Notes under the pieces: generated by a model
What the model saw: the letters and a program-made list of their open reading frames with translations, nothing else
The model's database searches: none
Told to the model about the DNA's origin: nothing
Shown here: one piece after another, positions 1 through 64,000 of the stretch
Numbering within the stretch: the stretch's first letter is position 1
Layout: the number at the start of each line of letters is the position of its first letter
NCBI RefSeq assembly: GCF_964212655.1
Contig: NZ_OZ156465.1
Coordinates: 4,154,001 to 4,218,000, forward strand
Reading direction: 5' to 3'
Length of the DNA stretch: 64,000 nucleotides
Origin: Candidatus Thiodiazotropha sp. LNASS1
GTDB taxonomy: Bacteria > Pseudomonadota > Gammaproteobacteria > Chromatiales > Chromatiaceae
Made by a program: the position numbers and the translations under genes

Positions 1-1
1 T

Positions 2-607
2 AATCTTTTCAGCGAAGAATTTTTATTGAAGAGACCCCTGCTGCGGGCGATCCAGAATGACGGTGTACAGACGCCTGTGTTGCTGATCGATGAGATAGAC
101 CGTTCCGATGAAGAGTTCGAAGCGTTTCTGTTGGAAGTGCTTTCCGATTTTCAGATCACGATCCCTGAGATTGGTACCATCGAGGCCCGTTGCCGTCCGG
201 TTGTAGTGCTTACCTCGAATCGAACACGCGAACTTCACGATGCCCTGAAACGACGTTGTCTTTATCATTGGATCGATTACCCAAACTTTAGTAAAGAGGT
301 ACAGATCATTACAACGAGAGTGCCAGGCATAGAACCCAGGTTATCCGCGCAGATCTGTCGCTTCATGGAGCTGTTGCGTGACAAGGATTTTTATAAACGG
401 CCCGGTATTGCAGAAACTATTGACTGGGCGAGTGCCTTATTGTCACTGAAAGTGACCGATCTTGATCATGCCTCCGCAGAAGCGACATTGGGCTGCATAC
501 TCAAATATAGGGGGGATATCGAAAAACTCAGAGCGTTGGGGATCGAAGACCTGGTGCAACAGGCCCGGGTCGTGAGTCACTATGAAGCCGTTTCATCAGG
601 CACCTGA
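2..607 (+). CDS. coxD: MoxR-family AAA+ ATPase, CoxD-like (5' truncated by window)
   Basis: The reading frame is open from the first base of the window, so the start codon and Walker A lie outside. What remains has a Walker B (LLIDEIDR, about nt 80-103), a sensor-1 stretch (VVLTSN) and a paired arginine (LKRRC) typical of MoxR AAA+ proteins. CoxD-type ATPases help insert or mature the metal site of molybdenum hydroxylases, working with a CoxE-type VWA protein, which is the very next gene (stop to start gap about 12 nt). The sequence IDEIDRSDEEFEAFLLEVLS fits the CoxD subgroup well. In context it probably serves the molybdenum hydroxylase encoded at 19.1-22.9 kb; that link is inferred. Confidence 0.85.
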   Translation, partial: NLFSEEFLLKRPLLRAIQNDGVQTPVLLIDEIDRSDEEFEAFLLEVLSDFQITIPEIGTIEARCRPVVVLTSNRTRELHDALKRRCLYHWIDYPNFSKEVQIITTRVPGIEPRLSAQICRFMELLRDKDFYKRPGIAETIDWASALLSLKVTDLDHASAEATLGCILKYRGDIEKLRALGIEDLVQQARVVSHYEAVSSGT

Positions 608-619
608 CAGGTGATAGCT

Positions 620-1777
620 ATGATCGGTCAAACTCAACATCATGAAACCAGTATGTTCAAACAGGTTGTGCATTTTTCAAGGGTGTTGCATAACGAGGGA
701 TTGTCAGTAAACCCAGCCAATCTGATCGATCTTTGCCGCTGTTTCGACTATGTTGATATACGGTCCCGGGATGATTTTTATACGGCGGCCTGCACCACAC
801 TGTTATCGAATCGGGAAGACCTGGATCTGTTCGACCGCGTGTTTGAACGGTTTTGGGATGGAACATTGAAGTTGGGTATCAACGATGTGGATGATCGCCC
901 AGGTGAACCCGGTAGTGGAGAGGGTAAAAAGGAAGCACGCACTGAGCATTTGGATAGTGAGGCTGATGATCCGGCTGATAAAGGTGAAGCTGAAGCTGAT
1001 GCCCTTTCCTACAGTGCCGATGAGATTCTGATGAAAAGGGATTTAGGCACATTGACGGATGAGGAGATCGATCAGGCCTCTCATCTGACAAAGGAACTGA
1101 TAACGGCAATCGCAACCCAATGGAGTCGGCGCAAGGCGCCTGATAAAAGGGGAGTGGCGCCGGATTTCAGACGGATGTTAAGACGCAATGCGTTGCACAG
1201 TGCTGAGGGCTTTGCCGAGATGCGTTATCTTTCCAGGCGCATTAAGAAAAATCGATTACTTCTGCTATGTGATGTCAGTGGTTCCATGCAGCGCTACAGT
1301 AAATTTATGATCCAGTTTATCTATGGCTTGCGAAATAAGATATCGGATCTGGAGGTGGCGGTGTTCTCTACCCGGGTAACGCATATAACTGATTTACTTA
1401 GGCGTAAAGGAATCGAAGCCTCTCTCTCTTCGGTTGCTGAAAAGGTTCAGGATTGGTCGGGAGGAACAGATATTGGTGGTTGTATTGGCGAATTCAACGA
1501 TCTTTATGCCGCTAAATTATTACGCTCCCGCTCTGTTGTTATCGTCCTTAGCGATGGTTGGGATCGTGGTGACGTGGATGTCATGCGTGAACAGATGTCA
1601 CGCCTGAAACGGCGGGCTTATAAACTACTCTGGTTGAATCCCCTGTTGGGATCTCAGGGGTATCGGCCTTTGTGTCAAGGAATGGCAACGGCTTTACCCT
1701 ATTTGGATTTTTTTCTTCCGGCACATAGTCTTGGGAGTCTTTCACAACTGGCTGAGACAATACGGAAGATGAACTGA
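620..1777 (+). CDS. coxE: VWA-domain protein, CoxE-like
   Basis: About 385 residues. An acidic, low-complexity linker (roughly residues 90-135) separates an N-terminal helical part from a C-terminal von Willebrand A domain. The metal-ion-dependent adhesion site is complete: DVSGS (about residue 218), a threonine in SGGTD and a late LSDGWD. This is the CoxE family, partner of CoxD in maturing molybdenum hydroxylases. An in-frame GTG at 611 is possible, but the ATG at 620 is preferred; an ATG at 653 (MFKQVV) is also plausible. It forms an operon with the upstream ATPase. Confidence 0.85.
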   Translation: MIGQTQHHETSMFKQVVHFSRVLHNEGLSVNPANLIDLCRCFDYVDIRSRDDFYTAACTTLLSNREDLDLFDRVFERFWDGTLKLGINDVDDRPGEPGSGEGKKEARTEHLDSEADDPADKGEAEADALSYSADEILMKRDLGTLTDEEIDQASHLTKELITAIATQWSRRKAPDKRGVAPDFRRMLRRNALHSAEGFAEMRYLSRRIKKNRLLLLCDVSGSMQRYSKFMIQFIYGLRNKISDLEVAVFSTRVTHITDLLRRKGIEASLSSVAEKVQDWSGGTDIGGCIGEFNDLYAAKLLRSRSVVIVLSDGWDRGDVDVMREQMSRLKRRAYKLLWLNPLLGSQGYRPLCQGMATALPYLDFFLPAHSLGSLSQLAETIRKMN

Positions 1778-1895
1778 TTAGTAATAGGCTAAATGTCTGC
1801 CTATACTTAACCCTTAAAAATTTAGGGTGATTGTGATCAGTGTGACAAACCACATTTTATAACAATTGATCCCGGAAAATTGGGACATAATAAAA

Positions 1896-1926
1896 ATTAA
1901 AGAAATATTAAAGAAATATTAAAGAA
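1896..1926 (+). repeat. Tandem AT-rich 11-nt repeat, 2.8 copies
   Basis: The unit ATTAAAGAAAT occurs twice head to tail (1896-1906, 1907-1917) and then partially (1918-1926). The 11-nt period is close to one helical turn, so the A/T tracts would face one side of the DNA, as in curved DNA or a repeated operator. It lies between the coxE-like gene and the hairpin series upstream of the AraC regulator. Function unknown. Confidence 0.7.
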
Positions 1927-1961
1927 GCCATGATTAATGCCATCCTTGGTGTTATCAGAGC

Positions 1962-2074
1962 AAGGAAACAGAAATATGATTCTCTGTTTTCCTTAATTAC
2001 CAATCGCTTAAAGCGATTGATTATGGCGGTGCGTCTTGTGCCGCTGGAACCTCTAAATAAATCAGAGGTTTTTT
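1962..2074 (+). ncRNA. Candidate structured RNA: four hairpins ending in a terminator
   Basis: The 447-nt gap 1778-2224 has no gene. Within it, four stems follow one another: AAGGAAACAGA/TCTGTTTTCCTT (1962-1972 with 1983-1994, one bulge), CAATCGCTT/AAGCGATTG (2001-2019, perfect), GCGGTGC/GTGCCGC (2026-2032 with 2038-2044, two wobbles) and the terminator stem at 2048-2070. This could be a small RNA, a leader controlling the AraC gene, or only a complex 3' end of the coxDE transcript. I recognise no known riboswitch family in it. Confidence 0.4.
2048..2074 (+). terminator. Rho-independent terminator
   Basis: The stem AACCTCT (2048-2054) pairs with AGAGGTT (2064-2070) across a 9-nt A/T-rich loop and runs straight into a six-T tract (2069-2074). 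It ends transcripts from coxDE or from the hairpin-rich RNA just upstream, and isolates the AraC gene. Confidence 0.8.
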
Positions 2075-2224
2075 GATACTGAAAGACCGAGGGAAAGGTT
2101 GCGTTGGAGGAGAACAGGGAGTTCGTCCATTAGGTATTTACGTAAACCGGGGTGCGGTTCCGTCTGTCGAGTAGTTTGGACTGTTAAGCGAATTGCATAC
2201 CCAAACAGGAGATGGACAACTGCC

Positions 2225-3241
2225 ATGAGAAATGAATTAACATTTGGCCGGTCTCATCGCCGGCTTGAAAAATTTACACTGCATGCGACCCGCGATGTCG
2301 ATCAGGCGCGAGAGTTGACCAGTCGTGTTTATTGTCCCCATCGACTGGATGCATCCAATCACAAGCAGTTCGATGCCTGTCATAATCATGCATCCATTGG
2401 GGCTTGTTCGCTAAACTATCTCGATTTTCGTGCAGATGTAAAAATCGAGCCTGGCTATATCCCGGGCTTTTACCTTTTCGAGATACCCATTAGTGGTAAG
2501 GCCAAGGTTGTAACCGGTAAAGACGAAGTATTGATTGGGCCGGGTACAGGGGCGGTCATAAATCCCGAACACTATACAGTTATGCATTGGGATAAGGAAT
2601 GTCAAATGTTGATGTTGAAAGTGGATGAGCATGCGCTTATTCAGCAATTGGCTCACCTGTTACGTAGACCCATTAACGGATCTCTCTGCTTTGAACCTGC
2701 CTTGGATTCCAACCAGGGTATGCAGGGGAGTTGGTTTCGTTATCTTGTTTACTGTTTGGATGAAATTGAACACACTCCTCCAAAGCAGTTGAACAGCCCC
2801 TTATTCGCAGAGTTTCGCAGTACTTTACTGACAAGCCTGCTTTTGACTTTACCAAACAACTTTTCTGATGCACTACAGGCAAACGAAAAAAGAGTTACAC
2901 CCAGTAACGTGCGAAGGGCCATGGAATATATTCACGATAATTACCACGAAGCCGTCACTATTGAACAGCTCGTGGAAGTGAGCAATGTCAGTGCCCGAAG
3001 CCTGTTTGATTGTTTTCGAAAATTTGTCGGGTGCACGCCGATGCAGTATTTGCGTAAGGTTCGTCTGGAAAAGGCTAGAGAATTGTTGCTGATCGGAGAT
3101 CCGGACAACAATGTAACGCAGGTTGCAATGGCATGTGGATTTACCCAGCTAGGGCGGTTTTCGGCTTGGTACAAACAGGTTTATGCAGAGACCCCCTGCC
3201 AAACCTTTCGTTCTGCACAGTCATCGGATATTCAGGTTTAG
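2225..3241 (+). CDS. AraC-family transcriptional regulator
   Basis: 338 residues from the ATG at 2225, which has an AGGAG ribosome-binding site about 12 nt upstream; the open frame extends 42 codons further 5' but without a credible start. The N-terminal two thirds resemble the AraC_binding_2 (cupin-like) sensing domain. The C-terminal ~100 residues carry two helix-turn-helix units, including VSARSLFDCFRKFVG and the conserved VAMACGF of the second helix pair. It lies directly upstream of, and on the same strand as, the envelope operon at 3.5-12.5 kb, so that operon is the likeliest target. No effector can be read from sequence. Confidence 0.9.
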   Translation: MRNELTFGRSHRRLEKFTLHATRDVDQARELTSRVYCPHRLDASNHKQFDACHNHASIGACSLNYLDFRADVKIEPGYIPGFYLFEIPISGKAKVVTGKDEVLIGPGTGAVINPEHYTVMHWDKECQMLMLKVDEHALIQQLAHLLRRPINGSLCFEPALDSNQGMQGSWFRYLVYCLDEIEHTPPKQLNSPLFAEFRSTLLTSLLLTLPNNFSDALQANEKRVTPSNVRRAMEYIHDNYHEAVTIEQLVEVSNVSARSLFDCFRKFVGCTPMQYLRKVRLEKARELLLIGDPDNNVTQVAMACGFTQLGRFSAWYKQVYAETPCQTFRSAQSSDIQV

Positions 3242-3522
3242 AGGAAGCGCCGAACAAGTTGAGCGAACCAGATGTGAGTCACAACCCTTGCATCAAAGTG
3301 TCAATCACAGGTCATAGCCGTCCGATTGACGAGATAGGCAACGAATAGGCAAGTCTGTTTGGTTGCAGAATGAGCGTGCATGACTTGTTCGGCGTGTGCT
3401 TTGTTCTTTTAAATCCAAATTGGACCTTATGAGATAAAAACCCTTAAGATGTTGCATATTTCGTCCTAGCGTCGCGGTTATTGCATAGCAGGATTTCTCG
3501 CGACAACGAAAAATGCAGTCAA

Positions 3523-4545
3523 ATGATCAAGTATTATTCCTATACAAACATACAAAGACACTGGGTGTCAGGGATTAGCAGCTGGCTTTGCCATCTGTAT
3601 GGTTATAGCCGTCGCTGGCTTTGGCTTACTGTTTTAATCCCTTTGCTCGGTTGCGAAGCGCCATTGTTTCTTGAAGGTGTTGCGGCGCAACAAAAAGAGG
3701 CCACCCATCGTTCCGATATGTTTCAGGCGGCCGCGGCCAGTGACCGGGTGATCGTGGTGGTGGGCGCCATGGGTGTGGTGCTGACCTCACGGGATGGGGG
3801 TAAGACCTGGCTGCGCGAAATCTTGGCCGATAAGCCGTTTCTCATCGATGTTGCGCTCTGTCCGGATGGGACCTTCGCCATTCTGGATGTCTCGCGCAAG
3901 CTGTGGCTGGGAGACGGTCTGCCCGGGCAGTGGCAAGCCGTCGGCATCGACACCCAGGAAGCGTTACAGGCCTTGACCTGCGATGCCGAGGGGACATTCT
4001 GGGTGGTGGGTGGTTTCAGCACTATTCTCAGCAGCAAGGACCGGGGTGTCTCATGGCACACCACCTCGCTCGACGAAGATCTGCATTTTACCGGTATCCA
4101 GATCCTGGATGGGCAGCATGCTTTTGTTTCCGGTGAATTCGGTGCCTTGGCCCAGAGTCAGGATGGTGGGGAGAGCTGGCAGCCTCTGGCGCCGCTGACA
4201 GATGATTTTTACCCCCAGGATGCTTTATTCATTTCTTCACAAGAGGGTTGGGTGGTCGGACTTTCCGGTACGATTCTGCACACGCGCGATGGCGGCGGGA
4301 GTTGGCAACGGCAGGAGACCGGTACCGAGGTGCCGCTGTATGGCATCGCCCTGGGCGATGGTGTTTTACATGTCGTCGGCGGCAACGGCACCGTGCTGAG
4401 AAAAAGGCTCGAGCCCGGGAGTGATTGGCAACGTATCGATCATGGCAAGCCGATACGATTCTATCTTCGTGCGGTGACGCCTTTGGCAGAGGGTAAGGTG
4501 CTGATTGGAGGAGGCTATGGCGCCTTGCATATTATTTCGACTTAG
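3523..4545 (+). CDS. YCF48-like beta-propeller lipoprotein
   Basis: 340 residues from the ATG at 3523 (a TTG 14 codons earlier is less likely). A hydrophobic stretch ends in a lipobox-like LLGC at about residue 44, implying an envelope lipoprotein, though the n-region is unusually long. The mature part has at least four Asp-box/BNR-type repeats (SRDGGKTW, SKDRGVSW, SQDGGESW, TRDGGGSW), as in YCF48/photosystem-II-assembly-like propellers. Such proteins often accompany RND transporters with DUF1302 and DUF1329 proteins, and that is the order found here, so it probably acts as a periplasmic accessory of that export system. The 281 nt upstream (3242-3522) hold no gene; TTGCAT occurs at about 3452 and 3481, possible regulator half-sites. 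Confidence 0.75.
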   Translation: MIKYYSYTNIQRHWVSGISSWLCHLYGYSRRWLWLTVLIPLLGCEAPLFLEGVAAQQKEATHRSDMFQAAAASDRVIVVVGAMGVVLTSRDGGKTWLREILADKPFLIDVALCPDGTFAILDVSRKLWLGDGLPGQWQAVGIDTQEALQALTCDAEGTFWVVGGFSTILSSKDRGVSWHTTSLDEDLHFTGIQILDGQHAFVSGEFGALAQSQDGGESWQPLAPLTDDFYPQDALFISSQEGWVVGLSGTILHTRDGGGSWQRQETGTEVPLYGIALGDGVLHVVGGNGTVLRKRLEPGSDWQRIDHGKPIRFYLRAVTPLAEGKVLIGGGYGALHIIST

Positions 4546-4578
4546 CCGGATTCAGGCGGGCGGCGTGGATTCTGGATC

Positions 4579-7026
4579 ATGAACAGGTTCACCGCAAAGC
4601 TGCATCGGATCGACGGTGTTATCTTTTCGTCACCGCGGGTGACGTTGGCGCTGATCGTGGCGGTGACGCTGTATTTCGCCTTTCAGATCCCCGGTGTGCG
4701 CATGGCCTCCGATTTTGCCGACCTGTTGCCCCAGCAGCACCCCTATATCCAACTGCATAACGAGATCCGCGATACCTTTGGTGGCGCCAACAATGTGATT
4801 GTGGCGGTTGAGGTGACCGAAGGGACGATCTTTAGCAATGAGACGCTGCAACGCATTCACCGTATCACACAGGCGGTGGATTCACTGTATGGCATCAATC
4901 ACAATCTGGTGACCAGCCTTACCCATCGCAATACCCGCAAAGTCTGGTTGAATGAGGAGGGCACGGTTAAATCGGCGCCCCATTTTGATCCCTCGGTTGA
5001 GCACTACACCGACGATGAACTGGAAAAGATGCAGGCCGATGTCATCGCCAATCGCCGGGTGTTCGGGCTTCTGGTTTCGCCGGATCTGAAATCTGCGTTG
5101 ATCCGGGGCACCCTCAACGAGGGTGAGCTTGATTACGAGAAGGTGTTCAATCAACTGCAGGCGATTCGTGACAAGGAATTCGCTGCCGGGGTGAAAATCC
5201 ATGCGACCGGCAATCCTGTGCTGGTGGGGTGGGTCTCAAGTTACGCCGATCAGGTAGTGCAGATTTTTCTGTATACCGTGCTGATCATGCTGTTGCTGCT
5301 GATCTTCTATTTTCGCAAGGCCTACGGGATTCTTTTGCCCACGCTGGGTATCGTGTTGACCAGTATTTGGGGTCTGGGGATCCTCTCCCTGCTGGGCTAC
5401 AACTTGGATCCTTTGATGCTGGTGATACCGTTTCTGATATCCGCCCGGGCGATGTCGCACGGCATTCAGCTAGTGGAGCGCTACTATCATGATCTTCAGA
5501 TATTGCGAGACAGCAAGGCCGCGGCGCGCAGTGCGTTCGAAAACCTATTCCGCCCCGGCTCTTTGGGAGTGATCTCGGATGCTATCGGTCTGCTGCTGAT
5601 CTCTTTGGGCTCGGTGCCGATAAACGATAAGCTGGCGGTATATGCATCCCTCTGGGCACTGTCGGTGGTGGTGACGGTGCTCATCATGGTGCCGGTACTG
5701 TTGGAGATCCTGCCGACGCCGCGCAAAACGGAGATCACGCACAATCTGATGCGGCATATCCTGCCCAAGGCGGCCAACTCGGTGACCAGTCCCGGCGGTG
5801 TCACGACGATTCTGGTCGGTGCGCTGATACTGTATGGCGTGGGCGGTTATTTTGCTTCCTGGGTGCAGATTGGCGAGGCCGAGCCGGGATCGCCGCTGCT
5901 CTATCTGGATCACGACTACAATCTGTCCTCGAAGGCGGTAAACGAAGCCTTTCCAGGTTCGGAAGAGCTTTATATTATCGCCCACACCGATGACAAAGGG
6001 GGCATCAAGCGGCCGGAAGTGGTCAAGGCTCTGGCTGATTTCGAGGCCTATATGCTGACAGACCCGGAGCTTGGGGCCGCCAAGGGTTTACCCGACCTGG
6101 TCACAGCGGTCAACCGGATCACCCACTATGACGATCCCCGCTGGCTGCTGGTGCCGGATGACGCCCGTGTGACGGGGGGGCTGATGTTCATGTATATGAT
6201 GTCGAGCCCGATTCCCGGAGCCCTGCTGGAGTTTGCCGACACAGATGAGCAGAGCGCCAACCTGGTCTTTTATTACAAGGATCACCAGGGGACGACGATT
6301 CGACGAGCGATCCATATGGTCAAGCAGTGGATGGACTCAGCGGCGGCCCAGGTGGAAGGATTGACGATCAAATTGGCCGGCGGCCTGATCGGGGTGACTG
6401 CGGCAATCAACGAGGCGGCCTACGAAACCAATCTGGTGGTGATCCCACTGGTGTTGGTCTTGATTTTCGGTTCGGTGACCTTCTTTTACTGGTCGTTCCA
6501 CGCGGGTTGGCTGATGATGTTGGCGATGTCGTTCGCCACCACCCTGACCTATGCCTACATGGGATTGAGCGGCATCGGTATCAATGTCAATACGGTGCCG
6601 ATCATCGCGGTGGGGATTGGTGTGGGGATCGACTATTCCATCTACATCATGGACCGGATCCGGGCCGAGTATGAGCGGCTCGGCGATCTCAGGGCGGCTG
6701 TCAAACACGCCATCAGCACCACCGGCGTGGCAATCGGATTCACGGCGATAACGCTGATAGGCGGGGTAGTGATGTGGGTGTTCATCTCGGATCTGCGTTT
6801 TCAGGCGGATGCCGCACTGTTGTTGATCGTGATGCTGATCCTGAATGCGGTGGCGGCGATGAACCTGGTGCCGGCGTGGATTCTGAAATTCAAGCCGAAG
6901 TTCATCATGCAGGCGGCAGAAGATGGGAGTGGTGGGAGCGAAAGTAAACGGGAAGTCGAAAGTCCGGGTGAGACTGAGGCGAACCTACTCGATAATCCAA
7001 GAAAGATCGCGGGGGAGACAAGATGA
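4579..7026 (+). CDS. RND/MMPL-family transporter
   Basis: 815 residues with the duplicated RND layout: one N-terminal membrane helix (about 15-35), a large periplasmic loop containing DFADLLPQQHP, a cluster of helices (about 215-390), a second loop, and a second helix cluster (about 630-780) with the conserved GIGVGIDYSIYIMDR. This is the MMPL-like, lipid-associated branch of RND pumps rather than a multidrug HAE1 pump, being shorter and lacking an MFP partner. It follows the YCF48-like gene by 33 nt and overlaps the DUF1302 gene by ATGA, so the three are co-translated. The likely cargo is a hydrophobic or lipid molecule; this is inferred from family and context. Confidence 0.9.
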   Translation: MNRFTAKLHRIDGVIFSSPRVTLALIVAVTLYFAFQIPGVRMASDFADLLPQQHPYIQLHNEIRDTFGGANNVIVAVEVTEGTIFSNETLQRIHRITQAVDSLYGINHNLVTSLTHRNTRKVWLNEEGTVKSAPHFDPSVEHYTDDELEKMQADVIANRRVFGLLVSPDLKSALIRGTLNEGELDYEKVFNQLQAIRDKEFAAGVKIHATGNPVLVGWVSSYADQVVQIFLYTVLIMLLLLIFYFRKAYGILLPTLGIVLTSIWGLGILSLLGYNLDPLMLVIPFLISARAMSHGIQLVERYYHDLQILRDSKAAARSAFENLFRPGSLGVISDAIGLLLISLGSVPINDKLAVYASLWALSVVVTVLIMVPVLLEILPTPRKTEITHNLMRHILPKAANSVTSPGGVTTILVGALILYGVGGYFASWVQIGEAEPGSPLLYLDHDYNLSSKAVNEAFPGSEELYIIAHTDDKGGIKRPEVVKALADFEAYMLTDPELGAAKGLPDLVTAVNRITHYDDPRWLLVPDDARVTGGLMFMYMMSSPIPGALLEFADTDEQSANLVFYYKDHQGTTIRRAIHMVKQWMDSAAAQVEGLTIKLAGGLIGVTAAINEAAYETNLVVIPLVLVLIFGSVTFFYWSFHAGWLMMLAMSFATTLTYAYMGLSGIGINVNTVPIIAVGIGVGIDYSIYIMDRIRAEYERLGDLRAAVKHAISTTGVAIGFTAITLIGGVVMWVFISDLRFQADAALLLIVMLILNAVAAMNLVPAWILKFKPKFIMQAAEDGSGGSESKREVESPGETEANLLDNPRKIAGETR

Positions 7027-9026
7027 ATAAGCAAACAGTCCGAGGCGGTGTCAGCACCGTCACACCATGGGTCGCCATTTGTGTGGCAACGGCGCTGCCG
7101 CTGCAGGCCCTGGCCTGGCAATCCAAGGACGGCACCCTGGAGGTGCGCGGCTTTGTCGAAGACGCCACCTACGTTCGGGAAGATGTCGGTCTGACCAAAC
7201 AGCGGTTGACCGGGCAGGTAGAGTTCACCAAGGATATGGGCGCGCGGGGTATTTTTTCCGAGTTTAGCGTGAACGGCACCTTCCGCGGCAGTTACGATGC
7301 GGTGTATGACCTGAAAGAGAAGGATTTCGGGGATGAGGCGGGGGGGCCTGTCTCCTTTCCTGCGCCGGCCAACACCCCGTTCTTTGCATCGCTGCCCGGT
7401 TCCCCGGGGTTTCCGGTGACAGCCTCGCCGGTGTATGCCGGGACGTTCGGTCCCCTGGGACTGGGTGATGGCGCCATTCCGTTGCCCGGCGCCAACCCAA
7501 TGGCCGGCGGGACGGCGATCGCGGGGCCGGACAATCCCAACGACGGCTTGGTGCTGGCCGCCGAGGATGTCTACGACTATTCGGACGACGGCGTCATGCT
7601 TGCGACCCCGGTACGTCCTTGCGATACGGATGACCGAGGTTGTGAAGAGGGCATCGGAGACAAGGATCTGGATGAGTTGCGGTTTGCCGAATTCAATGAT
7701 CGTGCGGATTTTCTGCGTGAACTCTACGTGGCCGGGACCGTACCCATGGAGGGCCATGAGGAACTGACGTTCACGTTCGGACGCCAGCAGGTGGTGTGGG
7801 GACGGACAGATCTGTTCCGGGTGTTGGATGTCATCAACCCGGTCGATTTTTCGCGCAACAATATCTATGATGAGTTGGAAGACAGCCGGATTCCGATGGG
7901 CATTTTGACCGTGGAGCATCGCAAGGGGGCGACAGAACTGTTCGAGGACCTGAACTTCCAGGTGGTATGGAAATGGGAAAAATTCCGGCCGCACAGTCTG
8001 GGCCAAGGCGGTCAGCCCTATCGCATCCTCGGCATCGGCAACGCATTACGTGCTCTGAAGAACTGCTGGGATAACGGCTGTACCGTGGGTAACTTCCCGG
8101 CTCCCGGGGTGACGGTGGATTTCCCCAGCCAGACCATCGGTATACGGGACGTCAATCTGCCGGACTGGGATGCGGGTGAGCTGGGACTGCGTATGGAAGG
8201 TGTTTACAAGGGGGTTGGCTTTTCCGTCAATGCCCTGCGTTACCGTTCTCAGCTGCCTTCATTGCGGGGCGGTATCGCATCGGATAATCCTTTCACGCCA
8301 CCGGTTGAAAGCCAAGTCTGGCCCTACAGCCTGGCCTTCGATGTGGAATACCCGTGGATCACCCTGCTGGGCGGTTCATTGGATATCTATTCCGAACCGA
8401 TGAAATCGGCGATCCGGATCGAGGCGGCCTATACCCGGGGCGAAGAGTTCCCGGATACCCTGAGTCCGCGGCTGTTCTCGGAATCGGACGTGGTCCGGTG
8501 GGTGGTCGGCATCGACCGGCCGACCTTCATTCCGTTCCTCAACGAAAGACGGGCGTTTCTGATCTCGGCGCAGCTGTTTGGACAGCATCTGCTCGATCAC
8601 CGCACCGCCAGGACCAACAATATTGGTATTCCGACGACAGAGGAAGTCGGTTTCGTGGACTGGGAAAACAACTATATAGCCACACTGCTGATCCAAGGCA
8701 ACTACATGAATGATCGCTTGACCCCCCAGCTGCTGACGGCTTGGGATTTCGAGGCAAAAAGTGGTGTGGTCGGTCCATCTCTCACTTATAAGCCGAGCAA
8801 TAATTGGGTGATCACCGCTGGGTTCAACATCAAATTTGGTGATGGCGCCATCGCTGCGGATGACAACCGGTCGGCAGTGCCTTATTCTCCGTTCCCATTC
8901 CCTGCGCCTCAGATGAGTAGCACCGGCCTTAGCGGCTTCGAGCCGCTGGGTCGTTTTCGCTCCGGCCCGATCGGTAGTGCGATAAACGAGGATGAGTTCC
9001 AATTAACTGTCCGGTATCAGTTCTAA
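7023..9026 (+). CDS. DUF1302 outer-membrane protein
   Basis: 667 residues with an N-terminal signal sequence ending near LQALAWQ (about residue 35), then a long stretch of alternating aromatic/polar beta strands and a terminal aromatic residue (VRYQF), as in outer-membrane beta barrels. DUF1302 proteins are found next to DUF1329 proteins and RND transporters in many proteobacteria. A Gly/Pro-rich insert at about residues 110-190 is probably an extracellular loop or plug. The start ATG overlaps the RND stop (ATGA). It probably forms the outer-membrane part of the export system. Confidence 0.88.
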   Translation: MNKQTVRGGVSTVTPWVAICVATALPLQALAWQSKDGTLEVRGFVEDATYVREDVGLTKQRLTGQVEFTKDMGARGIFSEFSVNGTFRGSYDAVYDLKEKDFGDEAGGPVSFPAPANTPFFASLPGSPGFPVTASPVYAGTFGPLGLGDGAIPLPGANPMAGGTAIAGPDNPNDGLVLAAEDVYDYSDDGVMLATPVRPCDTDDRGCEEGIGDKDLDELRFAEFNDRADFLRELYVAGTVPMEGHEELTFTFGRQQVVWGRTDLFRVLDVINPVDFSRNNIYDELEDSRIPMGILTVEHRKGATELFEDLNFQVVWKWEKFRPHSLGQGGQPYRILGIGNALRALKNCWDNGCTVGNFPAPGVTVDFPSQTIGIRDVNLPDWDAGELGLRMEGVYKGVGFSVNALRYRSQLPSLRGGIASDNPFTPPVESQVWPYSLAFDVEYPWITLLGGSLDIYSEPMKSAIRIEAAYTRGEEFPDTLSPRLFSESDVVRWVVGIDRPTFIPFLNERRAFLISAQLFGQHLLDHRTARTNNIGIPTTEEVGFVDWENNYIATLLIQGNYMNDRLTPQLLTAWDFEAKSGVVGPSLTYKPSNNWVITAGFNIKFGDGAIAADDNRSAVPYSPFPFPAPQMSSTGLSGFEPLGRFRSGPIGSAINEDEFQLTVRYQF

Positions 9027-9053
9027 ATTTACGTCCGAAGAAGGAGTGAGCAG

Positions 9054-10364
9054 ATGAAAACCCTTTTTACCGCCCTCATGGTTTCATCGGTGCTAATAAG
9101 TAGCACCGTATTTGGAGCCATGGACGATGCTGTAATTGAAAAATCCTTTTACCCCTACAAAGATGGCCTGCCGACGGCCGAAGGTTATGAACCGGGTGTT
9201 GAGATAACACAGCAGAATGTTGAGGATTATAAGGCAATTCTCGATGATTTTATGTACCGCTATATCAAGCAGGGCTGGTACACGATAAAAACCTCACCCA
9301 CCACATCCTTCGATTTATATCCGGGTTATGTGGAGGCAACCCGCTCTCATTCAGAAAGTGTCAAGCTAACCCCCGATGGATTGTTGGATGAGTTTGTGGC
9401 TGGGCGTCCTTTTCCGCAGGAGCCGGATACCAACGATCCTGAAGCGGGCCTCAAACTGGTATGGAATTTTCAACGGGGTTTCAATGCCGGAGACAGTGAA
9501 ACCATCAAGCCGTTTTGGTGGACCTTCCGTAACATGAACAATGACAAAGTCGAACGTGTAATCAAGTTCGACTGGCACTTCCTCAACTGGAAACACCGCT
9601 CTCAGTTCGATCCAAAACCCGATATCGAGCCAAATCCGGGGCAAATATTCCGATCTATATACGGTAAGGTGCTTGAACCATTCGATCTGGCCAACACCCA
9701 GTTGCTTATCCATCGTTATGAGAACGATTTGAAACGTGACGATGCCTGGCTCTATCTGGGGTTTCAACGCCGAGTCCGCCGTTTGGCCACCGGGCAGATC
9801 ACCGATGCCTTCCTCGGTACCGATGCCATGATCGAGGACTTTGAGGGGTATAACGGGCGGGTCTCGGACTATGAATGGAAATACCTCGAGACCAAGAACG
9901 TGCTGTTGCCGTTCTACAACCACAATGAGATGGAATTGTCCGACAACCCGGCCAACGACCCTGACGGTTTTCAATTCGTTAAGGTCACCGGCAAAGGCGG
10001 CTGTTTCCCCAAGGTGACCTGGCAGTTGCGCAAGGCCTATGTAGTGGAGGGGCGTCCTAAGGATTCGAATCACCCTCTGAGTAAGCGGATCATATATCTC
10101 GACGCGCAGACCGGCATCATGTCGGTGCTGCTCTCCTATGACAAGAAGGGTGATCCCTGGAAGTATTTCCCAATCGGAAAAACCCACTCCGACAATCACA
10201 TTGCCCGCAACAAAGGAACCGGCGTGGCGATCGATGACTTTGCGGTGTTTCTCGACGAGCAGGCCATGCACTGCACCACCTTGCAGTTCAAGAGCGTAAT
10301 CAATCCGGAAGAAAATCCGCCAGGCATCTTCAGCGTGCAAAATCTGCGCAAGCAGGGTCGTTAA
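9054..10364 (+). CDS. DUF1329 protein
   Basis: 436 residues with a clean signal peptide (MKTLFTALMVSSVLISSTVFGA) and a GGAG ribosome-binding site 28 nt after the DUF1302 gene. DUF1329 proteins have a LolB/LppX-like lipid-carrier fold and almost always accompany DUF1302 proteins. There is no lipobox cysteine, so this one is likely soluble in the periplasm. It probably shuttles a hydrophobic cargo between the RND pump and the outer-membrane barrel. A strong hairpin follows the stop. Confidence 0.88.
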   Translation: MKTLFTALMVSSVLISSTVFGAMDDAVIEKSFYPYKDGLPTAEGYEPGVEITQQNVEDYKAILDDFMYRYIKQGWYTIKTSPTTSFDLYPGYVEATRSHSESVKLTPDGLLDEFVAGRPFPQEPDTNDPEAGLKLVWNFQRGFNAGDSETIKPFWWTFRNMNNDKVERVIKFDWHFLNWKHRSQFDPKPDIEPNPGQIFRSIYGKVLEPFDLANTQLLIHRYENDLKRDDAWLYLGFQRRVRRLATGQITDAFLGTDAMIEDFEGYNGRVSDYEWKYLETKNVLLPFYNHNEMELSDNPANDPDGFQFVKVTGKGGCFPKVTWQLRKAYVVEGRPKDSNHPLSKRIIYLDAQTGIMSVLLSYDKKGDPWKYFPIGKTHSDNHIARNKGTGVAIDDFAVFLDEQAMHCTTLQFKSVINPEENPPGIFSVQNLRKQGR

Positions 10365-10377
10365 AGACTCAGCCATT

Positions 10378-10414
10378 CACACCGCCTGGCAGACAGCTAC
10401 AGCCAGGTGGTGTG
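10378..10414 (+). terminator. Strong hairpin after the DUF1329 gene
   Basis: CACACCGCCTGGC (10378-10390) pairs with GCCAGGTGGTGTG (10402-10414) with one G-T wobble, a 13-bp stem. No T-tract follows, so it may be a processing or mRNA-stability hairpin within the operon rather than a true terminator. Confidence 0.5.
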
Positions 10415-10527
10415 GGATTGATGGATACAAAAAGAGGATGGAATATTATTAGCCTGAGAGTAGTAAGGCCAAATTCCGTCGATCCTCGTGATATGAGCCA
10501 AGCTTTTGACAATTCAAAGGTAGAGCT

Positions 10528-11793
10528 ATGAGTAAAGAGAGTAGCGCTATTGCTGTTTGGAGGAGGCCGGCATTCTGGGTGGCCATGTTCCTGGCCCAGG
10601 CAGGAGCCTTTATCCTGTTCAAGGATCTGGCCGATATCAGCCAGTGGCTGGTTCAGTCTTCCCGCGAATTTACCATGAGTGTTTGGTATAACCGTCATGT
10701 TTTGGCGGCAGTATCGGTAGGGTTGTTAGTGGCCGCGCTGATCATCAGGGGCAGGCATCGGGCAGTTTGCTCCATTTCTCTGTTGTCACTGCTGGTGTTC
10801 CTGTTCGCCTTCAATTTTTACTCCGGAATGATTAATCCGAAGTTGATGTTTCGTGCACAGCAATTCGAGGCGAAATTTGTACCAGTCAAAGAAGCATCTG
10901 ACTATCTGAGGCAAAGTCTGGAAAAGGCGCGGTTCAGCAAGGATGGGTATGTGTCAGTGGATGATATCGAAGTGCTTGTATTGGAAACCGATAAGGGTGC
11001 CTATGCCTACACGGACTACTATTTACTCCAGCCTCATGTTGTTAAGGGCGGCAAGATTGATGGCGAAGAGGTCATCATGACCTATTGCGGTTTGACCAAC
11101 CTCGGTATTGCTTACAGTCCGGTCATCGGTGATCAAAAACTCGATCTTACGGTGATGACTCAGTTAAAGAACAATCTGGTTTTGTTTGATAAAAACAGCG
11201 GGGAAGCGATTCAACAGCTATGGGGTTCAATGGAGCGAAATCCTGACAAAGGGCGTATGAAAGAGTGGCCGACAATCCGCATGCCCTTTGCTTCCTACCG
11301 CAGGCTCTATCCGCAGGGAAAGGTCTTCGTGAATGAACTGCCGTCAATCAGCGAACATCCATTGCTGGCCCTGTGGGACAGGATGGTTCGACATGGCATG
11401 ATGCATCCTGCGGTGAGTTGGCAGCATGATAGTCCTGACACACCCACGTTTCCCACTATCCAGTATAAAGACAAAAGATTGCCAATGAAGCAGATGATCT
11501 ATGCGCTGAATGTCGAGGATGACTATGTGGTCTATACGAAGGAGTTTCTCAGCCAGATCGAAGGTCCGCTGAATGTGGAGATTGGCAACAGGATGGTTGT
11601 GATCGATTACAATATAGAGTTCGATGCGGTCACTGCCTTTTTCAACGATACCCAAAATCCGGTTCGCCAAGTGGATGTCTTCGGCAGAACGGCATCCGGT
11701 TTGAAATTGGAGCGCGTCAATACTTTAAAAAGCAATCTTTTCTGGTTTATCTTCGCGGAGTTTTATCCACATACGGATGTCAACCGGGTCTAA
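10528..11793 (+). CDS. DUF3179 membrane-anchored protein
   Basis: 421 residues. Three hydrophobic segments (about 12-32, 55-72, 78-98) precede a soluble domain with the DUF3179 signature VIMTYCGLTNLG, the position where the family has a conserved cysteine in a TYC motif. The biochemical role of DUF3179 is not established. It lies 163 nt after the DUF1329 gene and 14 nt before the methyltransferase, and probably belongs to the same envelope operon. Start chosen at the ATG preceded by a GGTAGAG-type site. Confidence 0.7.
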   Translation: MSKESSAIAVWRRPAFWVAMFLAQAGAFILFKDLADISQWLVQSSREFTMSVWYNRHVLAAVSVGLLVAALIIRGRHRAVCSISLLSLLVFLFAFNFYSGMINPKLMFRAQQFEAKFVPVKEASDYLRQSLEKARFSKDGYVSVDDIEVLVLETDKGAYAYTDYYLLQPHVVKGGKIDGEEVIMTYCGLTNLGIAYSPVIGDQKLDLTVMTQLKNNLVLFDKNSGEAIQQLWGSMERNPDKGRMKEWPTIRMPFASYRRLYPQGKVFVNELPSISEHPLLALWDRMVRHGMMHPAVSWQHDSPDTPTFPTIQYKDKRLPMKQMIYALNVEDDYVVYTKEFLSQIEGPLNVEIGNRMVVIDYNIEFDAVTAFFNDTQNPVRQVDVFGRTASGLKLERVNTLKSNLFWFIFAEFYPHTDVNRV

Positions 11794-11807
11794 AGGAGGC
11801 AGATTAT

Positions 11808-12455
11808 ATGCAATGCCAATGCAAGACTCCGGAAGGTAATCCGCTCAGGGGGCGTTTCAACTCCTGGTTGTTGGAAAAATTTGAAGATGCTTTTCACGAA
11901 GAAGTCGGTGAACGCAAGGCGCATCTGTTCGCCAATCTGAAAGGTTCGGTCGTCGAAGTGGGTCCGGGCAATGGTGTGAATTTCCGTTATTACCCGAAGG
12001 ATCTTTCAGTTATAGCCATCGAACCCAATCCGTATATGCATGAGCGTCTAAAAGAGTCTGCGCAAACGCATAACGTGGATATGGAACTGATTTCAACCAG
12101 CGCCGAGGTATTGGAGCTTGATGATGCCAGTATCGATGCCGTGATATGTACATTGGTCATGTGCACGATTACAAACCCAGAGATAGCCTTGGCCGAGGTG
12201 CATCGTGTACTCAAACCGGGAGGCCATTTTATTTTTATCGAGCATGTCGCGGCACCAAAAGGGTCAGGTCTGAGGATTGCTCAGGATCTTTTGCAAAGAC
12301 CCTGGCGTTGGCTTTTCGAGGGTTGTCATACGAATCGGGAAACTGCCCGTCTGATTGAGGCCGCAGGATTCGACAAGGTTGAGTATGAGTGTTTTAAGTC
12401 AAAGATTATGCCGCCCCCAATTCTGCCGCAGATTGTAGGTGTGGCGATTAAATAA
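11808..12455 (+). CDS. Class I SAM-dependent methyltransferase, METTL7-like
   Basis: 215 residues. Motif I is VVEVGPGNGVNF (about residue 47), followed by an acidic residue at the end of the second strand (IAIEPN) and a late EVHRVLKPGGHF, all standard for Methyltransf_11. The overall pattern and the cysteine-rich start resemble METTL7-type thiol or lipid methyltransferases, but the substrate cannot be deduced. AAAGGAGG lies 7 nt before the ATG. It closes the envelope operon, suggesting that it modifies the exported compound or a lipid. Confidence 0.8.
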   Translation: MQCQCKTPEGNPLRGRFNSWLLEKFEDAFHEEVGERKAHLFANLKGSVVEVGPGNGVNFRYYPKDLSVIAIEPNPYMHERLKESAQTHNVDMELISTSAEVLELDDASIDAVICTLVMCTITNPEIALAEVHRVLKPGGHFIFIEHVAAPKGSGLRIAQDLLQRPWRWLFEGCHTNRETARLIEAAGFDKVEYECFKSKIMPPPILPQIVGVAIK

Positions 12456-12668
12456 TTAAGCTGTTTTTGTTACCTGATCAGTGTGTGTTTAGTTATTAAA
12501 CATAGTTGCAGTTACGATAGGATTGATGCGTAAATTGCATAGTGTCATTTTACGCAGACACCATAATTTAAGTAACGCTCTCCTTGACATGGAATCGATA
12601 GCAGCAACAGCATGGACAATACCTGACTTATTCAGATGACCTGGTTTGCAGGGCTGCTGTGTTTATTT

Positions 12669-12710
12669 AACTCCTCCTCCTTTTCCTCCGACCAGGGGGA
12701 GTTTTTTTTT
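12669..12710 (+). terminator. Rho-independent terminator / possible attenuator upstream of the moeA-mocA fusion
   Basis: AACTCCTCC (12669-12677) pairs with GGGGGAGTT (12695-12703; one wobble), followed directly by a T-run to 12710. It is 213 nt after the methyltransferase stop and only 65 nt before the next gene's start. The rest of the 320-nt gap has a TTGACA at 12583 without a clear -10, and a hairpin TGCGTAA/TTACGCA near 12527-12556. Its place in the leader of a molybdenum-cofactor gene makes attenuation or a riboswitch conceivable. I cannot match it to the Moco RNA consensus by eye. Confidence 0.65.
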
Positions 12711-12775
12711 ACTGGAATAAAGATGATCGATATCTTCTTTCTGTTTCCTGTTGATCCGGATAGTGGGTGTGAATA

Positions 12776-14434
12776 GTGCGATTCGGTCACATCCATCTGG
12801 TTGATGCGGAAGGTGCAATTCTTGCGCATACCCTGCATGTCGAGGGTGGTGTGCTAAAAAAAGGGCGCTTTTTATCGGAGGATGATTTACATGCACTTGG
12901 AAGAGCGGGCATTACCAAGGTCGTTGCAGCCCGCCTGGATTCTGATGACCTGCATGAAGATACGGCGGCTGATCGAATAGCCAGGGCGGTAGCTGTGAGC
13001 GGTCTTAGAATCGGTGCCGCTTTTACTGGCCGTTGTAACCTTTATGCGGAATCCAAAGGACTCGTGCTCTACCAGCAGGCGCTGCTCGATCGTTTGAATC
13101 TGGTGGATGAGGCGATTACTCTGGCGGCCTTGCCACCGTATCATCCAGTGGTATACCGGCAAATGGTAGCGACCATTAAAATTATCCCTTACGGTGTATC
13201 CGGACTGTTGGTGGAACGAGCAGAGGAGCTGCTCAAGGGGATTGCAGGTCTGATAAAGCTTGCGCCGTTCCAATCAAAAGCTGTAGGGCTGGTACAGACT
13301 CGATTAGCGGGTACCAAGGTAAAGTTATTGGATCGTACGCGAAATACGCTTAGAGCTCGTCTGGAGAGCTGTGGCAGCCGGCTTCACTCGGAGAGTCGTT
13401 GTGCACATGATCCCGCGGGCATAGCCGACTCTTTGCAGCAACTCCTCACTGCTGGATGCGATCTATTGCTGATTGCCGGTGCATCGGCCACTACCGATCG
13501 GCGGGATGTTCTGCCCATGGGGATTGAGTCTGCAGGTGGTGTGGTGGAGCGTCTGGGCATGCCGGTCGATCCGGGAAACCTGCTCGTAATGGGCCGATGC
13601 CAGGGTGACGTGCCTGTGTTGGGACTACCTGGCTGTGCCCGTTCGCCCGCTATCAATGGTTTGGATTTCGTATTACAACGACTACTGGCGGGATTGCCGC
13701 TAACTGCAGAAGAGATTGGTCGAATGGGGGGAGGGGGGTTACTGAAAGGCGTGCCGGGATTCAGATCCTTTCGTACTGATGTGGAACAGGGGGGGGCGGC
13801 GTTGGAGGAAGCAGTCTATCCTGCAGCACCGCGCATTGCGGCACTTGTCCTGGCTGCCGGCAGTTCTGACCGTATGGGAGAACAGAACAAATTACTCCTG
13901 TCAATCTCAGGCAAACCGATGGTCCGACAAGTCGTCGAGCAGGTTTTGGCCTCACAGGCAGATTCCGTCTCAGTTGTACTGGGGCATGAAGCAGGGCTGG
14001 TCGGCAAGTCACTGTCCGACATGGATGTTCACCTTGTAGAGAATCCATCCTTTCGGGATGGACTTAGCAGCTCATTGAAAGCAGGTATCGAAGCCCTGCC
14101 GAATGATGTGGATGGTGTTTTGGTTTGCCTGGCAGACATGCCTTGGGTCAATAGCAGTGACCTCAATCGTTTGATTGCTGGGTACAGTGAACCGGATGGG
14201 CGTTTGGTTTGTGTGCCGACCTGGCAAGGAAAAAGGGGAAATCCTGTACTTTGGGGAAAACGATTCTTCGATGAAATCATGGCCCTTCGTGGTGATCAGG
14301 GAGCCCGAAAGCTTATTGAACGACACATTGATGTACTCTGTGAGGTACCCATGTCTCAATCCGGCGTGTTGCGAGACATCGATAATCAGCAGGAAGCCGG
14401 TCTATTGGCTGGCTCATCGCTGAAGAACGGTTAG
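12776..14434 (+). CDS. Fused MoeA-like molybdopterin-binding / MocA cytidylyltransferase protein
   Basis: 552 residues from a GTG start. The first ~340 residues resemble the MoeA/MoCF molybdopterin-binding fold found fused in many molybdenum-hydroxylase loci. The last ~200 (from about residue 350) are an NTP-transferase domain with the MobA/MocA loop LAAGSSDRMG and the acidic LADMPW motif. MocA makes molybdopterin cytosine dinucleotide, the cofactor form used by bacterial xanthine-dehydrogenase-family enzymes, which agrees with the hydroxylase genes at 19-23 kb. A poly-Gly/loop segment (GRMGGGG) joins the two halves. Confidence 0.85.
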   Translation: MRFGHIHLVDAEGAILAHTLHVEGGVLKKGRFLSEDDLHALGRAGITKVVAARLDSDDLHEDTAADRIARAVAVSGLRIGAAFTGRCNLYAESKGLVLYQQALLDRLNLVDEAITLAALPPYHPVVYRQMVATIKIIPYGVSGLLVERAEELLKGIAGLIKLAPFQSKAVGLVQTRLAGTKVKLLDRTRNTLRARLESCGSRLHSESRCAHDPAGIADSLQQLLTAGCDLLLIAGASATTDRRDVLPMGIESAGGVVERLGMPVDPGNLLVMGRCQGDVPVLGLPGCARSPAINGLDFVLQRLLAGLPLTAEEIGRMGGGGLLKGVPGFRSFRTDVEQGGAALEEAVYPAAPRIAALVLAAGSSDRMGEQNKLLLSISGKPMVRQVVEQVLASQADSVSVVLGHEAGLVGKSLSDMDVHLVENPSFRDGLSSSLKAGIEALPNDVDGVLVCLADMPWVNSSDLNRLIAGYSEPDGRLVCVPTWQGKRGNPVLWGKRFFDEIMALRGDQGARKLIERHIDVLCEVPMSQSGVLRDIDNQQEAGLLAGSSLKNG

Positions 14435-14522
14435 TTCTTAAATCACATGAATCAACGCCCGACTATCCTGTCCGATGAAATAGGGTGGTCAGAAAATCGG
14501 ATCTTATATCGGATTCATAATC

Positions 14523-15752
14523 ATGCCAGGCAAACAGGTGTTTTTCAAAATTCCTCTATTTAAAAGCGGCTTCAGACCCTTCTTTTTGCTCGGCTCCCTG
14601 TATGGTCTTCTACTGATGCTTTTCTGGCTGCCCCTGACAATTGGACTATCCCATGGGATAGGCGGCAGTAGTGGTTTCATGATATGGCATCAGCACGAAA
14701 TGTTGTTCGGTTTTGTTGCTGCAATTGTATGTGGCTTCATCATGACGGCACTGCCAAGTTGGGCAAAATCAAAAGAGATTGACAATGGTAAGCTTGCTCT
14801 TCTGGTTGCAATTTGGCTGGCTGGACGAATAGCCGTAGTAGCCGGAGGGATGGTGCCTAAACCGCTTGTAGGTTTGATCGATCTTGCTTTTCCTGTTGCC
14901 TTTTTGATCATTGCCGGCCCTGAACTGTTTTATGTGAAGAATAGATTTTATCTCCTGCTTTTCCCCTTCCTCCTGGCATTTTTTTTCGGCAATCTGCTTT
15001 TTTATATTGGCATGATTCAATCAGATTTCCTGCTTGCAGGAAAAGGGATACGACTGGGTATATATACAATCATATTTCACTGTACGGTTGTGGGTGGTTT
15101 TCTAACACCGATTTTTACCGAAACAGCACTGCAGGAGAGTCATCCGGGGTGCCATGTTTTCGGGTATCGAATTTGGGATTGGCTCTCATTGATAACGATT
15201 CCGTTACTGGCACTGAGTGACCTACTTGAATTCGATCAGATCTGGCAGGCTGGTTTCGCCTTCTCAAGTGTATTCATCCATGGCATGAGGATGTCGGGTT
15301 GGCGGAGCTCCCGAATCCTTGATAAACCAGTGCTTTGGATTATGCACCTGGGTTACGCTTGGCTAGTCATTGCATTTGCCTTGAAAGGGCTGGAAGATCT
15401 CGGTTTGTTGACAGAAAGTGGGATTTGGGTCCATGCATTTACCGTTGGTACCCTGGGCTCACTGATGATGGGCTTCATGACCCGAATCGTGCTTCGGCAC
15501 ACGGGCCGACCGGTGACTCCCCATCCATTTCTGGTGGTTTGTTACTACCTGATGTTTGTATCAGGATTGGTGAGGGTTTTTGGGAGTGTGGCTGGTGCTA
15601 GCAGTCAATTGTTGATCCTAAGTGCCTTGTTCTGGGCCACGCCCTTTCTGGTATACCTGATTATATATGGGAAAATGTTGGTTCAGCCCAGTTTGCCAGC
15701 AAACAAGCCAGTGCAAAAGCATGAGGTTGAACCCAGTACTACTTCAATGTGA
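14523..15752 (+). CDS. nnrS: NnrS family membrane protein
   Basis: 409 residues of nearly continuous hydrophobic helices (about 12), with the family's histidine-rich start of helix 2 (MIWHQHEMLFGF, about residue 52) and further His/Arg near VLRHTGR. NnrS is a heme- and copper-containing protein first described in nitrite/nitric-oxide metabolism of Rhodobacter and linked in other bacteria to protection against nitrosative stress. It follows the molybdenum-cofactor gene by 88 nt on the same strand. No denitrification genes are in the window, so a stress role is likelier than a direct respiratory role. Confidence 0.88.
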   Translation: MPGKQVFFKIPLFKSGFRPFFLLGSLYGLLLMLFWLPLTIGLSHGIGGSSGFMIWHQHEMLFGFVAAIVCGFIMTALPSWAKSKEIDNGKLALLVAIWLAGRIAVVAGGMVPKPLVGLIDLAFPVAFLIIAGPELFYVKNRFYLLLFPFLLAFFFGNLLFYIGMIQSDFLLAGKGIRLGIYTIIFHCTVVGGFLTPIFTETALQESHPGCHVFGYRIWDWLSLITIPLLALSDLLEFDQIWQAGFAFSSVFIHGMRMSGWRSSRILDKPVLWIMHLGYAWLVIAFALKGLEDLGLLTESGIWVHAFTVGTLGSLMMGFMTRIVLRHTGRPVTPHPFLVVCYYLMFVSGLVRVFGSVAGASSQLLILSALFWATPFLVYLIIYGKMLVQPSLPANKPVQKHEVEPSTTSM

Positions 15753-16005
15753 AATTGTGGGCTTGCTCTGAACCTGGCAGGATGACATTGAAAGGGTACT
15801 ATAAGTCCTGAGCGTTGTGACAGCGTGTGACAGAGATCATTGAAGATGGGCAGTGAATAGGGGATGGGCAATGCCCAGCCTATACAATCTGCGAATTAAT
15901 AACCGAAGTGGCTATGACATGGTTCGATGAATCTCTACTTTAGGTCTAGATGGAACTCGCTGGCATACTGACGCCCATGCCTGACTGATAGACTTAAGTG
16001 AATTC

Positions 16006-17187
16006 CTACAACACGAAGTGAGAACGGTTCGAACCACGGTAAGCTGCATGTAGATAGCAGCTCTGTTCACCCATAGCGACAAGCTTGCGTGCGGCATCAT
16101 CATTTTCTGATGAATCTATAAAGACATGCGTATTAACCGGCCTGGCCTGCGCTGCAGTTTCACCGTCGGCCGTGGCGCTGGGCAGACTAAACCAAGTGTC
16201 TTGCACGATACGATAGTCCGAGAGATCTTGTTTGGCGAGATGTGCATATCGACCGAGCTGTGTCATGAAACAAAAAGATACCCCTGCAGCAACGTATGCG
16301 AGTGCACCCGGTGCACGTTCCGCACCACCGAATCTAGTGGATTCGTCGGCCAGAATTCGGTAAACCCCGCTAACAGGCTTTGACAATTGCACTAGTGTTT
16401 CCTTGATGCCATCGTCCCGTAACGAACATACGCCCCGTAGGTGCAAACTGCGTTTCTGTTCCATGGCAAGCCCTGATCCCGAACCCTGAGAGCCACCAGA
16501 TACGATCATTAAGCCGTCTTCCCCCTTTGAGAGGATTTCCGGAAGATAGCTTTGTACAGAGGCAGGTTCTACGTTGTCGAACAGACACGCAGGGTCGTCA
16601 ACTTTGTATCCCGTAGCGGCGATTGCTTTATCCAACTCTACATCAACACCGTTTTTGCTTAGCAGAAAACGACTGTTCAGGACACTGGACATAATGGCAA
16701 TTGCTGGAGAGGCAGCCATGGCAAGCACGCCCAGTTCATTTAGCATACCCTTTGAAGTTTCCGCGTCAATTTCGAATTTGACCCGTACAGGCATGGCGGA
16801 GCCAGTCATTGTGCCTTTTGCAATGGAACCTTCCATGGCATAGTAACTGTCGACCGTGACCTTGATGTCGCCAACCGAGATGTTTCGCTGCCGCACTAGG
16901 GCCTGTACTTCCGAAACAAGTGAAACGGCCAGTCCGGTAGTGAAGTAGGCGAGGGGAAACGGTGCCAGGTCAGTGCCATTCAGCCAGGGCCCTTCGTCAC
17001 AGACGATACGCCAGGTCGTGCCGGTCGGTCCGTACATGACAAGGGCTTCTTTCTGAAAACCTTCCATTGCACGTGTCACCGTCCGTACACGGATTTCTGT
17101 GTCGCTCGCTAAGTCTTCGAATGGTAACTCGGAGTTCGTTGCTGTCTTGAATACGAATGGATAGGGATTATCTAGGATGGATGACAT
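16006..17187 (-). CDS. OsmC-like family protein, tandem domains
   Basis: 393 residues. The first half (about 60-190) and the last part (about 255-390) both look like OsmC/Ohr folds, each with a buried helix start similar to ALAYVAAGVSFCFMTQLG or PLAYFTTGLAVSLVSEVQ, and the C-terminal EQSCYLHAAYR resembles the OsmC resolving-cysteine helix. The first copy has no cysteine at the peroxidatic position, so only the second could be redox active (C at FCFMTQ and C at SCYLH). GAGG precedes the ATG. It lies alone between nnrS and a divergent small gene; the 253 nt after nnrS (15753-16005) show no further gene. Substrate unknown; thiol-peroxide detoxification is a family-based guess. Confidence 0.65.
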   Translation of the reverse strand: MSSILDNPYPFVFKTATNSELPFEDLASDTEIRVRTVTRAMEGFQKEALVMYGPTGTTWRIVCDEGPWLNGTDLAPFPLAYFTTGLAVSLVSEVQALVRQRNISVGDIKVTVDSYYAMEGSIAKGTMTGSAMPVRVKFEIDAETSKGMLNELGVLAMAASPAIAIMSSVLNSRFLLSKNGVDVELDKAIAATGYKVDDPACLFDNVEPASVQSYLPEILSKGEDGLMIVSGGSQGSGSGLAMEQKRSLHLRGVCSLRDDGIKETLVQLSKPVSGVYRILADESTRFGGAERAPGALAYVAAGVSFCFMTQLGRYAHLAKQDLSDYRIVQDTWFSLPSATADGETAAQARPVNTHVFIDSSENDDAARKLVAMGEQSCYLHAAYRGSNRSHFVL

Positions 17188-17329
17188 GTTTCAATTGACC
17201 TCGCTAACGATAAAACCATCAGTAGATCGTAGCTCGTCTTTTTCCGGAGAATACCATTTGTGTGCATTATGCTTTGTTGTCAGCGCAAAATGCATTTTAC
17301 TTGGCTGCTCTGCTGCACACAGGAGAATT

Positions 17330-17356
17330 ATGGCTATATACGACTCATCCGGGTAA
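17330..17356 (+). other. Nine-codon open frame with strong Shine-Dalgarno (possible leader peptide)
   Basis: AGGAG at 17321 is followed 4 nt later by ATG and a frame reading MAIYDSSG then TAA. It lies 126 nt upstream of, and out of frame with, the unknown gene at 17482. The ribosome-binding site is far better than that of the downstream gene. It may be a leader peptide, or the intact first codons of a gene whose 5' part has been frameshifted. Confidence 0.3.
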
Positions 17357-17481
17357 CGAGAAACATGATGGTTTCATTGCAAATGTCTCAGCTGGGCCGT
17401 GAGTTACCTATCCCTTTCTACTTGGGAATGACTGCTTTTAATATGTTATGCTACCCATCTCGCCTGCAATTGGGATTAACT

Positions 17482-17835
17482 ATGATAAATGTCGGCTGTG
17501 TATTATATACAAAAGGCGAAGAGCCAGGATCACTCAATGCCAAGTGGTGTCATCCTCTTTTCGGTAAAGGTGTATTTGGGACAGGAAAAGCAACAGGTGG
17601 ACCAGTAGAAGGTTTCGTAGGCCGATATCAAATACAGTATTTTGATGCCGAAGGTAATCATATAGCAGGTTTTGAATTAGATATTAAAAAAGATAGCGAG
17701 TATTACGAGTTGGCGTGGATAGATAACGGAACAGTTCTAGATCGAGGTATTGGCATGGAGGTTTCAGAAGGTCTTGCTGCGGGCTGGCGCCGTATCAAAG
17801 ATACACCTCCACAGGATTTTGAAACTCAGGAGTAA
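17482..17835 (+). CDS. Small conserved-looking protein of unknown function
   Basis: 117 residues from the ATG at 17482; an in-frame extension back to 17260 exists but looks non-coding. The body has repeated aromatic/Gly patterns (EGFVGRYQIQYFDAEGN, YYELAWIDNG, GLAAGWRRI) suggestive of a small antiparallel beta barrel or sandwich. There is no signal peptide or membrane segment. Codons are A/T-rich (several AAA/GAT/TTT runs) compared with the neighbouring genes, which may mean transfer. I do not recognise a named family. It sits between the OsmC-like gene (divergent) and xdhC (convergent). Confidence 0.6.
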   Translation: MINVGCVLYTKGEEPGSLNAKWCHPLFGKGVFGTGKATGGPVEGFVGRYQIQYFDAEGNHIAGFELDIKKDSEYYELAWIDNGTVLDRGIGMEVSEGLAAGWRRIKDTPPQDFETQE

Positions 17836-17881
17836 CTTTCAGCTCAATGCCGCTAGCAGCTGAAAATCATTTTATTCACTG

Positions 17882-18931
17882 TCAGGCAGAACGTGTATAT
17901 CTTTCCTGAATCAACTGCGCCAAGACGGAAACAGCTATTTCCGCGGGTGAACGACCACCAAGATTCAAGCCTGCCGGTGCGCGAATCCTATGTAGCAAAT
18001 TGCCCAAACCGATTTCGGTAAGACGCTCAATCCTCTTTGAGTGGGTACGTTTACTACCCAGGGCGCTTATATAGAAAGCGGAACTTTTCAGGGCTGATAC
18101 CAATGCCGGGTCATCGATTTTTGGATCGTGTGACAGCGTAACAAGGGCAGTTCGTTCATCCAATACCAGCTGGTTTAATATCTGATCCGGCCACTCACAA
18201 ACCAGATTGATATCAGGAAATCTTTCAGGATTGGCAAATGCGCGACGCGGGTCGATGACAGTTACCTGATAGCCTGCTTCGGTAGCAATCGCTGCCAATA
18301 CCTGCGCAATGTGCACAGCTCCGATAACAATCAAGCGGTATGGCGGTACGTAGCTGCGGACAAAAAGCGTATGATTCGCCTGTTCGATTTTACCGCTTCG
18401 CCCACTGCTCAACATTAAGCTGATTTTATCCAGCGAGTGCTTATCAAGACTCAATTGACCAATAGTGTCTGACTGTAAGTTGATGGCTGTTTTCCCGCCA
18501 TCGTCCAATTGCGTGATCGTTGCGATAGCTTTGTTTTCCTTTCTCGCTTTTGGCAGCTGTTCCGCATAGATGGCGTTGGAAGCATTTTCCAGAAAAATCT
18601 GAATCGCCCCGCCACAGGAGAGGCCTACTTCCCATGCTTCAGCATCGCTGATTCCAAATTCGATCTGTTTTGGTTTACCACCATCCATCAACTCCAAGGC
18701 CTCAGTCACGACGGCACTCTCTATACAGCCTCCCGAGACCGAGCCGACAAAATTGGCCTGTTCATCGATCACCAAGTGGCTGCCGACGGATCGAGGGGAT
18801 GAGCCCCAGGTTTCGATGACAGTGGCCAGAACGGTTTTTCGCCCTTCCTTCAGCCATTGTCCCATGGTATCGAGTTCATCACCCAATCCGATACCGTTAT
18901 CGAAGGATATTGGAGGTTCAACCATTGTCAT
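17882..18931 (-). CDS. xdhC: XdhC/CoxI family molybdenum-hydroxylase maturation factor
   Basis: 349 residues. The N-terminal XdhC_CoxI domain is recognisable from ETWGSSPRSVGS and VGSVSGGCIES (about residues 42-75). The C-terminal Rossmann-like domain (about 200-335) has RLIVIGAVHIAQVLA, where the usual GxGxxG is altered to GAVH, and ends with NLGGRSPAEIA. XdhC binds molybdenum cofactor, helps its sulfuration and delivers it to the apo-enzyme. It lies downstream of, and on the same strand as, the hydroxylase genes, but a terminator and a fresh promoter-like region separate them. Confidence 0.92.
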   Translation of the reverse strand: MTMVEPPISFDNGIGLGDELDTMGQWLKEGRKTVLATVIETWGSSPRSVGSHLVIDEQANFVGSVSGGCIESAVVTEALELMDGGKPKQIEFGISDAEAWEVGLSCGGAIQIFLENASNAIYAEQLPKARKENKAIATITQLDDGGKTAINLQSDTIGQLSLDKHSLDKISLMLSSGRSGKIEQANHTLFVRSYVPPYRLIVIGAVHIAQVLAAIATEAGYQVTVIDPRRAFANPERFPDINLVCEWPDQILNQLVLDERTALVTLSHDPKIDDPALVSALKSSAFYISALGSKRTHSKRIERLTEIGLGNLLHRIRAPAGLNLGGRSPAEIAVSVLAQLIQERYTRSA

Positions 18932-18991
18932 ATGCCTGTTGCAGAATAAGGATTGATAAATCTACGCTTTCAATAGCTGTAATTCTACTCA

Positions 18992-19016
18992 TGTATACAA
19001 CTATTTTCGTATACGG
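18992..19016 (-). promoter_or_regulatory. Two GTATAC half-palindromes upstream of xdhC
   Basis: TGTATACAA (18992-19000) and CGTATACGG (19008-19016) repeat the palindrome GTATAC with 16-nt spacing, within 62-85 nt of the xdhC start. Paired palindromes of the TGTATACA type are common operators of GntR-family regulators. No GntR gene is visible in the window. Confidence 0.4.
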
Positions 19017-19021
19017 ACGTT

Positions 19022-19049
19022 AAAAAAACAGCCGTGGTCTCTCACCACG
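19022..19049 (-). terminator. Rho-independent terminator after the hydroxylase large subunit
   Basis: Read on the minus strand, CGTGGT pairs with ACCACG across a GAGAG loop (19049-19033) and is followed by GCTG and seven T residues (complement of 19022-19028). It ends the three-gene hydroxylase transcript 94 nt after the large-subunit stop. Confidence 0.75.
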
Positions 19050-19143
19050 TAAAAATGTCAGTCAATATAGGACACTAAACCCGTCTCTGGATTACGGTAT
19101 GAGCCGGAATGACAAAGGCAGGCGTTGGTAGTGCCAACAGGTA

Positions 19144-21498
19144 CTAATTCGCGCGCTTTTCATTGAGCGCTTTAAGTATTTTCTCCGGTGTAATGGGAAG
19201 TTCCGTAATCTGAATACCGATTGCGTTGTAGATGGCGTTGGCCGTGGCTCCGACAGGCGCCACGAGGCCTGCCTCACCCACACTCTTCGCGCCAAAGGGA
19301 CCATGCGGGTCGGGGTTCTCTATAATGATGTTGGTGATTTTCGGCATGTCCGATGGTCCCAACATTTTGTAGTCGGTAAATGAATTGTTCAACACTTTGC
19401 CGTCGGTGTCGAAATAGAGCTCTTCCGTCAATGCCATGCCAAGTCCCTGCTGTGCGCCGCCCTCGAGTTGTCCTTCCACCACAGCCGGGTTGATCGCTCT
19501 ACCGATGTCATGACCATTGACCATTTCGATGAGCTTTATTTCCCCGGTTTCCGTATCCACTTCGAGTTCCACGAAACAGGCCCCGAAAGGGGGGGAGTTA
19601 TGCATTGGATTAAAGCTTGAGTAGCCCAGAATCTGGCCGGGTATGGACTCCGGTGCGCCGGTCTGAGGATTGAGAAAAGGATAAACGCCACCGGAACAGA
19701 TTTCCGCGGCAGCAACCTTCCTGTCCGGTGATCCTTTGACGAAGATCTGTTTGTCTTCGATTTCTAGGTCATCCGGGTTCGCTTCTAGCAGCGTGGCCGC
19801 ACGTTCCAGCAATTGTTTCAATGCATCCTTACAGGCGGCCATCACGGCGCCGCCGCCGACATAGAGTGTGCGACTGGCATGAGCGCCGATATCATATCCC
19901 GCATCATTGCTGTCACCGACCGATAGTGATACGTCTTCTAGTGGAAATCCCAGCGTTTCCGCGGCAATTTGTCGCAATGTGGTATGGGAGCCTTGTCCCA
20001 TGTCGGAGCAGGCGAAGGCGACCACGGCCGTTGCATCTTCATTGAGACGGACACTGCATACGGTGTGTTCAAGCAGCATCGGCATGGCGCCGCTGGTGTG
20101 AACCATGACAGCGACGCCTACACCGCGACGCTTGACGCCTGTTTGTTTGGCATATCTTTCACGTTTCGCCTTCCAATCTATTGCCTTTGCACCCTCGTCC
20201 AGCACCTCATCCAATGCACAGGAGGCATAGGGAACCCCTGCACACCAACCATCATCACCGACATCCTTATGCCATTTTTTGCGCCATTCAACAGGATCGA
20301 TATTCAGTTCATTGCAGGCACGATCGACAAGTTGCTCCAATACAAAGTTGGTCTGTGGATTACCATAACCACGGTAGGCTCCACAAACCGGTTGATTGGT
20401 GAAATAGGATTCACCCTTATAGCGGAGTGCGCCGAATTTATAGAGACCACTTACCCAACCCCCTGTGGTAAAGGCGACACCGGAACCGTCTAAATAGTAG
20501 CCGCCCTTATAATTGACAAATTTTGCATCGCAGGCGACCGGGGCTCCGTCTTTCTTGAAACCCATCTTCATCCAATAGTCACCGGGGTGACGGCTTGGTG
20601 ATGTCAGCCAATCCTCCTCCCTTGGAGACTGTACCTTGATCGGTCGTCCTGGTAGAGCCATGGCAAGGGCACAGATATGGGGTTCAAGCACCATACCCAG
20701 ACGTGCGCCAAAACCACCACCAACCACGGTTTGTATGATTCTCACTCTGGACATCGGCAGATTGAACAGCTTTGCAATCTTCGGCTGCACACTTTTGGGC
20801 ATCTGAGTGGATGTCCAACAGGAGAGCAATCCATCATCATCATAAAGTGCGATATAGCTGTTAGGCTCCATCTGGGCCTGTTTCTGTTTGCTGGTGTAAA
20901 AGTTGTCTTCTACGATAATATCGGCTTCCTTGAAACCTTCATCAGCGTCACCCCAGCCAAGAGTATTGTTGGGAAAGGCCGGCTCAGGAAGTTCAAAGGC
21001 CATGTTTCCAGGTTTTTGTGGCGTAAACTGGACTGCGCCTTCCTGGGACGACTCCGCTGCATTCAAATAGACCGGCAAGGGTTCATACTCGACCTTGATC
21101 CGCTCCGAGGCCCTTTCAGCAGCTTCCTCGGATGTTGCAACAATGGCAGCTATGCCATCACCATAGTGTTTGACATGGTCTGTTAATATTTTCTGATCTT
21201 CGATATCACCCAGCATCCCGCGCATATCTTTTGAAACCATGATGTCGATAACCGACTGATTATAGAATTTGGTTGTCAGATCTTCTGGGGCAAATACTTT
21301 GACCACACCAGGCATTTTTGCCGCTGCAGAGAGATCCAACGATTTTACCTTTGCATGGGCATGTTCATAACAACGGACGATTTTTGCATGTAATGTTCCT
21401 GGCAGATTGATGTCGGCGGCATAGACGGCCCTGCCTGTCACTTTTGCCTTGACATCGATCTTAATTTCGCTTTTTCCGACAGTTCTGAATTCGCTCAT
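19144..21498 (-). CDS. Molybdenum hydroxylase large subunit, xanthine-dehydrogenase family, molybdopterin-binding
   Basis: 784 residues. Molybdopterin contacts are visible in GGGFGAR (about residue 268), GAYRGYGNPQ (about 370), DMGQGSHTTLRQIA (about 495) and the C-terminal FGAKSVGEAG, which holds the likely catalytic glutamate. The CO-dehydrogenase active-site loop AYxCSFR is absent; GAYRGYG occupies that position, so this is not a form I CO dehydrogenase but a hydroxylase of an N-heterocycle, aldehyde or aromatic CoA ester. A GGAGG site precedes the ATG. It is the third gene of the FAD - 2Fe-2S - Mo set (24 nt after the small subunit). The substrate is not known. Confidence 0.92.
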   Translation of the reverse strand: MSEFRTVGKSEIKIDVKAKVTGRAVYAADINLPGTLHAKIVRCYEHAHAKVKSLDLSAAAKMPGVVKVFAPEDLTTKFYNQSVIDIMVSKDMRGMLGDIEDQKILTDHVKHYGDGIAAIVATSEEAAERASERIKVEYEPLPVYLNAAESSQEGAVQFTPQKPGNMAFELPEPAFPNNTLGWGDADEGFKEADIIVEDNFYTSKQKQAQMEPNSYIALYDDDGLLSCWTSTQMPKSVQPKIAKLFNLPMSRVRIIQTVVGGGFGARLGMVLEPHICALAMALPGRPIKVQSPREEDWLTSPSRHPGDYWMKMGFKKDGAPVACDAKFVNYKGGYYLDGSGVAFTTGGWVSGLYKFGALRYKGESYFTNQPVCGAYRGYGNPQTNFVLEQLVDRACNELNIDPVEWRKKWHKDVGDDGWCAGVPYASCALDEVLDEGAKAIDWKAKRERYAKQTGVKRRGVGVAVMVHTSGAMPMLLEHTVCSVRLNEDATAVVAFACSDMGQGSHTTLRQIAAETLGFPLEDVSLSVGDSNDAGYDIGAHASRTLYVGGGAVMAACKDALKQLLERAATLLEANPDDLEIEDKQIFVKGSPDRKVAAAEICSGGVYPFLNPQTGAPESIPGQILGYSSFNPMHNSPPFGACFVELEVDTETGEIKLIEMVNGHDIGRAINPAVVEGQLEGGAQQGLGMALTEELYFDTDGKVLNNSFTDYKMLGPSDMPKITNIIIENPDPHGPFGAKSVGEAGLVAPVGATANAIYNAIGIQITELPITPEKILKALNEKRAN

Positions 21499-21522
21499 CT
21501 CAATTCCTCCGCATACCGGTCA

Positions 21523-22011
21523 TCAACTGCCTGCCTGGGCCATTTTTTTACCGGCAAGCTGTACTGCCGTGACGATTTTTTCATAACCCGTACAACGACA
21601 GATATTGCCTTCCAGCCACTCGCGAATTTCATCTTCCGAGGGATTGGGATTGTTTTTTAGAAGGCCTACGGACTTAAGAACCATGCCAGGTGTACAGTAG
21701 CCGCATTGTACAGCTGCATTTTCCACAAAGGCTTCCTGGATGGGATGCAGGGTGCCGTCCGCAGTTTGTAATCCGGCTGCGGTTGTAATCGACTTCCCAT
21801 CCATAGTGGCTGCCAGAGTCAGACATGAATTGATTACCTTCCGATCATCCACGAGCACAGTGCAGGCACCGCATTCACCGGTACCGCAGCCGTACTTGGT
21901 TTCGGGCATGTTCAATTCATCACGTAGAATGTCGAGCAGGGTTTTGTTGGGTTGGATGGTGAGTTGATGGGCGATGCCATTGACTTCCAAACTGATGCTG
22001 TGTTTTTTCAT
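21523..22011 (-). CDS. Molybdenum hydroxylase small subunit, two [2Fe-2S] clusters
   Basis: 162 residues from the ATG at 22011; the open frame extends 42 codons upstream into the FAD-subunit gene and is not used. The N-terminal plant-ferredoxin-like domain has CGTGECGACTV plus a later cysteine (NSC, about residue 63). The C-terminal helical domain has CGYCTPGM and NICRCTGY for the cluster nearest the molybdenum centre. It passes electrons from molybdopterin to FAD. The length and motifs are typical of CoxS/HcrC/NdhS-type subunits. It lies 19 nt downstream of the FAD subunit. Confidence 0.95.
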   Translation of the reverse strand: MKKHSISLEVNGIAHQLTIQPNKTLLDILRDELNMPETKYGCGTGECGACTVLVDDRKVINSCLTLAATMDGKSITTAAGLQTADGTLHPIQEAFVENAAVQCGYCTPGMVLKSVGLLKNNPNPSEDEIREWLEGNICRCTGYEKIVTAVQLAGKKMAQAGS

Positions 22012-22030
22012 CGTGTTTTTCCGAATTCGA

Positions 22031-22900
22031 TTAACTGAGACTGCATGCCTGTTCAATGGCGCGTCGTAGAAATACACCGGATACGGATTTCCTGTACTCG
22101 GCAGTGGAACGTTGATCATCGATGGGATTGATCTCATCCTTGACGGAGGCCGTGATTCGTTTCAAAGCTGTTCCATCAAGTTCTTGTCCGATCAGTTTTT
22201 TTTCCGTTTCGCGCAGGCGAATTGGTGTGGGAGCGACACATCCCATGGCGATACGGGCATCCGTGCATCTGTCGGTATCCATGACAAGGTTTACCGCAAC
22301 GTTGAGCTTAGCGAGATCTTCATTGACACGGGTCAGGCGTTTGAATGCTGATGTGCTGCCGGATCGGGGAGCGGGTACTCTCAGTTCGATGGCAAGTTCG
22401 TCGGTGCGGCGTTCTGTTTTCTGGTAGGAGATCCACAGGTCATCGATGTCGACTTCTCTCTCTCCCTGTTTGCTGGCCAGCACGATCGAGCCGCCCAGCG
22501 CATATATGGCACAGCTGCAGTCACCCGCTGGAGATGCGCGCAATAGATTACCGAGCAGTGTGGCGCTGTTGCGGATTTGCGGGGTAGCAAAGATTTTTGC
22601 CGATTGCCAAAGTGCCGAATAGTGTTGCTTGACCGCCTTGGAATCCAGAATCTGAGCTATTGTTGTATTCGCTCCGATGCGTAATCCTTTATCCGGATCG
22701 AACGATAGATAGTCCAACTCCGGAATGGCTGAAATACTCATGGCATATTCAGTAGAGAAACCGAACTTCATTGCCACAAGAACATCGGTACCACCGGCAA
22801 TGGGCGTGACACTATCGCGATACTCATCAAGGATATCCAGCGCTTCCGCTATGGTTTTCGGCGTCAGAAGCTCGAATTCAGTCAATATTCGGGTACTCAT
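22031..22900 (-). CDS. Molybdenum hydroxylase FAD-binding medium subunit
   Basis: 289 residues of the CoxM type. FAD contacts are the AGGTDV loop (about residue 35), the IGANTTIAQI segment and GNLLRASPAGDC (about residue 117), followed by the CO_deh_flav_C domain (about 180-285). It oxidises the 2Fe-2S subunit and hands electrons on to a quinone or NAD acceptor. It is the first gene of the hydroxylase operon, with the promoter region in the 437-nt divergent gap before pntA. Confidence 0.93.
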   Translation of the reverse strand: MSTRILTEFELLTPKTIAEALDILDEYRDSVTPIAGGTDVLVAMKFGFSTEYAMSISAIPELDYLSFDPDKGLRIGANTTIAQILDSKAVKQHYSALWQSAKIFATPQIRNSATLLGNLLRASPAGDCSCAIYALGGSIVLASKQGEREVDIDDLWISYQKTERRTDELAIELRVPAPRSGSTSAFKRLTRVNEDLAKLNVAVNLVMDTDRCTDARIAMGCVAPTPIRLRETEKKLIGQELDGTALKRITASVKDEINPIDDQRSTAEYRKSVSGVFLRRAIEQACSLS

Positions 22901-23337
22901 TGGGATTCTCCGGACCTGTATGTCATGCCATTAGCCCTCGATTACACAGAGGCAGACCTGGTAATAAACAGGCCATAAAATCCGGAAATATCACCCCCTG
23001 GTCTATTTCCGGTACGGAATCGGAAGTTTTCTTTTTTCGATTCCTTCACATTCGAAGGCTCAGTTCTCATCAAAATGGCGCAACAGCACATCTCCTATCC
23101 CTGTTGGCCTGTAAACAATTATTAAGAGTGGATGGTCCGGGAGACTATGCAAATTGCGCACAGTAGGCGCTTTTAATGCATAAATAATCTCCGGGACAGA
23201 CCTCCGGGGGCGGATTGAAATCTGCCTCTTCATGGCCATGCACTGCCAGTCAACAAGTGAACCTGACTGAACAAGACGCACTCAGGGGGCGAATCTATTG
23301 TGAATTCAGGTAACTATTAGTACGGGGTTATGAATTA
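22901..23337. promoter_or_regulatory. Divergent promoter region between hydroxylase operon and pntAB, with inverted repeat
   Basis: No gene is present. A perfect 9-bp inverted repeat, CCGGAAATA (22982-22990) and TATTTCCGG (23004-23012), surrounds a C/T-rich 13-nt spacer about 90 nt upstream of the FAD-subunit start. It could be an operator for either direction. CTCCGGG is repeated around 23190 and 23204. No convincing -35/-10 pair stands out. Confidence 0.45.
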
Positions 23338-24906
23338 ATGAATATCGGCGTGCCCAAAGAGATACACCCAAATGAAAAGCGGGTGGCACTGACACCTTCA
23401 GTGGCTCATAAGCTACAGCAGTTGGGGTTTTGCGTTCAGATGGAAAGCGGCGCCGGTCTGTCGGCTAGGTTCAGTGACGATGACTATCGGGATGCGGGTG
23501 TGGAAATCCTGAATGAAACTGAACACCTGTGGTCATCCAGCGATATCGTGTTAAAAGTCAGGGCGCCCGAGGAGCACCCGGGTTTGGGTATTCATGAAGG
23601 GGATCTCCTGGCCGAGGGGAGTGCATTGGTCAGTTTTATCTGGCCTGCCCAGAATGAAGATCTGATGCAGAGGTTGGCAAAGCGCAAGGTTAACGTATTC
23701 GCCATGGATGCGATTCCGCGTATCTCCCGAGCCCAGAAAATGGATGCATTGAGTTCAATGGCCAATATTGCAGGTTATCGGGCCGTGGTGGAGGCTGCCA
23801 ACTCTTTCGGGCGCTTTTTTACCGGCCAGATAACGGCAGCGGGAAAGATGCCACCAGCCAAAGTTTTAGTCATCGGAGCCGGTGTAGCCGGCTTGTCGGC
23901 TATCGGTGCTGCCGGAAGTATGGGCGCTTTAGTACGTGCTTTCGATACCCGGCCGGAAGTTAAGGAACAGGTTGAAAGCATGGGCGCAGAGTTTCTGGAA
24001 CTGAATTTCACGGAAGAGGGTGGTGGTGAAGGCGGTTATGCAAAGGTGATGAGCAAAGCCTTTATCGAAGCGGAAATGGCGTTATTTCATGAGCAGGCGA
24101 AACAAGTGGATATCATAATAACCACTGCGCTGATTCCCGGAAAACCGGCGCCAAAATTGATTACCGCCGATATGGTAAGGTCCATGAGAAAAGGTAGCGT
24201 TATCGTGGATCTCGCCTCGGAACAGGGCGGTAACTGCGAACTGACAGAACCGGGAGAAGTGGTTGAGAGACATGGTGTGACCCTTGTCGGCCATATGGAT
24301 CTTCCGAGCAGGTTAGCCACTCAATCCAGTCAACTCTATTCCACCAATTTGTTTCATTTGCTCTCTGATCTGACTCCAGAGAATAACGGAGAGATTGTAA
24401 TCAACATGGAGGACGAAGTGATTCGTGGCGCCACGGTCATCAAAGATGGCGAGATTACATGGCCACCGCCACCGCCACGACTCTCTGCAGCTCCGGCAAA
24501 ACCGAAGCCGCCCGAAGCAATAATCCCACCCAGTACAGAAAGGCAACCCACACATTCCAAGGGTCTGACTACCCTGTTGGGCATTGCTATTGCACTGATA
24601 GCTGTACTTGGGGTGGGAGCTGTTGCGCCGGCATCCTTTCTTTCCCATTTCATCGTTTTTGTTTTGGCCTGTTTTGTGGGTTGGCAGGTAATTTGGGCGG
24701 TTACTCCGGCGTTACATACCCCTTTGATGAGTGTTACCAACGCAATCAGCGGCATCATAGTGATTGGTGCGTTATTGCAGGTAGGCTCAAGCAACCACAT
24801 GGTGATGCTACTGGCTTTATTTGCTGTGTTGATTGCTTCCATCAATATCGTTGGCGGTTTTTTTGTGACCCAGCGAATGCTCAAAATGTTTAGTAGAGAG
24901 AGTTGA
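23338..24906 (+). CDS. pntA: Proton-translocating NAD(P) transhydrogenase subunit alpha
   Basis: 522 residues, the full undivided alpha chain. An NAD(H)-binding AlaDH/PNT region (about 1-380) contains [19 protein letters not shown] and [12 protein letters not shown] Pro/Ala-rich linker (about 383-405) and four membrane helices (about 410-515) follow. With PntB it couples hydride transfer between NADH and NADP+ to proton movement, usually making NADPH. It overlaps no gene but is 2 nt from pntB. No good Shine-Dalgarno is visible before the ATG. Next to the molybdenum hydroxylase operon, it may rebalance its electrons; that is inference. Confidence 0.96.
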
Positions 24907-24908
24907 AC

Positions 24909-26294
24909 ATGAATGCAGGCGTTATAACTTCGGCCTATATTGCGGCAAGTGTGTTGTTTATCCTCAGCCTTGGCGGTTTAAGCAACCAGGAATCAGCAAA
25001 ACATGGCAACCTGTATGGCATGCTGGGCATGATAATCGCTATCGTTGCCACGCTAGGCAATGGTATCGGTGGGTTGCAATGGATTCTTGCAGCCATGGTG
25101 ATCGGTGGTGCTATCGGCGCTCTCTTCGCAGCCAGGGTTCAGATGACTTCCATGCCTGAGCTGGTAGCGATAATGCACAGTTTTGTCGGTTTGGCTGCTG
25201 TATTGGTTGGTTATGGCAGTTTTCTGGATCCAGCCGATGGGATGAGTCACAAGGAACATCTGTTTCATGAAGCGGAAATCTACATAGGTATCTTTATCGG
25301 AGCGATAACCTTCAGTGGATCGGTGGTCGCTTTTGGTAAGTTGCGTGGAATTATTCACAGCAAACCTCTTGCCTTGCCCGCCCGACATTGGCTCAATCTT
25401 GTTGGATTACTGGCTTGTATCTGGCTGGCCGGGGATTTTCTGGGCACCCAGGATATCCAAGCCGCAATAGTCCCTTTGGGAATCATGACGGTCATTGCAT
25501 TGTTATTCGGGATTCACATGGTGATGGCAATTGGCGGCGCGGATATGCCTGTGGTGATTTCCATGCTCAACAGCTATTCAGGCTGGGCGGCAGCCGCGGC
25601 AGGTTTTATGCTGTCCAATGATCTGCTTATCGTTACCGGTGCATTGGTAGGGTCGAGCGGAGCCATTCTCAGTTACATCATGTGCCGTGCAATGAACCGG
25701 AATTTTTTCAGCGTTATCATGGGCGGTTTTGGAAGTGCCGGGGGAGGGAATGCCGCTGTTGAAGAAGGTGAGATTCAGCCAACGTCAGCTGTCGAGGTGG
25801 CTGAACTCCTGGGCAGTGCGGAAAATGTCATTATCGTGCCCGGTTATGGTATGGCCGTGGCGCATGCCCAGCATACAGTATCCGAAGTTACCCATGCGTT
25901 GCGAAAAAAAGGGATAAACGTGAGGTTTGCCATTCATCCTGTGGCAGGACGCATGCCGGGGCACATGAATGTATTACTGGCTGAGGCGAAGGTGCCTTAT
26001 GACATCGTTATGGAGATGGATGAGATTAACCAGGAGTTTCAGAATACCGATGTTGTTTTGGTGATCGGGGCTAATGATATCGTTAATCCTTCGGCCTTGG
26101 AAAACCCGGATAGCCCGATCGCCGGCATGCCGGTACTGGAGGTCTGGCATGCCAAACGTACCGTGGTGCTGAAGCGATCCATGGCAACCGGTTACGCAGG
26201 TGTGGATAACCCGCTTTTCTTTCGCGATAACACCCATATGCTGTTCGGTGATGCACGTGACAGTGTCGATACCGTACTCAAGCAAGTGGCATGA
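24909..26294 (+). CDS. pntB: Proton-translocating NAD(P) transhydrogenase subunit beta
   Basis: 461 residues from the ATG at 24909 (a TTG two codons earlier is in frame). Around nine membrane helices fill the first ~260 residues. The C-terminal domain III binds NADP(H): [16 protein letters not shown] (about residue 317), [18 protein letters not shown] and [10 protein letters not shown]. All residues typical of the family are intact. It is translated immediately after pntA. Confidence 0.96.
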
Positions 26295-26312
26295 TTACCG
26301 GGGGGTCGTCAG

Positions 26313-26618
26313 ATGCTGACACTGTTGTGCATAGAGTTTCCTTTTCAGGGTCCTTTCGGTGCAAGGCTGTCGGAAGAAATGCAGGATCTTGCCGCTTCAA
26401 TAGCGGAAGAGCCGGGATTGATCTGGAAGATATGGACTGAGAGTCCTGACGAAAAGCGGGCTGGGGGTATCTATTTGTTCAGGGACCGGGTTGCTGCCCG
26501 TCGTTATGAGGAAATGCACAGCGCCAGGTTGAGTGACTTCGGGATGAAGGATATCAACATAAAGCGCTTTCAAGTCAACGAGGGACTCACGACAGTCACG
26601 CGAGGCCCGTTGGAATAA
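26313..26618 (+). CDS. YdhR-like ferredoxin-fold monooxygenase-type protein
   Basis: 101 residues, the usual length for YdhR. The fold is a dimeric alpha-beta barrel; the recognisable stretch is EEPGLIWKIWTES...GGIYLFRD and the late YEEMHSARLSDFG. YdhR proteins are annotated as putative mono-oxygenases but have no proven reaction. It starts 18 nt after pntB on the same strand, and the broken permease follows by 22 nt, so these once formed one operon. Confidence 0.8.
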   Translation: MLTLLCIEFPFQGPFGARLSEEMQDLAASIAEEPGLIWKIWTESPDEKRAGGIYLFRDRVAARRYEEMHSARLSDFGMKDINIKRFQVNEGLTTVTRGPLE

Positions 26619-26640
26619 GCGGAAATACCCGGGAGTTTCC

Positions 26641-27290
26641 ATGAGCGCCAGTCTGACGGACAAGATGGAAGACCATGCACTGGAATCGGTTCCCGAGGCG
26701 GATCGTATCGGTTGGTTGAAAATAAGCTGGAACACTACACGACAGTACAGGGCATGTCCGCACAAGAGGCGCCCCGGCAGGTGTTGAAAAACCCCGACAG
26801 TATTGCAGCCACATTTATGGTTTTCGCCGGTGCCATCGGGTTTGTTTTGATGTTTCTGGCGCAAGCCAAGGCGCAGGTTTTAAATGCGTACAGCTCATCT
26901 CTTTGTTTGAGTAATATGTCAGATGCCCTGCTTGGCTGGCGGCCGGGAAGGGTGACATTCGTGGTGCTGGCCAATGTTATCGCTTTATTGATGCTATACG
27001 GACATATCCTGGAATTGGTCGAGCAGTGGATAAAACTCCTGGGTGTTCTGCTCAGCGCCTTATCCAGCGTGATCATAATGGACTACTATATTGTCGCCAA
27101 ACGCTTAGGTAAAGTTGATCCGTCTGAGCAGATTAACTGGGCGGGAGTCATCAGTCTGATTACAGCAGTTGTATTGGCCCATTGGGTTTTCAAACCATGG
27201 CAACCTATTGAAGTGCTGAGTTCGATTGCAACGGTTACCGTGGTTTACCCCATATTGCGCCTGCGGCTATTGAGACCGCGCTGTAAATAG
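26641..27290 (+). pseudogene. Broken NCS1 cytosine/purine permease (internal deletion plus frameshift)
   Basis: An ATG at 26641 with a GGGAG site opens a frame reading DHALESVPEADRIGWLKISW, the typical cytoplasmic start of CodB-like permeases, but it hits TGA at about 26782. In another frame, from about 26740, the sequence resumes with the C-terminal part of the same family (KNPDSIAATFMVFAGAIGFV, then QVLNAYSSSLCLSN and five membrane helices) to 27290. The first ~8 helices are missing. So about 250 codons were deleted and the frame lost. The intact ancestor would have imported a nucleobase-like N-heterocycle, a clue to the former substrate of the neighbouring hydroxylase. Confidence 0.8.
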
Positions 27291-27341
27291 GGCTGGTTTA
27301 TACTCGCTCATGTGGCCGGGCTACACAAACGAAGCAATCAA

Positions 27342-27767
27342 TCAGCTGCTTCGATCAAGTGCCTGATTGAGTGCTTTGAATGGCAGCAGAACACATTCAT
27401 AACGGCTCTTGTGTCCGTGCACCGCTTTGAATACCGATAACGCCTGCCAGTGATGCTGAATTGGCAAAATGTTCTCTTTCAGTAATATTTCCAATTCTGT
27501 TTTAGCCATTTTGATATCATCGATATTTTTACCGGGTGCATCACGTCCGATCAAGGAAGCTGCTGCGCGACATAGCGCACATCCCCGAACCTCATGTGCC
27601 AGCTCCGTCACTCTGCCGCGGTCGTCCCAGGTTACATCGATAATCACGCGATCACCACAGAGTGGGTTATCCAGCTGAACCCGGGCATGGGGGTTTTCCA
27701 GTTGTCCACTGCCGATCGAATCCTTTGCCAGCGCCATAATCGGATCAGCGTATATCGGGTTGTTCAA
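27342..27767 (-). CDS. sufU: SufU/IscU-type Fe-S scaffold protein
   Basis: 141 residues. Three cysteines sit at the canonical positions NPLCGD, GCALCRAA and YECVLLP, where IscU/SufU bind a nascent cluster or zinc. SufU-type proteins usually act with a SufS-type desulfurase, and the start codon here overlaps the SufS stop by ATGA, giving co-translation. The rest of a suf operon (sufBCD) is absent, so this may be a dedicated sulfur-transfer pair rather than the housekeeping system. Confidence 0.85.
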   Translation of the reverse strand: MNNPIYADPIMALAKDSIGSGQLENPHARVQLDNPLCGDRVIIDVTWDDRGRVTELAHEVRGCALCRAAASLIGRDAPGKNIDDIKMAKTELEILLKENILPIQHHWQALSVFKAVHGHKSRYECVLLPFKALNQALDRSS

Positions 27768-29002
27768 ATCAATATCCTCTGTGCTTCTTCAAGTGCTTGC
27801 AATAAGGCGTCAACATCCGATTCATCATTGTAAAGTGCAAGGCTGGCGCGGGTAGTGCCCATTAGACCAAGGAAACGCATCAGGGGTTCTGCGCAATGGT
27901 GTCCTCCACGTACAGCGATTCCGCGATCTGCAACTATTTGGCATAAGTCATGGGGATGGATGTTTGCCAGATCCATGGAGATCAGGCTGAGGCGCTCTTG
28001 CAGATCGCCGGGGCCGATCAACCGTACTCCGGGAAACAGACTTAAACCATCAAGCAGCTGGGCGGTTATTTGCTTTAAATGACTCTCCACCGCCGCCAGG
28101 TCAAGCTTCATCAGCCAGTTTGCGGCGGCAGCGAGGCCTACTGCCTGAGCTATCGGAGGTGTGCCCGGCTCAAATCGGGCAGGAATTTCGGCGGCTTCAA
28201 AGCTGTCGATCGTTACACTGTGAACCATGCCGCCGCCGCCGAATGGCGGCTTGAGGCATTCCAGTCTCTCGCGGCATCCCCAAAGCAGGCCTATACCCGT
28301 GGGGGCAAACATTTTGTGGCCTGAAAGTGCGTAGAAATCCACGCCTAAGGCATTGACATCGATGGGGCCGTGCTGCGCCATCTGGGCGCCGTCAAGCAAT
28401 ACGGCGGCATCCACCGAATGTGCAGCATCAATGATAAGTGCCAGATCGGTTATCGCACCGGTGACATTGGAGGCATGAGTGATCGCAACTAAACGGCAAC
28501 GGTCGGTCATCAGGCTGTCAAGCGATTTCATATCGATACGCCCGTCTGCAGCCAATGGCAAAAAACGTAACTGTATGCCTGTGCGTTGAGACAGAATTTG
28601 CCAGGGCAGCAGGTTACTGTGGTGTTCAGCCAATGAGAGCAGAATCTCGTCCCCCGCTTTCAAATCGGCTGCCATAGCATTAGCCAGAAGATTAATGGCG
28701 CCTGTTGTACCGGAACTGAAAATAATCTCAGATGCGTCATCTGTGCCCAAATAATGTGCCAGGGTGGTGCGGGCATGTTGGTACGCATCGGTAGCCGTTT
28801 CCGCCAGGGAATATATGCCTCGGGATATATTGGCGCGACATTCACGTTCATGCAGGTCTACCGCCTGAATGACAGCCTCGGGACACTGGGTTGTGGCCGC
28901 ATTATCCATATATCGAAGCTGCGGATGTGACGAGAATATAGGAAATTGCTTTTTTACTTCCGCGGGATCGAAAACCGGTGACTCAGGATTAGTCATTTGC
29001 AT
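27764..29002 (-). CDS. sufS: SufS-type cysteine desulfurase
   Basis: 412 residues, class V aminotransferase fold. The PLP lysine is in LSGHKMFAPTG (about residue 227) and the persulfide cysteine is in RGGHHCAEP (about residue 363), which is the class II (SufS/CsdA) signature. It removes sulfur from cysteine and passes it to a partner. Translationally coupled to the SufU-like gene. With a sulfur-requiring molybdenum hydroxylase and XdhC nearby, it could supply the sulfido ligand of the cofactor, as NifS4 does in Rhodobacter capsulatus; this is inference. An ATG two codons downstream is an alternative start. Confidence 0.9.
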   Translation of the reverse strand: MQMTNPESPVFDPAEVKKQFPIFSSHPQLRYMDNAATTQCPEAVIQAVDLHERECRANISRGIYSLAETATDAYQHARTTLAHYLGTDDASEIIFSSGTTGAINLLANAMAADLKAGDEILLSLAEHHSNLLPWQILSQRTGIQLRFLPLAADGRIDMKSLDSLMTDRCRLVAITHASNVTGAITDLALIIDAAHSVDAAVLLDGAQMAQHGPIDVNALGVDFYALSGHKMFAPTGIGLLWGCRERLECLKPPFGGGGMVHSVTIDSFEAAEIPARFEPGTPPIAQAVGLAAAANWLMKLDLAAVESHLKQITAQLLDGLSLFPGVRLIGPGDLQERLSLISMDLANIHPHDLCQIVADRGIAVRGGHHCAEPLMRFLGLMGTTRASLALYNDESDVDALLQALEEAQRILI

Positions 29003-29343
29003 ATCGGGTTGTTCCGCTCGTTGAGCAGGTTCATGTTGAATAAATCATACTGCTGGAATGGTTTTGACATAGATAAGCTCCGAACCCATTCTTTGAATTG
29101 TGTATGCAATTCGTACATTAAGTGATGTAAGTATGACGAAATATTAAGCGGTTAAAAAGAGAATCTTTCACTGCCGAATAGTGGCTTCCCTGTAATTGCG
29201 CTTACAGTCAATCAATCACTCTTCCAGGGGCAAGAACCGACAACTCTTGACGTTTCTAATATCTGCAACGAATTCCTTTTGTCAAGTGAATCGCTGGGAT
29301 GCAGGTAAGACCGGCGATCCGTCATTAATTCTGGGAGAGCCTA
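29003..29343. other. Divergent intergenic region, sufS / LLM oxidoreductase
   Basis: 341 nt without a gene between two divergent operons, moderately A/T-rich. A TTGACG at 29247 is followed by no good -10 at the right spacing. No palindrome or terminator stands out. It must carry the promoters for both sides. Confidence 0.5.
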
Positions 29344-30441
29344 ATGAGCGCAACCGTGAGCCCGAAGGTGGGTGTCATCTTTAAATCCTATGAACCCCTG
29401 TCATCGATGCAGGCCTACGCGCGACAGACTGAAGCATCAAATATGAATGGTGGTTTCTGGATAGCAGAAGCCTACCACTGGTTTCGCCAATATGGGCTGG
29501 AGGCGAGAGGCTGTTTTACCACCTTGGCGGCAGTCTCGATGGTGACAGAAAAGATTCCCGTCGGATTGGGTATTACATCGCCGTATATGCGACACCCTAC
29601 CATTCAGGCCTCCGAGGCTGCTGCTATTGATGAGTTGTCGAATGGGCGCTTCATAATGGGCATAGGTGTCGGCAAAGTGGGTATTGAATATCTGGAATAC
29701 GATACCGATGTCATGAAACCGGTCCCTGTTCATCGTGAATCGATAGAAATTATGCGCAAGGTTTGGAGCGGCGAAGAGTATGCCTATGAAGGCAAGCTTT
29801 TCAAATCATCAATGCCTCAATATGACAGGGCTGCTGACGGATTGCGCACAGAAATACCGATCTATGTCGGTGCGACAGGGCCTTTTATGCAGAAGCTGTC
29901 GGGTAAGGAGAGCAACGGCATGTTGCTGGCAGGTCTGACATCACCCGCATTTGTCAGGTATGCCATCGATAATATGCAGCAGGGCGCAAAGGCGGTTAAC
30001 CGCACAATACCAACGGATTTCCCTGTGGGCGGTGTTATTCTCTGTTCATGCTCGGAAGATGGTGACAAGGCCCGTGATGCAACCCGCAGTTACACCGGCA
30101 CCTATATTGTCAACAAGATCCGGAACATCAAAAACGATGTCATCTTGGCTGGGTCCGGATTACCGGATTCCGCCTGGGATCCATTCCGAAAAGCGATTGC
30201 AGAAGGCACGCAGGATAATGTCACGCATCTGGTAACAGACGAGATGATGCGTAATTTTACAGTTATCTCGGGTAATCCCGATGATTGTCTGGAGATCACC
30301 CAGGAGTTGGTTGATGCCGGCTTGAACCTTCCTTTGTTGGAGGTAGTCGGTGATGATGAGGAGGATAACCTCGAGACCATTCGCCTGATGGGCGAGCATG
30401 TTGTGCCGAGGTTGCAGCCGGGTCCCTCTGCCGCTGGTTGA
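29344..30441 (+). CDS. LLM-class flavin/deazaflavin-dependent oxidoreductase, Mer-like
   Basis: 365 residues of the luciferase-like TIM-barrel family. VPVGLGITSPYMRHP-type and ELSNGRFIMGIG motifs (about residues 70-110) place it near the methylene-tetrahydromethanopterin-reductase (Mer)-like branch, many members of which use F420 rather than FMN. GGGAG precedes the ATG. Three genes downstream lies an FO synthase, so a deazaflavin cofactor is plausible. The reaction could be a hydride transfer or a monooxygenation; the sequence alone does not decide. It is the first gene of a seven-gene run on the plus strand. Confidence 0.85.
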   Translation: MSATVSPKVGVIFKSYEPLSSMQAYARQTEASNMNGGFWIAEAYHWFRQYGLEARGCFTTLAAVSMVTEKIPVGLGITSPYMRHPTIQASEAAAIDELSNGRFIMGIGVGKVGIEYLEYDTDVMKPVPVHRESIEIMRKVWSGEEYAYEGKLFKSSMPQYDRAADGLRTEIPIYVGATGPFMQKLSGKESNGMLLAGLTSPAFVRYAIDNMQQGAKAVNRTIPTDFPVGGVILCSCSEDGDKARDATRSYTGTYIVNKIRNIKNDVILAGSGLPDSAWDPFRKAIAEGTQDNVTHLVTDEMMRNFTVISGNPDDCLEITQELVDAGLNLPLLEVVGDDEEDNLETIRLMGEHVVPRLQPGPSAAG

Positions 30442-30679
30442 TCAGTCAATCATTTTCATAGCCTATGCAATTAATTGTAACAGCCGGACAAAGACAATAC
30501 CGGAGCAATGCCGGGTTCATTTTCCAGCTCCGGATTTGTCGGGAACCAGCGAAGTCCCGGTATAAATGTGCGGTACAGATGGTCGATTGCTTGGCATGAG
30601 TCATTAGTGTTGTTTGTCAATAACACGGGAATTCTTCAGCGGCGTTTTATCCCTGAAGTAGCTCGAGGTATATCGAATC

Positions 30680-31597
30680 ATGAAGCTCGCAAGTATCAGA
30701 ATTAAATCAAGCGGCAAACAGACAATTGCTGTTGTATTGGATGGTGTCTATCTCGATCTCCATCAAGCGAGCAACGGTGATTTACCTGATTCAATGATTG
30801 CTTTTTTGGAACAGGGGGCAGTCGCAATGACGGCTGCATGGTCAATTGCGCAAGAGGGCGGCACTGCACAATCTGCAATATATGATGCATCGGATGTGGA
30901 ACTGCTCGCGCCTGTACCGAAGCCAGGCAAGATCATGCATACCTCATGTAACTTCTCCGATCATTTGTCTGAGCTGACAACCTGGGATGAACCGGAATGG
31001 CAATCACATAACTGGGGTGATTTTCACTTTGAACATCCCACTGGATTCCTGGAGGCGCCTTCGTCAGTGGTACCCAGTCATGCCAAGGTAAAGATTCCTC
31101 ATTTCACCAAGCAGCTCGACTACGAGATCGAGGTGGGCATTCTGATCGGTAAGGAAGCATTTCGTGTAAAGAAAGAAGATGCTTTGGATTATGTTGCAGG
31201 ACTGACAATTTTCAACGATCTTTCCGCCCGCGATATCCAAGCCAGGGAGCACTCCAACAAGGTCATCCTGTTGGGGAAGAGTTTTGACGGTTCCTGTCCG
31301 CTCGGTCCCTACTTGGTCACGATGGACGAAGTCGGTGAGTGTGATGACCTGAAGATGGTTCTGACACTCAATGGTGAGCAGAGGCAAAGCTCCAGCACTG
31401 CGAATATGGTTTACAAGGTTGCTGACTTAGTGGCTTGGTGGTCAAACACGACTCTTCAGCCAGGCGATCTTATCACGACTGGCAGCCCTCCTGGAGTAAT
31501 AGCCGGAATGAAAAATCCTGTCTATCTGAAACCCGGTGACAGGATCGATTGCAATATCGAGAAACTCGGTACGCTGACAACATTTATCGACAGTTAG
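30680..31597 (+). CDS. Fumarylacetoacetate hydrolase (FAH) family protein
   Basis: 305 residues with the FAH C-terminal fold: QLDYEIEVGILIGKEAF (two acidic metal ligands, about residue 150), TIFNDLSARDIQ (third ligand, about 180) and the late GDLITTGSPPG. Family members cleave or decarboxylate 2-oxo- or 1,3-dicarbonyl acids with a divalent metal. In this run it would act on a ring-opened product. It is 238 nt after the LLM gene (30442-30679, no gene seen), so it may have its own promoter, and 42 nt before the M20 gene. Confidence 0.88.
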   Translation: MKLASIRIKSSGKQTIAVVLDGVYLDLHQASNGDLPDSMIAFLEQGAVAMTAAWSIAQEGGTAQSAIYDASDVELLAPVPKPGKIMHTSCNFSDHLSELTTWDEPEWQSHNWGDFHFEHPTGFLEAPSSVVPSHAKVKIPHFTKQLDYEIEVGILIGKEAFRVKKEDALDYVAGLTIFNDLSARDIQAREHSNKVILLGKSFDGSCPLGPYLVTMDEVGECDDLKMVLTLNGEQRQSSSTANMVYKVADLVAWWSNTTLQPGDLITTGSPPGVIAGMKNPVYLKPGDRIDCNIEKLGTLTTFIDS

Positions 31598-31639
31598 TGA
31601 TCTGCACTGTCCGTAATGAGAACACAATAGAGAATTGAT

Positions 31640-32908
31640 GTGACTACAGTGAATTCAAACTTAATAGCCAAAGCGATCGATCAGATTGACCGTGACCGGT
31701 TGGTACAACTGGTTATCGATTTGACCAATATCCCCAGCCCTACCGGTTATGAAGGTGACATGGCGCGCGCGGTACATGAAGTACTTGAGGGCTCGGGTTT
31801 TGATGCCACCCTGCAACCAATCGGTGATGAGCGCTATAACGCAGTAGGGCGATTACGTGGGGCGGGAGGTGGCAAGTCGATTATGTTTAACGGCCATCTG
31901 GATACTTCATTCGGTCCTGAGCAGGCCCATCGGGGTATCGGTTATGAGTGTAAGGGTACGCTGATTGACGACGAATGGATCTATGGTATGGGCACCTTCA
32001 ACATGAAGAGTGCGATGGCTACCTATGTAGTGGCGACGGAGTCAATTCGTAAGGCCGGTATTCGGCTGGGTGGCGATGTAGTAATCGCAGGTGTTGCCGG
32101 CGAGATTGAAAAATCACCGGTCAATGACTTCGAGGGCCGTAAGTACCAGGGCTATGGTGTCGGCACCAAGTATGCGATCACGCATGGCGCAGTAGCGGAT
32201 TTTTGCATACTGGGAGAGCCGACCAACATGATGTTGATTCCACGTCATTGTGGTACCACCTGGATCAAGATCACCGTGCCTGGGCACTTGATACACACTG
32301 CATGGTCGGACGTGGATAAAAACGCCATCAATAAAAGCCGGGTGATACTGGATGCCATTCATGAATGGATACCGGACTACGTGGCCCGAAATCAGCTTGG
32401 TGATTTCCATCCCCGCGTCAATGTCTCCGCTATCGAGGGTGGCTGGCCCTGGCGTGGTGCTCGCACACCGGATGGTTGTTCGATATACATGGATGTGCGG
32501 ACCCTGCCCGATGCATTGCCGGTACAGGCTTATAATGAGGTGCGTGATTTGGTCAATGAACAGATCAAAGCAAATCCGCAACTCGAAGGCACCAAGGTCG
32601 ATGTGTTCGTTTCTGCACCAGGCACATCAATAGCGGATGACCATGAACTGGTTCAGACCGTTATCGAAGCCCATAGAAATCAGCTGGGTGAAGCACCCAA
32701 GATGGGTATAGAAACCTGGTATAGCGATGCAGCACATATGAATCGCTATGGCATCCCTACCGTAAATTATGGTTCCGCCGGTCGAATTAGAACAGGTGGC
32801 GGTGGTTTTTCCACACATCAGGGAGAGCATGTTCATATTGGTGACATGGTGGACATCATCAAGGTTTATATCGAGATCTTGCTGCGCCAGTGTGGTGTAG
32901 TCGATTAA
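31640..32908 (+). CDS. M20-family metallohydrolase (ArgE/DapE-like)
   Basis: 422 residues from a GTG start (the overlapping ATG at 31638 is followed at once by TGA). The catalytic core shows NGHLDTS (first His/Asp), then GMGTFNMK, where the usual metal-bridging Asp of GxGxxDMK is Asn, and GEIEKSP in place of the usual EE pair. A lid domain lies at about 200-310. I believe a subgroup of M20 proteins shares the Asn, so it need not mean loss of activity. Expected reaction: hydrolysis of an N-acyl or amide bond. FbiC begins 8 nt after its stop. Confidence 0.85.
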   Translation: MTTVNSNLIAKAIDQIDRDRLVQLVIDLTNIPSPTGYEGDMARAVHEVLEGSGFDATLQPIGDERYNAVGRLRGAGGGKSIMFNGHLDTSFGPEQAHRGIGYECKGTLIDDEWIYGMGTFNMKSAMATYVVATESIRKAGIRLGGDVVIAGVAGEIEKSPVNDFEGRKYQGYGVGTKYAITHGAVADFCILGEPTNMMLIPRHCGTTWIKITVPGHLIHTAWSDVDKNAINKSRVILDAIHEWIPDYVARNQLGDFHPRVNVSAIEGGWPWRGARTPDGCSIYMDVRTLPDALPVQAYNEVRDLVNEQIKANPQLEGTKVDVFVSAPGTSIADDHELVQTVIEAHRNQLGEAPKMGIETWYSDAAHMNRYGIPTVNYGSAGRIRTGGGGFSTHQGEHVHIGDMVDIIKVYIEILLRQCGVVD

Positions 32909-32915
32909 TACGAAT

Positions 32916-35315
32916 ATGACCCATTCCACGGCCATTGTTTCGAAAGCGCTACAGGGAGCCGTGTTGTCAGATGAGGAGGCGCTACTGCTTTCTGATTACA
33001 AGGATCTGAGCCATTTGGTAAATACCGCGGCGGCGATACGGGACCGGGGTCATGGGTCCGTAGTCACCTATTCACCCAAGGTATTCATTCCGTTGACCAA
33101 GCTCTGCAGGGATGTCTGTCATTATTGCACTTTCGCTGAAACACCGAAGCGTTTCAAACACGTTTACCTGCAGCCTGACGAAGTGCTCGAGATTGCTGAA
33201 CAAGGTGTACGGGCCGGTTGTCATGAAGCGCTGTTCACCCTGGGCGACAAACCTGAATTGAGATACCGATTGGCGGCCAGCGAGCTGCGGTCGCTGGGTC
33301 ATCACTCAACCATCTCCTATCTTGCTGAGATGGCGCAAAGGGTATTTGATCAGACTGGCCTTTTACCTCATGTGAATGCCGGTGTCATGGATAAAGCGGA
33401 CTTGCGGAAATTACGTGAAGTGTCTGTTTCCCAGGGTTTGATGTTGGAAAGCAGCTCTCTGCGACTGCTCGAGCCAGGCGCTCCCCATTATGGATCACCT
33501 GACAAGGTACCTTTCAGGAGACTAAAGACTATCGATGATGCCGGTGATATGGGTATTCCCTTTACTTCCGGTATCCTGGTCGGCATCGGTGAAACCCGGC
33601 AGGAGAGGATCGAGTCACTGTTGACGCTTAGAGCTCTGGCTGAATCGAGGGGGCATCTGCAAGAGATCATCATCCAAAATTTCCGGGCCAAACCCGGTAC
33701 CAAGATGGCTGACTCGCCTGAGCCTGGTCTTGATGATTTACTTTGGACCATTGCCGTAGCGCGGATCATTTTCGGCGCCAAGGCAAACATCCAGGCGCCG
33801 CCGAATCTGTCACCCGGTTCCTTGGGTGATTTGCTGGCGGCAGGTATTAATGACTGGGGTGGTGTGTCACCGGTTACCAGTGATCATGTCAATCCCGAAG
33901 CGCCATGGCCACAACGGCAGATACTTGCACATGTAACTGAGGCACAGGGCATGCACCTGCAGCCTAGGTTGGCGCTCTATCCTGAATATGTCTCACGGAT
34001 GACTGAATGGGTCGATGCTGGATTTCATCAAGCCTTATTGAGACTGGTCGATGCATCCGGTTTTCCAAGAACCGATAATTGGTTTGCAGGAGACGATGAA
34101 CCTATTCCGAAATATACGCTTGGACCCACTGGTGAATATCGTGGTTTTTCAAGCAATGTCTTTCGTATTGCGATGCAGGCTGCCAGTGGGAAGCGGTTGG
34201 GTGAAACCGAGATAGCAGCGATGTTTGAAGCGCGTGGCAGGGATCGGGAAATGCTTTGCGCCATTGCGGATGAGCTGCGTGAATCGACAGTGGGGAATAC
34301 CGTCAGTTACGTTGTGACCCGGAACATCAACTATACCAATGTTTGTGGTTTTCGCTGTGGTTTCTGCGCTTTTTCCAAGTGCCGCTCGAACAATGAACCT
34401 ACATACGATCTGAAATTGACTGAGATACAGGCACATGTCAATGATGCCTGGCATCGGGGCGCGGTAGAGGTCTGTCTGCAAGGCGGCATTCATCCCAAGT
34501 ATACAGGTGCAACCTATCTTAGGATATGCCAAGCGATCAAGGCGGTTCAACCCGATATCCATATTCATGCCTTTTCACCGCTTGAGATCATGCAAGGCGC
34601 GAGGACGCTCGGTATTTCACCCGGGCATATGCTCGCTGAACTCAAAGTGGCAGGTCTGTCATCCCTGCCCGGGACCGCAGCTGAGATTCTGGATGACGAA
34701 GTACGAAATATCATCTGCCAGGATAAGCTGAATACCGAGCAATGGCTTGAAGTCATGAAGGCCGCCCATGGCATGGGACTGCGCAGCACGGCAACCATTA
34801 TGTTCGGTCATGTCGATCGGCCGATACATTGGGCGCGCCATTTGTTGCATGTCAGGGACCTGCAGGCGGAAACCGGTGGATTTACCGAATTCGTGCCGTT
34901 GCCTTTCGTACATATGGGGGCTCCGATCTATCGCCGGGGCGAGTCGCGTAAAGGTCCCACCTTCCGCGAGGCGCTGTTGATGCACTCGATCGCGAGGCTG
35001 GTTCTCTATCCCCATATCACCAATATTCAGACATCCTGGGCGAAAATGGGCAGAAACGGCGCCTTGGCCTGTCTCCAGGCGGGAGCAAACGACCTGGGAG
35101 GGACCCTGATGAGTGAAAGCATAAGTCGTGCTGCGGGTGCGAGTCATGGACAGGAATTGCCGCCTGATGAGATGGAGCAGCTTATCGCCTCGATCAACAG
35201 GCCTGCTCGCCAACGCAATACTCTGTATGGGGCTGTGGCCCCGGATCGCATCAGTGCATCAATGGCAGTCAAGGTGCAGGCGTTTGCGGCATTGGGGCAA
35301 CCCTATACATTATGA
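32916..35315 (+). CDS. fbiC: Bifunctional FO synthase (CofG-CofH fusion)
   Basis: 799 residues with two radical-SAM domains. The N-terminal (CofG-like) half binds its cluster through CRDVCHYC (C64, C68, C71). The C-terminal (CofH-like) half uses CGFRCGFC (C477, C481, C484), preceded by the CofH hallmark RNINYTNVC. Together they join tyrosine to 5-amino-6-ribitylaminouracil and close the ring to give FO, the deazaflavin chromophore of F420. The fused form is typical of actinobacteria and of proteobacteria thought to have acquired F420 synthesis by transfer. No cofC, cofD or cofE is in the window. It sits inside a catabolic-looking gene run next to a Mer-like oxidoreductase. Confidence 0.93.
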   Translation: MTHSTAIVSKALQGAVLSDEEALLLSDYKDLSHLVNTAAAIRDRGHGSVVTYSPKVFIPLTKLCRDVCHYCTFAETPKRFKHVYLQPDEVLEIAEQGVRAGCHEALFTLGDKPELRYRLAASELRSLGHHSTISYLAEMAQRVFDQTGLLPHVNAGVMDKADLRKLREVSVSQGLMLESSSLRLLEPGAPHYGSPDKVPFRRLKTIDDAGDMGIPFTSGILVGIGETRQERIESLLTLRALAESRGHLQEIIIQNFRAKPGTKMADSPEPGLDDLLWTIAVARIIFGAKANIQAPPNLSPGSLGDLLAAGINDWGGVSPVTSDHVNPEAPWPQRQILAHVTEAQGMHLQPRLALYPEYVSRMTEWVDAGFHQALLRLVDASGFPRTDNWFAGDDEPIPKYTLGPTGEYRGFSSNVFRIAMQAASGKRLGETEIAAMFEARGRDREMLCAIADELRESTVGNTVSYVVTRNINYTNVCGFRCGFCAFSKCRSNNEPTYDLKLTEIQAHVNDAWHRGAVEVCLQGGIHPKYTGATYLRICQAIKAVQPDIHIHAFSPLEIMQGARTLGISPGHMLAELKVAGLSSLPGTAAEILDDEVRNIICQDKLNTEQWLEVMKAAHGMGLRSTATIMFGHVDRPIHWARHLLHVRDLQAETGGFTEFVPLPFVHMGAPIYRRGESRKGPTFREALLMHSIARLVLYPHITNIQTSWAKMGRNGALACLQAGANDLGGTLMSESISRAAGASHGQELPPDEMEQLIASINRPARQRNTLYGAVAPDRISASMAVKVQAFAALGQPYTL

Positions 35316-35362
35316 AATATTGGCGTGGACTTACTGATGTCTAACCAGCACGGTGATTGATC

Positions 35363-36238
35363 ATGACCAGACCCGAAGATCGTTTTGAATTCACTGCCAT
35401 GCCGCACCGACCCAAGTGGCAACTGCCGGAAGGCAAGAGAGTAGCGGTATATACCGTGGTGAACGTTGAGGAATGGGATATCGAAAAACCCATCGCCCGG
35501 GAATACGTCACACCACCGGCGGGTGTGGTCACCGTGCCCAATATACCGAATTGGGCCTGGCATGAGTATGGCATGCGGGTTGGGATTTGGCGTCTCATGG
35601 AGGCGCTCGGTAAACGCAACCTAATGGCGAGTGCCGCAATCAACGCGCGCGTTTGCGAGGGTAGTGGAGAACCGGTTGCAAGGGCCCTGTGTGATGCCGG
35701 TTGGGCCTTGATGGGGCATGGATATTCTCAGGCCGCATTGCATATCGTGCCCGACCAGTATGAAGTCATCGCAAAATCATTCAAGCTGCTGCGCGATTTC
35801 AGCGGTAAGGCGCCGAAGGGGTGGCTTGGCCCGGGATTACATGAAAAGCTGGACAGCCTCGATATCCTTTCCGAGGTCGGTTTTAAGTTTGTGTGTGATT
35901 TTCCGATGGATGAACAACCGGTGGCGATGCATACTTCATCCGGGCCTATCGTAGCTATGCCCTATACCTTGGAGTTGAGTGACCTGCCGATGATGGTCGT
36001 ACACCAGCACCAATCCCGGGTATGGCTCGACAGGGTCATTGATCAGTTCGACCGGCTTTATGCGGAAGGTGCCGAACAGCCGCGTGTCATGTCCATGAGT
36101 GTGCATCCGTACATCATGGGAGTGCCTCATCGTATCAAGTATTTTGAGGCGGGGTATGACTACATGAAAAAGCACTCTGACGTGTGGTTCACCACGGCAG
36201 AGGAGATCTATGACTGGTTCATGAGCAATCCTCAATAG
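35363..36238 (+). CDS. Polysaccharide-deacetylase-fold hydrolase, PuuE/cyclic imidase-like
   Basis: 291 residues from the ATG at 35363 (a TTG two codons earlier is in frame). NodB-type fold with the altered metal motif seen in allantoinase PuuE and cyclic imide hydrolases: TPPAGVVTVPN near the start, GHGYSQ (about residue 120), KGWLGPGL and a late MSVHPYIMG with the conserved His. These enzymes open cyclic amides or imides rather than deacetylate sugars; there is no signal peptide. It suggests that a cyclic amide is an intermediate in this gene run. Confidence 0.82.
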   Translation: MTRPEDRFEFTAMPHRPKWQLPEGKRVAVYTVVNVEEWDIEKPIAREYVTPPAGVVTVPNIPNWAWHEYGMRVGIWRLMEALGKRNLMASAAINARVCEGSGEPVARALCDAGWALMGHGYSQAALHIVPDQYEVIAKSFKLLRDFSGKAPKGWLGPGLHEKLDSLDILSEVGFKFVCDFPMDEQPVAMHTSSGPIVAMPYTLELSDLPMMVVHQHQSRVWLDRVIDQFDRLYAEGAEQPRVMSMSVHPYIMGVPHRIKYFEAGYDYMKKHSDVWFTTAEEIYDWFMSNPQ

Positions 36239-36291
36239 CGCATTCAGGAACTATCCGGAAAGACGACTGCCTGGCGCTTATTTTGCTGAGT

Positions 36292-36317
36292 ATTGGATTA
36301 GTGTTAACAGGCTCTAG
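36292..36317 (+). repeat. Solo right end of the MITE family
   Basis: 36292-36313 match the right inverted end of the 54-kb MITE at 21 of 22 positions (final C changed to T), followed by CTAG (36314-36317), the same target motif. No matching left end is found between it and the stop of the deacetylase-like gene 53 nt upstream, so this is a remnant. The remainder of the 238-nt gap to the next gene shows no gene. Confidence 0.7.
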
Positions 36318-36476
36318 GCTGTTTCAGTGCGGTCGTTGTCGCTGACAGTCAAACCCCGGGCATCGATAGGCAAGATGCCTGTAGAGGCTAAACCCTAGAA
36401 TCAAGCCATCACCCAAGCGTTCAGCCCGGAGGTGGCTGCTCGCACATTTTCTCTTATATCCTCAGGGCGGCCAGTG

Positions 36477-37673
36477 ATGAGCTTACAGATTCCCAATGAC
36501 AAGATATGGATTAGCGAACTGAATAAAGACGAGACAGTCCGTGGCGGATTTGATCGTGATCGCACCGTTCGTTTTTACGATACAACCTTGCGTGATGGCG
36601 AGCAGGCGATTGGTGTGGTGTTTAATCCGGATGAAAAATTTGAGATTGCCCGCACATTGTCTGAGCTGGGCGTGGGACGTATCGAGTCGGGTTTCCCTAA
36701 GGTTTCTGCCGAGGACACCGAAGCGGTCAAGCGTATCCTGGAAGCGGATTTAACCTCGGAAATATGGGGATTCGCCCGATGTGTCATCAGTGATATCGAT
36801 GCGCATATTGAGCTGGGGACGAAACAGGTATTGGTGGAGATTTCCACCAGCGATCTCAAAATGCAGGCTTATGGTTTTGATCGTAAAAAGGTCATGGAAC
36901 GTTTGACCAATGCAGTCAAACATGCCAGGGATAACAGCCTCAGGGTTAATTTTTTTGCTGTTGACGCAACCCGGTCAGATACGGGTTTTCTGAAAGATGT
37001 CTACTCTACGGCGATAGAGACCGGTGCGGAAGAGATCTCGGTAGTCGATACCATTGGCGCCTGTGCACCCGAGGCTGTGGAAGCCCTGATTCATGATATC
37101 GCCAGTCATGTCGGGCCCGGAATCCCTATCCATTGGCATGGGCATAACGACTTCGGTCTCGCCACAGCTTCTGCCATTGCTGCGGTAAGGGGTGGCGCTA
37201 CATGGATCCAGGGCACAGTGAATGGTATGGGAGAACGGGCCGGCAATGCGGATATTTGCGAAGTGGCCCTGGCATTGCAATGTCTGTATGACATGCCGGT
37301 GGAACTGGATTTGACCAAGGCGAGGGATGCATCGCGGGTGGTCAAGCAGGCCGGAGGCTACCAGGTGGATGGATGGAAGCCTGTGGTGGGCGAGAACCTG
37401 TATATCAGGGAGAGTGGCGCAGTAGCAAGTCAGTTCCATATACCGCAGGCAATAGAACCATACTCGGCAGATATCGTTGCCGCTGAGCGCGGCATCGTGC
37501 TGGGTAAAAAAAGCGGCCTGGCAAGTATTCAGTTGAAGGCTGAAGAACTCAATCTATCGGTTTCCGAGGAACGTTATCCAACCATTTTAGCAGCGATTAA
37601 GTTGCTGGCCACGTCGGAGGAAAGGCTGGTTAGTGACGAAGAATTCCGGCAGATAGTTGCCCGCAGTCAGTGA
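36477..37673 (+). CDS. Homocitrate/isopropylmalate synthase-like acyltransferase (HMGL-like)
   Basis: 398 residues from the ATG at 36477. The HMGL-like TIM barrel carries [12 protein letters not shown] (metal and substrate site, about residue 32), the HGHNDFG motif that supplies metal histidines (about residue 222) and [12 protein letters not shown]. Members condense acetyl-CoA with a 2-oxo acid (homocitrate, isopropylmalate, citramalate), and a few cleave. The C-terminal LeuA-type allosteric domain is missing, as in homocitrate synthases (NifV-like length). No nif or lysine genes are near, so a role in the adjacent pathway is more likely. Confidence 0.85.
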
Positions 37674-37879
37674 ACGGGCAGAGGTCATCAATTTATACAG
37701 AATCGTCCAGTCCACGAGGATTTCGGGTGGTATGCCGAATTATGCGCTTGGTTGCCTGCAGTGGTACAAGCGATGGCGGCCCCTGACCGACAACCATCAG
37801 GATACTCACGGAGTGAGTGGACTGCTCTGCATCGTCACCTATCCATTGCTTTGGTTAACATAAAACAGTAGAGGATCTT

Positions 37880-38728
37880 ATGCAGATTAAGAAAGTGGGT
37901 GTTGTGGGGGCGGGCACCATGGGTAACGGTATAGCCCAAGTGTTTGCCGCAGCCGGATTCAGCGTATTGATGCATGATATTGATGAAGCATCCCTGCAAC
38001 GGGGTATGAATGCTATCAGGAAGAGCCTGGACCGATTATGGAACAAGGAAAAAATTACAGAACTGGATAAAAATGAGACACTGACCAACATCCAGGTGAC
38101 GACACAACTCGAACAGATGGAGGATGTTGACCTGGTGGTTGAGGCGGCTAGCGAGAAATATGAAATCAAGTCATCGATATTCAGGACATTGGATCAATGT
38201 TGTAAACCGGAGGCAATATTGGCGTCCAATACATCCTCAATTTCATTAACTCAGCTTGCGGGGGAGACGAAGCGTCCGCAGCGAGTAATCGGTATGCATT
38301 TTATGAATCCCGTGCCGATGATGAAATTGATTGAGGTAATCCGGGCGCTTCAAACAGACGATGAAGTCAATCGACTTATCCATGAGTTATCCAAGCAGAT
38401 TGGAAAAACACCGGTAGCGGTAAATGACAGTCCGGGTTTTATATCCAACAGGATTCTTTTACCGATGATTAACGAGGCAGTTTTCACCCTTCAGGAAGGG
38501 ATTGCCTCCGTTAAAGCCATTGATGAAGTGATGAAATTGGGTATGAATCATCCTATGGGCCCTTTGGCACTGGCGGATCTAATTGGGCTTGATACCTGCC
38601 TCTCTATCATGGAGGTGTTACACGATGGACTGGGTGACAGCAAATACCGTCCCTGTCCTCTGCTTCGCCGCATGGTTGATGCGGGTTACTTGGGTAGAAA
38701 AAGCGCAAAAGGATTTTATGAGTATTAG
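37880..38728 (+). CDS. 3-hydroxyacyl-CoA dehydrogenase (3-hydroxybutyryl-CoA dehydrogenase type)
   Basis: 282 residues, the length of stand-alone HBD enzymes. The Rossmann motif is GVVGAGTMGNGIAQ (about residues 6-19), the catalytic His lies in GMHFMNPVP and the conserved Asn in SNTSSIS. It oxidises an (S)-3-hydroxyacyl-CoA with NAD+. AGAGGA precedes the ATG. Its stop codon TAG is part of a TTAG target site immediately abutting a MITE-type inverted end, so the last bases may have been set by insertion. Last of the seven-gene run. Confidence 0.92.
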   Translation: MQIKKVGVVGAGTMGNGIAQVFAAAGFSVLMHDIDEASLQRGMNAIRKSLDRLWNKEKITELDKNETLTNIQVTTQLEQMEDVDLVVEAASEKYEIKSSIFRTLDQCCKPEAILASNTSSISLTQLAGETKRPQRVIGMHFMNPVPMMKLIEVIRALQTDDEVNRLIHELSKQIGKTPVAVNDSPGFISNRILLPMINEAVFTLQEGIASVKAIDEVMKLGMNHPMGPLALADLIGLDTCLSIMEVLHDGLGDSKYRPCPLLRRMVDAGYLGRKSAKGFYEY

Positions 38729-38777
38729 GGCCTGTTAACACTAATCCAATGCACCCTGTTGTGCCTGAAAAAGCGCC
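38729..38777 (+). repeat. MITE left-end copy abutting the hydroxyacyl-CoA dehydrogenase stop
   Basis: These 49 nt are identical to the first 49 nt of the MITE at 53757-53805, including the 22-nt inverted end. They follow TTAG (38725-38728), a YTAR-type target motif that here includes the stop codon. Beyond 38777 the similarity stops, and no right end is evident. Confidence 0.8.
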
Positions 38778-39412
38778 GTTCGGTGTTGTGGCTCTTGACA
38801 AGGGAACAATCCTTCCCTGTGAGCACGCCTTGATCAAGGGCATGCTTGAACCCCTGAAAGTGAGCTATTCGGTTGCCGGGTTAATAGCGTTAAGTGTTGC
38901 CATACGGCGCTCTTTATTCCGTTACCGGATAAAATAGGAATCCAGTTCGTAAAGGCTTTGTGCTGAACAAGTAGCAGTGGTTGGGGCTTATCTCTCGTTG
39001 ATTATACATCTGTCAATTCGGTCAGGAATGGCTGTTCTGAGTCTGCCATACCGGAAGGGTCAGGAGATGGTCATACTGCAGAGATCAAATTGAGTATTTT
39101 AAAAACAGGCTCTTGTTCCCTTTTGCACCGGCATCTGTAACGAAGTGATCCTATACCTCATTTCGATTCATAAACCATGATAAATTTATGGTATCTGCTG
39201 TGATGAAACCATATGTTGATATTGCGCAATAGTTTAATTCCTAATCCGGAATTATCTTTTTCCCCTCACTAAAGGTGTGAATGCAAAGGGCCGATACAGT
39301 ATATATTGAGTGTGAGGCTGGCTGCAGTCATTCCCGTGGCAAACGGTATGTGTGAGTCTGAGCAAAACATCGATTATAGCCACATCGGATATAGTGGCGG
39401 TGCAGAGGTGTA
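38778..39412. other. Gene-free region before the sensor kinase
   Basis: 635 nt. A short open frame over 38749-38937 begins inside the repeat and matches nothing I recognise. The remainder is A/T-rich with no clear terminator. A TGTGAGTCTGAGC stretch and the ATG-proximal region before 39413 presumably contain the kinase promoter. No RNA gene is seen. Confidence 0.5.
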
Positions 39413-41557
39413 ATGACCGCTATGCCGAATGATATTTCACCAAAGAAGAATACCGAAATCCATGTGTTGCTGGTGGATGACGATCCCGACAGCGCAGAGG
39501 AGACTGTGCAGCTGCTGCTGCGGATGGATTCTCAACTGAGCATCGAGTACAAGACTGTTGAGCTGTTGGCGGATGCCCTCAACGAAATCGCCCAATCCCA
39601 CTACGACCTGATCCTGCTGGATACCGGTCTGGCGGATATGCCGTCACCATCTGCCATACGCTCCTTGCGTGACGCCTTCTCTTACGCACCGATCATCGCC
39701 ACCCAAAAATATGAGGATGCGGGGCTGGCTGCCATGTGGATGGGTGAAGGGGCGGACGAGTGCCTCTTCATGGGCGTGGTGGATGAGAGGGTGCTCAATC
39801 GGGTCGTTCAGTATGCGATCAAGCGCTACCATACCTACAGTAAACTGCATCAGCAAAGCCGTACCCACCATATCCTCAACAAGCTGTTGAGTCTGTCACT
39901 GCAGGAGATGCCATTCGAGAGGTTGCTGGAGGAGTGTCTGGAGGTCATTCTTTCCGCGCCACTCACCGATATGATGCATCAAGGCGCTATCTTCGTGGCT
40001 GAGAATGGGAGCGGGCAACTTAAAATGCTGGCCCATTCGAATCTTGATCCTCAAATTGTCGAGCTTTGCGAAACGATTGAATTTGGTCAATGTCTCTGTG
40101 GCTGTGCTGCGGAAAGCGGGGAAGTGCAGTTCGCGGATTGCGTCGATGATCGCCATGAAAACAGAGTGGAAGGTATGCAGCCCCACGGCCACTATAATGT
40201 GCCGATCATCTCTAAGGATCATGTACTGGGTGTACTGACGCTCTATCTCAAAGAGGGGCATATACGCAGTCAGGATGAAGAGTCATTTCTGCGTGGTGTG
40301 GCCGATACCTTGGCGGGTATTATCGAGCGGGCACGCACCAGCAATCAGTTGGCGCTGGCTCACGAGCAGAACAGCCGCCTGTTATCTTCATTGACCTCCA
40401 TTCTTATCGGAGTGGACAACCAGGGCTGTATCAGCCATTGGAACGAACAGGCTGCACAGACTTTTGGCGTAGTGGCTGAACAGGTGCTTGGCAAGCCGAT
40501 TGCCGCCGCTCCCATTGGTTGGGACTGGTCGCAGGCTGCCAACAATATCCTCACCAGTCTGGGTAGTGAAAAACAAGCTGACCGTTTTGAAGTGCGTTGT
40601 AAACCGGTGAGTGGAACCAATCGGCTGCTTTCGGTCTGTGCCACGCCATTCATAGACGAGAATGACGACAGTAACGGCTATTTGTTGATCGCCGATGATG
40701 TCACCGAGCAGAAGCAGCTCGAATCGGAGATGCAGCAGATGCAAAAGCTGCAGTCGATTGGACAGTTGGCGGCAGGGATTGCTCACGAGATCAACACACC
40801 GATTCAGTATGTCGGTGACAATATACGCTTTCTGCGTGAAGCGTTTGAGGATATTGCCGAGATCATCAACGATGAGTATGAAGTTGTCGACACTGCACGT
40901 AGCGGTACTGTGCCAACGGAACTCTTATCCCAATTGGACGATAAGATCGAAGAGGTGGATTTGGAGTACCTGCAAGAAGAGGTGCCCAAGTCGATCCAGC
41001 AGACTCTAGATGGAGTGGACCGTGTTGCAACCATAGTACGGGCAATGAAAGAGTTTTCGCATCCGGGTTCTGAAGAGAAGACGTTGACCGATATCAACAA
41101 GGCGGTTGACAGTACTGTGACCGTGGCGCGCAATGTCTGGAAGTATCATTCTGAGATGCAGCTCGAGCTCGATCCCTCCCTGCCCCAGGTCAGCTGCATA
41201 CCTGGGCCGATCAACGAGGTCATTCTGAATATTATCGTCAATGCCGCTCATGCCATTACCGACAGGGTGGGGGATAACGGCGATATGGGATTAATTAGGA
41301 TCACCACTGGTCACGAGGACAATTGGGTGGTGATCCGTATCGCTGATAGTGGGACCGGTATCCCCGAGGATGCGCGAGAACATGTATTCGATCCATTCTT
41401 TACCACCAAGGATGTGGGCAAAGGGACTGGCCAGGGGCTCTCGCTAAGCCACAAGATCATTGTCGATCAACACGATGGTGAACTGAGTTTCGAGACAGAG
41501 ATGGGTGTCGGTACGACGTTTATCATCAGGCTGCCCCTAGAGAAGAAGATGGCATGA
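39413..41557 (+). CDS. REC-GAF-PAS histidine kinase
   Basis: 714 residues, no membrane segment, so cytoplasmic. In order: an N-terminal receiver (about 15-140; [10 protein letters not shown] and an aspartate in LILLDTG), a GAF domain (about 165-300) with an unusual cluster of cysteines (QCLCGCA), a PAS domain (about 325-440), a HisKA box with the phospho-accepting His in GIAHEINTP (about 460) and a HATPase_c domain ([19 protein letters not shown]). The N-terminal receiver makes it a possible mid-relay component. It overlaps the REC-HDOD gene by ATGA, so that protein is the likely partner. Confidence 0.9.
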
Positions 41558-42780
41558 TCGGTTCAACGGAAAAAAAGAAAATTCTGTTCGTCGACGATGA
41601 ACCGAACGTCCTCTCAGGACTCAGGCGCAGTCTGCGAAGTCAGCGAAAGGAATGGGATATGGAGTTTGCCGGCAGCGGACAAGAGGCGCTGGCAAAGGCC
41701 GAAGAGATCCGTTTAGACGCTATAGTCACCGACATGCGTATGCCGGGCATGGATGGTGCGGAGCTTTTGGATTGCATCGCGAAGGGACACCCGCAGGTGG
41801 TTCGTATTGTGCTATCCGGGCAATCTGACCAGGAATCGGTGATGAAGACGGTGGGGCCTGCTCATCAGTACCTGAACAAACCTTGTGAGATCGATATTCT
41901 GAAAGGCACCTTGGCGCGCGCTTTTTCGTTGCGTGATCTCCTCGGTGAGAGTCACCTCAAGTCTCTGGTTTCCGGTATGCGTACGCTGCCAAGCCTGCCC
42001 GCACTGTATAGCGAATTGATGGTTGTCATTCAGGATCCGAACGCCTCGGTTGCCGATGTAGGGAGGTTGATTGCCAAAGATCCGGCGATGACCTTAAAGG
42101 TTCTACAGCTTGTCAACTCGGCCTTTTTCGGCCTCGGTCGCCATGTCTCAAATCCGGTTGACGCAGCTTCTTTATTGGGGCTTGAAATACTTAAACCGCT
42201 GGTACTGTCAATCGGTATATTCAAACAGTTCGAGGCGGACAAGCTCAATGTGAAGGAGTTTTCGCTGGATGCACTTTGGCTCCATAGTTCACGGGTTGGT
42301 TCACTTGCCAAGTTGATTGCCAGCGAGGAGGGAATGCAGTCTCCCGCCGTCGAGGATAGCCTGCTTGCCGGCATGCTGCACGACATCGGTAAACTGATCT
42401 TGATAGTCAATCAGCCCACCGAGTACCTGCAGTTTATAGAAGCGGGGCAAGCTGCAACGGAAGAACGGGTCGCTGCAGAGGAGGCGGTATTCGGCTCCAC
42501 ACATGGAGCGGTGGGTGCATACCTCTTAGGTCTGTGGGGATTGCCACAGTCGGTCGTGGAAGCGGTGGCCTTGCATAATCAGCCGGCATTGCAGGGGGAA
42601 AGGGTGTTCAGCGTGCTCAGCGTGGTTCATATTGCGAATGCATTGGTACATGCCGAAGCAGAGGATACCGTCTTAGACTCTCTGTTGGATCTCGACTACA
42701 TCAATTCCATCAAGGTGACGGAAGAGCGTATCGAGATCTGGAAAAGGCTGGCTAGCGGATTAGATGACAATAGCAATTAA
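41554..42780 (+). CDS. Response regulator with HDOD output domain
   Basis: 408 residues. A receiver domain (about 8-125; FVDDEPNV, phospho-acceptor Asp in IVTDMRMPG, Lys in NKPCEI) precedes an HDOD domain (about 145-340; LLAGMLHDIGKL and AVALHNQP). HDOD domains resemble HD phosphohydrolases but are often non-catalytic and work in signalling of motility, biofilm or stress. Co-translated with the kinase (ATGA overlap), so the two form a complete two-component unit. Confidence 0.92.
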   Translation: MIGSTEKKKILFVDDEPNVLSGLRRSLRSQRKEWDMEFAGSGQEALAKAEEIRLDAIVTDMRMPGMDGAELLDCIAKGHPQVVRIVLSGQSDQESVMKTVGPAHQYLNKPCEIDILKGTLARAFSLRDLLGESHLKSLVSGMRTLPSLPALYSELMVVIQDPNASVADVGRLIAKDPAMTLKVLQLVNSAFFGLGRHVSNPVDAASLLGLEILKPLVLSIGIFKQFEADKLNVKEFSLDALWLHSSRVGSLAKLIASEEGMQSPAVEDSLLAGMLHDIGKLILIVNQPTEYLQFIEAGQAATEERVAAEEAVFGSTHGAVGAYLLGLWGLPQSVVEAVALHNQPALQGERVFSVLSVVHIANALVHAEAEDTVLDSLLDLDYINSIKVTEERIEIWKRLASGLDDNSN

Positions 42781-42844
42781 ATCCATACACGCTGTCCGTT
42801 TTCTGCTGCAACAGAGTCGATTGAATAAGTGTTAGCCGGGTCAT

Positions 42845-44983
42845 TTAGGCGCGTATATCCGCCGATTTGAGCAGAATGGCCTCGAGCCCATCTGCCGCCA
42901 GCGGTCGACTGAACAAGTAGCCCTGATAGCCATCGCATTGCCGCGCCCGCAGAAACTTCAATTGCTCTTCCGTTTCAACTCCTTCGGCGATCGCGCGGAA
43001 TCCGAGTCGCCAGGACATCGCGAGTATGGTCTCGACAATGGCATCGTCGTTGGGATCGATGCCGATGTCGCGGATGAATGAGCGGTCTATCTTCAGTACA
43101 TCAACCGGCAGCATCTTCAGGTAGGCGAGAGATGAGTAGCCGGTGCCGAAATCGTCGATGGAGATTTGAATGCCGAGTTTCTTCAACTCCACCATTTTCT
43201 TTCTTACATCATGAACATCTTCAACAAGGGAGCTTTCGGTCAGTTCAAATTCCAGTCCCGTAGGGTCCACTTCGGTATCGGTAATCGTTGATATTACCTG
43301 CTGAATGAAGTCCTTTTGCTGAAACTGCTTGGGACTGATGTTGACGGAAATCCTGCCGAAGGGTTTTCCCTTGAAACGTTGCTCCCATGCCTTGATCTGT
43401 AAGCAGGCTTCTCGCAATACCCACCCGCCCAATTGCAGTATCAGTCCGCTCTCCTCCGCAATGGCGATGAATTCACCGGGCAAGAGCAGGCCCTGGGTCG
43501 GGTGCTGCCAGCGAATGAGGGCTTCGGCACCCAATATCTCCTCTCTCCTCGAGATCGCAACCTTGGGCTGATAGTGCAGCACCAGTTGATTCCGGGTGAT
43601 AGCGCTGTGCAGGGCGTTTTCCAACTCGAGCCTTTCCGAGGCGAGCATCTGCATACTGGGCAGGAAGAAGCGGAAATTGTTGCGGCCATATTCCTTGGCC
43701 TGGTACATGGCGGCATCGGCCTGCCTGAGGATCTCGCTGGCATCGTCTGATTCGGGTGAGATCAGGGCAATGCCGATACTGGGCGTGGAATGCAGGGTGT
43801 GGTTGCCGAGGTGATAGGGCTGGGCGAGGGCATCCAGCACCTTTTCCGCCACGTTTTGCGCCTCGATGGCTGTAATCTCGGGATCGGCGTGCAGGTCAGC
43901 CAAGAGAATGACGAACTCGTCACCGCCAAGGCGGGCGACTGTATCTTCCGCACGCAGCAGGTAGCGCTGTCGCTCCGCGACCAGTTTCAACAGCTCGTCG
44001 CCGATGCTGTGGCCGAGTGAGTCATTGATATATTTAAAACGGTCCAGGTCCAGAAAAAGTATGGCCCCGGTGAGCTCGTGCCGTTTGGCGTTTTCCAGCC
44101 GTTGTTCCAGGCGGTCCATAAAAAGTGCCCGGTTCGGCAGGTCGGTCAGGATGTCGTGCAGCGCCGAATATTGCATCTTCTCCGACTGGATACGGAGCAG
44201 TCGGTTTCCCAGAAACAGGCCGATCATGCCGAGTATCCATAAACCGCCATGCCAGCCAGCAATATTCAGGACTCGTGCATCTGCCTGGGCCTGCAATTCA
44301 TCCAGTGGAATACGCACACTGATGCCGCCCATGATCTCCCCCGGTGCGGCATTCTCCTCCGGGTGGCAATTCATGCAGGAGGCCTTCGCCAGCCTGGGTT
44401 TGATCATGCGCAGGTAGGGTTTGCCATCGATCAGCGTCTCTTCACTCCATTCGGGCTGGCCGCTGCGCAGTTTTTTCAAGCCTCTGAGTTCCCAGCTGTC
44501 AGGTGCATTGAGCGGCCTGAGCGGATTCTCTTTGGTGGTATGTCCACGTATTCCATGAGGCGCCATCTTTGCCTCCTGGTCGTGAACCAGGCGGGTGAAG
44601 TAGGAGGAGTTGACCAGTGTCAGTTTGCGGCCGTCGGTGGTGGTCACATCCCGATCGGGTAGGTGGGCCAGATAGGGATTGGGGATGATGCCTTGGTCTA
44701 CCGGCATATAGATGCCACCAACGCGGGAGACCACACTGCGATAGATCATGTCCTTCTCGATGGCGGCACGGGCCTGAGCGCCGGCCCGTTCGGGCACCAT
44801 GCGCTGGTTCTGATTCAAATTCCATTCGAGCGAAAAGATGAACACGGCACTCCACAGCAGGGCTGCCAGATAGGTCCACAGGCTTAAGTTTTTGTTGTTG
44901 AACTTAAATCCTTGTTTCATCGGGGTCTGTTGATTTGTAACTATCCGTTGGTCTGTTGTGGTGTCATCGAGACGGTGCCGCAC
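42845..44983 (-). CDS. Membrane DUF3365 (heme-motif) GGDEF-EAL protein
   Basis: 712 residues from a GTG with AGGGA six nt upstream; an ATG 21 codons later (44920) lacks such a site but is also possible. A membrane anchor (about 35-55) is followed by a periplasmic Tll0287/DUF3365 domain with CMNCH (about residue 204), a c-type heme-binding motif. A second membrane helix (about 240) leads to GGDEF (intact GGDEF, about 353) and EAL (intact EALIRW, about 490; DDFGTGYSSL) domains. Both catalytic motifs are complete, so it could make and degrade cyclic di-GMP. Heme suggests sensing of redox state or gas. It is convergent with the REC-HDOD gene. Confidence 0.9.
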   Translation of the reverse strand: MRHRLDDTTTDQRIVTNQQTPMKQGFKFNNKNLSLWTYLAALLWSAVFIFSLEWNLNQNQRMVPERAGAQARAAIEKDMIYRSVVSRVGGIYMPVDQGIIPNPYLAHLPDRDVTTTDGRKLTLVNSSYFTRLVHDQEAKMAPHGIRGHTTKENPLRPLNAPDSWELRGLKKLRSGQPEWSEETLIDGKPYLRMIKPRLAKASCMNCHPEENAAPGEIMGGISVRIPLDELQAQADARVLNIAGWHGGLWILGMIGLFLGNRLLRIQSEKMQYSALHDILTDLPNRALFMDRLEQRLENAKRHELTGAILFLDLDRFKYINDSLGHSIGDELLKLVAERQRYLLRAEDTVARLGGDEFVILLADLHADPEITAIEAQNVAEKVLDALAQPYHLGNHTLHSTPSIGIALISPESDDASEILRQADAAMYQAKEYGRNNFRFFLPSMQMLASERLELENALHSAITRNQLVLHYQPKVAISRREEILGAEALIRWQHPTQGLLLPGEFIAIAEESGLILQLGGWVLREACLQIKAWEQRFKGKPFGRISVNISPKQFQQKDFIQQVISTITDTEVDPTGLEFELTESSLVEDVHDVRKKMVELKKLGIQISIDDFGTGYSSLAYLKMLPVDVLKIDRSFIRDIGIDPNDDAIVETILAMSWRLGFRAIAEGVETEEQLKFLRARQCDGYQGYLFSRPLAADGLEAILLKSADIRA

Positions 44984-45099
44984 GAAATATCCCTGATCAA
45001 TGATTTAGCATAACGGCAATTACGCGACCGACTTAAGGATTTTGCCCCGATTTGCATGATATTCATATTTACAAAGACCTGTTGCTTCGCTACAGAGCT

Positions 45100-45125
45100 A
45101 TTGGCTTAGTGTTAACTGGCCTTAA
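45100..45125 (+). repeat. Degenerate MITE right end
   Basis: 45100-45121 match the MITE right inverted end with two substitutions (A to C and A to T) and are followed by TTAA (45122-45125), another YTAR target. The 265-nt gap 44984-45248 contains no gene. This appears to be an older solo end. Confidence 0.6.
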
Positions 45126-45248
45126 GGTACTGAAACATATCTTGTTAATACGCTAAGGAGGACAGAGTGAGCTACCATCTGGTTGTATCGGGCATTGGCC
45201 GTTGAATCCGCTCGCCGTCATCTTGTTCGAACCGGCGAATTGTCCGGA

Positions 45249-45896
45249 CTACGCCTTCTCTGACGGACCCTCTCCCTCGGGTTTCACACGCAGCAGATAC
45301 TCCTGAATTCCATTACGCAGCAACATCGAGCGAACAACATGCAGGCCGCTCGCATATTTATCCAGATCGCCATAACTGTAGCGCGGAGCCTTGCGCTCGG
45401 GTGGATCGTGATCCAAGCGCGCCACGAGGTCATCTCCCAGTACGGAATAGCGCTGTGGCCGTCTGGACATGGCATTATGCGCCGAGTGGATATAAGCATG
45501 CAGCATGCCGGCAGGTGCCATTATAGCTGCCAGACGGGCAGTGAAGGCGTTAAACAGTGGTAGACTCAGATAGTTGAGCAGGTCCCAGCATAACACGGTA
45601 TCGATCTTTTCGGCCCCGGCGTCGGTGATCAATGGCTCCACCTGGTGGAGTAGGGATTCCTTCTCCTGCGATTTCTCGCTTAGCCTGCTCAATGCCAGAG
45701 CCGCGTCGGCCACCAACAGACGGCACCTTCTACCCTGCAGCAGTGCCAGGATGCCCGGGCTGGCGGATCCTGGTTCGAGAATCACATGACGTGTGGTGCG
45801 ATCGAACCGCGCCATCGTTTCATAAAACAGCGGTGAGGTGAACGGTTCATCGGCACCTCCCTGCATTGGTTGATTGGGTGAAGCCAAAGTGACCAA
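45249..45896 (-). CDS. SAM-methyltransferase-like protein
   Basis: 215 residues. The core looks like a class I methyltransferase: a motif-I-like ILEPGSASPGIL (about residue 39) in which the usual GxGxG is changed to GSASPG, an acidic LLVADAAL, then VLCWDLLNYL and AAIMAPAGML. The weakened glycine motif could mean a divergent or inactive enzyme. There is no signal peptide. It is 86 nt upstream of the bactofilin gene on the same strand only in the sense of reading toward lower coordinates from it, so the two may be co-transcribed with bactofilin first. Confidence 0.6.
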   Translation of the reverse strand: MVTLASPNQPMQGGADEPFTSPLFYETMARFDRTTRHVILEPGSASPGILALLQGRRCRLLVADAALALSRLSEKSQEKESLLHQVEPLITDAGAEKIDTVLCWDLLNYLSLPLFNAFTARLAAIMAPAGMLHAYIHSAHNAMSRRPQRYSVLGDDLVARLDHDPPERKAPRYSYGDLDKYASGLHVVRSMLLRNGIQEYLLRVKPEGEGPSEKA

Positions 45897-45982
45897 TGTT
45901 ATCGCATCATTTTATCGATCGTAACGCTGTCGGACAGGGCCTGCCGGTTCTCGGAAACATCTTTCCGTATGAACCGTCAGAC

Positions 45983-46561
45983 TCATCCCGTGGATCCACT
46001 ATTGACTTTTTTCTCAGCTGCTGAAGATTCACCGGCTTTGTTCGATCTGTTGATCTCAATGTTCTTGGATTTGGCGGAAGCCTGTTCCGGCTTAGCGGTT
46101 GCTGAAGGCGTTGCCGATTTACCGAAAGCCTTGTTGATCATCTCCTGATCCATATCGATGCTGCCCTTGAAGCGGCATCCCTCATCAAGACTGACCTTAG
46201 GCGATACGATGTTGCCGTGGACGTTGCCTGTCTTTCGAATAGAGACTCGTTCAGAACCGCAAAGATCACCATTCACCTTACCCTCTATGATGATGCGATG
46301 TGCCAGTACACTGGCGTCAACCTGACCCTTGGTGCCCACAGTGAGGCTTTTCTCCCGAAGCTGTATGGTGCCGGACACCTTGCCCTGGATGATCAAGTCC
46401 TCTTCACCGCTCAGGTCGCCGTTGATCTGAATCGATGGACCGATGACCGCCGCCTCACGAACACGGTTCTGGGGGTCGAATCTCTCCTCGGGTTCCCTTG
46501 CTTCGGTGGGTGGGATGCTATCGTTTTCGCTATGTGTCTCTCGCTTGTTTCTGTCAAACAT
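45983..46561 (-). CDS. Bactofilin family cytoskeletal protein
   Basis: 192 residues. The central ~100 residues are a right-handed beta helix typical of bactofilins, seen as the regular hydrophobic/Gly pattern around GPSIQINGDLSGEEDLI, GKVSGTIQL and KTGNVHGNIVSPKVSL. N- and C-terminal tails are disordered and charged. Bactofilins polymerise without nucleotide and scaffold cell-shape, stalk or polar structures. It reads toward the methyltransferase-like gene. Confidence 0.9.
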   Translation of the reverse strand: MFDRNKRETHSENDSIPPTEAREPEERFDPQNRVREAAVIGPSIQINGDLSGEEDLIIQGKVSGTIQLREKSLTVGTKGQVDASVLAHRIIIEGKVNGDLCGSERVSIRKTGNVHGNIVSPKVSLDEGCRFKGSIDMDQEMINKAFGKSATPSATAKPEQASAKSKNIEINRSNKAGESSAAEKKVNSGSTG

Positions 46562-47018
46562 ATCCGAGTTCCTCTTATATTACTGTCTGAGCCTAGTTAT
46601 CGTGCTTGCAGCACTGGCTGTTTTTCAAAGACTACATCAGCTGGGGCTGTAGAAAAGGGGAGTAGGTCTCATTGAGAGATGCACCCCGAATATCTGAAGA
46701 GATCCATACTTAAATATAGAACAGTTGAAGCAATGCAATGCAACCAAGATAGTAAGACTTATCCTGTTGATTAAGAAAGAATAATTAATGATTAGGGATA
46801 TTGCGTTAATTACATTTGCAGTTGAATTGTGCAACTTCAGGGGGTATTGCCGCATTGTCCTCAAGTGTCGCTCTAATGCCGTAAAGTCCGTCAAACCTCA
46901 AGTCTCGACGCTATAGGCCGTTGTAGTCTGGAAGCTGTGCCGAACTGCTGTGGTTCACTTTAAATACCACACCATGTTGCCGCCATGAAACTAGCGCGAT
47001 ATTGAGAGATATGCCCCC
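46562..47018. other. Gene-free divergent region, bactofilin / lipoprotein
   Basis: 457 nt, A/T-rich in the middle (about 46690-46830). It separates divergent genes and should hold both promoters. I see no convincing hairpin, repeat or small gene. Confidence 0.5.
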
Positions 47019-48581
47019 ATGAAAAGCCTGAACGCCAGCATCCTACTGCTGCTTTTTGCCCTACCGATGCTCTTCTCCTGCGATGATTCGTCAACATCCA
47101 ACGCCATTGACGATTCCGTCGCCGAGCAGTTGATCGGGGTGGATGGCGGGTCGATTACGTCTTCGGACGGAAGGCTGAGCCTGCACTTTCCCGACGGCGC
47201 CTTGCCGGCTGAGAACACGATTACGATCAAGGCGGTAGACCCGGGTCAACTGGGCTCCGAGTTCAACGACATCGATGTCGATGTGGTCTACGAGTTGGGA
47301 CCGGACGGCCTATCGTTCGATGAGCCGGTTTCGGTGACGCTGACCATGGATGCGCCGAGCGCCGATGACGCCGCCGGCAGGACCATCACCGCACTGCCCC
47401 TGCTGACGGCCAGCGGCGGTACGGTTGAAGCCGGCGGCAACCCTGACATTCAGTTCAATGACGACGGTACGCTGACCGCGACTGCCGAGATCATGCATTT
47501 TTCACAACTTGCTCATGCCGAGTCTATTGGGAGTAGCACGGTTAGGGTGTTCAGCAGCGGTTCGCAAAGTAGTACACATGTGGTTGGTCCTCCCTATATT
47601 CTTACGTCGTATAAGCAAGTTGAGCTGGCAGCAACAGTCGTATTGGAAAGAAGTGACGGTGTCAATCGCCTATCCAATTTGGGAGTCGATTTTGGTTTTG
47701 AAATTTCTGCAGTCGGGCCAGTTGCCCTTTGGAGAAACGATGGTAACGAAGATTTATATAAACTTATTTCGGTTCGGACCGGGATAAGGGGTAATTGGTC
47801 GCCGGATAGTATTGATACCGTGCTATTCGAAGATATTTTGAACGGCATGTCGCCCTACATTCTGGAGCCTAATCCCGATGCAGCAGGTAATTCGGGTAGT
47901 GCAAAATATGTGCCTCTTGTAATGGGAGACTATGATTATCAGTATAGGTGTACGGGTGTTGGAAGCGGGAGAATATACGAGAATATCACTTTAGACTACG
48001 ATCTTTCGGGGTTGTCGGGTGAACAGGCTCTTGGTTATCTGTTCGGCAGTCTTTCTGCTTCGGAAGATAACTCCTCGCTGCAGTTCCAAACTTACCGCAA
48101 CATTGAGTGTGTCGATGACTCAGAAGATGTGAGTGGTTGCACCGATCCGTCGGCAAGCAACTACAATCCGGCGGCCACTGTCGATGACGGCAGTTGCACC
48201 TATGATGTCGTTGAGCCGGGCGCTGTAACGATCGATTTATCCGCGACGAGTATCTCCGATGAACATCAGGTCGGGGTATCAGAGTGCGCACAGGAGGTGG
48301 GTACGCTGACCGTCACCAATACCAGTGGTGAGGCGTTGCTCATGGAACACACCTTTCCAGGCACGGCGCTGGTGGTGGTCAGCAGTTCGAACAACAATCC
48401 GGCCTACGTCGAGCCCGGTTCATCGGTAAGCTACACTTTTTATTTTGTATGCGAAGCGCCGGTCGATGCCGCCAGTGACTTTCAACTCGTTGCGACTCCT
48501 TTTGACGACGATGCAAATCCCGATACGGCAAGGGCGATCAGTTCCTCCGTCCCCGTTACAGTGACGGTAACCGGTAATTGA
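47019..48581 (+). CDS. Surface lipoprotein with ZU5-like and DGSC-type modules
   Basis: 520 residues. A signal peptide ends in the lipobox LFSC (Cys about residue 21). Next is a ZU5-like segment (GGSITSSDGRLSLHFPDGAL, about 43-65, and a paired strand region to ~165), a Ser/Thr-rich stretch without known homology, then one copy of the Ca-type motif GCTDPSASNYNP...DDGSC (about residues 374-397) seen as repeats in secreted proteins of marine bacteria, and a final immunoglobulin-like or DUF11-like domain. Likely exposed at the cell surface; function unknown. It stands alone. Confidence 0.65.
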   Translation: MKSLNASILLLLFALPMLFSCDDSSTSNAIDDSVAEQLIGVDGGSITSSDGRLSLHFPDGALPAENTITIKAVDPGQLGSEFNDIDVDVVYELGPDGLSFDEPVSVTLTMDAPSADDAAGRTITALPLLTASGGTVEAGGNPDIQFNDDGTLTATAEIMHFSQLAHAESIGSSTVRVFSSGSQSSTHVVGPPYILTSYKQVELAATVVLERSDGVNRLSNLGVDFGFEISAVGPVALWRNDGNEDLYKLISVRTGIRGNWSPDSIDTVLFEDILNGMSPYILEPNPDAAGNSGSAKYVPLVMGDYDYQYRCTGVGSGRIYENITLDYDLSGLSGEQALGYLFGSLSASEDNSSLQFQTYRNIECVDDSEDVSGCTDPSASNYNPAATVDDGSCTYDVVEPGAVTIDLSATSISDEHQVGVSECAQEVGTLTVTNTSGEALLMEHTFPGTALVVVSSSNNNPAYVEPGSSVSYTFYFVCEAPVDAASDFQLVATPFDDDANPDTARAISSSVPVTVTVTGN

Positions 48582-48624
48582 GCCTACGAGAGAGTTGCTA
48601 TGGGTTTTATGATCAATCGCCCGA

Positions 48625-48999
48625 TCAATTGTATTTGATGTATTTGAAGCGCGGATCGTCGGGGGTGCCCTCGAGGGCGCCCGCCGCGAGTCCGGGCTGC
48701 CACATGATCACCTCCTCGATCTTGCGCGCCAGTTCGAAATCCTTGTCGGTGATGCCTTTGGCGGAGTGGGTCACCAGTTTGACGATGACGAACGCATAGG
48801 AGACGGTCAGATCCGGGTGGTGGAACGCCGCTTCCGCCAGGTGGCCCACCGTATTCACCACCATCAGGGTACCCTTCCAGCCACTGGTTTTGTATTTTCG
48901 CCGGATCCAGCCTTTCTCCAGATACCAGTGGGGCAGCTCCTCCTTCAGCCGTGCCTCAGCCTCTTCGTCACTGTAGGTCTCGTCGTGTTTGTGTTCCAC
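48625..48999 (-). CDS. phhB: Pterin-4a-carbinolamine dehydratase-like protein
   Basis: 124 residues. The PCD/DCoH signature is seen as AEAAFHHPDLTVSYAFV and VTHSAKGITDKDFELARKIE, including the two adjacent histidines of the active site. PCD recycles the pterin cofactor of aromatic amino-acid hydroxylases; stand-alone homologues also occur near molybdopterin genes. No hydroxylase gene is adjacent. An acidic extension precedes the domain, and the C-terminus extends beyond the usual end. Confidence 0.8.
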   Translation of the reverse strand: MEHKHDETYSDEEAEARLKEELPHWYLEKGWIRRKYKTSGWKGTLMVVNTVGHLAEAAFHHPDLTVSYAFVIVKLVTHSAKGITDKDFELARKIEEVIMWQPGLAAGALEGTPDDPRFKYIKYN

Positions 49000-49131
49000 G
49001 CTATGCCTCCTGTCATGTCTTGCCGGATCAGGGCTGTTATTAAGACTGTAGATGATGACGAATTACGATCAACACTGAGATTATTATGGGTTGTTCCAGA
49101 CCAGGTATCCGTCAATACGTCGAAAAAAGAA

Positions 49132-49161
49132 AAGCCGACCACATCGCTGTGGTCGGCTTTA
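49132..49161 (-). terminator. Rho-independent terminator after the TAXI gene
   Basis: AAAGCCGACCACA (49132-49144) and TGTGGTCGGCTTT (49149-49161) form a perfect 13-bp stem with a 4-nt loop. On the minus strand a T-rich run (complement of 49124-49134) follows. It lies 48 nt past the TAXI stop. Confidence 0.92.
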
Positions 49162-49209
49162 TCTCTTACTGCTACTCCTTTGCGCCCGTGGGCTCAGGAG
49201 CAGGATGGT

Positions 49210-50181
49210 TTACATCATGCCTTTATCTTTCCAGAACTTGATGGCGCCGGGATGCCATGGGGTGACAACGCCCTGGGTTCCGGTATCGAGGCTCATGTTC
49301 TTGAAGGTCTTTTTCTGTGCCTTCATGTGGGCCAGGCCTTCATCGGTGTAGATGATGGAAAGCATGTTGTAGACAGTGTCGTCCGATACCTTGGAGTTGG
49401 CCACCCATAGGGCCGAGTCCTGGAAGGAGGGGCTGTCCTTCTCTACGCCGCGATAGGTACCGGCCGGTACCGACAGTTGTGAGAAGTAGGGGTATTTATC
49501 GAAGAAGCCGCTATCCTGCGCGTCCTTACCCACATCCACCAATTCAATGTCATTGGTTTGGGCCGCCATGATAACGGCGCCGCTGGGGAAGGCCGTGAAC
49601 AACCAGAAGGCATCCAGCTGATTGTTGCCGAATGCCTGAGCGGCATCGTTGTAACCCATGGCATTGCGTTCGACCTTGTCCCAGACACCCATGTGGGTGA
49701 AGAAGAGTTCACAGTTGGCGAATGCGCCTGAGCCGGCATTGCCTACACCAACCTTTTTCCCGACAAGATCCTTGGTGCTCTTGATGCCGGAGTCCTTACG
49801 CGTCACTAGCTGGGCAGGCGCGCCGTAGAGCCAGGCGACAGCCATGACGTCTTCATACTTCTTGGTGTCGTTCTTCATCTGGCCGTTGCGGCCGAGGTAA
49901 ACATGGCCGGAATAGACTACGCCCATCTGGGCCTTGCCGGAGTTTACCTTACGCAGGTTTTCAACCGAGCCGGCTGAAGATTGTGCCTTGACCCGAAAAT
50001 CCTTCGAGCTCTTGATGGGCTTGTAGACCTGGACGGCATTGGCGACGACCTGGAAGGTACCACCAGCCGGGCCACCGCTAAAAACCACTCGTTCTTTGGC
50101 TGATGCGGTGACAGGTAGCATCATACTGGCTGCAAGTAGGGCTGTACCTGCGGTCAGTACCGATCTGCGTGTAATATTCAT
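49210..50181 (-). CDS. TAXI-family TRAP transporter solute-binding protein
   Basis: 323 residues. The start MNITRRSVLTAG is a twin-arginine-like signal, cut after VTASA. The mature protein has the TAXI/TTT fold: GGPAGGTFQVVANAVQV near the start and GKKVGVGNAGSGAF (about 125). It captures a carboxylate such as an organic or amino acid in the periplasm for a DctQM-type permease. No permease gene is adjacent. A GGAGG site lies 8 nt before the ATG. A sigma-54 promoter and palindromes upstream, and the DctB/DctD pair next door, indicate induction by a carboxylate. Confidence 0.93.
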   Translation of the reverse strand: MNITRRSVLTAGTALLAASMMLPVTASAKERVVFSGGPAGGTFQVVANAVQVYKPIKSSKDFRVKAQSSAGSVENLRKVNSGKAQMGVVYSGHVYLGRNGQMKNDTKKYEDVMAVAWLYGAPAQLVTRKDSGIKSTKDLVGKKVGVGNAGSGAFANCELFFTHMGVWDKVERNAMGYNDAAQAFGNNQLDAFWLFTAFPSGAVIMAAQTNDIELVDVGKDAQDSGFFDKYPYFSQLSVPAGTYRGVEKDSPSFQDSALWVANSKVSDDTVYNMLSIIYTDEGLAHMKAQKKTFKNMSLDTGTQGVVTPWHPGAIKFWKDKGMM

Positions 50182-50250
50182 TAAGAATCCTCCAGTTTTA
50201 TGATTTAGTGATATCGAGATTCCGCCTATTCAGCGCAATGAATCGTATTC

Positions 50251-50266
50251 AGCAAAAGTCAGACCA
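50251..50266 (-). promoter_or_regulatory. Sigma-54 (-24/-12) promoter of the TAXI gene
   Basis: On the minus strand the sequence TGGTCTGACTTTTGCT has the invariant GG, ten bases, then GC, and matches TGG..YR-N4-TTGCW. Transcription would start near 50240, giving a leader of about 58 nt with GGAGG ahead of the ATG. The sigma-54 activator DctD is encoded immediately upstream, which supports the call. Confidence 0.7.
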
Positions 50267-50349
50267 GAATACTCCGATTGGTCACTCCGATCTAAGTTGA
50301 TGATTGAATAAACAAAATAACGAAACAAGTACGACAACTATCTTTTCGG

Positions 50350-50389
50350 ATGGGTGGAAACTCACCCATAAGCCGCACACCCGCGTGTG
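50350..50389 (-). promoter_or_regulatory. Two palindromes, likely DctD upstream activating sites
   Basis: ATGGGTG-N6-CACCCAT (50350-50369) and CACAC-N4-GTGTG (50376-50389) lie roughly 85-125 nt upstream of the -24 element, the usual distance for sigma-54 activator sites. They sit between the DctD stop and the TAXI promoter. Confidence 0.55.
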
Positions 50390-50419
50390 ATATTCGGCCA
50401 AAAATCCCCACCAATCAAT

Positions 50420-51772
50420 CTATTTGTATAGGCGTTTGTCGAGACCATACTTTTGCATCTTGTCATATAGGGTTTTTCTCGGCAAACCGAGCAGTTCCAT
50501 GGTCTTTTTTATCACCCCGCCGGATTCGGAGAGGGCCTGCTCAATCATCGCCCGCTCAAAGACTTCAACATGTTCAGGCAGGGTCAAGGGAACACAAGGT
50601 GATGTGACGGATTTTTCATCCAGTTGCAGGCCGCATTCATCGCCAAGCAGCACGAAACGCTCCGCGGCATTGCGCAGTTCCCTCACATTGCCTGGCCAGT
50701 TGAAAGACATAAGTTTCTGGCTCATATTGTCCGGCATCGCCGGTGCGACCTTTCCGTAGCGAGCCGCAGCAACCAGCAGAAAGTGCTGGAACAATAAAGG
50801 TATGTCTTCACGGCGTTCGCGTAAGGGTGGGAGTTCCAGGGTTACGACGTTCAAACGATAGTAGAGGTCTTCCCTGAATTCGCCACGTTCAGCTGCAGCC
50901 TTAAGATCAACCTTGGTGGCTGCAACAATGCGGATATCCAATTCGATACTTTCATTGGAACCGATACGTTCAAGGGATCGTTCCTGCAATACGCGCAGCA
51001 GCCGGACTTGGGCGGGCAGGGGCATGGATTCCACTTCATCCAGAAACACGCTTCCATGATTGGCATATTCGAATTTTCCGATACGCAGGGTCTCTGCGCC
51101 GGTAAAGGCCCCTTTTTCATGTCCGAATAGCTCACTTTCGATCAGATTTTCCGGAATAGCGCCGCAGTTTACAGCGACAAAGTTCTTATCTCTTCGTTGG
51201 CTGTGCTCGTGGAGCGAACGTGCCACAAGCTCTTTACCGGTACCGGTCTCACCCATTAGTAATATGTCAGCAGCGGTATCCGCAAGTTGATTGATGGTAT
51301 TTTTCAGCGCCTTCATGGCTGAGGTTTTACCGATAATGCGTGGTCCCAAGGAGTTTTGCGCATTCAGCTCGGTTTTTAAGGTTCGGTTCTCGAGGACAAG
51401 CCTGCGCTTTTCGAGGGCTCTGCGCACCGTATCCACCAGCCGCTCGGACGAAAAGGGTTTTTCGATAAAGTCATAGGCACCTTTCTGCATGGCATCCACT
51501 GCCATGGATATGTCTCCATGACCGGTAATCAAGATGACGGGTAGTGTGGCATCCATCTGTTGCAATCGCTGTAAAAGCGCAAGCCCGTCAAGACCTGGAA
51601 GGCGAATATCGCTGACCACAATGCCGCCGGTCTGGTTATCGATCAGTTTCAGGGCATCTTCCGCCTTTTCAAAAACCCTTACCTGGAACCCGGCCAGTTC
51701 AAGGGTCTGTTCGTTGGCTAGGCGGAGATCGATTTCATCATCGATAAAGAATACATCAGGGCTTTTACTCAT
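50420..51772 (-). CDS. dctD: Sigma-54-dependent response regulator, DctD-like
   Basis: 450 residues. Receiver domain (about 1-125; Asp in IVVSDIRLPG), AAA+ domain (about 145-380) with Walker A GETGTGKE, the sigma-54 contact loop GAFTGA and Walker B VFLDEVES, and a C-terminal Fis-type helix-turn-helix (MELLGLPRKTLYDKM). It activates sigma-54 transcription when phosphorylated. Its start abuts the kinase stop with no gap. The sigma-54 promoter in the following intergenic region is the obvious target. Confidence 0.93.
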   Translation of the reverse strand: MSKSPDVFFIDDEIDLRLANEQTLELAGFQVRVFEKAEDALKLIDNQTGGIVVSDIRLPGLDGLALLQRLQQMDATLPVILITGHGDISMAVDAMQKGAYDFIEKPFSSERLVDTVRRALEKRRLVLENRTLKTELNAQNSLGPRIIGKTSAMKALKNTINQLADTAADILLMGETGTGKELVARSLHEHSQRRDKNFVAVNCGAIPENLIESELFGHEKGAFTGAETLRIGKFEYANHGSVFLDEVESMPLPAQVRLLRVLQERSLERIGSNESIELDIRIVAATKVDLKAAAERGEFREDLYYRLNVVTLELPPLRERREDIPLLFQHFLLVAAARYGKVAPAMPDNMSQKLMSFNWPGNVRELRNAAERFVLLGDECGLQLDEKSVTSPCVPLTLPEHVEVFERAMIEQALSESGGVIKKTMELLGLPRKTLYDKMQKYGLDKRLYK

Positions 51773-53569
51773 TTATCTTTTTTCCGGCTCAGGCAGTGTA
51801 ATAGTGAAACGAGCACCACCCATGTTTAGATTTTCAGCGGACAACTTACCATTCATGCTATCGATGATTCTGGCTGATATCGACAGTCCAAGTCCGAGCC
51901 CCGATTCCCGGGTTGTGTAAAATGGTTCAAAGATCATTTCAAGTTTCTGTTCATCGATCCCCGGTCCTGTATCGTCAACATGAATCATGATCCGTCTTTT
52001 ATTTCGCTCCGTAGTAATAATGATAGTGCCTGGCGCATGGCTGCCGATCGCATGAATGGCATTGTTGATGAGATTAATCAATACCTGTTCCAGTTGTATA
52101 AAATCAACATGGGCGATGATGTTGCCGCCTACCCGGTCGGTATCGATAGTGATATCCGTATTTTTGAATTGCGGCCTTGATATTTCAATAGCGGTTTGAA
52201 TGATTGGAGCGATATTGACCATTTCAAGTTGGCCGCTCGACTTACGTGAGAAAAATTTCAACTGGGAGCTGATTCTGGACATTCGGTCTGTCAGTTCGGC
52301 AATCCGTTGCAGGTTTTCGTCAGCCTTGCCATCTTTATCGATGGATAGAAATTTCCGTGCATTGTCGGCATAACTGCGGATTGCCGCCAAGGGATTGTTA
52401 AGTTCGTGACTGATACTGGCCGACATCTGTCCCAGGACGGCGAGCTTGGCGGTCTGAATAAGTTCACCCTGTGTTTCACGCAGGGTTTTTTCGGTCTGTT
52501 TGTGTTCATCTATTTCGTTCTGAAGATCGGCCGTTCTCAAAGAGACCTTCTTTTCCAGTTGCTTTTGTGCCTCCTGGTGAAATCGCTCACGCTCCTGATG
52601 TCGTCTGTTCCATTGCCAGACAAGCAAGCCGATCAGCATCATGGAAAGCGCCAACAACAGCATGGTAAACGCACTGACCAAGCTTTGCTGCCTTAAATCC
52701 TCCAGAGGGGTTAGGATTCGCATCGACCAGCCGGCTTCCAGCATGTCGTGATAGTTTGTAAGAAACTCATTCGCTGAGTCTTCCGTATTGATCTGGATAA
52801 TACGACTGCTGTCGGATACTGTTTCCTTGTTTGCCAGCTTCAGGGCCTTGATGTTTGAATCCCCATAACGCCGACTTGCCTTTATGCGCTCTAATGACTT
52901 TGCGGATAACGGAACGATGCTGCTGTATAACCACTCAGGATTAGTGGTGATGAAAATAATTCCGTCCGGATCACTGACAATAAACTGTGATTGTCTCTCA
53001 GACCAATATTTTTCAATCTTGGAGAGGTCCATCTTAACGGCGATGACCCCAATCTTGTCTGCATTGTATATGATCGGGTAGGAGTAGTAGTAACCGCGCT
53101 TTTTGGATGTGGTTCCAAGCGCAAAGTAGCGACCTACTTTCCCCTGCATTGCTTCGGAGAAATAGGGGCGAAAACTGAAATTCTGTCCGACAAAGGGATT
53201 TTCGTCCCCCCAGTTGCTGGCAGCCAGTGTTAATCCGGATTTATCCATCAAGTAGGTGTCTGATGCATCAGTGATTCCATTGATCTCTTGCAGAAAGAGA
53301 TTGACCACATCAATCAGCGAATCATTGGTTGGGTCATTCAACAACTCAACCAAAAGGAAGTTTTTCGCCACTAACTGGGGGATGAATTGATAACGGGATA
53401 ATTGCGATTCAAAATGACCGACGAACTGCTCCAGTTGCTGCTGGTTATTGTAGCTCAGTTTGTGAATTCCGTTGTGCCAACTGATCCTATGTGATATCCA
53501 GAAGGTCAGCATAAGAATGCATAGGATGCCGATACCAACCAAATAGCGATTTTTAAGAACCTCAGGCAT
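51773..53569 (-). CDS. dctB: Membrane sensor histidine kinase, DctB-like
   Basis: 598 residues. Two membrane helices (about 9-27 and 290-312) flank a periplasmic double-Cache domain that includes the GVIAVKMDLSKIEKYW strand, typical of carboxylate sensors. A coiled-coil linker (about 320-360) follows, then HisKA (SISHELNNPL, about 380) and HATPase_c (DTGPGIDEQK, GLGLGLSIS). It senses a periplasmic C4- or other carboxylate, possibly with help from the TAXI binding protein, and phosphorylates DctD. Confidence 0.93.
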   Translation of the reverse strand: MPEVLKNRYLVGIGILCILMLTFWISHRISWHNGIHKLSYNNQQQLEQFVGHFESQLSRYQFIPQLVAKNFLLVELLNDPTNDSLIDVVNLFLQEINGITDASDTYLMDKSGLTLAASNWGDENPFVGQNFSFRPYFSEAMQGKVGRYFALGTTSKKRGYYYSYPIIYNADKIGVIAVKMDLSKIEKYWSERQSQFIVSDPDGIIFITTNPEWLYSSIVPLSAKSLERIKASRRYGDSNIKALKLANKETVSDSSRIIQINTEDSANEFLTNYHDMLEAGWSMRILTPLEDLRQQSLVSAFTMLLLALSMMLIGLLVWQWNRRHQERERFHQEAQKQLEKKVSLRTADLQNEIDEHKQTEKTLRETQGELIQTAKLAVLGQMSASISHELNNPLAAIRSYADNARKFLSIDKDGKADENLQRIAELTDRMSRISSQLKFFSRKSSGQLEMVNIAPIIQTAIEISRPQFKNTDITIDTDRVGGNIIAHVDFIQLEQVLINLINNAIHAIGSHAPGTIIITTERNKRRIMIHVDDTGPGIDEQKLEMIFEPFYTTRESGLGLGLSISARIIDSMNGKLSAENLNMGGARFTITLPEPEKR

Positions 53570-53756
53570 GAATGGTGGTTGAATCTTTATTATCAGAGCA
53601 TTTCATTTTCAATATAATACGCAACCTGATCAACCGCTGCCTGATATTATTCCTCACCCCAGTGTGCAAGGGCCTATGGGGTGCGGGTGATTCCTCTGGA
53701 AACCAAAGCGAATGCCCAGGTGTTCCTGCAGGACCATAACGGTACACTGATGCTAG

Positions 53757-54073
53757 GGCCTGTTAACACTAATCCAATGCACCCTGTTGTGCCTGAAAAA
53801 GCGCCAATCAAGGCACACCCCAAGGGCACTTCCTTCGGGGCGCGAGGAGAGAAGTTTGGTTATCCCAAATGAATGACGAGCAACGCCGAGTGGCGCTTTT
53901 TCAGGCATACCCCAAGGGCACTTCCTTCGGGGCGCAACCCGAAGGGCTGGGGCTGTTTTCGCCCCCAGCGGCGTTATCATTCGCTCATGTAGAATAACTA
54001 CACCACGCTCATTCTGCCTTGCTGGGCACGAAAACAGCCCCAGCAGGGCGTATTGGATTAGTGTTAACAGGCC
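53757..54073. mobile_element. 317-bp MITE with 22-bp inverted ends and CTAG target duplication
   Basis: The ends are perfect inverted repeats: left 53757-53778 beginning GGCCTGTTAACACTAATCC, right 54052-54073. CTAG flanks both sides (53753-53756, 54074-54077), the YTAR target style of IS5-family elements. Inside are a 15-bp inverted repeat (53791-53805 with 53892-53906), another of 15 bp (53947-53961 with 54029-54043) and two 27-bp direct repeats (53817-53843, 53909-53935). It has no transposase gene. The rest of 53570-54390 holds no clear gene; the open frames on either side could be remnants of an interrupted gene. Confidence 0.9.
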
Positions 54074-54294
54074 CTAGCTACGAAGATGCATCCGAGCCGT
54101 TGTTGTATAAGCCTGGACGAAGGCCGATTCTAGAACTTGGACCCATAAATCAGCGGGTAATAGGGTCGGAATCGCCGGGAACATCTGGATTCCGGCATGC
54201 GCGGAATGACGGGATCAGTGAAGTCTACTCATAAATCCTAAGGAGGATCCTGTTATTCTGTTATGGATCTTTTCCGATCTCACGGGAATAAACA

Positions 54295-54325
54295 AGCCCG
54301 GCTCCGTATTTGAGGATGCCGGGCT
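54295..54325 (-). terminator. Rho-independent terminator of the DsrC-like gene
   Basis: AGCCCGGC (54295-54302) pairs with GCCGGGCT (54318-54325) around a 15-nt loop. On the minus strand TGTTTATT follows. It is 65 nt past the stop of the DsrC-family gene. Confidence 0.75.
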
Positions 54326-54390
54326 GTGCAAGTCATTGAGCTGATGTGGTCGACAGGGGTTCACCCATTTTATAGAGACAAGATCAAGTC

Positions 54391-54732
54391 TCAGCTCAGG
54401 TAGGCTTTGGCCTCCTCGCCAGGATCGGGAAGTCCGGCGATACGCCAGATGCTGAGGCAACTCCCGAATAGATTATGGACCTTCCAGCGGGGTATGCCCG
54501 TGGCTCGGCATACCTGGCGCATATTGGGCAAGGCGCCCAGACTCAGATAGCGTTCACGGATGTGTCGCAGCACCTGCCAGTGTTGTTCACTCAGTTCTCC
54601 CACCCCCTCCTGCTGGGCCAGATCGCGGGCAAGCTGTTCGCTCCATGACAGATGATCGATGAGATAACCGCTCCCATCGAAAAGCGGGGGCGGGGAAGCG
54701 GTGTTGGTTGTCGGTGCGGCAGTCTGGGGCAT
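54391..54732 (-). CDS. DsrC/TusE-family protein without the canonical cysteines (RspA-like)
   Basis: 113 residues from the ATG at 54732, preceded by GGAGG; the longer open frame upstream is not used. The family is seen in FDGSGYLIDHLSWSEQLA and ELSEQHWQVLRHIRERY, then NLFG...RIAGLPDP. In DsrC, a Cys precedes the IAGLP segment and another ends the chain; here the first position is Trp (W96) and the C-terminal arm ends EEAKAYLS with no Cys. Cys75 and Cys92 are elsewhere. This pattern fits the cysteine-less RspA group, thought to be regulatory, rather than a sulfur-carrying DsrC or TusE. No dsr or tus genes are near. Confidence 0.8.
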   Translation of the reverse strand: MPQTAAPTTNTASPPPLFDGSGYLIDHLSWSEQLARDLAQQEGVGELSEQHWQVLRHIRERYLSLGALPNMRQVCRATGIPRWKVHNLFGSCLSIWRIAGLPDPGEEAKAYLS

Positions 54733-55096
54733 GGCCTGGACCTCCTTCTGGGTTTTAATAAGTAAATATTGATTACCGGATAGTATGGTAGTCAGTTGGT
54801 TCTTACTAAAAATGATAAATATTAATTTTGTATCATGATTTGTGATGTATTGGTTTTTGCGCAGGATCGCGCCCATCACCTCGAATCCCAGTATTTCACC
54901 ATACTCTATAGCACAATCCTCCCTGAGCAGCTGACTCACAGAGTATCTGATTGACTAGCCAACACGCCGATAAACCCCAATATTTACAACGATGAAGGAT
55001 CTCGAATTTGAGGTTATACATGCTCATATTCAAGGAGAATACGGCACGCCCGGGCCGGTTATCCGAGGCGCATTAATCTGGTTGGAGATCTGAGCA
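54733..55096. other. Gene-free divergent region, DsrC-like / fpr
   Basis: 364 nt, very A/T-rich at 54755-54860, between divergent genes. The in-frame extension of the DsrC-like gene through this stretch has a composition unlike coding DNA. Promoters for both sides are expected here; no clear elements could be assigned. Confidence 0.5.
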
Positions 55097-55840
55097 GTGG
55101 AAAAGTGGCTGGAAGGTACGATAGTCGAGAAACGGCATTGGGCTGACAAGCTCTACTCTATTCGCCTCAAGGCGCCCGTGGATAAGTTCACTGCCGGGCA
55201 GTTCACTCGCCTCGCACTGGAAATCGATGGTGAGCGGGTGGCGCGGCCCTACTCATTCGTTAATCCACCCCAGGATGAGATGCTGGAGATCCATTTCAAT
55301 GAAGTGGAGAACGGTCCTCTAAGTCCCCGACTTGCTGCCCTGGAACCGGGTGACCGGGTCTGGGTCTCAGCCCGGGCCAACGGCTTTTTCACCCTGGATC
55401 AGCTACCGGGTAGCGAAAACCTCTGGATGATCGCCACTGGAACGGCGCTGGGTGTCTATCTCTCCATTCTGCGTACCGAGCATTCATGGCGGCGATACCG
55501 GCAGATGGTTCTGGTACACAACGTTCGCTACAAGGATCAGCTCAGTTACAGCGAGGAGATCGACAACCTGAAGCAGCGTTATGGTGAGCGCTTCATCTAT
55601 CAGCCGATTACAAGTCAGGAGCGGGTGGATGGCGCCTTGCAGGGACGGATTCTGGCCGCACTGGAAGATGGTCGTCTCGAGAGTCATACCGGAGTCGTAC
55701 TTACCCCGGAGAAGTCACATGTGATGCTTTGCGGCAACATGGGCATGATCCGGGAGGTATCCGCCGCCCTGGAGGCCAGGGGCATGCGCAAGCATCGCAA
55801 GCGGGAGCCGGGGCACTTCACCACTGAAAAGTATCACTGA
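55097..55840 (+). CDS. fpr: Ferredoxin/flavodoxin-NADP+ reductase
   Basis: 247 residues from a GTG start with GGAG nine nt upstream. The FAD-binding domain has RPYSFVNPP (about residue 52) and the NADP domain has IATGTALGVYLSIL (about 117) and MLCGNMGM (about 215), as in the short bacterial Fpr class, which ends in a tail near the flavin (EKYH). It exchanges electrons between NADPH and ferredoxin or flavodoxin, often in oxidative-stress defence. It is convergent with the old yellow enzyme gene, 30 nt apart. Confidence 0.93.
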   Translation: MEKWLEGTIVEKRHWADKLYSIRLKAPVDKFTAGQFTRLALEIDGERVARPYSFVNPPQDEMLEIHFNEVENGPLSPRLAALEPGDRVWVSARANGFFTLDQLPGSENLWMIATGTALGVYLSILRTEHSWRRYRQMVLVHNVRYKDQLSYSEEIDNLKQRYGERFIYQPITSQERVDGALQGRILAALEDGRLESHTGVVLTPEKSHVMLCGNMGMIREVSAALEARGMRKHRKREPGHFTTEKYH

Positions 55841-55870
55841 ATAGTCCGGGTAGAGCTGATTGGATGGATA

Positions 55871-56971
55871 TCAACTGGCCCCGGTGAATAGAGAATCAGT
55901 GCCGACCGGCGGCGACCGCCAGTATTGCGGCGGTGCGATGACCTGACCACCCAGGGTGGCAGCCGCATGCCAGGGCCAGCGTGGGTTGTAGAGAATACCG
56001 CGGGCCAGTGCCACCAGATCCGCCTGTCCGGAAACGACAATCTGTTCCGCCTGCTCCGGCTCGGTGATCAGCCCAACCGCAATCGTCGGCACCCCAACCT
56101 CATGTCGGATGCGTTCCGCAAAGGTCACTTGAAAACCGGCTGCAGCAGGAATCTGCTGCAGCGGGGAGAGGCCTCCGCTGGAGACATGGATGAAGCTACA
56201 GTCAAGCTGTTTCAGTGCTTCAGCCAGGATAAGGCTTTGCCCGATATCCCAGCCCCCCTCGATCCAGTCCGTGGCCGAGATACGGATGCCGACCGGTATC
56301 CCGGATGGGATCGCCTCACGTACCGCTTCGAAGACCTCCAGTGGATAGCGCAGGCGGTTTTCCAGGGATCCACCATAGGTATCTTCACGCTGATTAGACA
56401 GGGGGGACAGAAACTGATGCAGCAGATAGCCATGGGCGGCATGGAGTTCGATCACCTCGATACCCAGTCGGTGGGCGCGTACGGCGGCGTCAATGAAGGC
56501 CTGGCGTATCTCTGTCATGCCTTGCCTGTCCAGTGCCACAGGTGGGCGTTGTTCCTCACTCCAGGGTAAGGGGGAGGGGGCGCATGTCTGCCATCCACCC
56601 TCTTCCGGTGAGATCTGTCCACCGCCGGCCCAGGGGAGAGCGGTGGAGGCTTTGCGTCCGGCATGGGCCAACTGGATGGCGAGAGGCATATTCGAATAGG
56701 TGCGCAGACGCTCGACAACCCGCGCCAGTGCCTTTTCAGTGCCATCCGACCAGAGACCGAGGTCATTCTGCGAGATGCGCCCTTCTGGGGTGACTGCTGT
56801 GGCTTCGATGAAAAGCAGGCCGGCGCCGGAGAGTGCCAGGTGGCCGAGGTGGATCAGGTGCCAGTCTGTGGCCCGGCCCTCCAGCGCCGAATATTGACAC
56901 ATCGGGGCGATGACAATGCGGTTTTCCAGGTTTAGCCGGCCGAGGGCGTAGGGGGTGAATAGCTGGCTCAT
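55871..56971 (-). CDS. Old yellow enzyme, YqjM/XenA-type NADPH:flavin oxidoreductase
   Basis: 366 residues, FMN TIM barrel. The class-typical cysteine is in IAPMCQYSA (about residue 24), FMN contacts in AIQLAHAGRKAS, and the substrate His pair region in LHAAHGYLLHQFLSP, with the YGGSLENR motif. It reduces activated double bonds of enones, nitro compounds or similar electrophiles with NADPH. It stands beside other oxidative-stress genes (Fpr, glutathione peroxidase, the lipid operon), which suggests detoxifying lipid-derived enones. Confidence 0.93.
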   Translation of the reverse strand: MSQLFTPYALGRLNLENRIVIAPMCQYSALEGRATDWHLIHLGHLALSGAGLLFIEATAVTPEGRISQNDLGLWSDGTEKALARVVERLRTYSNMPLAIQLAHAGRKASTALPWAGGGQISPEEGGWQTCAPSPLPWSEEQRPPVALDRQGMTEIRQAFIDAAVRAHRLGIEVIELHAAHGYLLHQFLSPLSNQREDTYGGSLENRLRYPLEVFEAVREAIPSGIPVGIRISATDWIEGGWDIGQSLILAEALKQLDCSFIHVSSGGLSPLQQIPAAAGFQVTFAERIRHEVGVPTIAVGLITEPEQAEQIVVSGQADLVALARGILYNPRWPWHAAATLGGQVIAPPQYWRSPPVGTDSLFTGAS

Positions 56972-57122
56972 TCTGATTACTCCGGTAACAGGGAACGGGA
57001 TACTCTATCCGCAATCCTGGCAATTGCGAAGATGGTTCGCGTACCCAATACCTGTTGGCCATCAATGCCAGCCGAATCCAAGCGCTGTCAACAGCGCAAA
57101 ATGAAATGAATGCATTTTTTGT

Positions 57123-58028
57123 CTATCCCCTCGAGTTGACAAGATCGATGACAGAACAGTTTCCAGCGGATGCCTTGACGATTGCTCGAATTGCACCATC
57201 AAGATTTGGGTAGCGGAACTTGAAGCCTGTTTCTGCAAGCCGTTCCGAGACGATGCACTGTCCCGATGTCATTGCCTGGGCACCTTCACCATACATCACT
57301 TTCAACAGTGCAGTCGGGACGCGTAATGGGGTAGGCCGGTTCAGCACTTTACCCAGTATGCGTGTGAACTCCAGATTGTTTACCGGATTGGGCGCGGCAA
57401 GATGATAGATGCCTTTGCAATTTCGGTTATCCAACGTCATCAGATAGGCGTTGACAAGATCATCGATATGGATCCAGGAGAAATGTTGTTCTCCGCTTGC
57501 GACGGGTCCACCCGAGCCCAACCGGAATGGCAGTAAAACCTGATTCATCAAACCGCCATTTGCGCCAAGTACCAGGGAGAGCCTGAACACGACGACACGC
57601 ATACCGAGGGTTTCCGCCTCCCAGGCTGCGGATTCCCAGTCAAATGAGAGTTCACCCAGGAAATCTGCAGCATTGGCGACATCGTGCTCTGTATAGCGGC
57701 CATCTGAACTGAAGGCGCCCATGCCTGAGGTTGAAATGATGGTCTTGGGCCGTTTAGAGGTTTGCGAGATTGCATCCACCAGCATACGCGTGGTTTCAAC
57801 CCGGCTGGCGATGAGGGTGCGCTTGTAGCCAGATGTCCAGCGACGGTTGATTGGCGCGCCGGCCAGGTTGATCACTGCATCGCAGCCATCAACGAGTGTC
57901 GAGAGATGTTGGGTTCCGCCATTGAAATCACGTCGGCCGACAGGCACCACAGTATGCCCCTGATTGCGCAGCATGCGGCTAAGGTGGCTGCCGATAAACC
58001 CGGTTGATCCACTGATGGCGATGTTCAT
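57123..58028 (-). CDS. TIGR01777 family epimerase-like protein (YfcH)
   Basis: 301 residues of the extended short-chain dehydrogenase fold. The NAD(P) motif is GSTGFIGSHL (about residues 7-16), followed by the family stretch VINLAGAPINRRW (about 54) and the C-terminal DUF1731 region (GEGAQAMTSGQ). Substrate unknown. GAGGAG precedes the ATG. It is 91 nt upstream of the glutathione peroxidase gene in the direction away from it; members of this family often occur with the FAD/DUF1365/CFA lipid genes, as here. Confidence 0.9.
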   Translation of the reverse strand: MNIAISGSTGFIGSHLSRMLRNQGHTVVPVGRRDFNGGTQHLSTLVDGCDAVINLAGAPINRRWTSGYKRTLIASRVETTRMLVDAISQTSKRPKTIISTSGMGAFSSDGRYTEHDVANAADFLGELSFDWESAAWEAETLGMRVVVFRLSLVLGANGGLMNQVLLPFRLGSGGPVASGEQHFSWIHIDDLVNAYLMTLDNRNCKGIYHLAAPNPVNNLEFTRILGKVLNRPTPLRVPTALLKVMYGEGAQAMTSGQCIVSERLAETGFKFRYPNLDGAIRAIVKASAGNCSVIDLVNSRG

Positions 58029-58119
58029 GTGTGACTCCTCACCATACCAATCACAAACGGCACAAGGCCCGGATAGCCGAGCCGTTGAGTGCGCTTCAGG
58101 AAATTTTCGCTGAGATGAT

Positions 58120-58710
58120 TCATAACAGGTCTTCGATTGCCTGGATCAGTTTCGAGCTCCCGGGCTTGACGAAGCTGTTGTAGCTTCCTACAAGTTTACC
58201 GTCACGATCGATAAGGTATTTGTGAAAGTTCCAGCGTGGCGGAGTGCCCGCTGCATCGGCCAATGCACGATAGAAGGGATCCGCATCCTCACCCGTGACC
58301 CGTGACTTGGCATACATGGGAAACTGCACACCATAGGTGAGTCGGCAGAACTTTTTGATCTTCACCTCGCTACCCGGTTCCTGGTTGCCGAAGTCGTTGG
58401 ATGGAAAACCGAGAACCACCAGTCCGCGGTCACGATAGCGTGAATAGGTCTTTTCCAATCCGTCGTATTGATCTGTGAATGCGCAACGGCTGGCGGTATT
58501 GACCACCAGCATCACCTTTCCCCGGTAGGTCTCACACAGGTTGTCGATATGCTTACTGTTGAGTTGCCGTTTCGAGTAACTGCTGTGTTCATTACATATC
58601 AAACCAGTATCACTTTGTGCATGGCCGGCAAAAGGAATCAGCCACATAGCTGCAACAAGCGTCATGGTTAAGCCGGGGGGTAATTTTTGCATGAATGTAT
58701 TTGAATCCAT
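58120..58710 (-). CDS. Secreted glutathione peroxidase family protein
   Basis: 196 residues with a probable signal peptide (hydrophobic to about residue 30, cut near GHAQ). The peroxidatic Cys is in NTASRCAFTDQY (about residue 75), with GFPSNDFGNQEPG and WNFHKYLIDRDG supplying the Gln and Trp of the triad. The signal peptide suggests action in the periplasm on lipid or organic hydroperoxides, probably with thioredoxin-like reductants. AGGTG precedes the ATG; a second ATG six codons later is possible. Confidence 0.92.
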   Translation of the reverse strand: MDSNTFMQKLPPGLTMTLVAAMWLIPFAGHAQSDTGLICNEHSSYSKRQLNSKHIDNLCETYRGKVMLVVNTASRCAFTDQYDGLEKTYSRYRDRGLVVLGFPSNDFGNQEPGSEVKIKKFCRLTYGVQFPMYAKSRVTGEDADPFYRALADAAGTPPRWNFHKYLIDRDGKLVGSYNSFVKPGSSKLIQAIEDLL

Positions 58711-58765
58711 GACGTTTCACCTGGTGTGCGGCGGCAGGCGACTGCCTTGCCGCCCCGTTGGCTCA

Positions 58766-58930
58766 TCACCCCTCGTCGATACCCTCAGTGACGGGATTGT
58801 GAATGATTTCGTGCAACCGGCTCCCAGGCACCACAGAGTGGAGCACATTGGGGTCCTCCTTTTCGATCTGCTGCATCAGTTGATCGTAGCGGCGTTCAGT
58901 CTCAAGTATCTGCTTTTCGTAACCTGACAT
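58766..58930 (-). CDS. Small hypothetical protein
   Basis: 54 residues from the ATG at 58930, with a strong AAGGAGAG site six nt upstream. Largely helical and charged (KQILETERRYDQLMQQIEK), no membrane segment, with a C-terminal GSRLHEIIHNP. I recognise no family. It lies 55 nt ahead of the glutathione peroxidase gene on the same strand and divergent from the lipid operon, sharing its promoter region, so it probably belongs to the same stress response. Confidence 0.6.
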   Translation of the reverse strand: MSGYEKQILETERRYDQLMQQIEKEDPNVLHSVVPGSRLHEIIHNPVTEGIDEG

Positions 58931-58987
58931 CTCTCTCTCCTTTGTGTTGTACAAACTGGGCAGAAATGGCCTCAGTGATGTAAATAT

Positions 58988-59018
58988 TAGACAAAAAATT
59001 GTAAATGTCTAGTACAAA
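58988..59018 (+). promoter_or_regulatory. MerR-type promoter with dyad in a 19-nt spacer (CarH/LitR-like)
   Basis: TAGACA (58988-58993) and TACAAA (59013-59018) resemble -35 and -10 hexamers separated by 19 nt, the over-long spacing of MerR-controlled promoters. A perfect inverted repeat, TAGACA-N12-TGTCTA (58988-59011), lies across it. Read on the other strand, the same dyad gives TAGACA-19 nt-TATTTA for the divergent small gene. Further TGTA/TACA half-sites occur at 58948 and 59059. No MerR-family gene is in the window. Confidence 0.5.
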
Positions 59019-59086
59019 TATTTGAATATTTAAGATTAGGCGCTATATTTGGCAGTTATGTATAGTACAAAATAGGCGAGGGCATA

Positions 59087-60343
59087 ATGAAAATAGCAGT
59101 GATCGGAAGCGGGATCAGTGGCTTGTCTGCGGCCTGGCTGTTGCATGACAAACACCAGGTAACACTGTTTGAAGCGGCGGACTATCTGGGCGGTCACACC
59201 CATACCGTGGACGTCACCCTGGAGGGTAAAACCCATCCGGTGGATACGGGATTTCTTGTCTACAACGATCTTACCTATCCCAATCTGATCAGGTTGTTCG
59301 ATCACCTGGGAATCGAGACCCATGAAACGGAGATGTCATTCAGCGTCAGTGTGCCTGAGGCGAATCTCGAATGGGCGGGGGCCAGTCTGGGTACCCTGTT
59401 CGCTCAACGGCGAAATCTCGTACGTCTGAACTATTGGCGCATGTTGCAGGAGATTGTCCAATTCAACAACCGTGCCCAGATGCTGCTGGCCTGGTCCGAG
59501 CAACGACGGGTGACCCTGGGTCATCTGTTGGATGAGCATGGATATTCAGAGTGGTTTCGTTCCTGGTATCTGTTGCCGATGGCGGCGGCCATCTGGTCCT
59601 CGACCCCGGCTGAGATACTCGGCTTTCCCGCAGCCACCTTTCTCAGGTTCTGTATCAATCACCGCTTGCTGCAGATTGAAGGACGGCCGCAGTGGCGCAG
59701 CCTGATCAGGGGCGGGAGATGTTATGTTGAAAAGCTTGCGAAACCCCTCGATATCCGGCTCAACACACCCGTCAAAAGCGTCATTCGAAAGGGTGAAGGG
59801 GTAGAGGTGGAATCGGCGCTTGACCATTCACTCTACGATGCTGTGATCTTCGCGACTCACGCACCGGATACCCTACGGATGCTCAAAGATGCCGATGTGG
59901 AGGAGAGGCTGCTTCTGGGTGCATTCACATACCAGCCCAATAGGGCGGTCCTCCATACTGACCGGCGTTTTTTACCGACCAGGGAATCTCTCTGGTCAGC
60001 ATGGAACTACCGCTCGCTTGGCGAAATGGATCAGTCGGCCTGTGTCTCCTATCTCCTCAACCGACTGCAGCGGCTGCCTTTCGAGACGCCGCTCATGATT
60101 ACCCTCAACCCCGACAGGCGCTACATGCCGGAAAATCCGATTGCCACTTATCGATATGATCATCCGGTTTTCAACCAATCCGCAATCGATGCCCAAACCC
60201 GGTTGAGTGAGATACAGGGCCGCAATCGCGCCTGGTTCTGCGGAGCCTGGTGTGGTTATGGGTTTCATGAGGATGGTCTTAAATCGGCGCTGAGGATCAT
60301 TGGCGACTTCGATGCGGAGGCACCATGGAAAGCAGTGCTCTAA
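59087..60343 (+). CDS. NAD(P)/FAD-dependent amine-oxidase-fold oxidoreductase
   Basis: 418 residues. Dinucleotide motif IAVIGSGISGLSAAWLL (about residues 3-19), then YLGGHTHTVDV and VDTGFLVYNDLTYPNL, the hallmarks of the oxidoreductases that accompany DUF1365 and cyclopropane synthase genes. A related FAD protein works in modified fatty-acid synthesis in other proteobacteria. It probably acts on membrane fatty acyl chains. It starts the lipid operon and overlaps the DUF1365 gene by 19 nt. Confidence 0.92.
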   Translation: MKIAVIGSGISGLSAAWLLHDKHQVTLFEAADYLGGHTHTVDVTLEGKTHPVDTGFLVYNDLTYPNLIRLFDHLGIETHETEMSFSVSVPEANLEWAGASLGTLFAQRRNLVRLNYWRMLQEIVQFNNRAQMLLAWSEQRRVTLGHLLDEHGYSEWFRSWYLLPMAAAIWSSTPAEILGFPAATFLRFCINHRLLQIEGRPQWRSLIRGGRCYVEKLAKPLDIRLNTPVKSVIRKGEGVEVESALDHSLYDAVIFATHAPDTLRMLKDADVEERLLLGAFTYQPNRAVLHTDRRFLPTRESLWSAWNYRSLGEMDQSACVSYLLNRLQRLPFETPLMITLNPDRRYMPENPIATYRYDHPVFNQSAIDAQTRLSEIQGRNRAWFCGAWCGYGFHEDGLKSALRIIGDFDAEAPWKAVL

Positions 60344-61083
60344 GCCGCATCGTTGTTGGCCGCGTTATGCATCGCCGCCGTTTGCCCGTGGAGAATAGAT
60401 TCGTCTATCCGGTCTTTTTCATTCTCATCAATCTTGAGCGGTTGGAAGGGCAGCGCCACTGGTTGTTGGGTATCAATCGAAGGCGCCCCCTGGCGTTTCA
60501 TTTCAAGGATTACGGGGATGGCGGGGATCCACGCATCTGGGTGCGTGAGCGGCTGGTTGAATCCGGGATCGACGATTGCAATGGTGGACTTTGGCTGCAG
60601 ACCTTTCCAAGGGTTTTCGGTTATCTATTCAATCCGGTGAGTTTCTGGTATTGCCAGCGCAGTGACGGCACTGTGGGTGCGATTGTTGCGGAGGTCAACA
60701 ATACCTTCGGTGAACGCCACTGTTATGTGTTGCAACCCAGGCCGGGGGATGGTTCGTTCACCGCGGTTGAGGCCGTTAAGCGGCTCTATGTCTCACCTTT
60801 CTATCCTGTCAGCGGTGGCTACAGATTTCACTTCAATGTCGATTTCGACGCACCCAGGGTGCGTATCGATTACTACGACCAGGGTCAGCTGCAATTGAAT
60901 ACCGCAATTTGGGGAAGATCGAAGCCGCTGACCGACATCAACCTGTTAACCGCCCTGTTGAAACAGCCTTTATTGACCCTGGGTGTCACGGTCCGCATCC
61001 ATTGGCAGGCGCTGCGTTTGTGGCTGAAGGGGGTTTCACTGAGCAACAGAACACCATCATCGATCGAGGAGGCAACCAAGTGA
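60325..61083 (+). CDS. DUF1365 protein
   Basis: 252 residues. The family is recognised by the opening VMHRRRLPVENRFVYPVF and by GYLFNPVSFWYC and VEAVKRLYVSPFYPVSG. No reaction is established, but the gene nearly always accompanies the FAD oxidoreductase and cyclopropane-type methyltransferase found on either side here. It overlaps both neighbours (19 nt upstream, 4 nt GTGA downstream), so the three products are made together. Confidence 0.93.
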   Translation: MESSALSRIVVGRVMHRRRLPVENRFVYPVFFILINLERLEGQRHWLLGINRRRPLAFHFKDYGDGGDPRIWVRERLVESGIDDCNGGLWLQTFPRVFGYLFNPVSFWYCQRSDGTVGAIVAEVNNTFGERHCYVLQPRPGDGSFTAVEAVKRLYVSPFYPVSGGYRFHFNVDFDAPRVRIDYYDQGQLQLNTAIWGRSKPLTDINLLTALLKQPLLTLGVTVRIHWQALRLWLKGVSLSNRTPSSIEEATK

Positions 61084-62294
61084 ACAGTATGACGACCGTC
61101 CTGGATGCACAGGCGCTACCCTGGCAGGTCAGGCCCCTTATCTCTGTGCTAAGCGGGATCCACGCAGGTACGCTGACACTGACCACTCCGGAGGGCTATC
61201 AGCTGAATTTCGGTGACGGCAGTGCGCCACATGCCGATCTACAGTTGGAGACCTGGTCATCATTGAGACGTATCTTCCGCGGGGGCGATGTAGGACTGGC
61301 TGAATGCTTCCGGGATGGTGAAGTGGCCAGCAGTAACCTGACCTTGTTGTTGCGCTTCGCGCTGCGCAATCAAACCGCTTTGATAAAGGCGTTTAAGCGC
61401 AATCGGTTGTTGAACCTCTTGTATCGCATGCGTCATCTGCTGCGACCCAACAGCAAACGGGGAAGTTCGCAAAATATCGAGGCCCATTACGATTTGGGCA
61501 ATGCTTTCTACCGGCTTTGGCTGGACGACTCCATGACCTACTCCAGTGCCCGCTTTGACGATGATCTGCATGGTGATCTGCAACAGGCCCAGGCAGTCAA
61601 ATACCGACGCATGATCGAGATGGCGGGCGCCACCCGTGGCAGCCGCATACTGGAGATCGGTTGTGGCTGGGGCGGTTTTGCCGATTATGCGGCGAGACAG
61701 GGCATTACGATTGATGGTGTCACCCTTTCGCCCAGTCAGCTCAGCTATGCCCGTGATCGTATATTTGAGGCGGGGTTGCAAAATCAGGTGAGTTTGTCAC
61801 TCAAGGACTACCGTGCGCTTAGCGGCAATTATGATCATATTGTCTCCATCGAGATGTTCGAGGCGGTGGGGGAGGCCTATTGGGAACACTATTTCAGAAA
61901 GCTTAATGAGCTTTTGAACATGGGCGGCAGGGCTGTGATTCAAACCATTGTCATTCGCAATGACCTGTTCGATCGTTATCGCCGCAGGAGTGACTTCATC
62001 CAGCAGTTTATTTTTCCCGGTGGGATGCTCCCATCTCCAGAGCGCTTGCATTATCTTGCACGAAACCACGGTTTCAAAATAGTCGCAAAGGAGTGCTTTG
62101 GCGCTGACTATGCAGAGACCTTGCGACGCTGGCGGCAGAATTTTCAGGAAAAACGGGAACAGGTCCTGGCGGCTGGTTTTGATATGCGTTTCGTACGTCT
62201 GTGGGAGTTCTATCTTGCCTATTGCGAAGCTGGTTTCGACGAAGCGCGGATAGATGTCATGCAGTGTGCATTGGTAAAGGTAGAGTCAGCATGA
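61080..62294 (+). CDS. cfa: Cyclopropane-fatty-acyl-phospholipid synthase family methyltransferase
   Basis: 404 residues from the GTG at 61080 (GAGGAGG upstream, start overlapping the DUF1365 stop); an ATG three codons later is possible. The Mycolic_acid/CFA signature includes HYDLGNAFYRLWLDDSMTYS (about residue 139), SAM motif ILEIGCGWGGFADYA (about 185), and SIEMFEAVGEAYW (about 258). It adds a methylene or methyl group to unsaturated chains of membrane phospholipids. In several proteobacteria this gene set answers singlet oxygen or light; that role is inferred here. Confidence 0.94.
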   Translation: MNSMTTVLDAQALPWQVRPLISVLSGIHAGTLTLTTPEGYQLNFGDGSAPHADLQLETWSSLRRIFRGGDVGLAECFRDGEVASSNLTLLLRFALRNQTALIKAFKRNRLLNLLYRMRHLLRPNSKRGSSQNIEAHYDLGNAFYRLWLDDSMTYSSARFDDDLHGDLQQAQAVKYRRMIEMAGATRGSRILEIGCGWGGFADYAARQGITIDGVTLSPSQLSYARDRIFEAGLQNQVSLSLKDYRALSGNYDHIVSIEMFEAVGEAYWEHYFRKLNELLNMGGRAVIQTIVIRNDLFDRYRRRSDFIQQFIFPGGMLPSPERLHYLARNHGFKIVAKECFGADYAETLRRWRQNFQEKREQVLAAGFDMRFVRLWEFYLAYCEAGFDEARIDVMQCALVKVESA

Positions 62295-62818
62295 AAGCAC
62301 TGCCGAAAGTCGTTGGGCCGCTTCTGTTACTTTGCCTTATATGGGGCGACGTCAACGCAAGGATCATTCCGCTGGCCGACTATCCATCACTGCGGAGCGT
62401 GGGCAGCGGTGTTCTGACCTGGTGGGGCATCAGGGTCTACAAGGCAACCCTTTATGCGCCACAGGGAGAATACCGTCCGAACATGCCGCATGCCCTGGAA
62501 ATCGTCTACCGCATGGATATCAGCCGAGAACGGCTGGCGAAAACCTCGCTCAAACAGATCGAAAAGATCCGGGGTCATGCGTTGGCGGACAGAGATGCGG
62601 TACTCGACAAGTTCAAGGCGGTTTTTTGCGATGTCTCCGCTGGGGACGCGATAGTGGGTGTTCATCTGCCGGGTGAGGGCGCACGCTTCTACTGCCGGAA
62701 AGATTATCTCGGCAGGATCGATGATCCCGAACTGGCGGCGGCTTTTTTCAATATATGGCTCAGTCCGGTAACAGCAAAGCCAAGGTTAAGGGCGGTGCTT
62801 CTGGGTCAAGGCCAATGA
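62291..62818 (+). CDS. Chalcone-isomerase-like secreted protein
   Basis: 175 residues from the ATG at 62291, which overlaps the cyclopropane synthase stop (ATGA). A signal peptide (to about residue 23) precedes a chalcone_isomerase-fold domain seen in SGVLTWWGIRVYKATLYAP and IVYRMDISRERLA. Bacterial homologues bind fatty acids and lack flavonoid substrates. In this operon it probably binds or chaperones a modified fatty acid in the periplasm. Confidence 0.85.
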   Translation: MKALPKVVGPLLLLCLIWGDVNARIIPLADYPSLRSVGSGVLTWWGIRVYKATLYAPQGEYRPNMPHALEIVYRMDISRERLAKTSLKQIEKIRGHALADRDAVLDKFKAVFCDVSAGDAIVGVHLPGEGARFYCRKDYLGRIDDPELAAAFFNIWLSPVTAKPRLRAVLLGQGQ

Positions 62819-64000
62819 CCTCGAGGCAACGATTCGCCTATGGTCTGCTGGGTGCCCCGATGGCGATGGCGGCGCTCCCTGTCTACATCCATACTCCCAA
62901 GTTGTATGGCGATGAACTGGGTTTGGGATTGGCGTTGACCGGGGCGATCCTGCTGGCTTCCCGCGCTCTGGATACCCTGCAAGACCCATGGTTGGGCAGG
63001 CTGGCCGATTTGATGCAGCGGCAGCACCGGGGATGGGCCGTGCTGGCCGGCGTGGCTGCGTCTGTTCTGGTGCTTGCCTATACGGCACTGTTCAATCCGC
63101 CGGAGATGCTGCAGTGGCAGCTTGCGCTTTGGTTCGGTGTGGCCCTGGTGCTTGTCTATACCGCCCATAGCGCACTCAATATCACCTATCTCGCCTGGGG
63201 TGCGAACGTCAGTCATGACAGCCACGAACGTACCCGACTGGTGGCATTTCGCGAGGGTTTCGGCCTATTCGGTGTGATCCTTGCCAGTCTGCTCCCGATG
63301 CTCTTTTCGTCATGGTTTCAAGGTGTCAATCCCTGGCTGCCCTACAGTTTTGTATTTTCCCTGTTTTTACTGCTGGCGATCTGGCTGTTGTTGTATCGGT
63401 TTCCGCTGCCGACAAAACATGGATTGACTGCTCAGGGCCTGTTCGGTCCCTTGCGGCAATCACCCTTCCGCCGACTGGCGACACTCTTCCTGCTTAACGG
63501 TTTTGCAGTGGCGATCGCCGGGACGCTGGCACTCTTTTATATTGCTGATGTGCTGCAGCTGGAAGCCTACAGCGGTCTCTTTCTTGCCACCTACTTTATC
63601 AGCGGTGCGGTCTCTCTTCCTTTGTGGCTGAGACTCTCGCGCAGATTAGGCAAGAGTGTGGCATGGGCGGTCGGTACTTTGGTTGCCGTGGTCGGATTTG
63701 TCTGGGCAGTGCAGCTGGGCGCTGACGACATGCTGCCTTACCTGCTGATCTGCCTGCTGTCGGGTGCGGCGCTTGGCGCCGACCTTGCGCTACCGGCGGC
63801 GATAGCTGCCGACATCATCCCGCAACAGGATAGGGGCAACACCGGTGGCTACTTCGGTATCTGGAGCCTGATCAACAAAGGGGTACCGGCACTTGCGGCA
63901 GGTTTGGGGCTGCCGCTGCTTGCGGGATTCGGCTACCAGCCTGGCGGCGGAGGGGGCTTGACCGCCCTTGCCATCCTGTATGCCGGTGTGCCTTGTCTTA
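62815..64000 (+). CDS. MFS transporter, sugar-cation-symporter-like (3' truncated by window)
   Basis: Open from the ATG at 62815, which overlaps the previous stop by ATGA, to the end of the window: 395 codons, no stop. Long hydrophobic helices alternate with basic loops; the A-loop contains SRALDTLQDPWLGRLAD, the MFS_2/GPH signature, repeated less clearly later. Transporters of this type end the FAD/DUF1365/cyclopropane operon in other gammaproteobacteria. The cargo is unknown and the protein is nearly complete here. Confidence 0.88.
   Translation, partial: MTSRQRFAYGLLGAPMAMAALPVYIHTPKLYGDELGLGLALTGAILLASRALDTLQDPWLGRLADLMQRQHRGWAVLAGVAASVLVLAYTALFNPPEMLQWQLALWFGVALVLVYTAHSALNITYLAWGANVSHDSHERTRLVAFREGFGLFGVILASLLPMLFSSWFQGVNPWLPYSFVFSLFLLLAIWLLLYRFPLPTKHGLTAQGLFGPLRQSPFRRLATLFLLNGFAVAIAGTLALFYIADVLQLEAYSGLFLATYFISGAVSLPLWLRLSRRLGKSVAWAVGTLVAVVGFVWAVQLGADDMLPYLLICLLSGAALGADLALPAAIAADIIPQQDRGNTGGYFGIWSLINKGVPALAAGLGLPLLAGFGYQPGGGGGLTALAILYAGVPCL

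Follow-up and report, generated by a model that had tools for sequence, protein, structure and literature searches.

The window analysed here is a stretch of 64,000 nucleotides (contig NZ_OZ156465.1, positions 4,154,001 to 4,218,000) from the complete genome of a bacterium assigned to Candidatus Thiodiazotropha, among clam symbionts. Seven genes had originally been predicted on one strand between positions 29344 and 38728, and both the open reading frames (ORFs) and the family matches confirm them, all on the + strand and separated by gaps of 238, 42, 7, 41, 193 and 206 bp, in order. They are listed below, with fractions giving occurrence at 52 other loci that carry relatives of the first gene, LLM1:

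29344..30441, + strand, LLM1, luciferase-like oxidoreductase of the Mer/F420 branch (Pfam Bac_luciferase)
30680..31597, + strand, FAH-family hydrolase/decarboxylase (family match; near LLM1 in 49/52 loci)
31640..32908, + strand, M20 (ArgE/DapE-like) amidohydrolase (family match; 45/52 loci)
32916..35315, + strand, FbiC, fused CofG-CofH FO synthase (NF006687; in the locus in 23/52)
35357..36238, + strand, CE4 PuuE-like hydrolase (16/52 loci)
36432..37673, + strand, HMGL-like (isopropylmalate/homocitrate-synthase-like) enzyme (family match; 38/52 loci)
37880..38728, + strand, 3-hydroxybutyryl-CoA dehydrogenase (Hbd), right end of the conserved block (NF004474)

Hbd exceeded the subfamily cut-off of NF004474 (465.4 against 408 bits), and the HMGL-like enzyme fell short of homocitrate synthase NifV (TIGR02660, 296.5 against 462.9 bits). 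The CE4 protein, which had no Pfam match, reached 110.7 bits with the allantoinase PuuE model TIGR03212 (cut-off 424.6). Purine degradation, considered because of resemblances to PuuE and YgeY, was rejected on that score and on 107.3 of 321 bits for YgeY. Among LLM1 loci, relatives of Hbd are confined to three from Thiodiazotropha, placing this dehydrogenase, initially counted as a pathway member, outside the conserved core as an accessory.

The predicted limits of the run proved too narrow, as it forms the right end of a conserved block of ~78 kb (window positions -39302 to 38728, approximately genome positions 4,114,698 to 4,192,728). In a congener (G371) the block is colinear, yet the flanking genes differ on both sides, and FbiC was found in three of 20 other Thiodiazotropha congeners. 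The block also encodes two XO-family molybdenum (Mo) hydroxylases, a DMSO-reductase-family enzyme, a glutaryl-CoA dehydrogenase and a CoA-transferase. Its further features include:

611..1777, + strand, CoxE-like VWA protein (family match)
3481..4545, + strand, YCF48-like protein, AmeC-like (family match; PMC6394551)
4579..7026, + strand, RND/MMPL transporter, AmeD-like (family match; PMC6394551)
7023..9026, + strand, DUF1302 protein, AmeA-like (family match; PMC6394551)
9054..10364, + strand, DUF1329 protein, AmeB-like (family match; PMC6394551)
12776..14434, + strand, Mo-cofactor cytidylyltransferase-like protein (163 bits, cut-off 186)
17882..18931, - strand, XdhC-like maturation factor (under cut-offs)
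19144..21498, - strand, XO-family Mo-hydroxylase large subunit (PDB matches)
21523..22137, - strand, [2Fe-2S] subunit of the same Mo-hydroxylase (name read from sequence)
22031..22900, - strand, FAD subunit of the same Mo-hydroxylase (name read from sequence)
23338..24906, + strand, PntA-like, NAD(P) transhydrogenase alpha (ORF; relatives beside LLM1 in locus L083)
24903..26294, + strand, PntB-like, NAD(P) transhydrogenase beta (ORF; 3/52 loci)
26641..27290, + strand, NCS1-type permease remnant (family from the relative in locus L069)
27342..27767, - strand, SufU-like sulfur-transfer protein (68.2 bits, under the TIGR01994 cut-off of 92.5)
27764..29002, - strand, SufS-family cysteine desulfurase (TIGR01979, 479.7 bits, cut-off 475.1)

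The large Mo-hydroxylase subunit matched 4-hydroxybenzoyl-CoA reductase alpha (334 bits) and 6-hydroxypseudooxynicotine dehydrogenase (306 bits) in the PDB; its [2Fe-2S] subunit clusters with the counterpart from the other Mo-hydroxylase and its FAD subunit is weakly similar to its own counterpart there. The pair at 23338..26294 we take to be PntA-like and PntB-like from their sequences. The permease remnant matches only residues 1-32 and 280-455 of a 465-aa congener protein, and the DMSO-reductase-family enzyme gave weak matches throughout, to arsenate reductase, thiosulfate reductase and formate dehydrogenase. DUF1302, DUF1329, YCF48-like and RND genes lie together at 3481-10364, one of two such sets in the block. 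These are the four gene types (with YCF48/COG4447-like) given in passages of PMC6394551 for AmeABCD, the exporter of the monoterpene degrader Castellaniella; unlike there, two sets are found here, within an F420 island, as putative exporters known from their genes. The glutaryl-CoA dehydrogenase was assigned from its best relatives of solved structure, which are full-length matches to such dehydrogenases (1sir, 604.8 bits over 385 residues, with the G371 orthologue, 94% identical, as query). Its relatives, at 53-73% identity, occur in five other LLM1 loci, and the NCBIfam model, run on the relative in locus L056 only, gave 219 bits (cut-off 470). For the CoA-transferase the best match was the succinate-glutarate model NF052585, though at 371 bits it is under the cut-off of 750. 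The seven genes had been read as a pathway in themselves; a core set of them is indeed conserved, but within a much larger unit that includes the Mo-hydroxylases, glutaryl-CoA dehydrogenase, CoA-transferase and AmeABCD-like sets.

F420 is made by some Proteobacteria, where few uses of it are known. FbiC exceeded the cut-off of NF006687 (1099.7 against 1018 bits), as did its halves those of the curated models (CofH 564 against 374, CofG 464 against 213 bits), and the block encodes CofC (128.1 bits, cut-off 105), CofD (285, cut-off 257.45), CofE (263.2, cut-off 180.65) and an NpdG-type F420:NADP oxidoreductase (TIGR01915, 202.7, cut-off 149.8). The last is one of nine PF03807 places in the genome and the only one tested. 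FbiC, CofC, CofD and CofE together demonstrate, at the level of predicted protein families, the capacity of the island to make F420. The full-length FO synthase of the original prediction stands, but with CofC, CofD and CofE present the predicted end product of the pathway is F420 and not FO alone. That FbiC should supply only FO, as a photolyase antenna, is extremely improbable: FO photolyases are known, according to passages of PMC8498797, but NpdG and the three later biosynthetic enzymes share the block of FbiC, and 45 of 50 genomes with LLM1 carry CofD at E<=1e-20. PF04075, covering other F420 enzymes, matched nowhere in the genome, and as its control also matched nowhere this is no evidence of absence.

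PF00296 proteins are encoded at two places in the genome only, LLM1 and LLM2, both inside the block. LLM1 is closest to F420-dependent oxidoreductases in both fold and sequence. The nearest folds to its predicted model are F420-dependent Mer (8qpl, 1z69), then Adf and Fgd, and its best NCBIfam match is also Mer, although it remains under both Mer equivalog cut-offs (167.1 of 276 and 166.2 of 348.7 bits). Relative to Mer it has an 8-residue insertion (45-52), set in a segment whose Y44, H45, W46, F47, R48, Y50, G51, E53 and R55 are invariant across 29 aligned rows. Glu6 of Mer, which we take to be catalytic (the title of 8qq8 names an E6Q mutant), aligns with Ile12, so the reaction of LLM1 may differ greatly from that of Mer. 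Among plasmid records, all LLM relatives were <60% identical, the 15 matches listed being 25-30%. LLM1 could instead work oxidatively, reducing F420 as the F420-dependent dehydrogenases Adf and Fgd do, with the F420:NADP oxidoreductase handing the electrons on to NADP+; the rank of those two folds directly after Mer fits this, as does the reversibility of NpdG-type enzymes. We regard this as unlikely, though worth weighing, because LLM1 is nearest to Mer, a reductase in methanogenesis, and because a need for NADPH would fit the PntAB-like pair that the Thiodiazotropha block carries and that also adjoins LLM1 in L083.

The 52 other loci all derive from metagenome assemblies, nearly all from Proteobacteria, and LLM1 has FAH, M20 and homocitrate-synthase-like neighbours in 49, 45 and 38 of them. 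Same-strand adjacency within <400 bp was found for LLM-FAH in 41/52 and FAH-M20 in 44/52. FbiC directly follows M20 in 22/52 and is sited elsewhere in the genome in many others. The order LLM-FAH-M20-FbiC-CE4-HCS recurs in eight loci, three of them from congeners, with an extra gene between in some; the arrangement thus goes beyond chance. With the gene set kept elsewhere, the lack of conserved order named beforehand as a refutation did not come true. Frequent partners are a PanE/ApbA-like pair and an M24 enzyme, with an NCS1 permease in some loci and Mo-hydroxylases, exporter sets, glutaryl-CoA dehydrogenase and PntAB nearby in a minority. CE4 occurs in 16 loci and a PF04199 cyclase-family gene in another 14, with no locus carrying the two together, but this distribution needs just two changes on the LLM1 tree, so the exclusion partly reflects ancestry. 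The two are unrelated hydrolases, one or other of which lies near LLM1 in 30/52 loci. A nitrilase-family gene was rejected as a third substitute, locus L037 carrying both nitrilase and cyclase genes. On the LLM1 tree, alphaproteobacterial sequences nest inside a clade of betaproteobacterial ones (100/99), which is itself set among gammaproteobacterial rows.

Deazaflavin synthesis, originally proposed to serve the pathway of the run, does track the LLM gene across genomes. CofH/FbiC was over cut-off in 43 of 50 LLM1 genomes (CofD in 42), against CofH in 14 of 369 in a class sample, three of the 14 being LLM1 genomes (Fisher p ~1e-40, ignoring kinship and comparing sets from different collections). 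Three drafts of 2.0-2.3 Mb (G420, G421, G431) had neither CofH nor CofD, and a planctomycete LLM1 genome had no CofD and only sub-cut-off CofH matches. This co-occurrence and the placement of FbiC after M20 make it quite improbable that LLM1 is an FMN-dependent monooxygenase only incidentally linked to F420 used by LLM2 or another process; FMN monooxygenase models also scored no more than 46 bits on LLM1 (SfnG 46.2) against 167 for Mer.

On balance we favour reading the run as the conserved core of a catabolic island that depends on F420 and was gained as one block, with LLM1 reducing its substrate by means of F420H2. A biosynthetic operon with an F420-dependent tailoring step in a natural product would accord with the role of F420 in antibiotic biosynthesis noted in PMC8498797. 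It is improbable, as no carrier-protein, PKS or NRPS genes were noticed in the ORF list of the block, and the glutaryl-CoA dehydrogenase, CoA-transferase and Mo-hydroxylases are of a catabolic type. In the catabolic island, the PntAB-like pair would raise NADPH, from which the F420:NADP oxidoreductase would make F420H2. Most likely, LLM1 would then use its hydride to reduce a double bond in a ring, hydroxylated by a Mo-hydroxylase, of an apolar, probably nitrogen-containing compound. CE4 (elsewhere the cyclase-family enzyme), M24 and M20 would hydrolyse C-N bonds, the FAH enzyme would cut or decarboxylate an oxo-acid, and the PanE pair and HMGL-like enzyme would act on what results. Some of the carbon in Thiodiazotropha would probably exit through glutaryl-CoA by way of the CoA-transferase, glutaryl-CoA dehydrogenase, ETF and Hbd, and the two AmeABCD-like sets may hold the apolar compound at tolerable levels. 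Against this scheme, no crotonase was noticed in the block. The substrate clues conflict: AmeABCD points to an apolar compound, whereas the NCS1 permease seen at other loci suggests that it is polar. That this is an undescribed, horizontally spread pathway of F420H2-dependent ring reduction and opening by C-N hydrolases is a tentative proposal, with somewhat less than even prospects.

In literature searches we recognised no described equivalent of the island, and no paper joining Thiodiazotropha and F420. The word 'gammaproteobacteria' occurs 0 times in the main text of an F420 review (PMC8498797). F420-type LLM enzymes have been proposed to act on recalcitrant organic matter in SAR202, with no such operon in the passages concerned (PMC6946804). 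Variovorax and Streptomyces plasmids carry FAH directly before a CE4 46% and 39% identical to ours, with an amidohydrolase and an MFS gene, and their incomplete tables annotate neither an LLM nor FbiC within 8 kb; a Mesorhizobium record has a CE4 47% identical without an adjoining FAH gene. Homarine- and trigonelline-type routes were considered and set aside, a literature search on homarine giving no matching operon. In actinobacterial picrate and nitroaromatic degradation, F420H2 is the hydride donor, as proposed here, and the cluster, like this one, holds an NpdG-type reductase. At the level of gene types, the island differs in adding F420 biosynthesis, several families of C-N hydrolases and Mo-hydroxylases, and in belonging to Proteobacteria. 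Nicotinate catabolism in Azorhizobium proceeds by ring reduction to glutaryl-CoA and, in outline, resembles the proposed route in its Mo-hydroxylase, ring reduction, hydrolytic opening and glutaryl-CoA exit; we know of no counterpart there of the FAH, HMGL-like, PanE-pair or M24 enzymes.

One LLM subfamily predicts F420 synthesis across genomes, so the search for proteobacterial uses of F420 can now start from a definite enzyme, its conserved operon and particular host lineages. If the proposed pathway is real, it would rank among the main proteobacterial uses of F420. Should the island degrade an abundant compound, carbon and nitrogen cycling would gain a route not known so far. Thiodiazotropha is known as a chemosynthetic symbiont genus; the pathway would connect F420 with such a symbiont of animals and give this genus a testable organic diet.

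The original prediction of seven genes on one strand was borne out by the open reading frames (ORFs) and their families.
Window 29344-38728, + strand: run of seven ORFs
Window 29344-30441, + strand: LLM1, the first of the seven
The ORF listing of the window contains all seven, separated in order by 238, 42, 7, 41, 193 and 206 bp. Family searches assigned them, in order, to a luciferase-like (LLM), Mer-like oxidoreductase (LLM1), FAH, M20, FbiC, a CE4/PuuE-like hydrolase (CE4), an isopropylmalate/homocitrate-synthase-like enzyme (HCS) and 3-hydroxybutyryl-CoA dehydrogenase (Hbd), with FbiC scoring 1099.7 bits, above its curated cut-off of 1018. The window comprises bases 4154001-4218000 of one 4,746,093-base contig, and the host is placed in Candidatus Thiodiazotropha, a genus known for symbionts of lucinid clams.

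The run is the right end of a block of ~78 kb (window -39302 to 38728, negative coordinates lying left of the window), whose genes are colinear between the present genome (G000) and its congener G371 at 61-99% protein identity (mostly >80%; FbiC 84%). G000 genes adjoining the block on the left matched nothing in the 20 kb on that side of it in G371, and G371 genes to its right included no counterpart of the G000 flank except distant matches. On this sequence comparison the block is one unit. FbiC was found in 3 of 20 other congeners (G371, G378 and G369). In three congeners an OmpA-family gene separates CE4 from HCS; none was seen there in G000.

Left of the window, profile searches identified an NpdG-type F420:NADP oxidoreductase, CofE, CofD and CofC, each above its own cut-off, together with a second LLM (LLM2); the only two PF00296 places in the whole genome are both inside the block. 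Also upstream are a CoA-transferase, best matching succinate-glutarate CoA-transferase (371 bits vs a cut-off of 750), and three ORFs whose sequences look like EtfB, EtfA and ETF-QO. The block further encodes two XO-family Mo-hydroxylases, a DMSO-reductase-family enzyme with FeS and NrfD subunits, glutaryl-CoA dehydrogenase, an M24 enzyme, two PanE-like proteins, and two transport sets of YCF48-like, RND, DUF1302 and DUF1329 genes, one assigned in the window by family search and the other by similarity. Three further features lie in the island:
L005:418-2313 (genome 4134918-4136813): two related metallo-beta-lactamase-fold proteins in tandem, the first, at 40 bits, far below the beta-lactamase cut-offs of 200
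Window 16006-17187: 393-aa protein with an OsmC domain close to the C-terminus, adjoining an XdhC-like gene; a 45% relative adjoins NpdG in LLM1 locus L067
Window 26641-27290: NCS1-type permease, recognisable only at residues 1-32 and 280-455 (G371 counterpart 465 aa) and probably lost in this genome

Searches of other genomes turned up LLM1 in 52 loci, all from MAG records and including the three congeners, G120 and G008. Apart from one planctomycete, on a long branch with 58% identity, the hosts are gamma-, beta- or alphaproteobacteria. In the LLM1 tree, both alphaproteobacterial rows fall within a betaproteobacterial clade (100/99) that in turn lies among gammaproteobacterial rows, a nesting that indicates transfer between classes.

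Up to 10 kb either side of LLM1 (E<=1e-6; many contigs end sooner), the 52 loci contained FAH in 49, M20 in 45, HCS in 38, FbiC in 23, NpdG in 5 and PntB in 3, and glutaryl-CoA dehydrogenase in 6, one of these just 27% identical. Protein clusters, counted over 53 loci with G000, gave PanE-like proteins in 25, M24 in 24, AraC in 18 and DMSO-reductase-like proteins in 13. Same-strand neighbours less than 400 bp apart were FAH-M20 (44/52), LLM1-FAH (41/52) and M20-FbiC (22/52); the order LLM1-FAH-M20-FbiC-CE4-HCS occurred in eight of the 52, and Hbd was seen in the three Thiodiazotropha loci alone. A different molybdopterin oxidoreductase (703-aa cluster) follows FbiC in L041, L044, L046 and L055. 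Rieske ring-hydroxylating alpha and beta subunits lie nearby in L041, L044, L055 and L051, the last without the 703-aa protein; these four loci, with no HCS gene within range, perhaps represent a variant pathway.

CE4 (16/52) and cyclase-family (PF04199; 14/52) genes never co-occurred in one locus. Among the 38 HCS-bearing loci, zero overlap has a chance of ~1e-4 assuming independent loci; kinship partly explains the exclusion, because two changes on the LLM1 tree are enough for the distribution. Both families include enzymes hydrolysing cyclic amides/imides or formamides; if the one has taken the place of the other, such a hydrolysis suggests itself as their common reaction.

F420 synthesis tracks LLM1. 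CofH (TIGR03551, E<=1e-60) was detected in 46 of 50 LLM1 genomes, 43 above cut-off, and CofD (TIGR01819, E<=1e-20) in 45, 42 above cut-off. In a class sample of 369 genomes, drawn from a different collection, CofH exceeded its cut-off in 14 and LLM1 occurred in three (G000, G008 and G120), all among the 14. Neither CofH nor CofD was detected at search thresholds in the drafts G420, G421 and G431; G405 has CofD without CofH, G426 CofH without CofD, and the planctomycete (G435) no CofD and only CofH matches below cut-off. By similarity, L030 (G010:C12:1-20000) holds a different F420 cluster, with NpdG, CofE, CofD, CofC, FbiC and an LLM ~25% identical to either island LLM, which would represent another use of F420 in the class.

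In the putative chemistry, F420H2 would come from NpdG and a PntAB-like pair. Oxidation of ring carbons would fall to the Mo-hydroxylases and reduction of the ring to LLM1; hydrolysis of C-N bonds would be the task of M20, M24 and either CE4 or the cyclase, leaving an acid for the FAH, PanE and HMGL-like enzymes to process. For the last leg in G000, the set of CoA-transferase, glutaryl-CoA dehydrogenase, ETF and 3-hydroxybutyryl-CoA dehydrogenase suggests a route from glutarate towards acetoacetyl-CoA; no crotonase stood out in the block. We infer a nitrogen-containing substrate because of the C-N hydrolase families and the NCS1 permease, found in 11 of the 52 other loci (12 of 53 with G000, where it is a remnant). 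AmeABCD, which has the same four gene types as both transport sets, is described as shielding a monoterpene degrader from its own apolar substrate (PMC6394551); by analogy, the substrate or an intermediate here is likely apolar. That the cofactor serves this pathway, the central idea of the original prediction, has strong genomic support.
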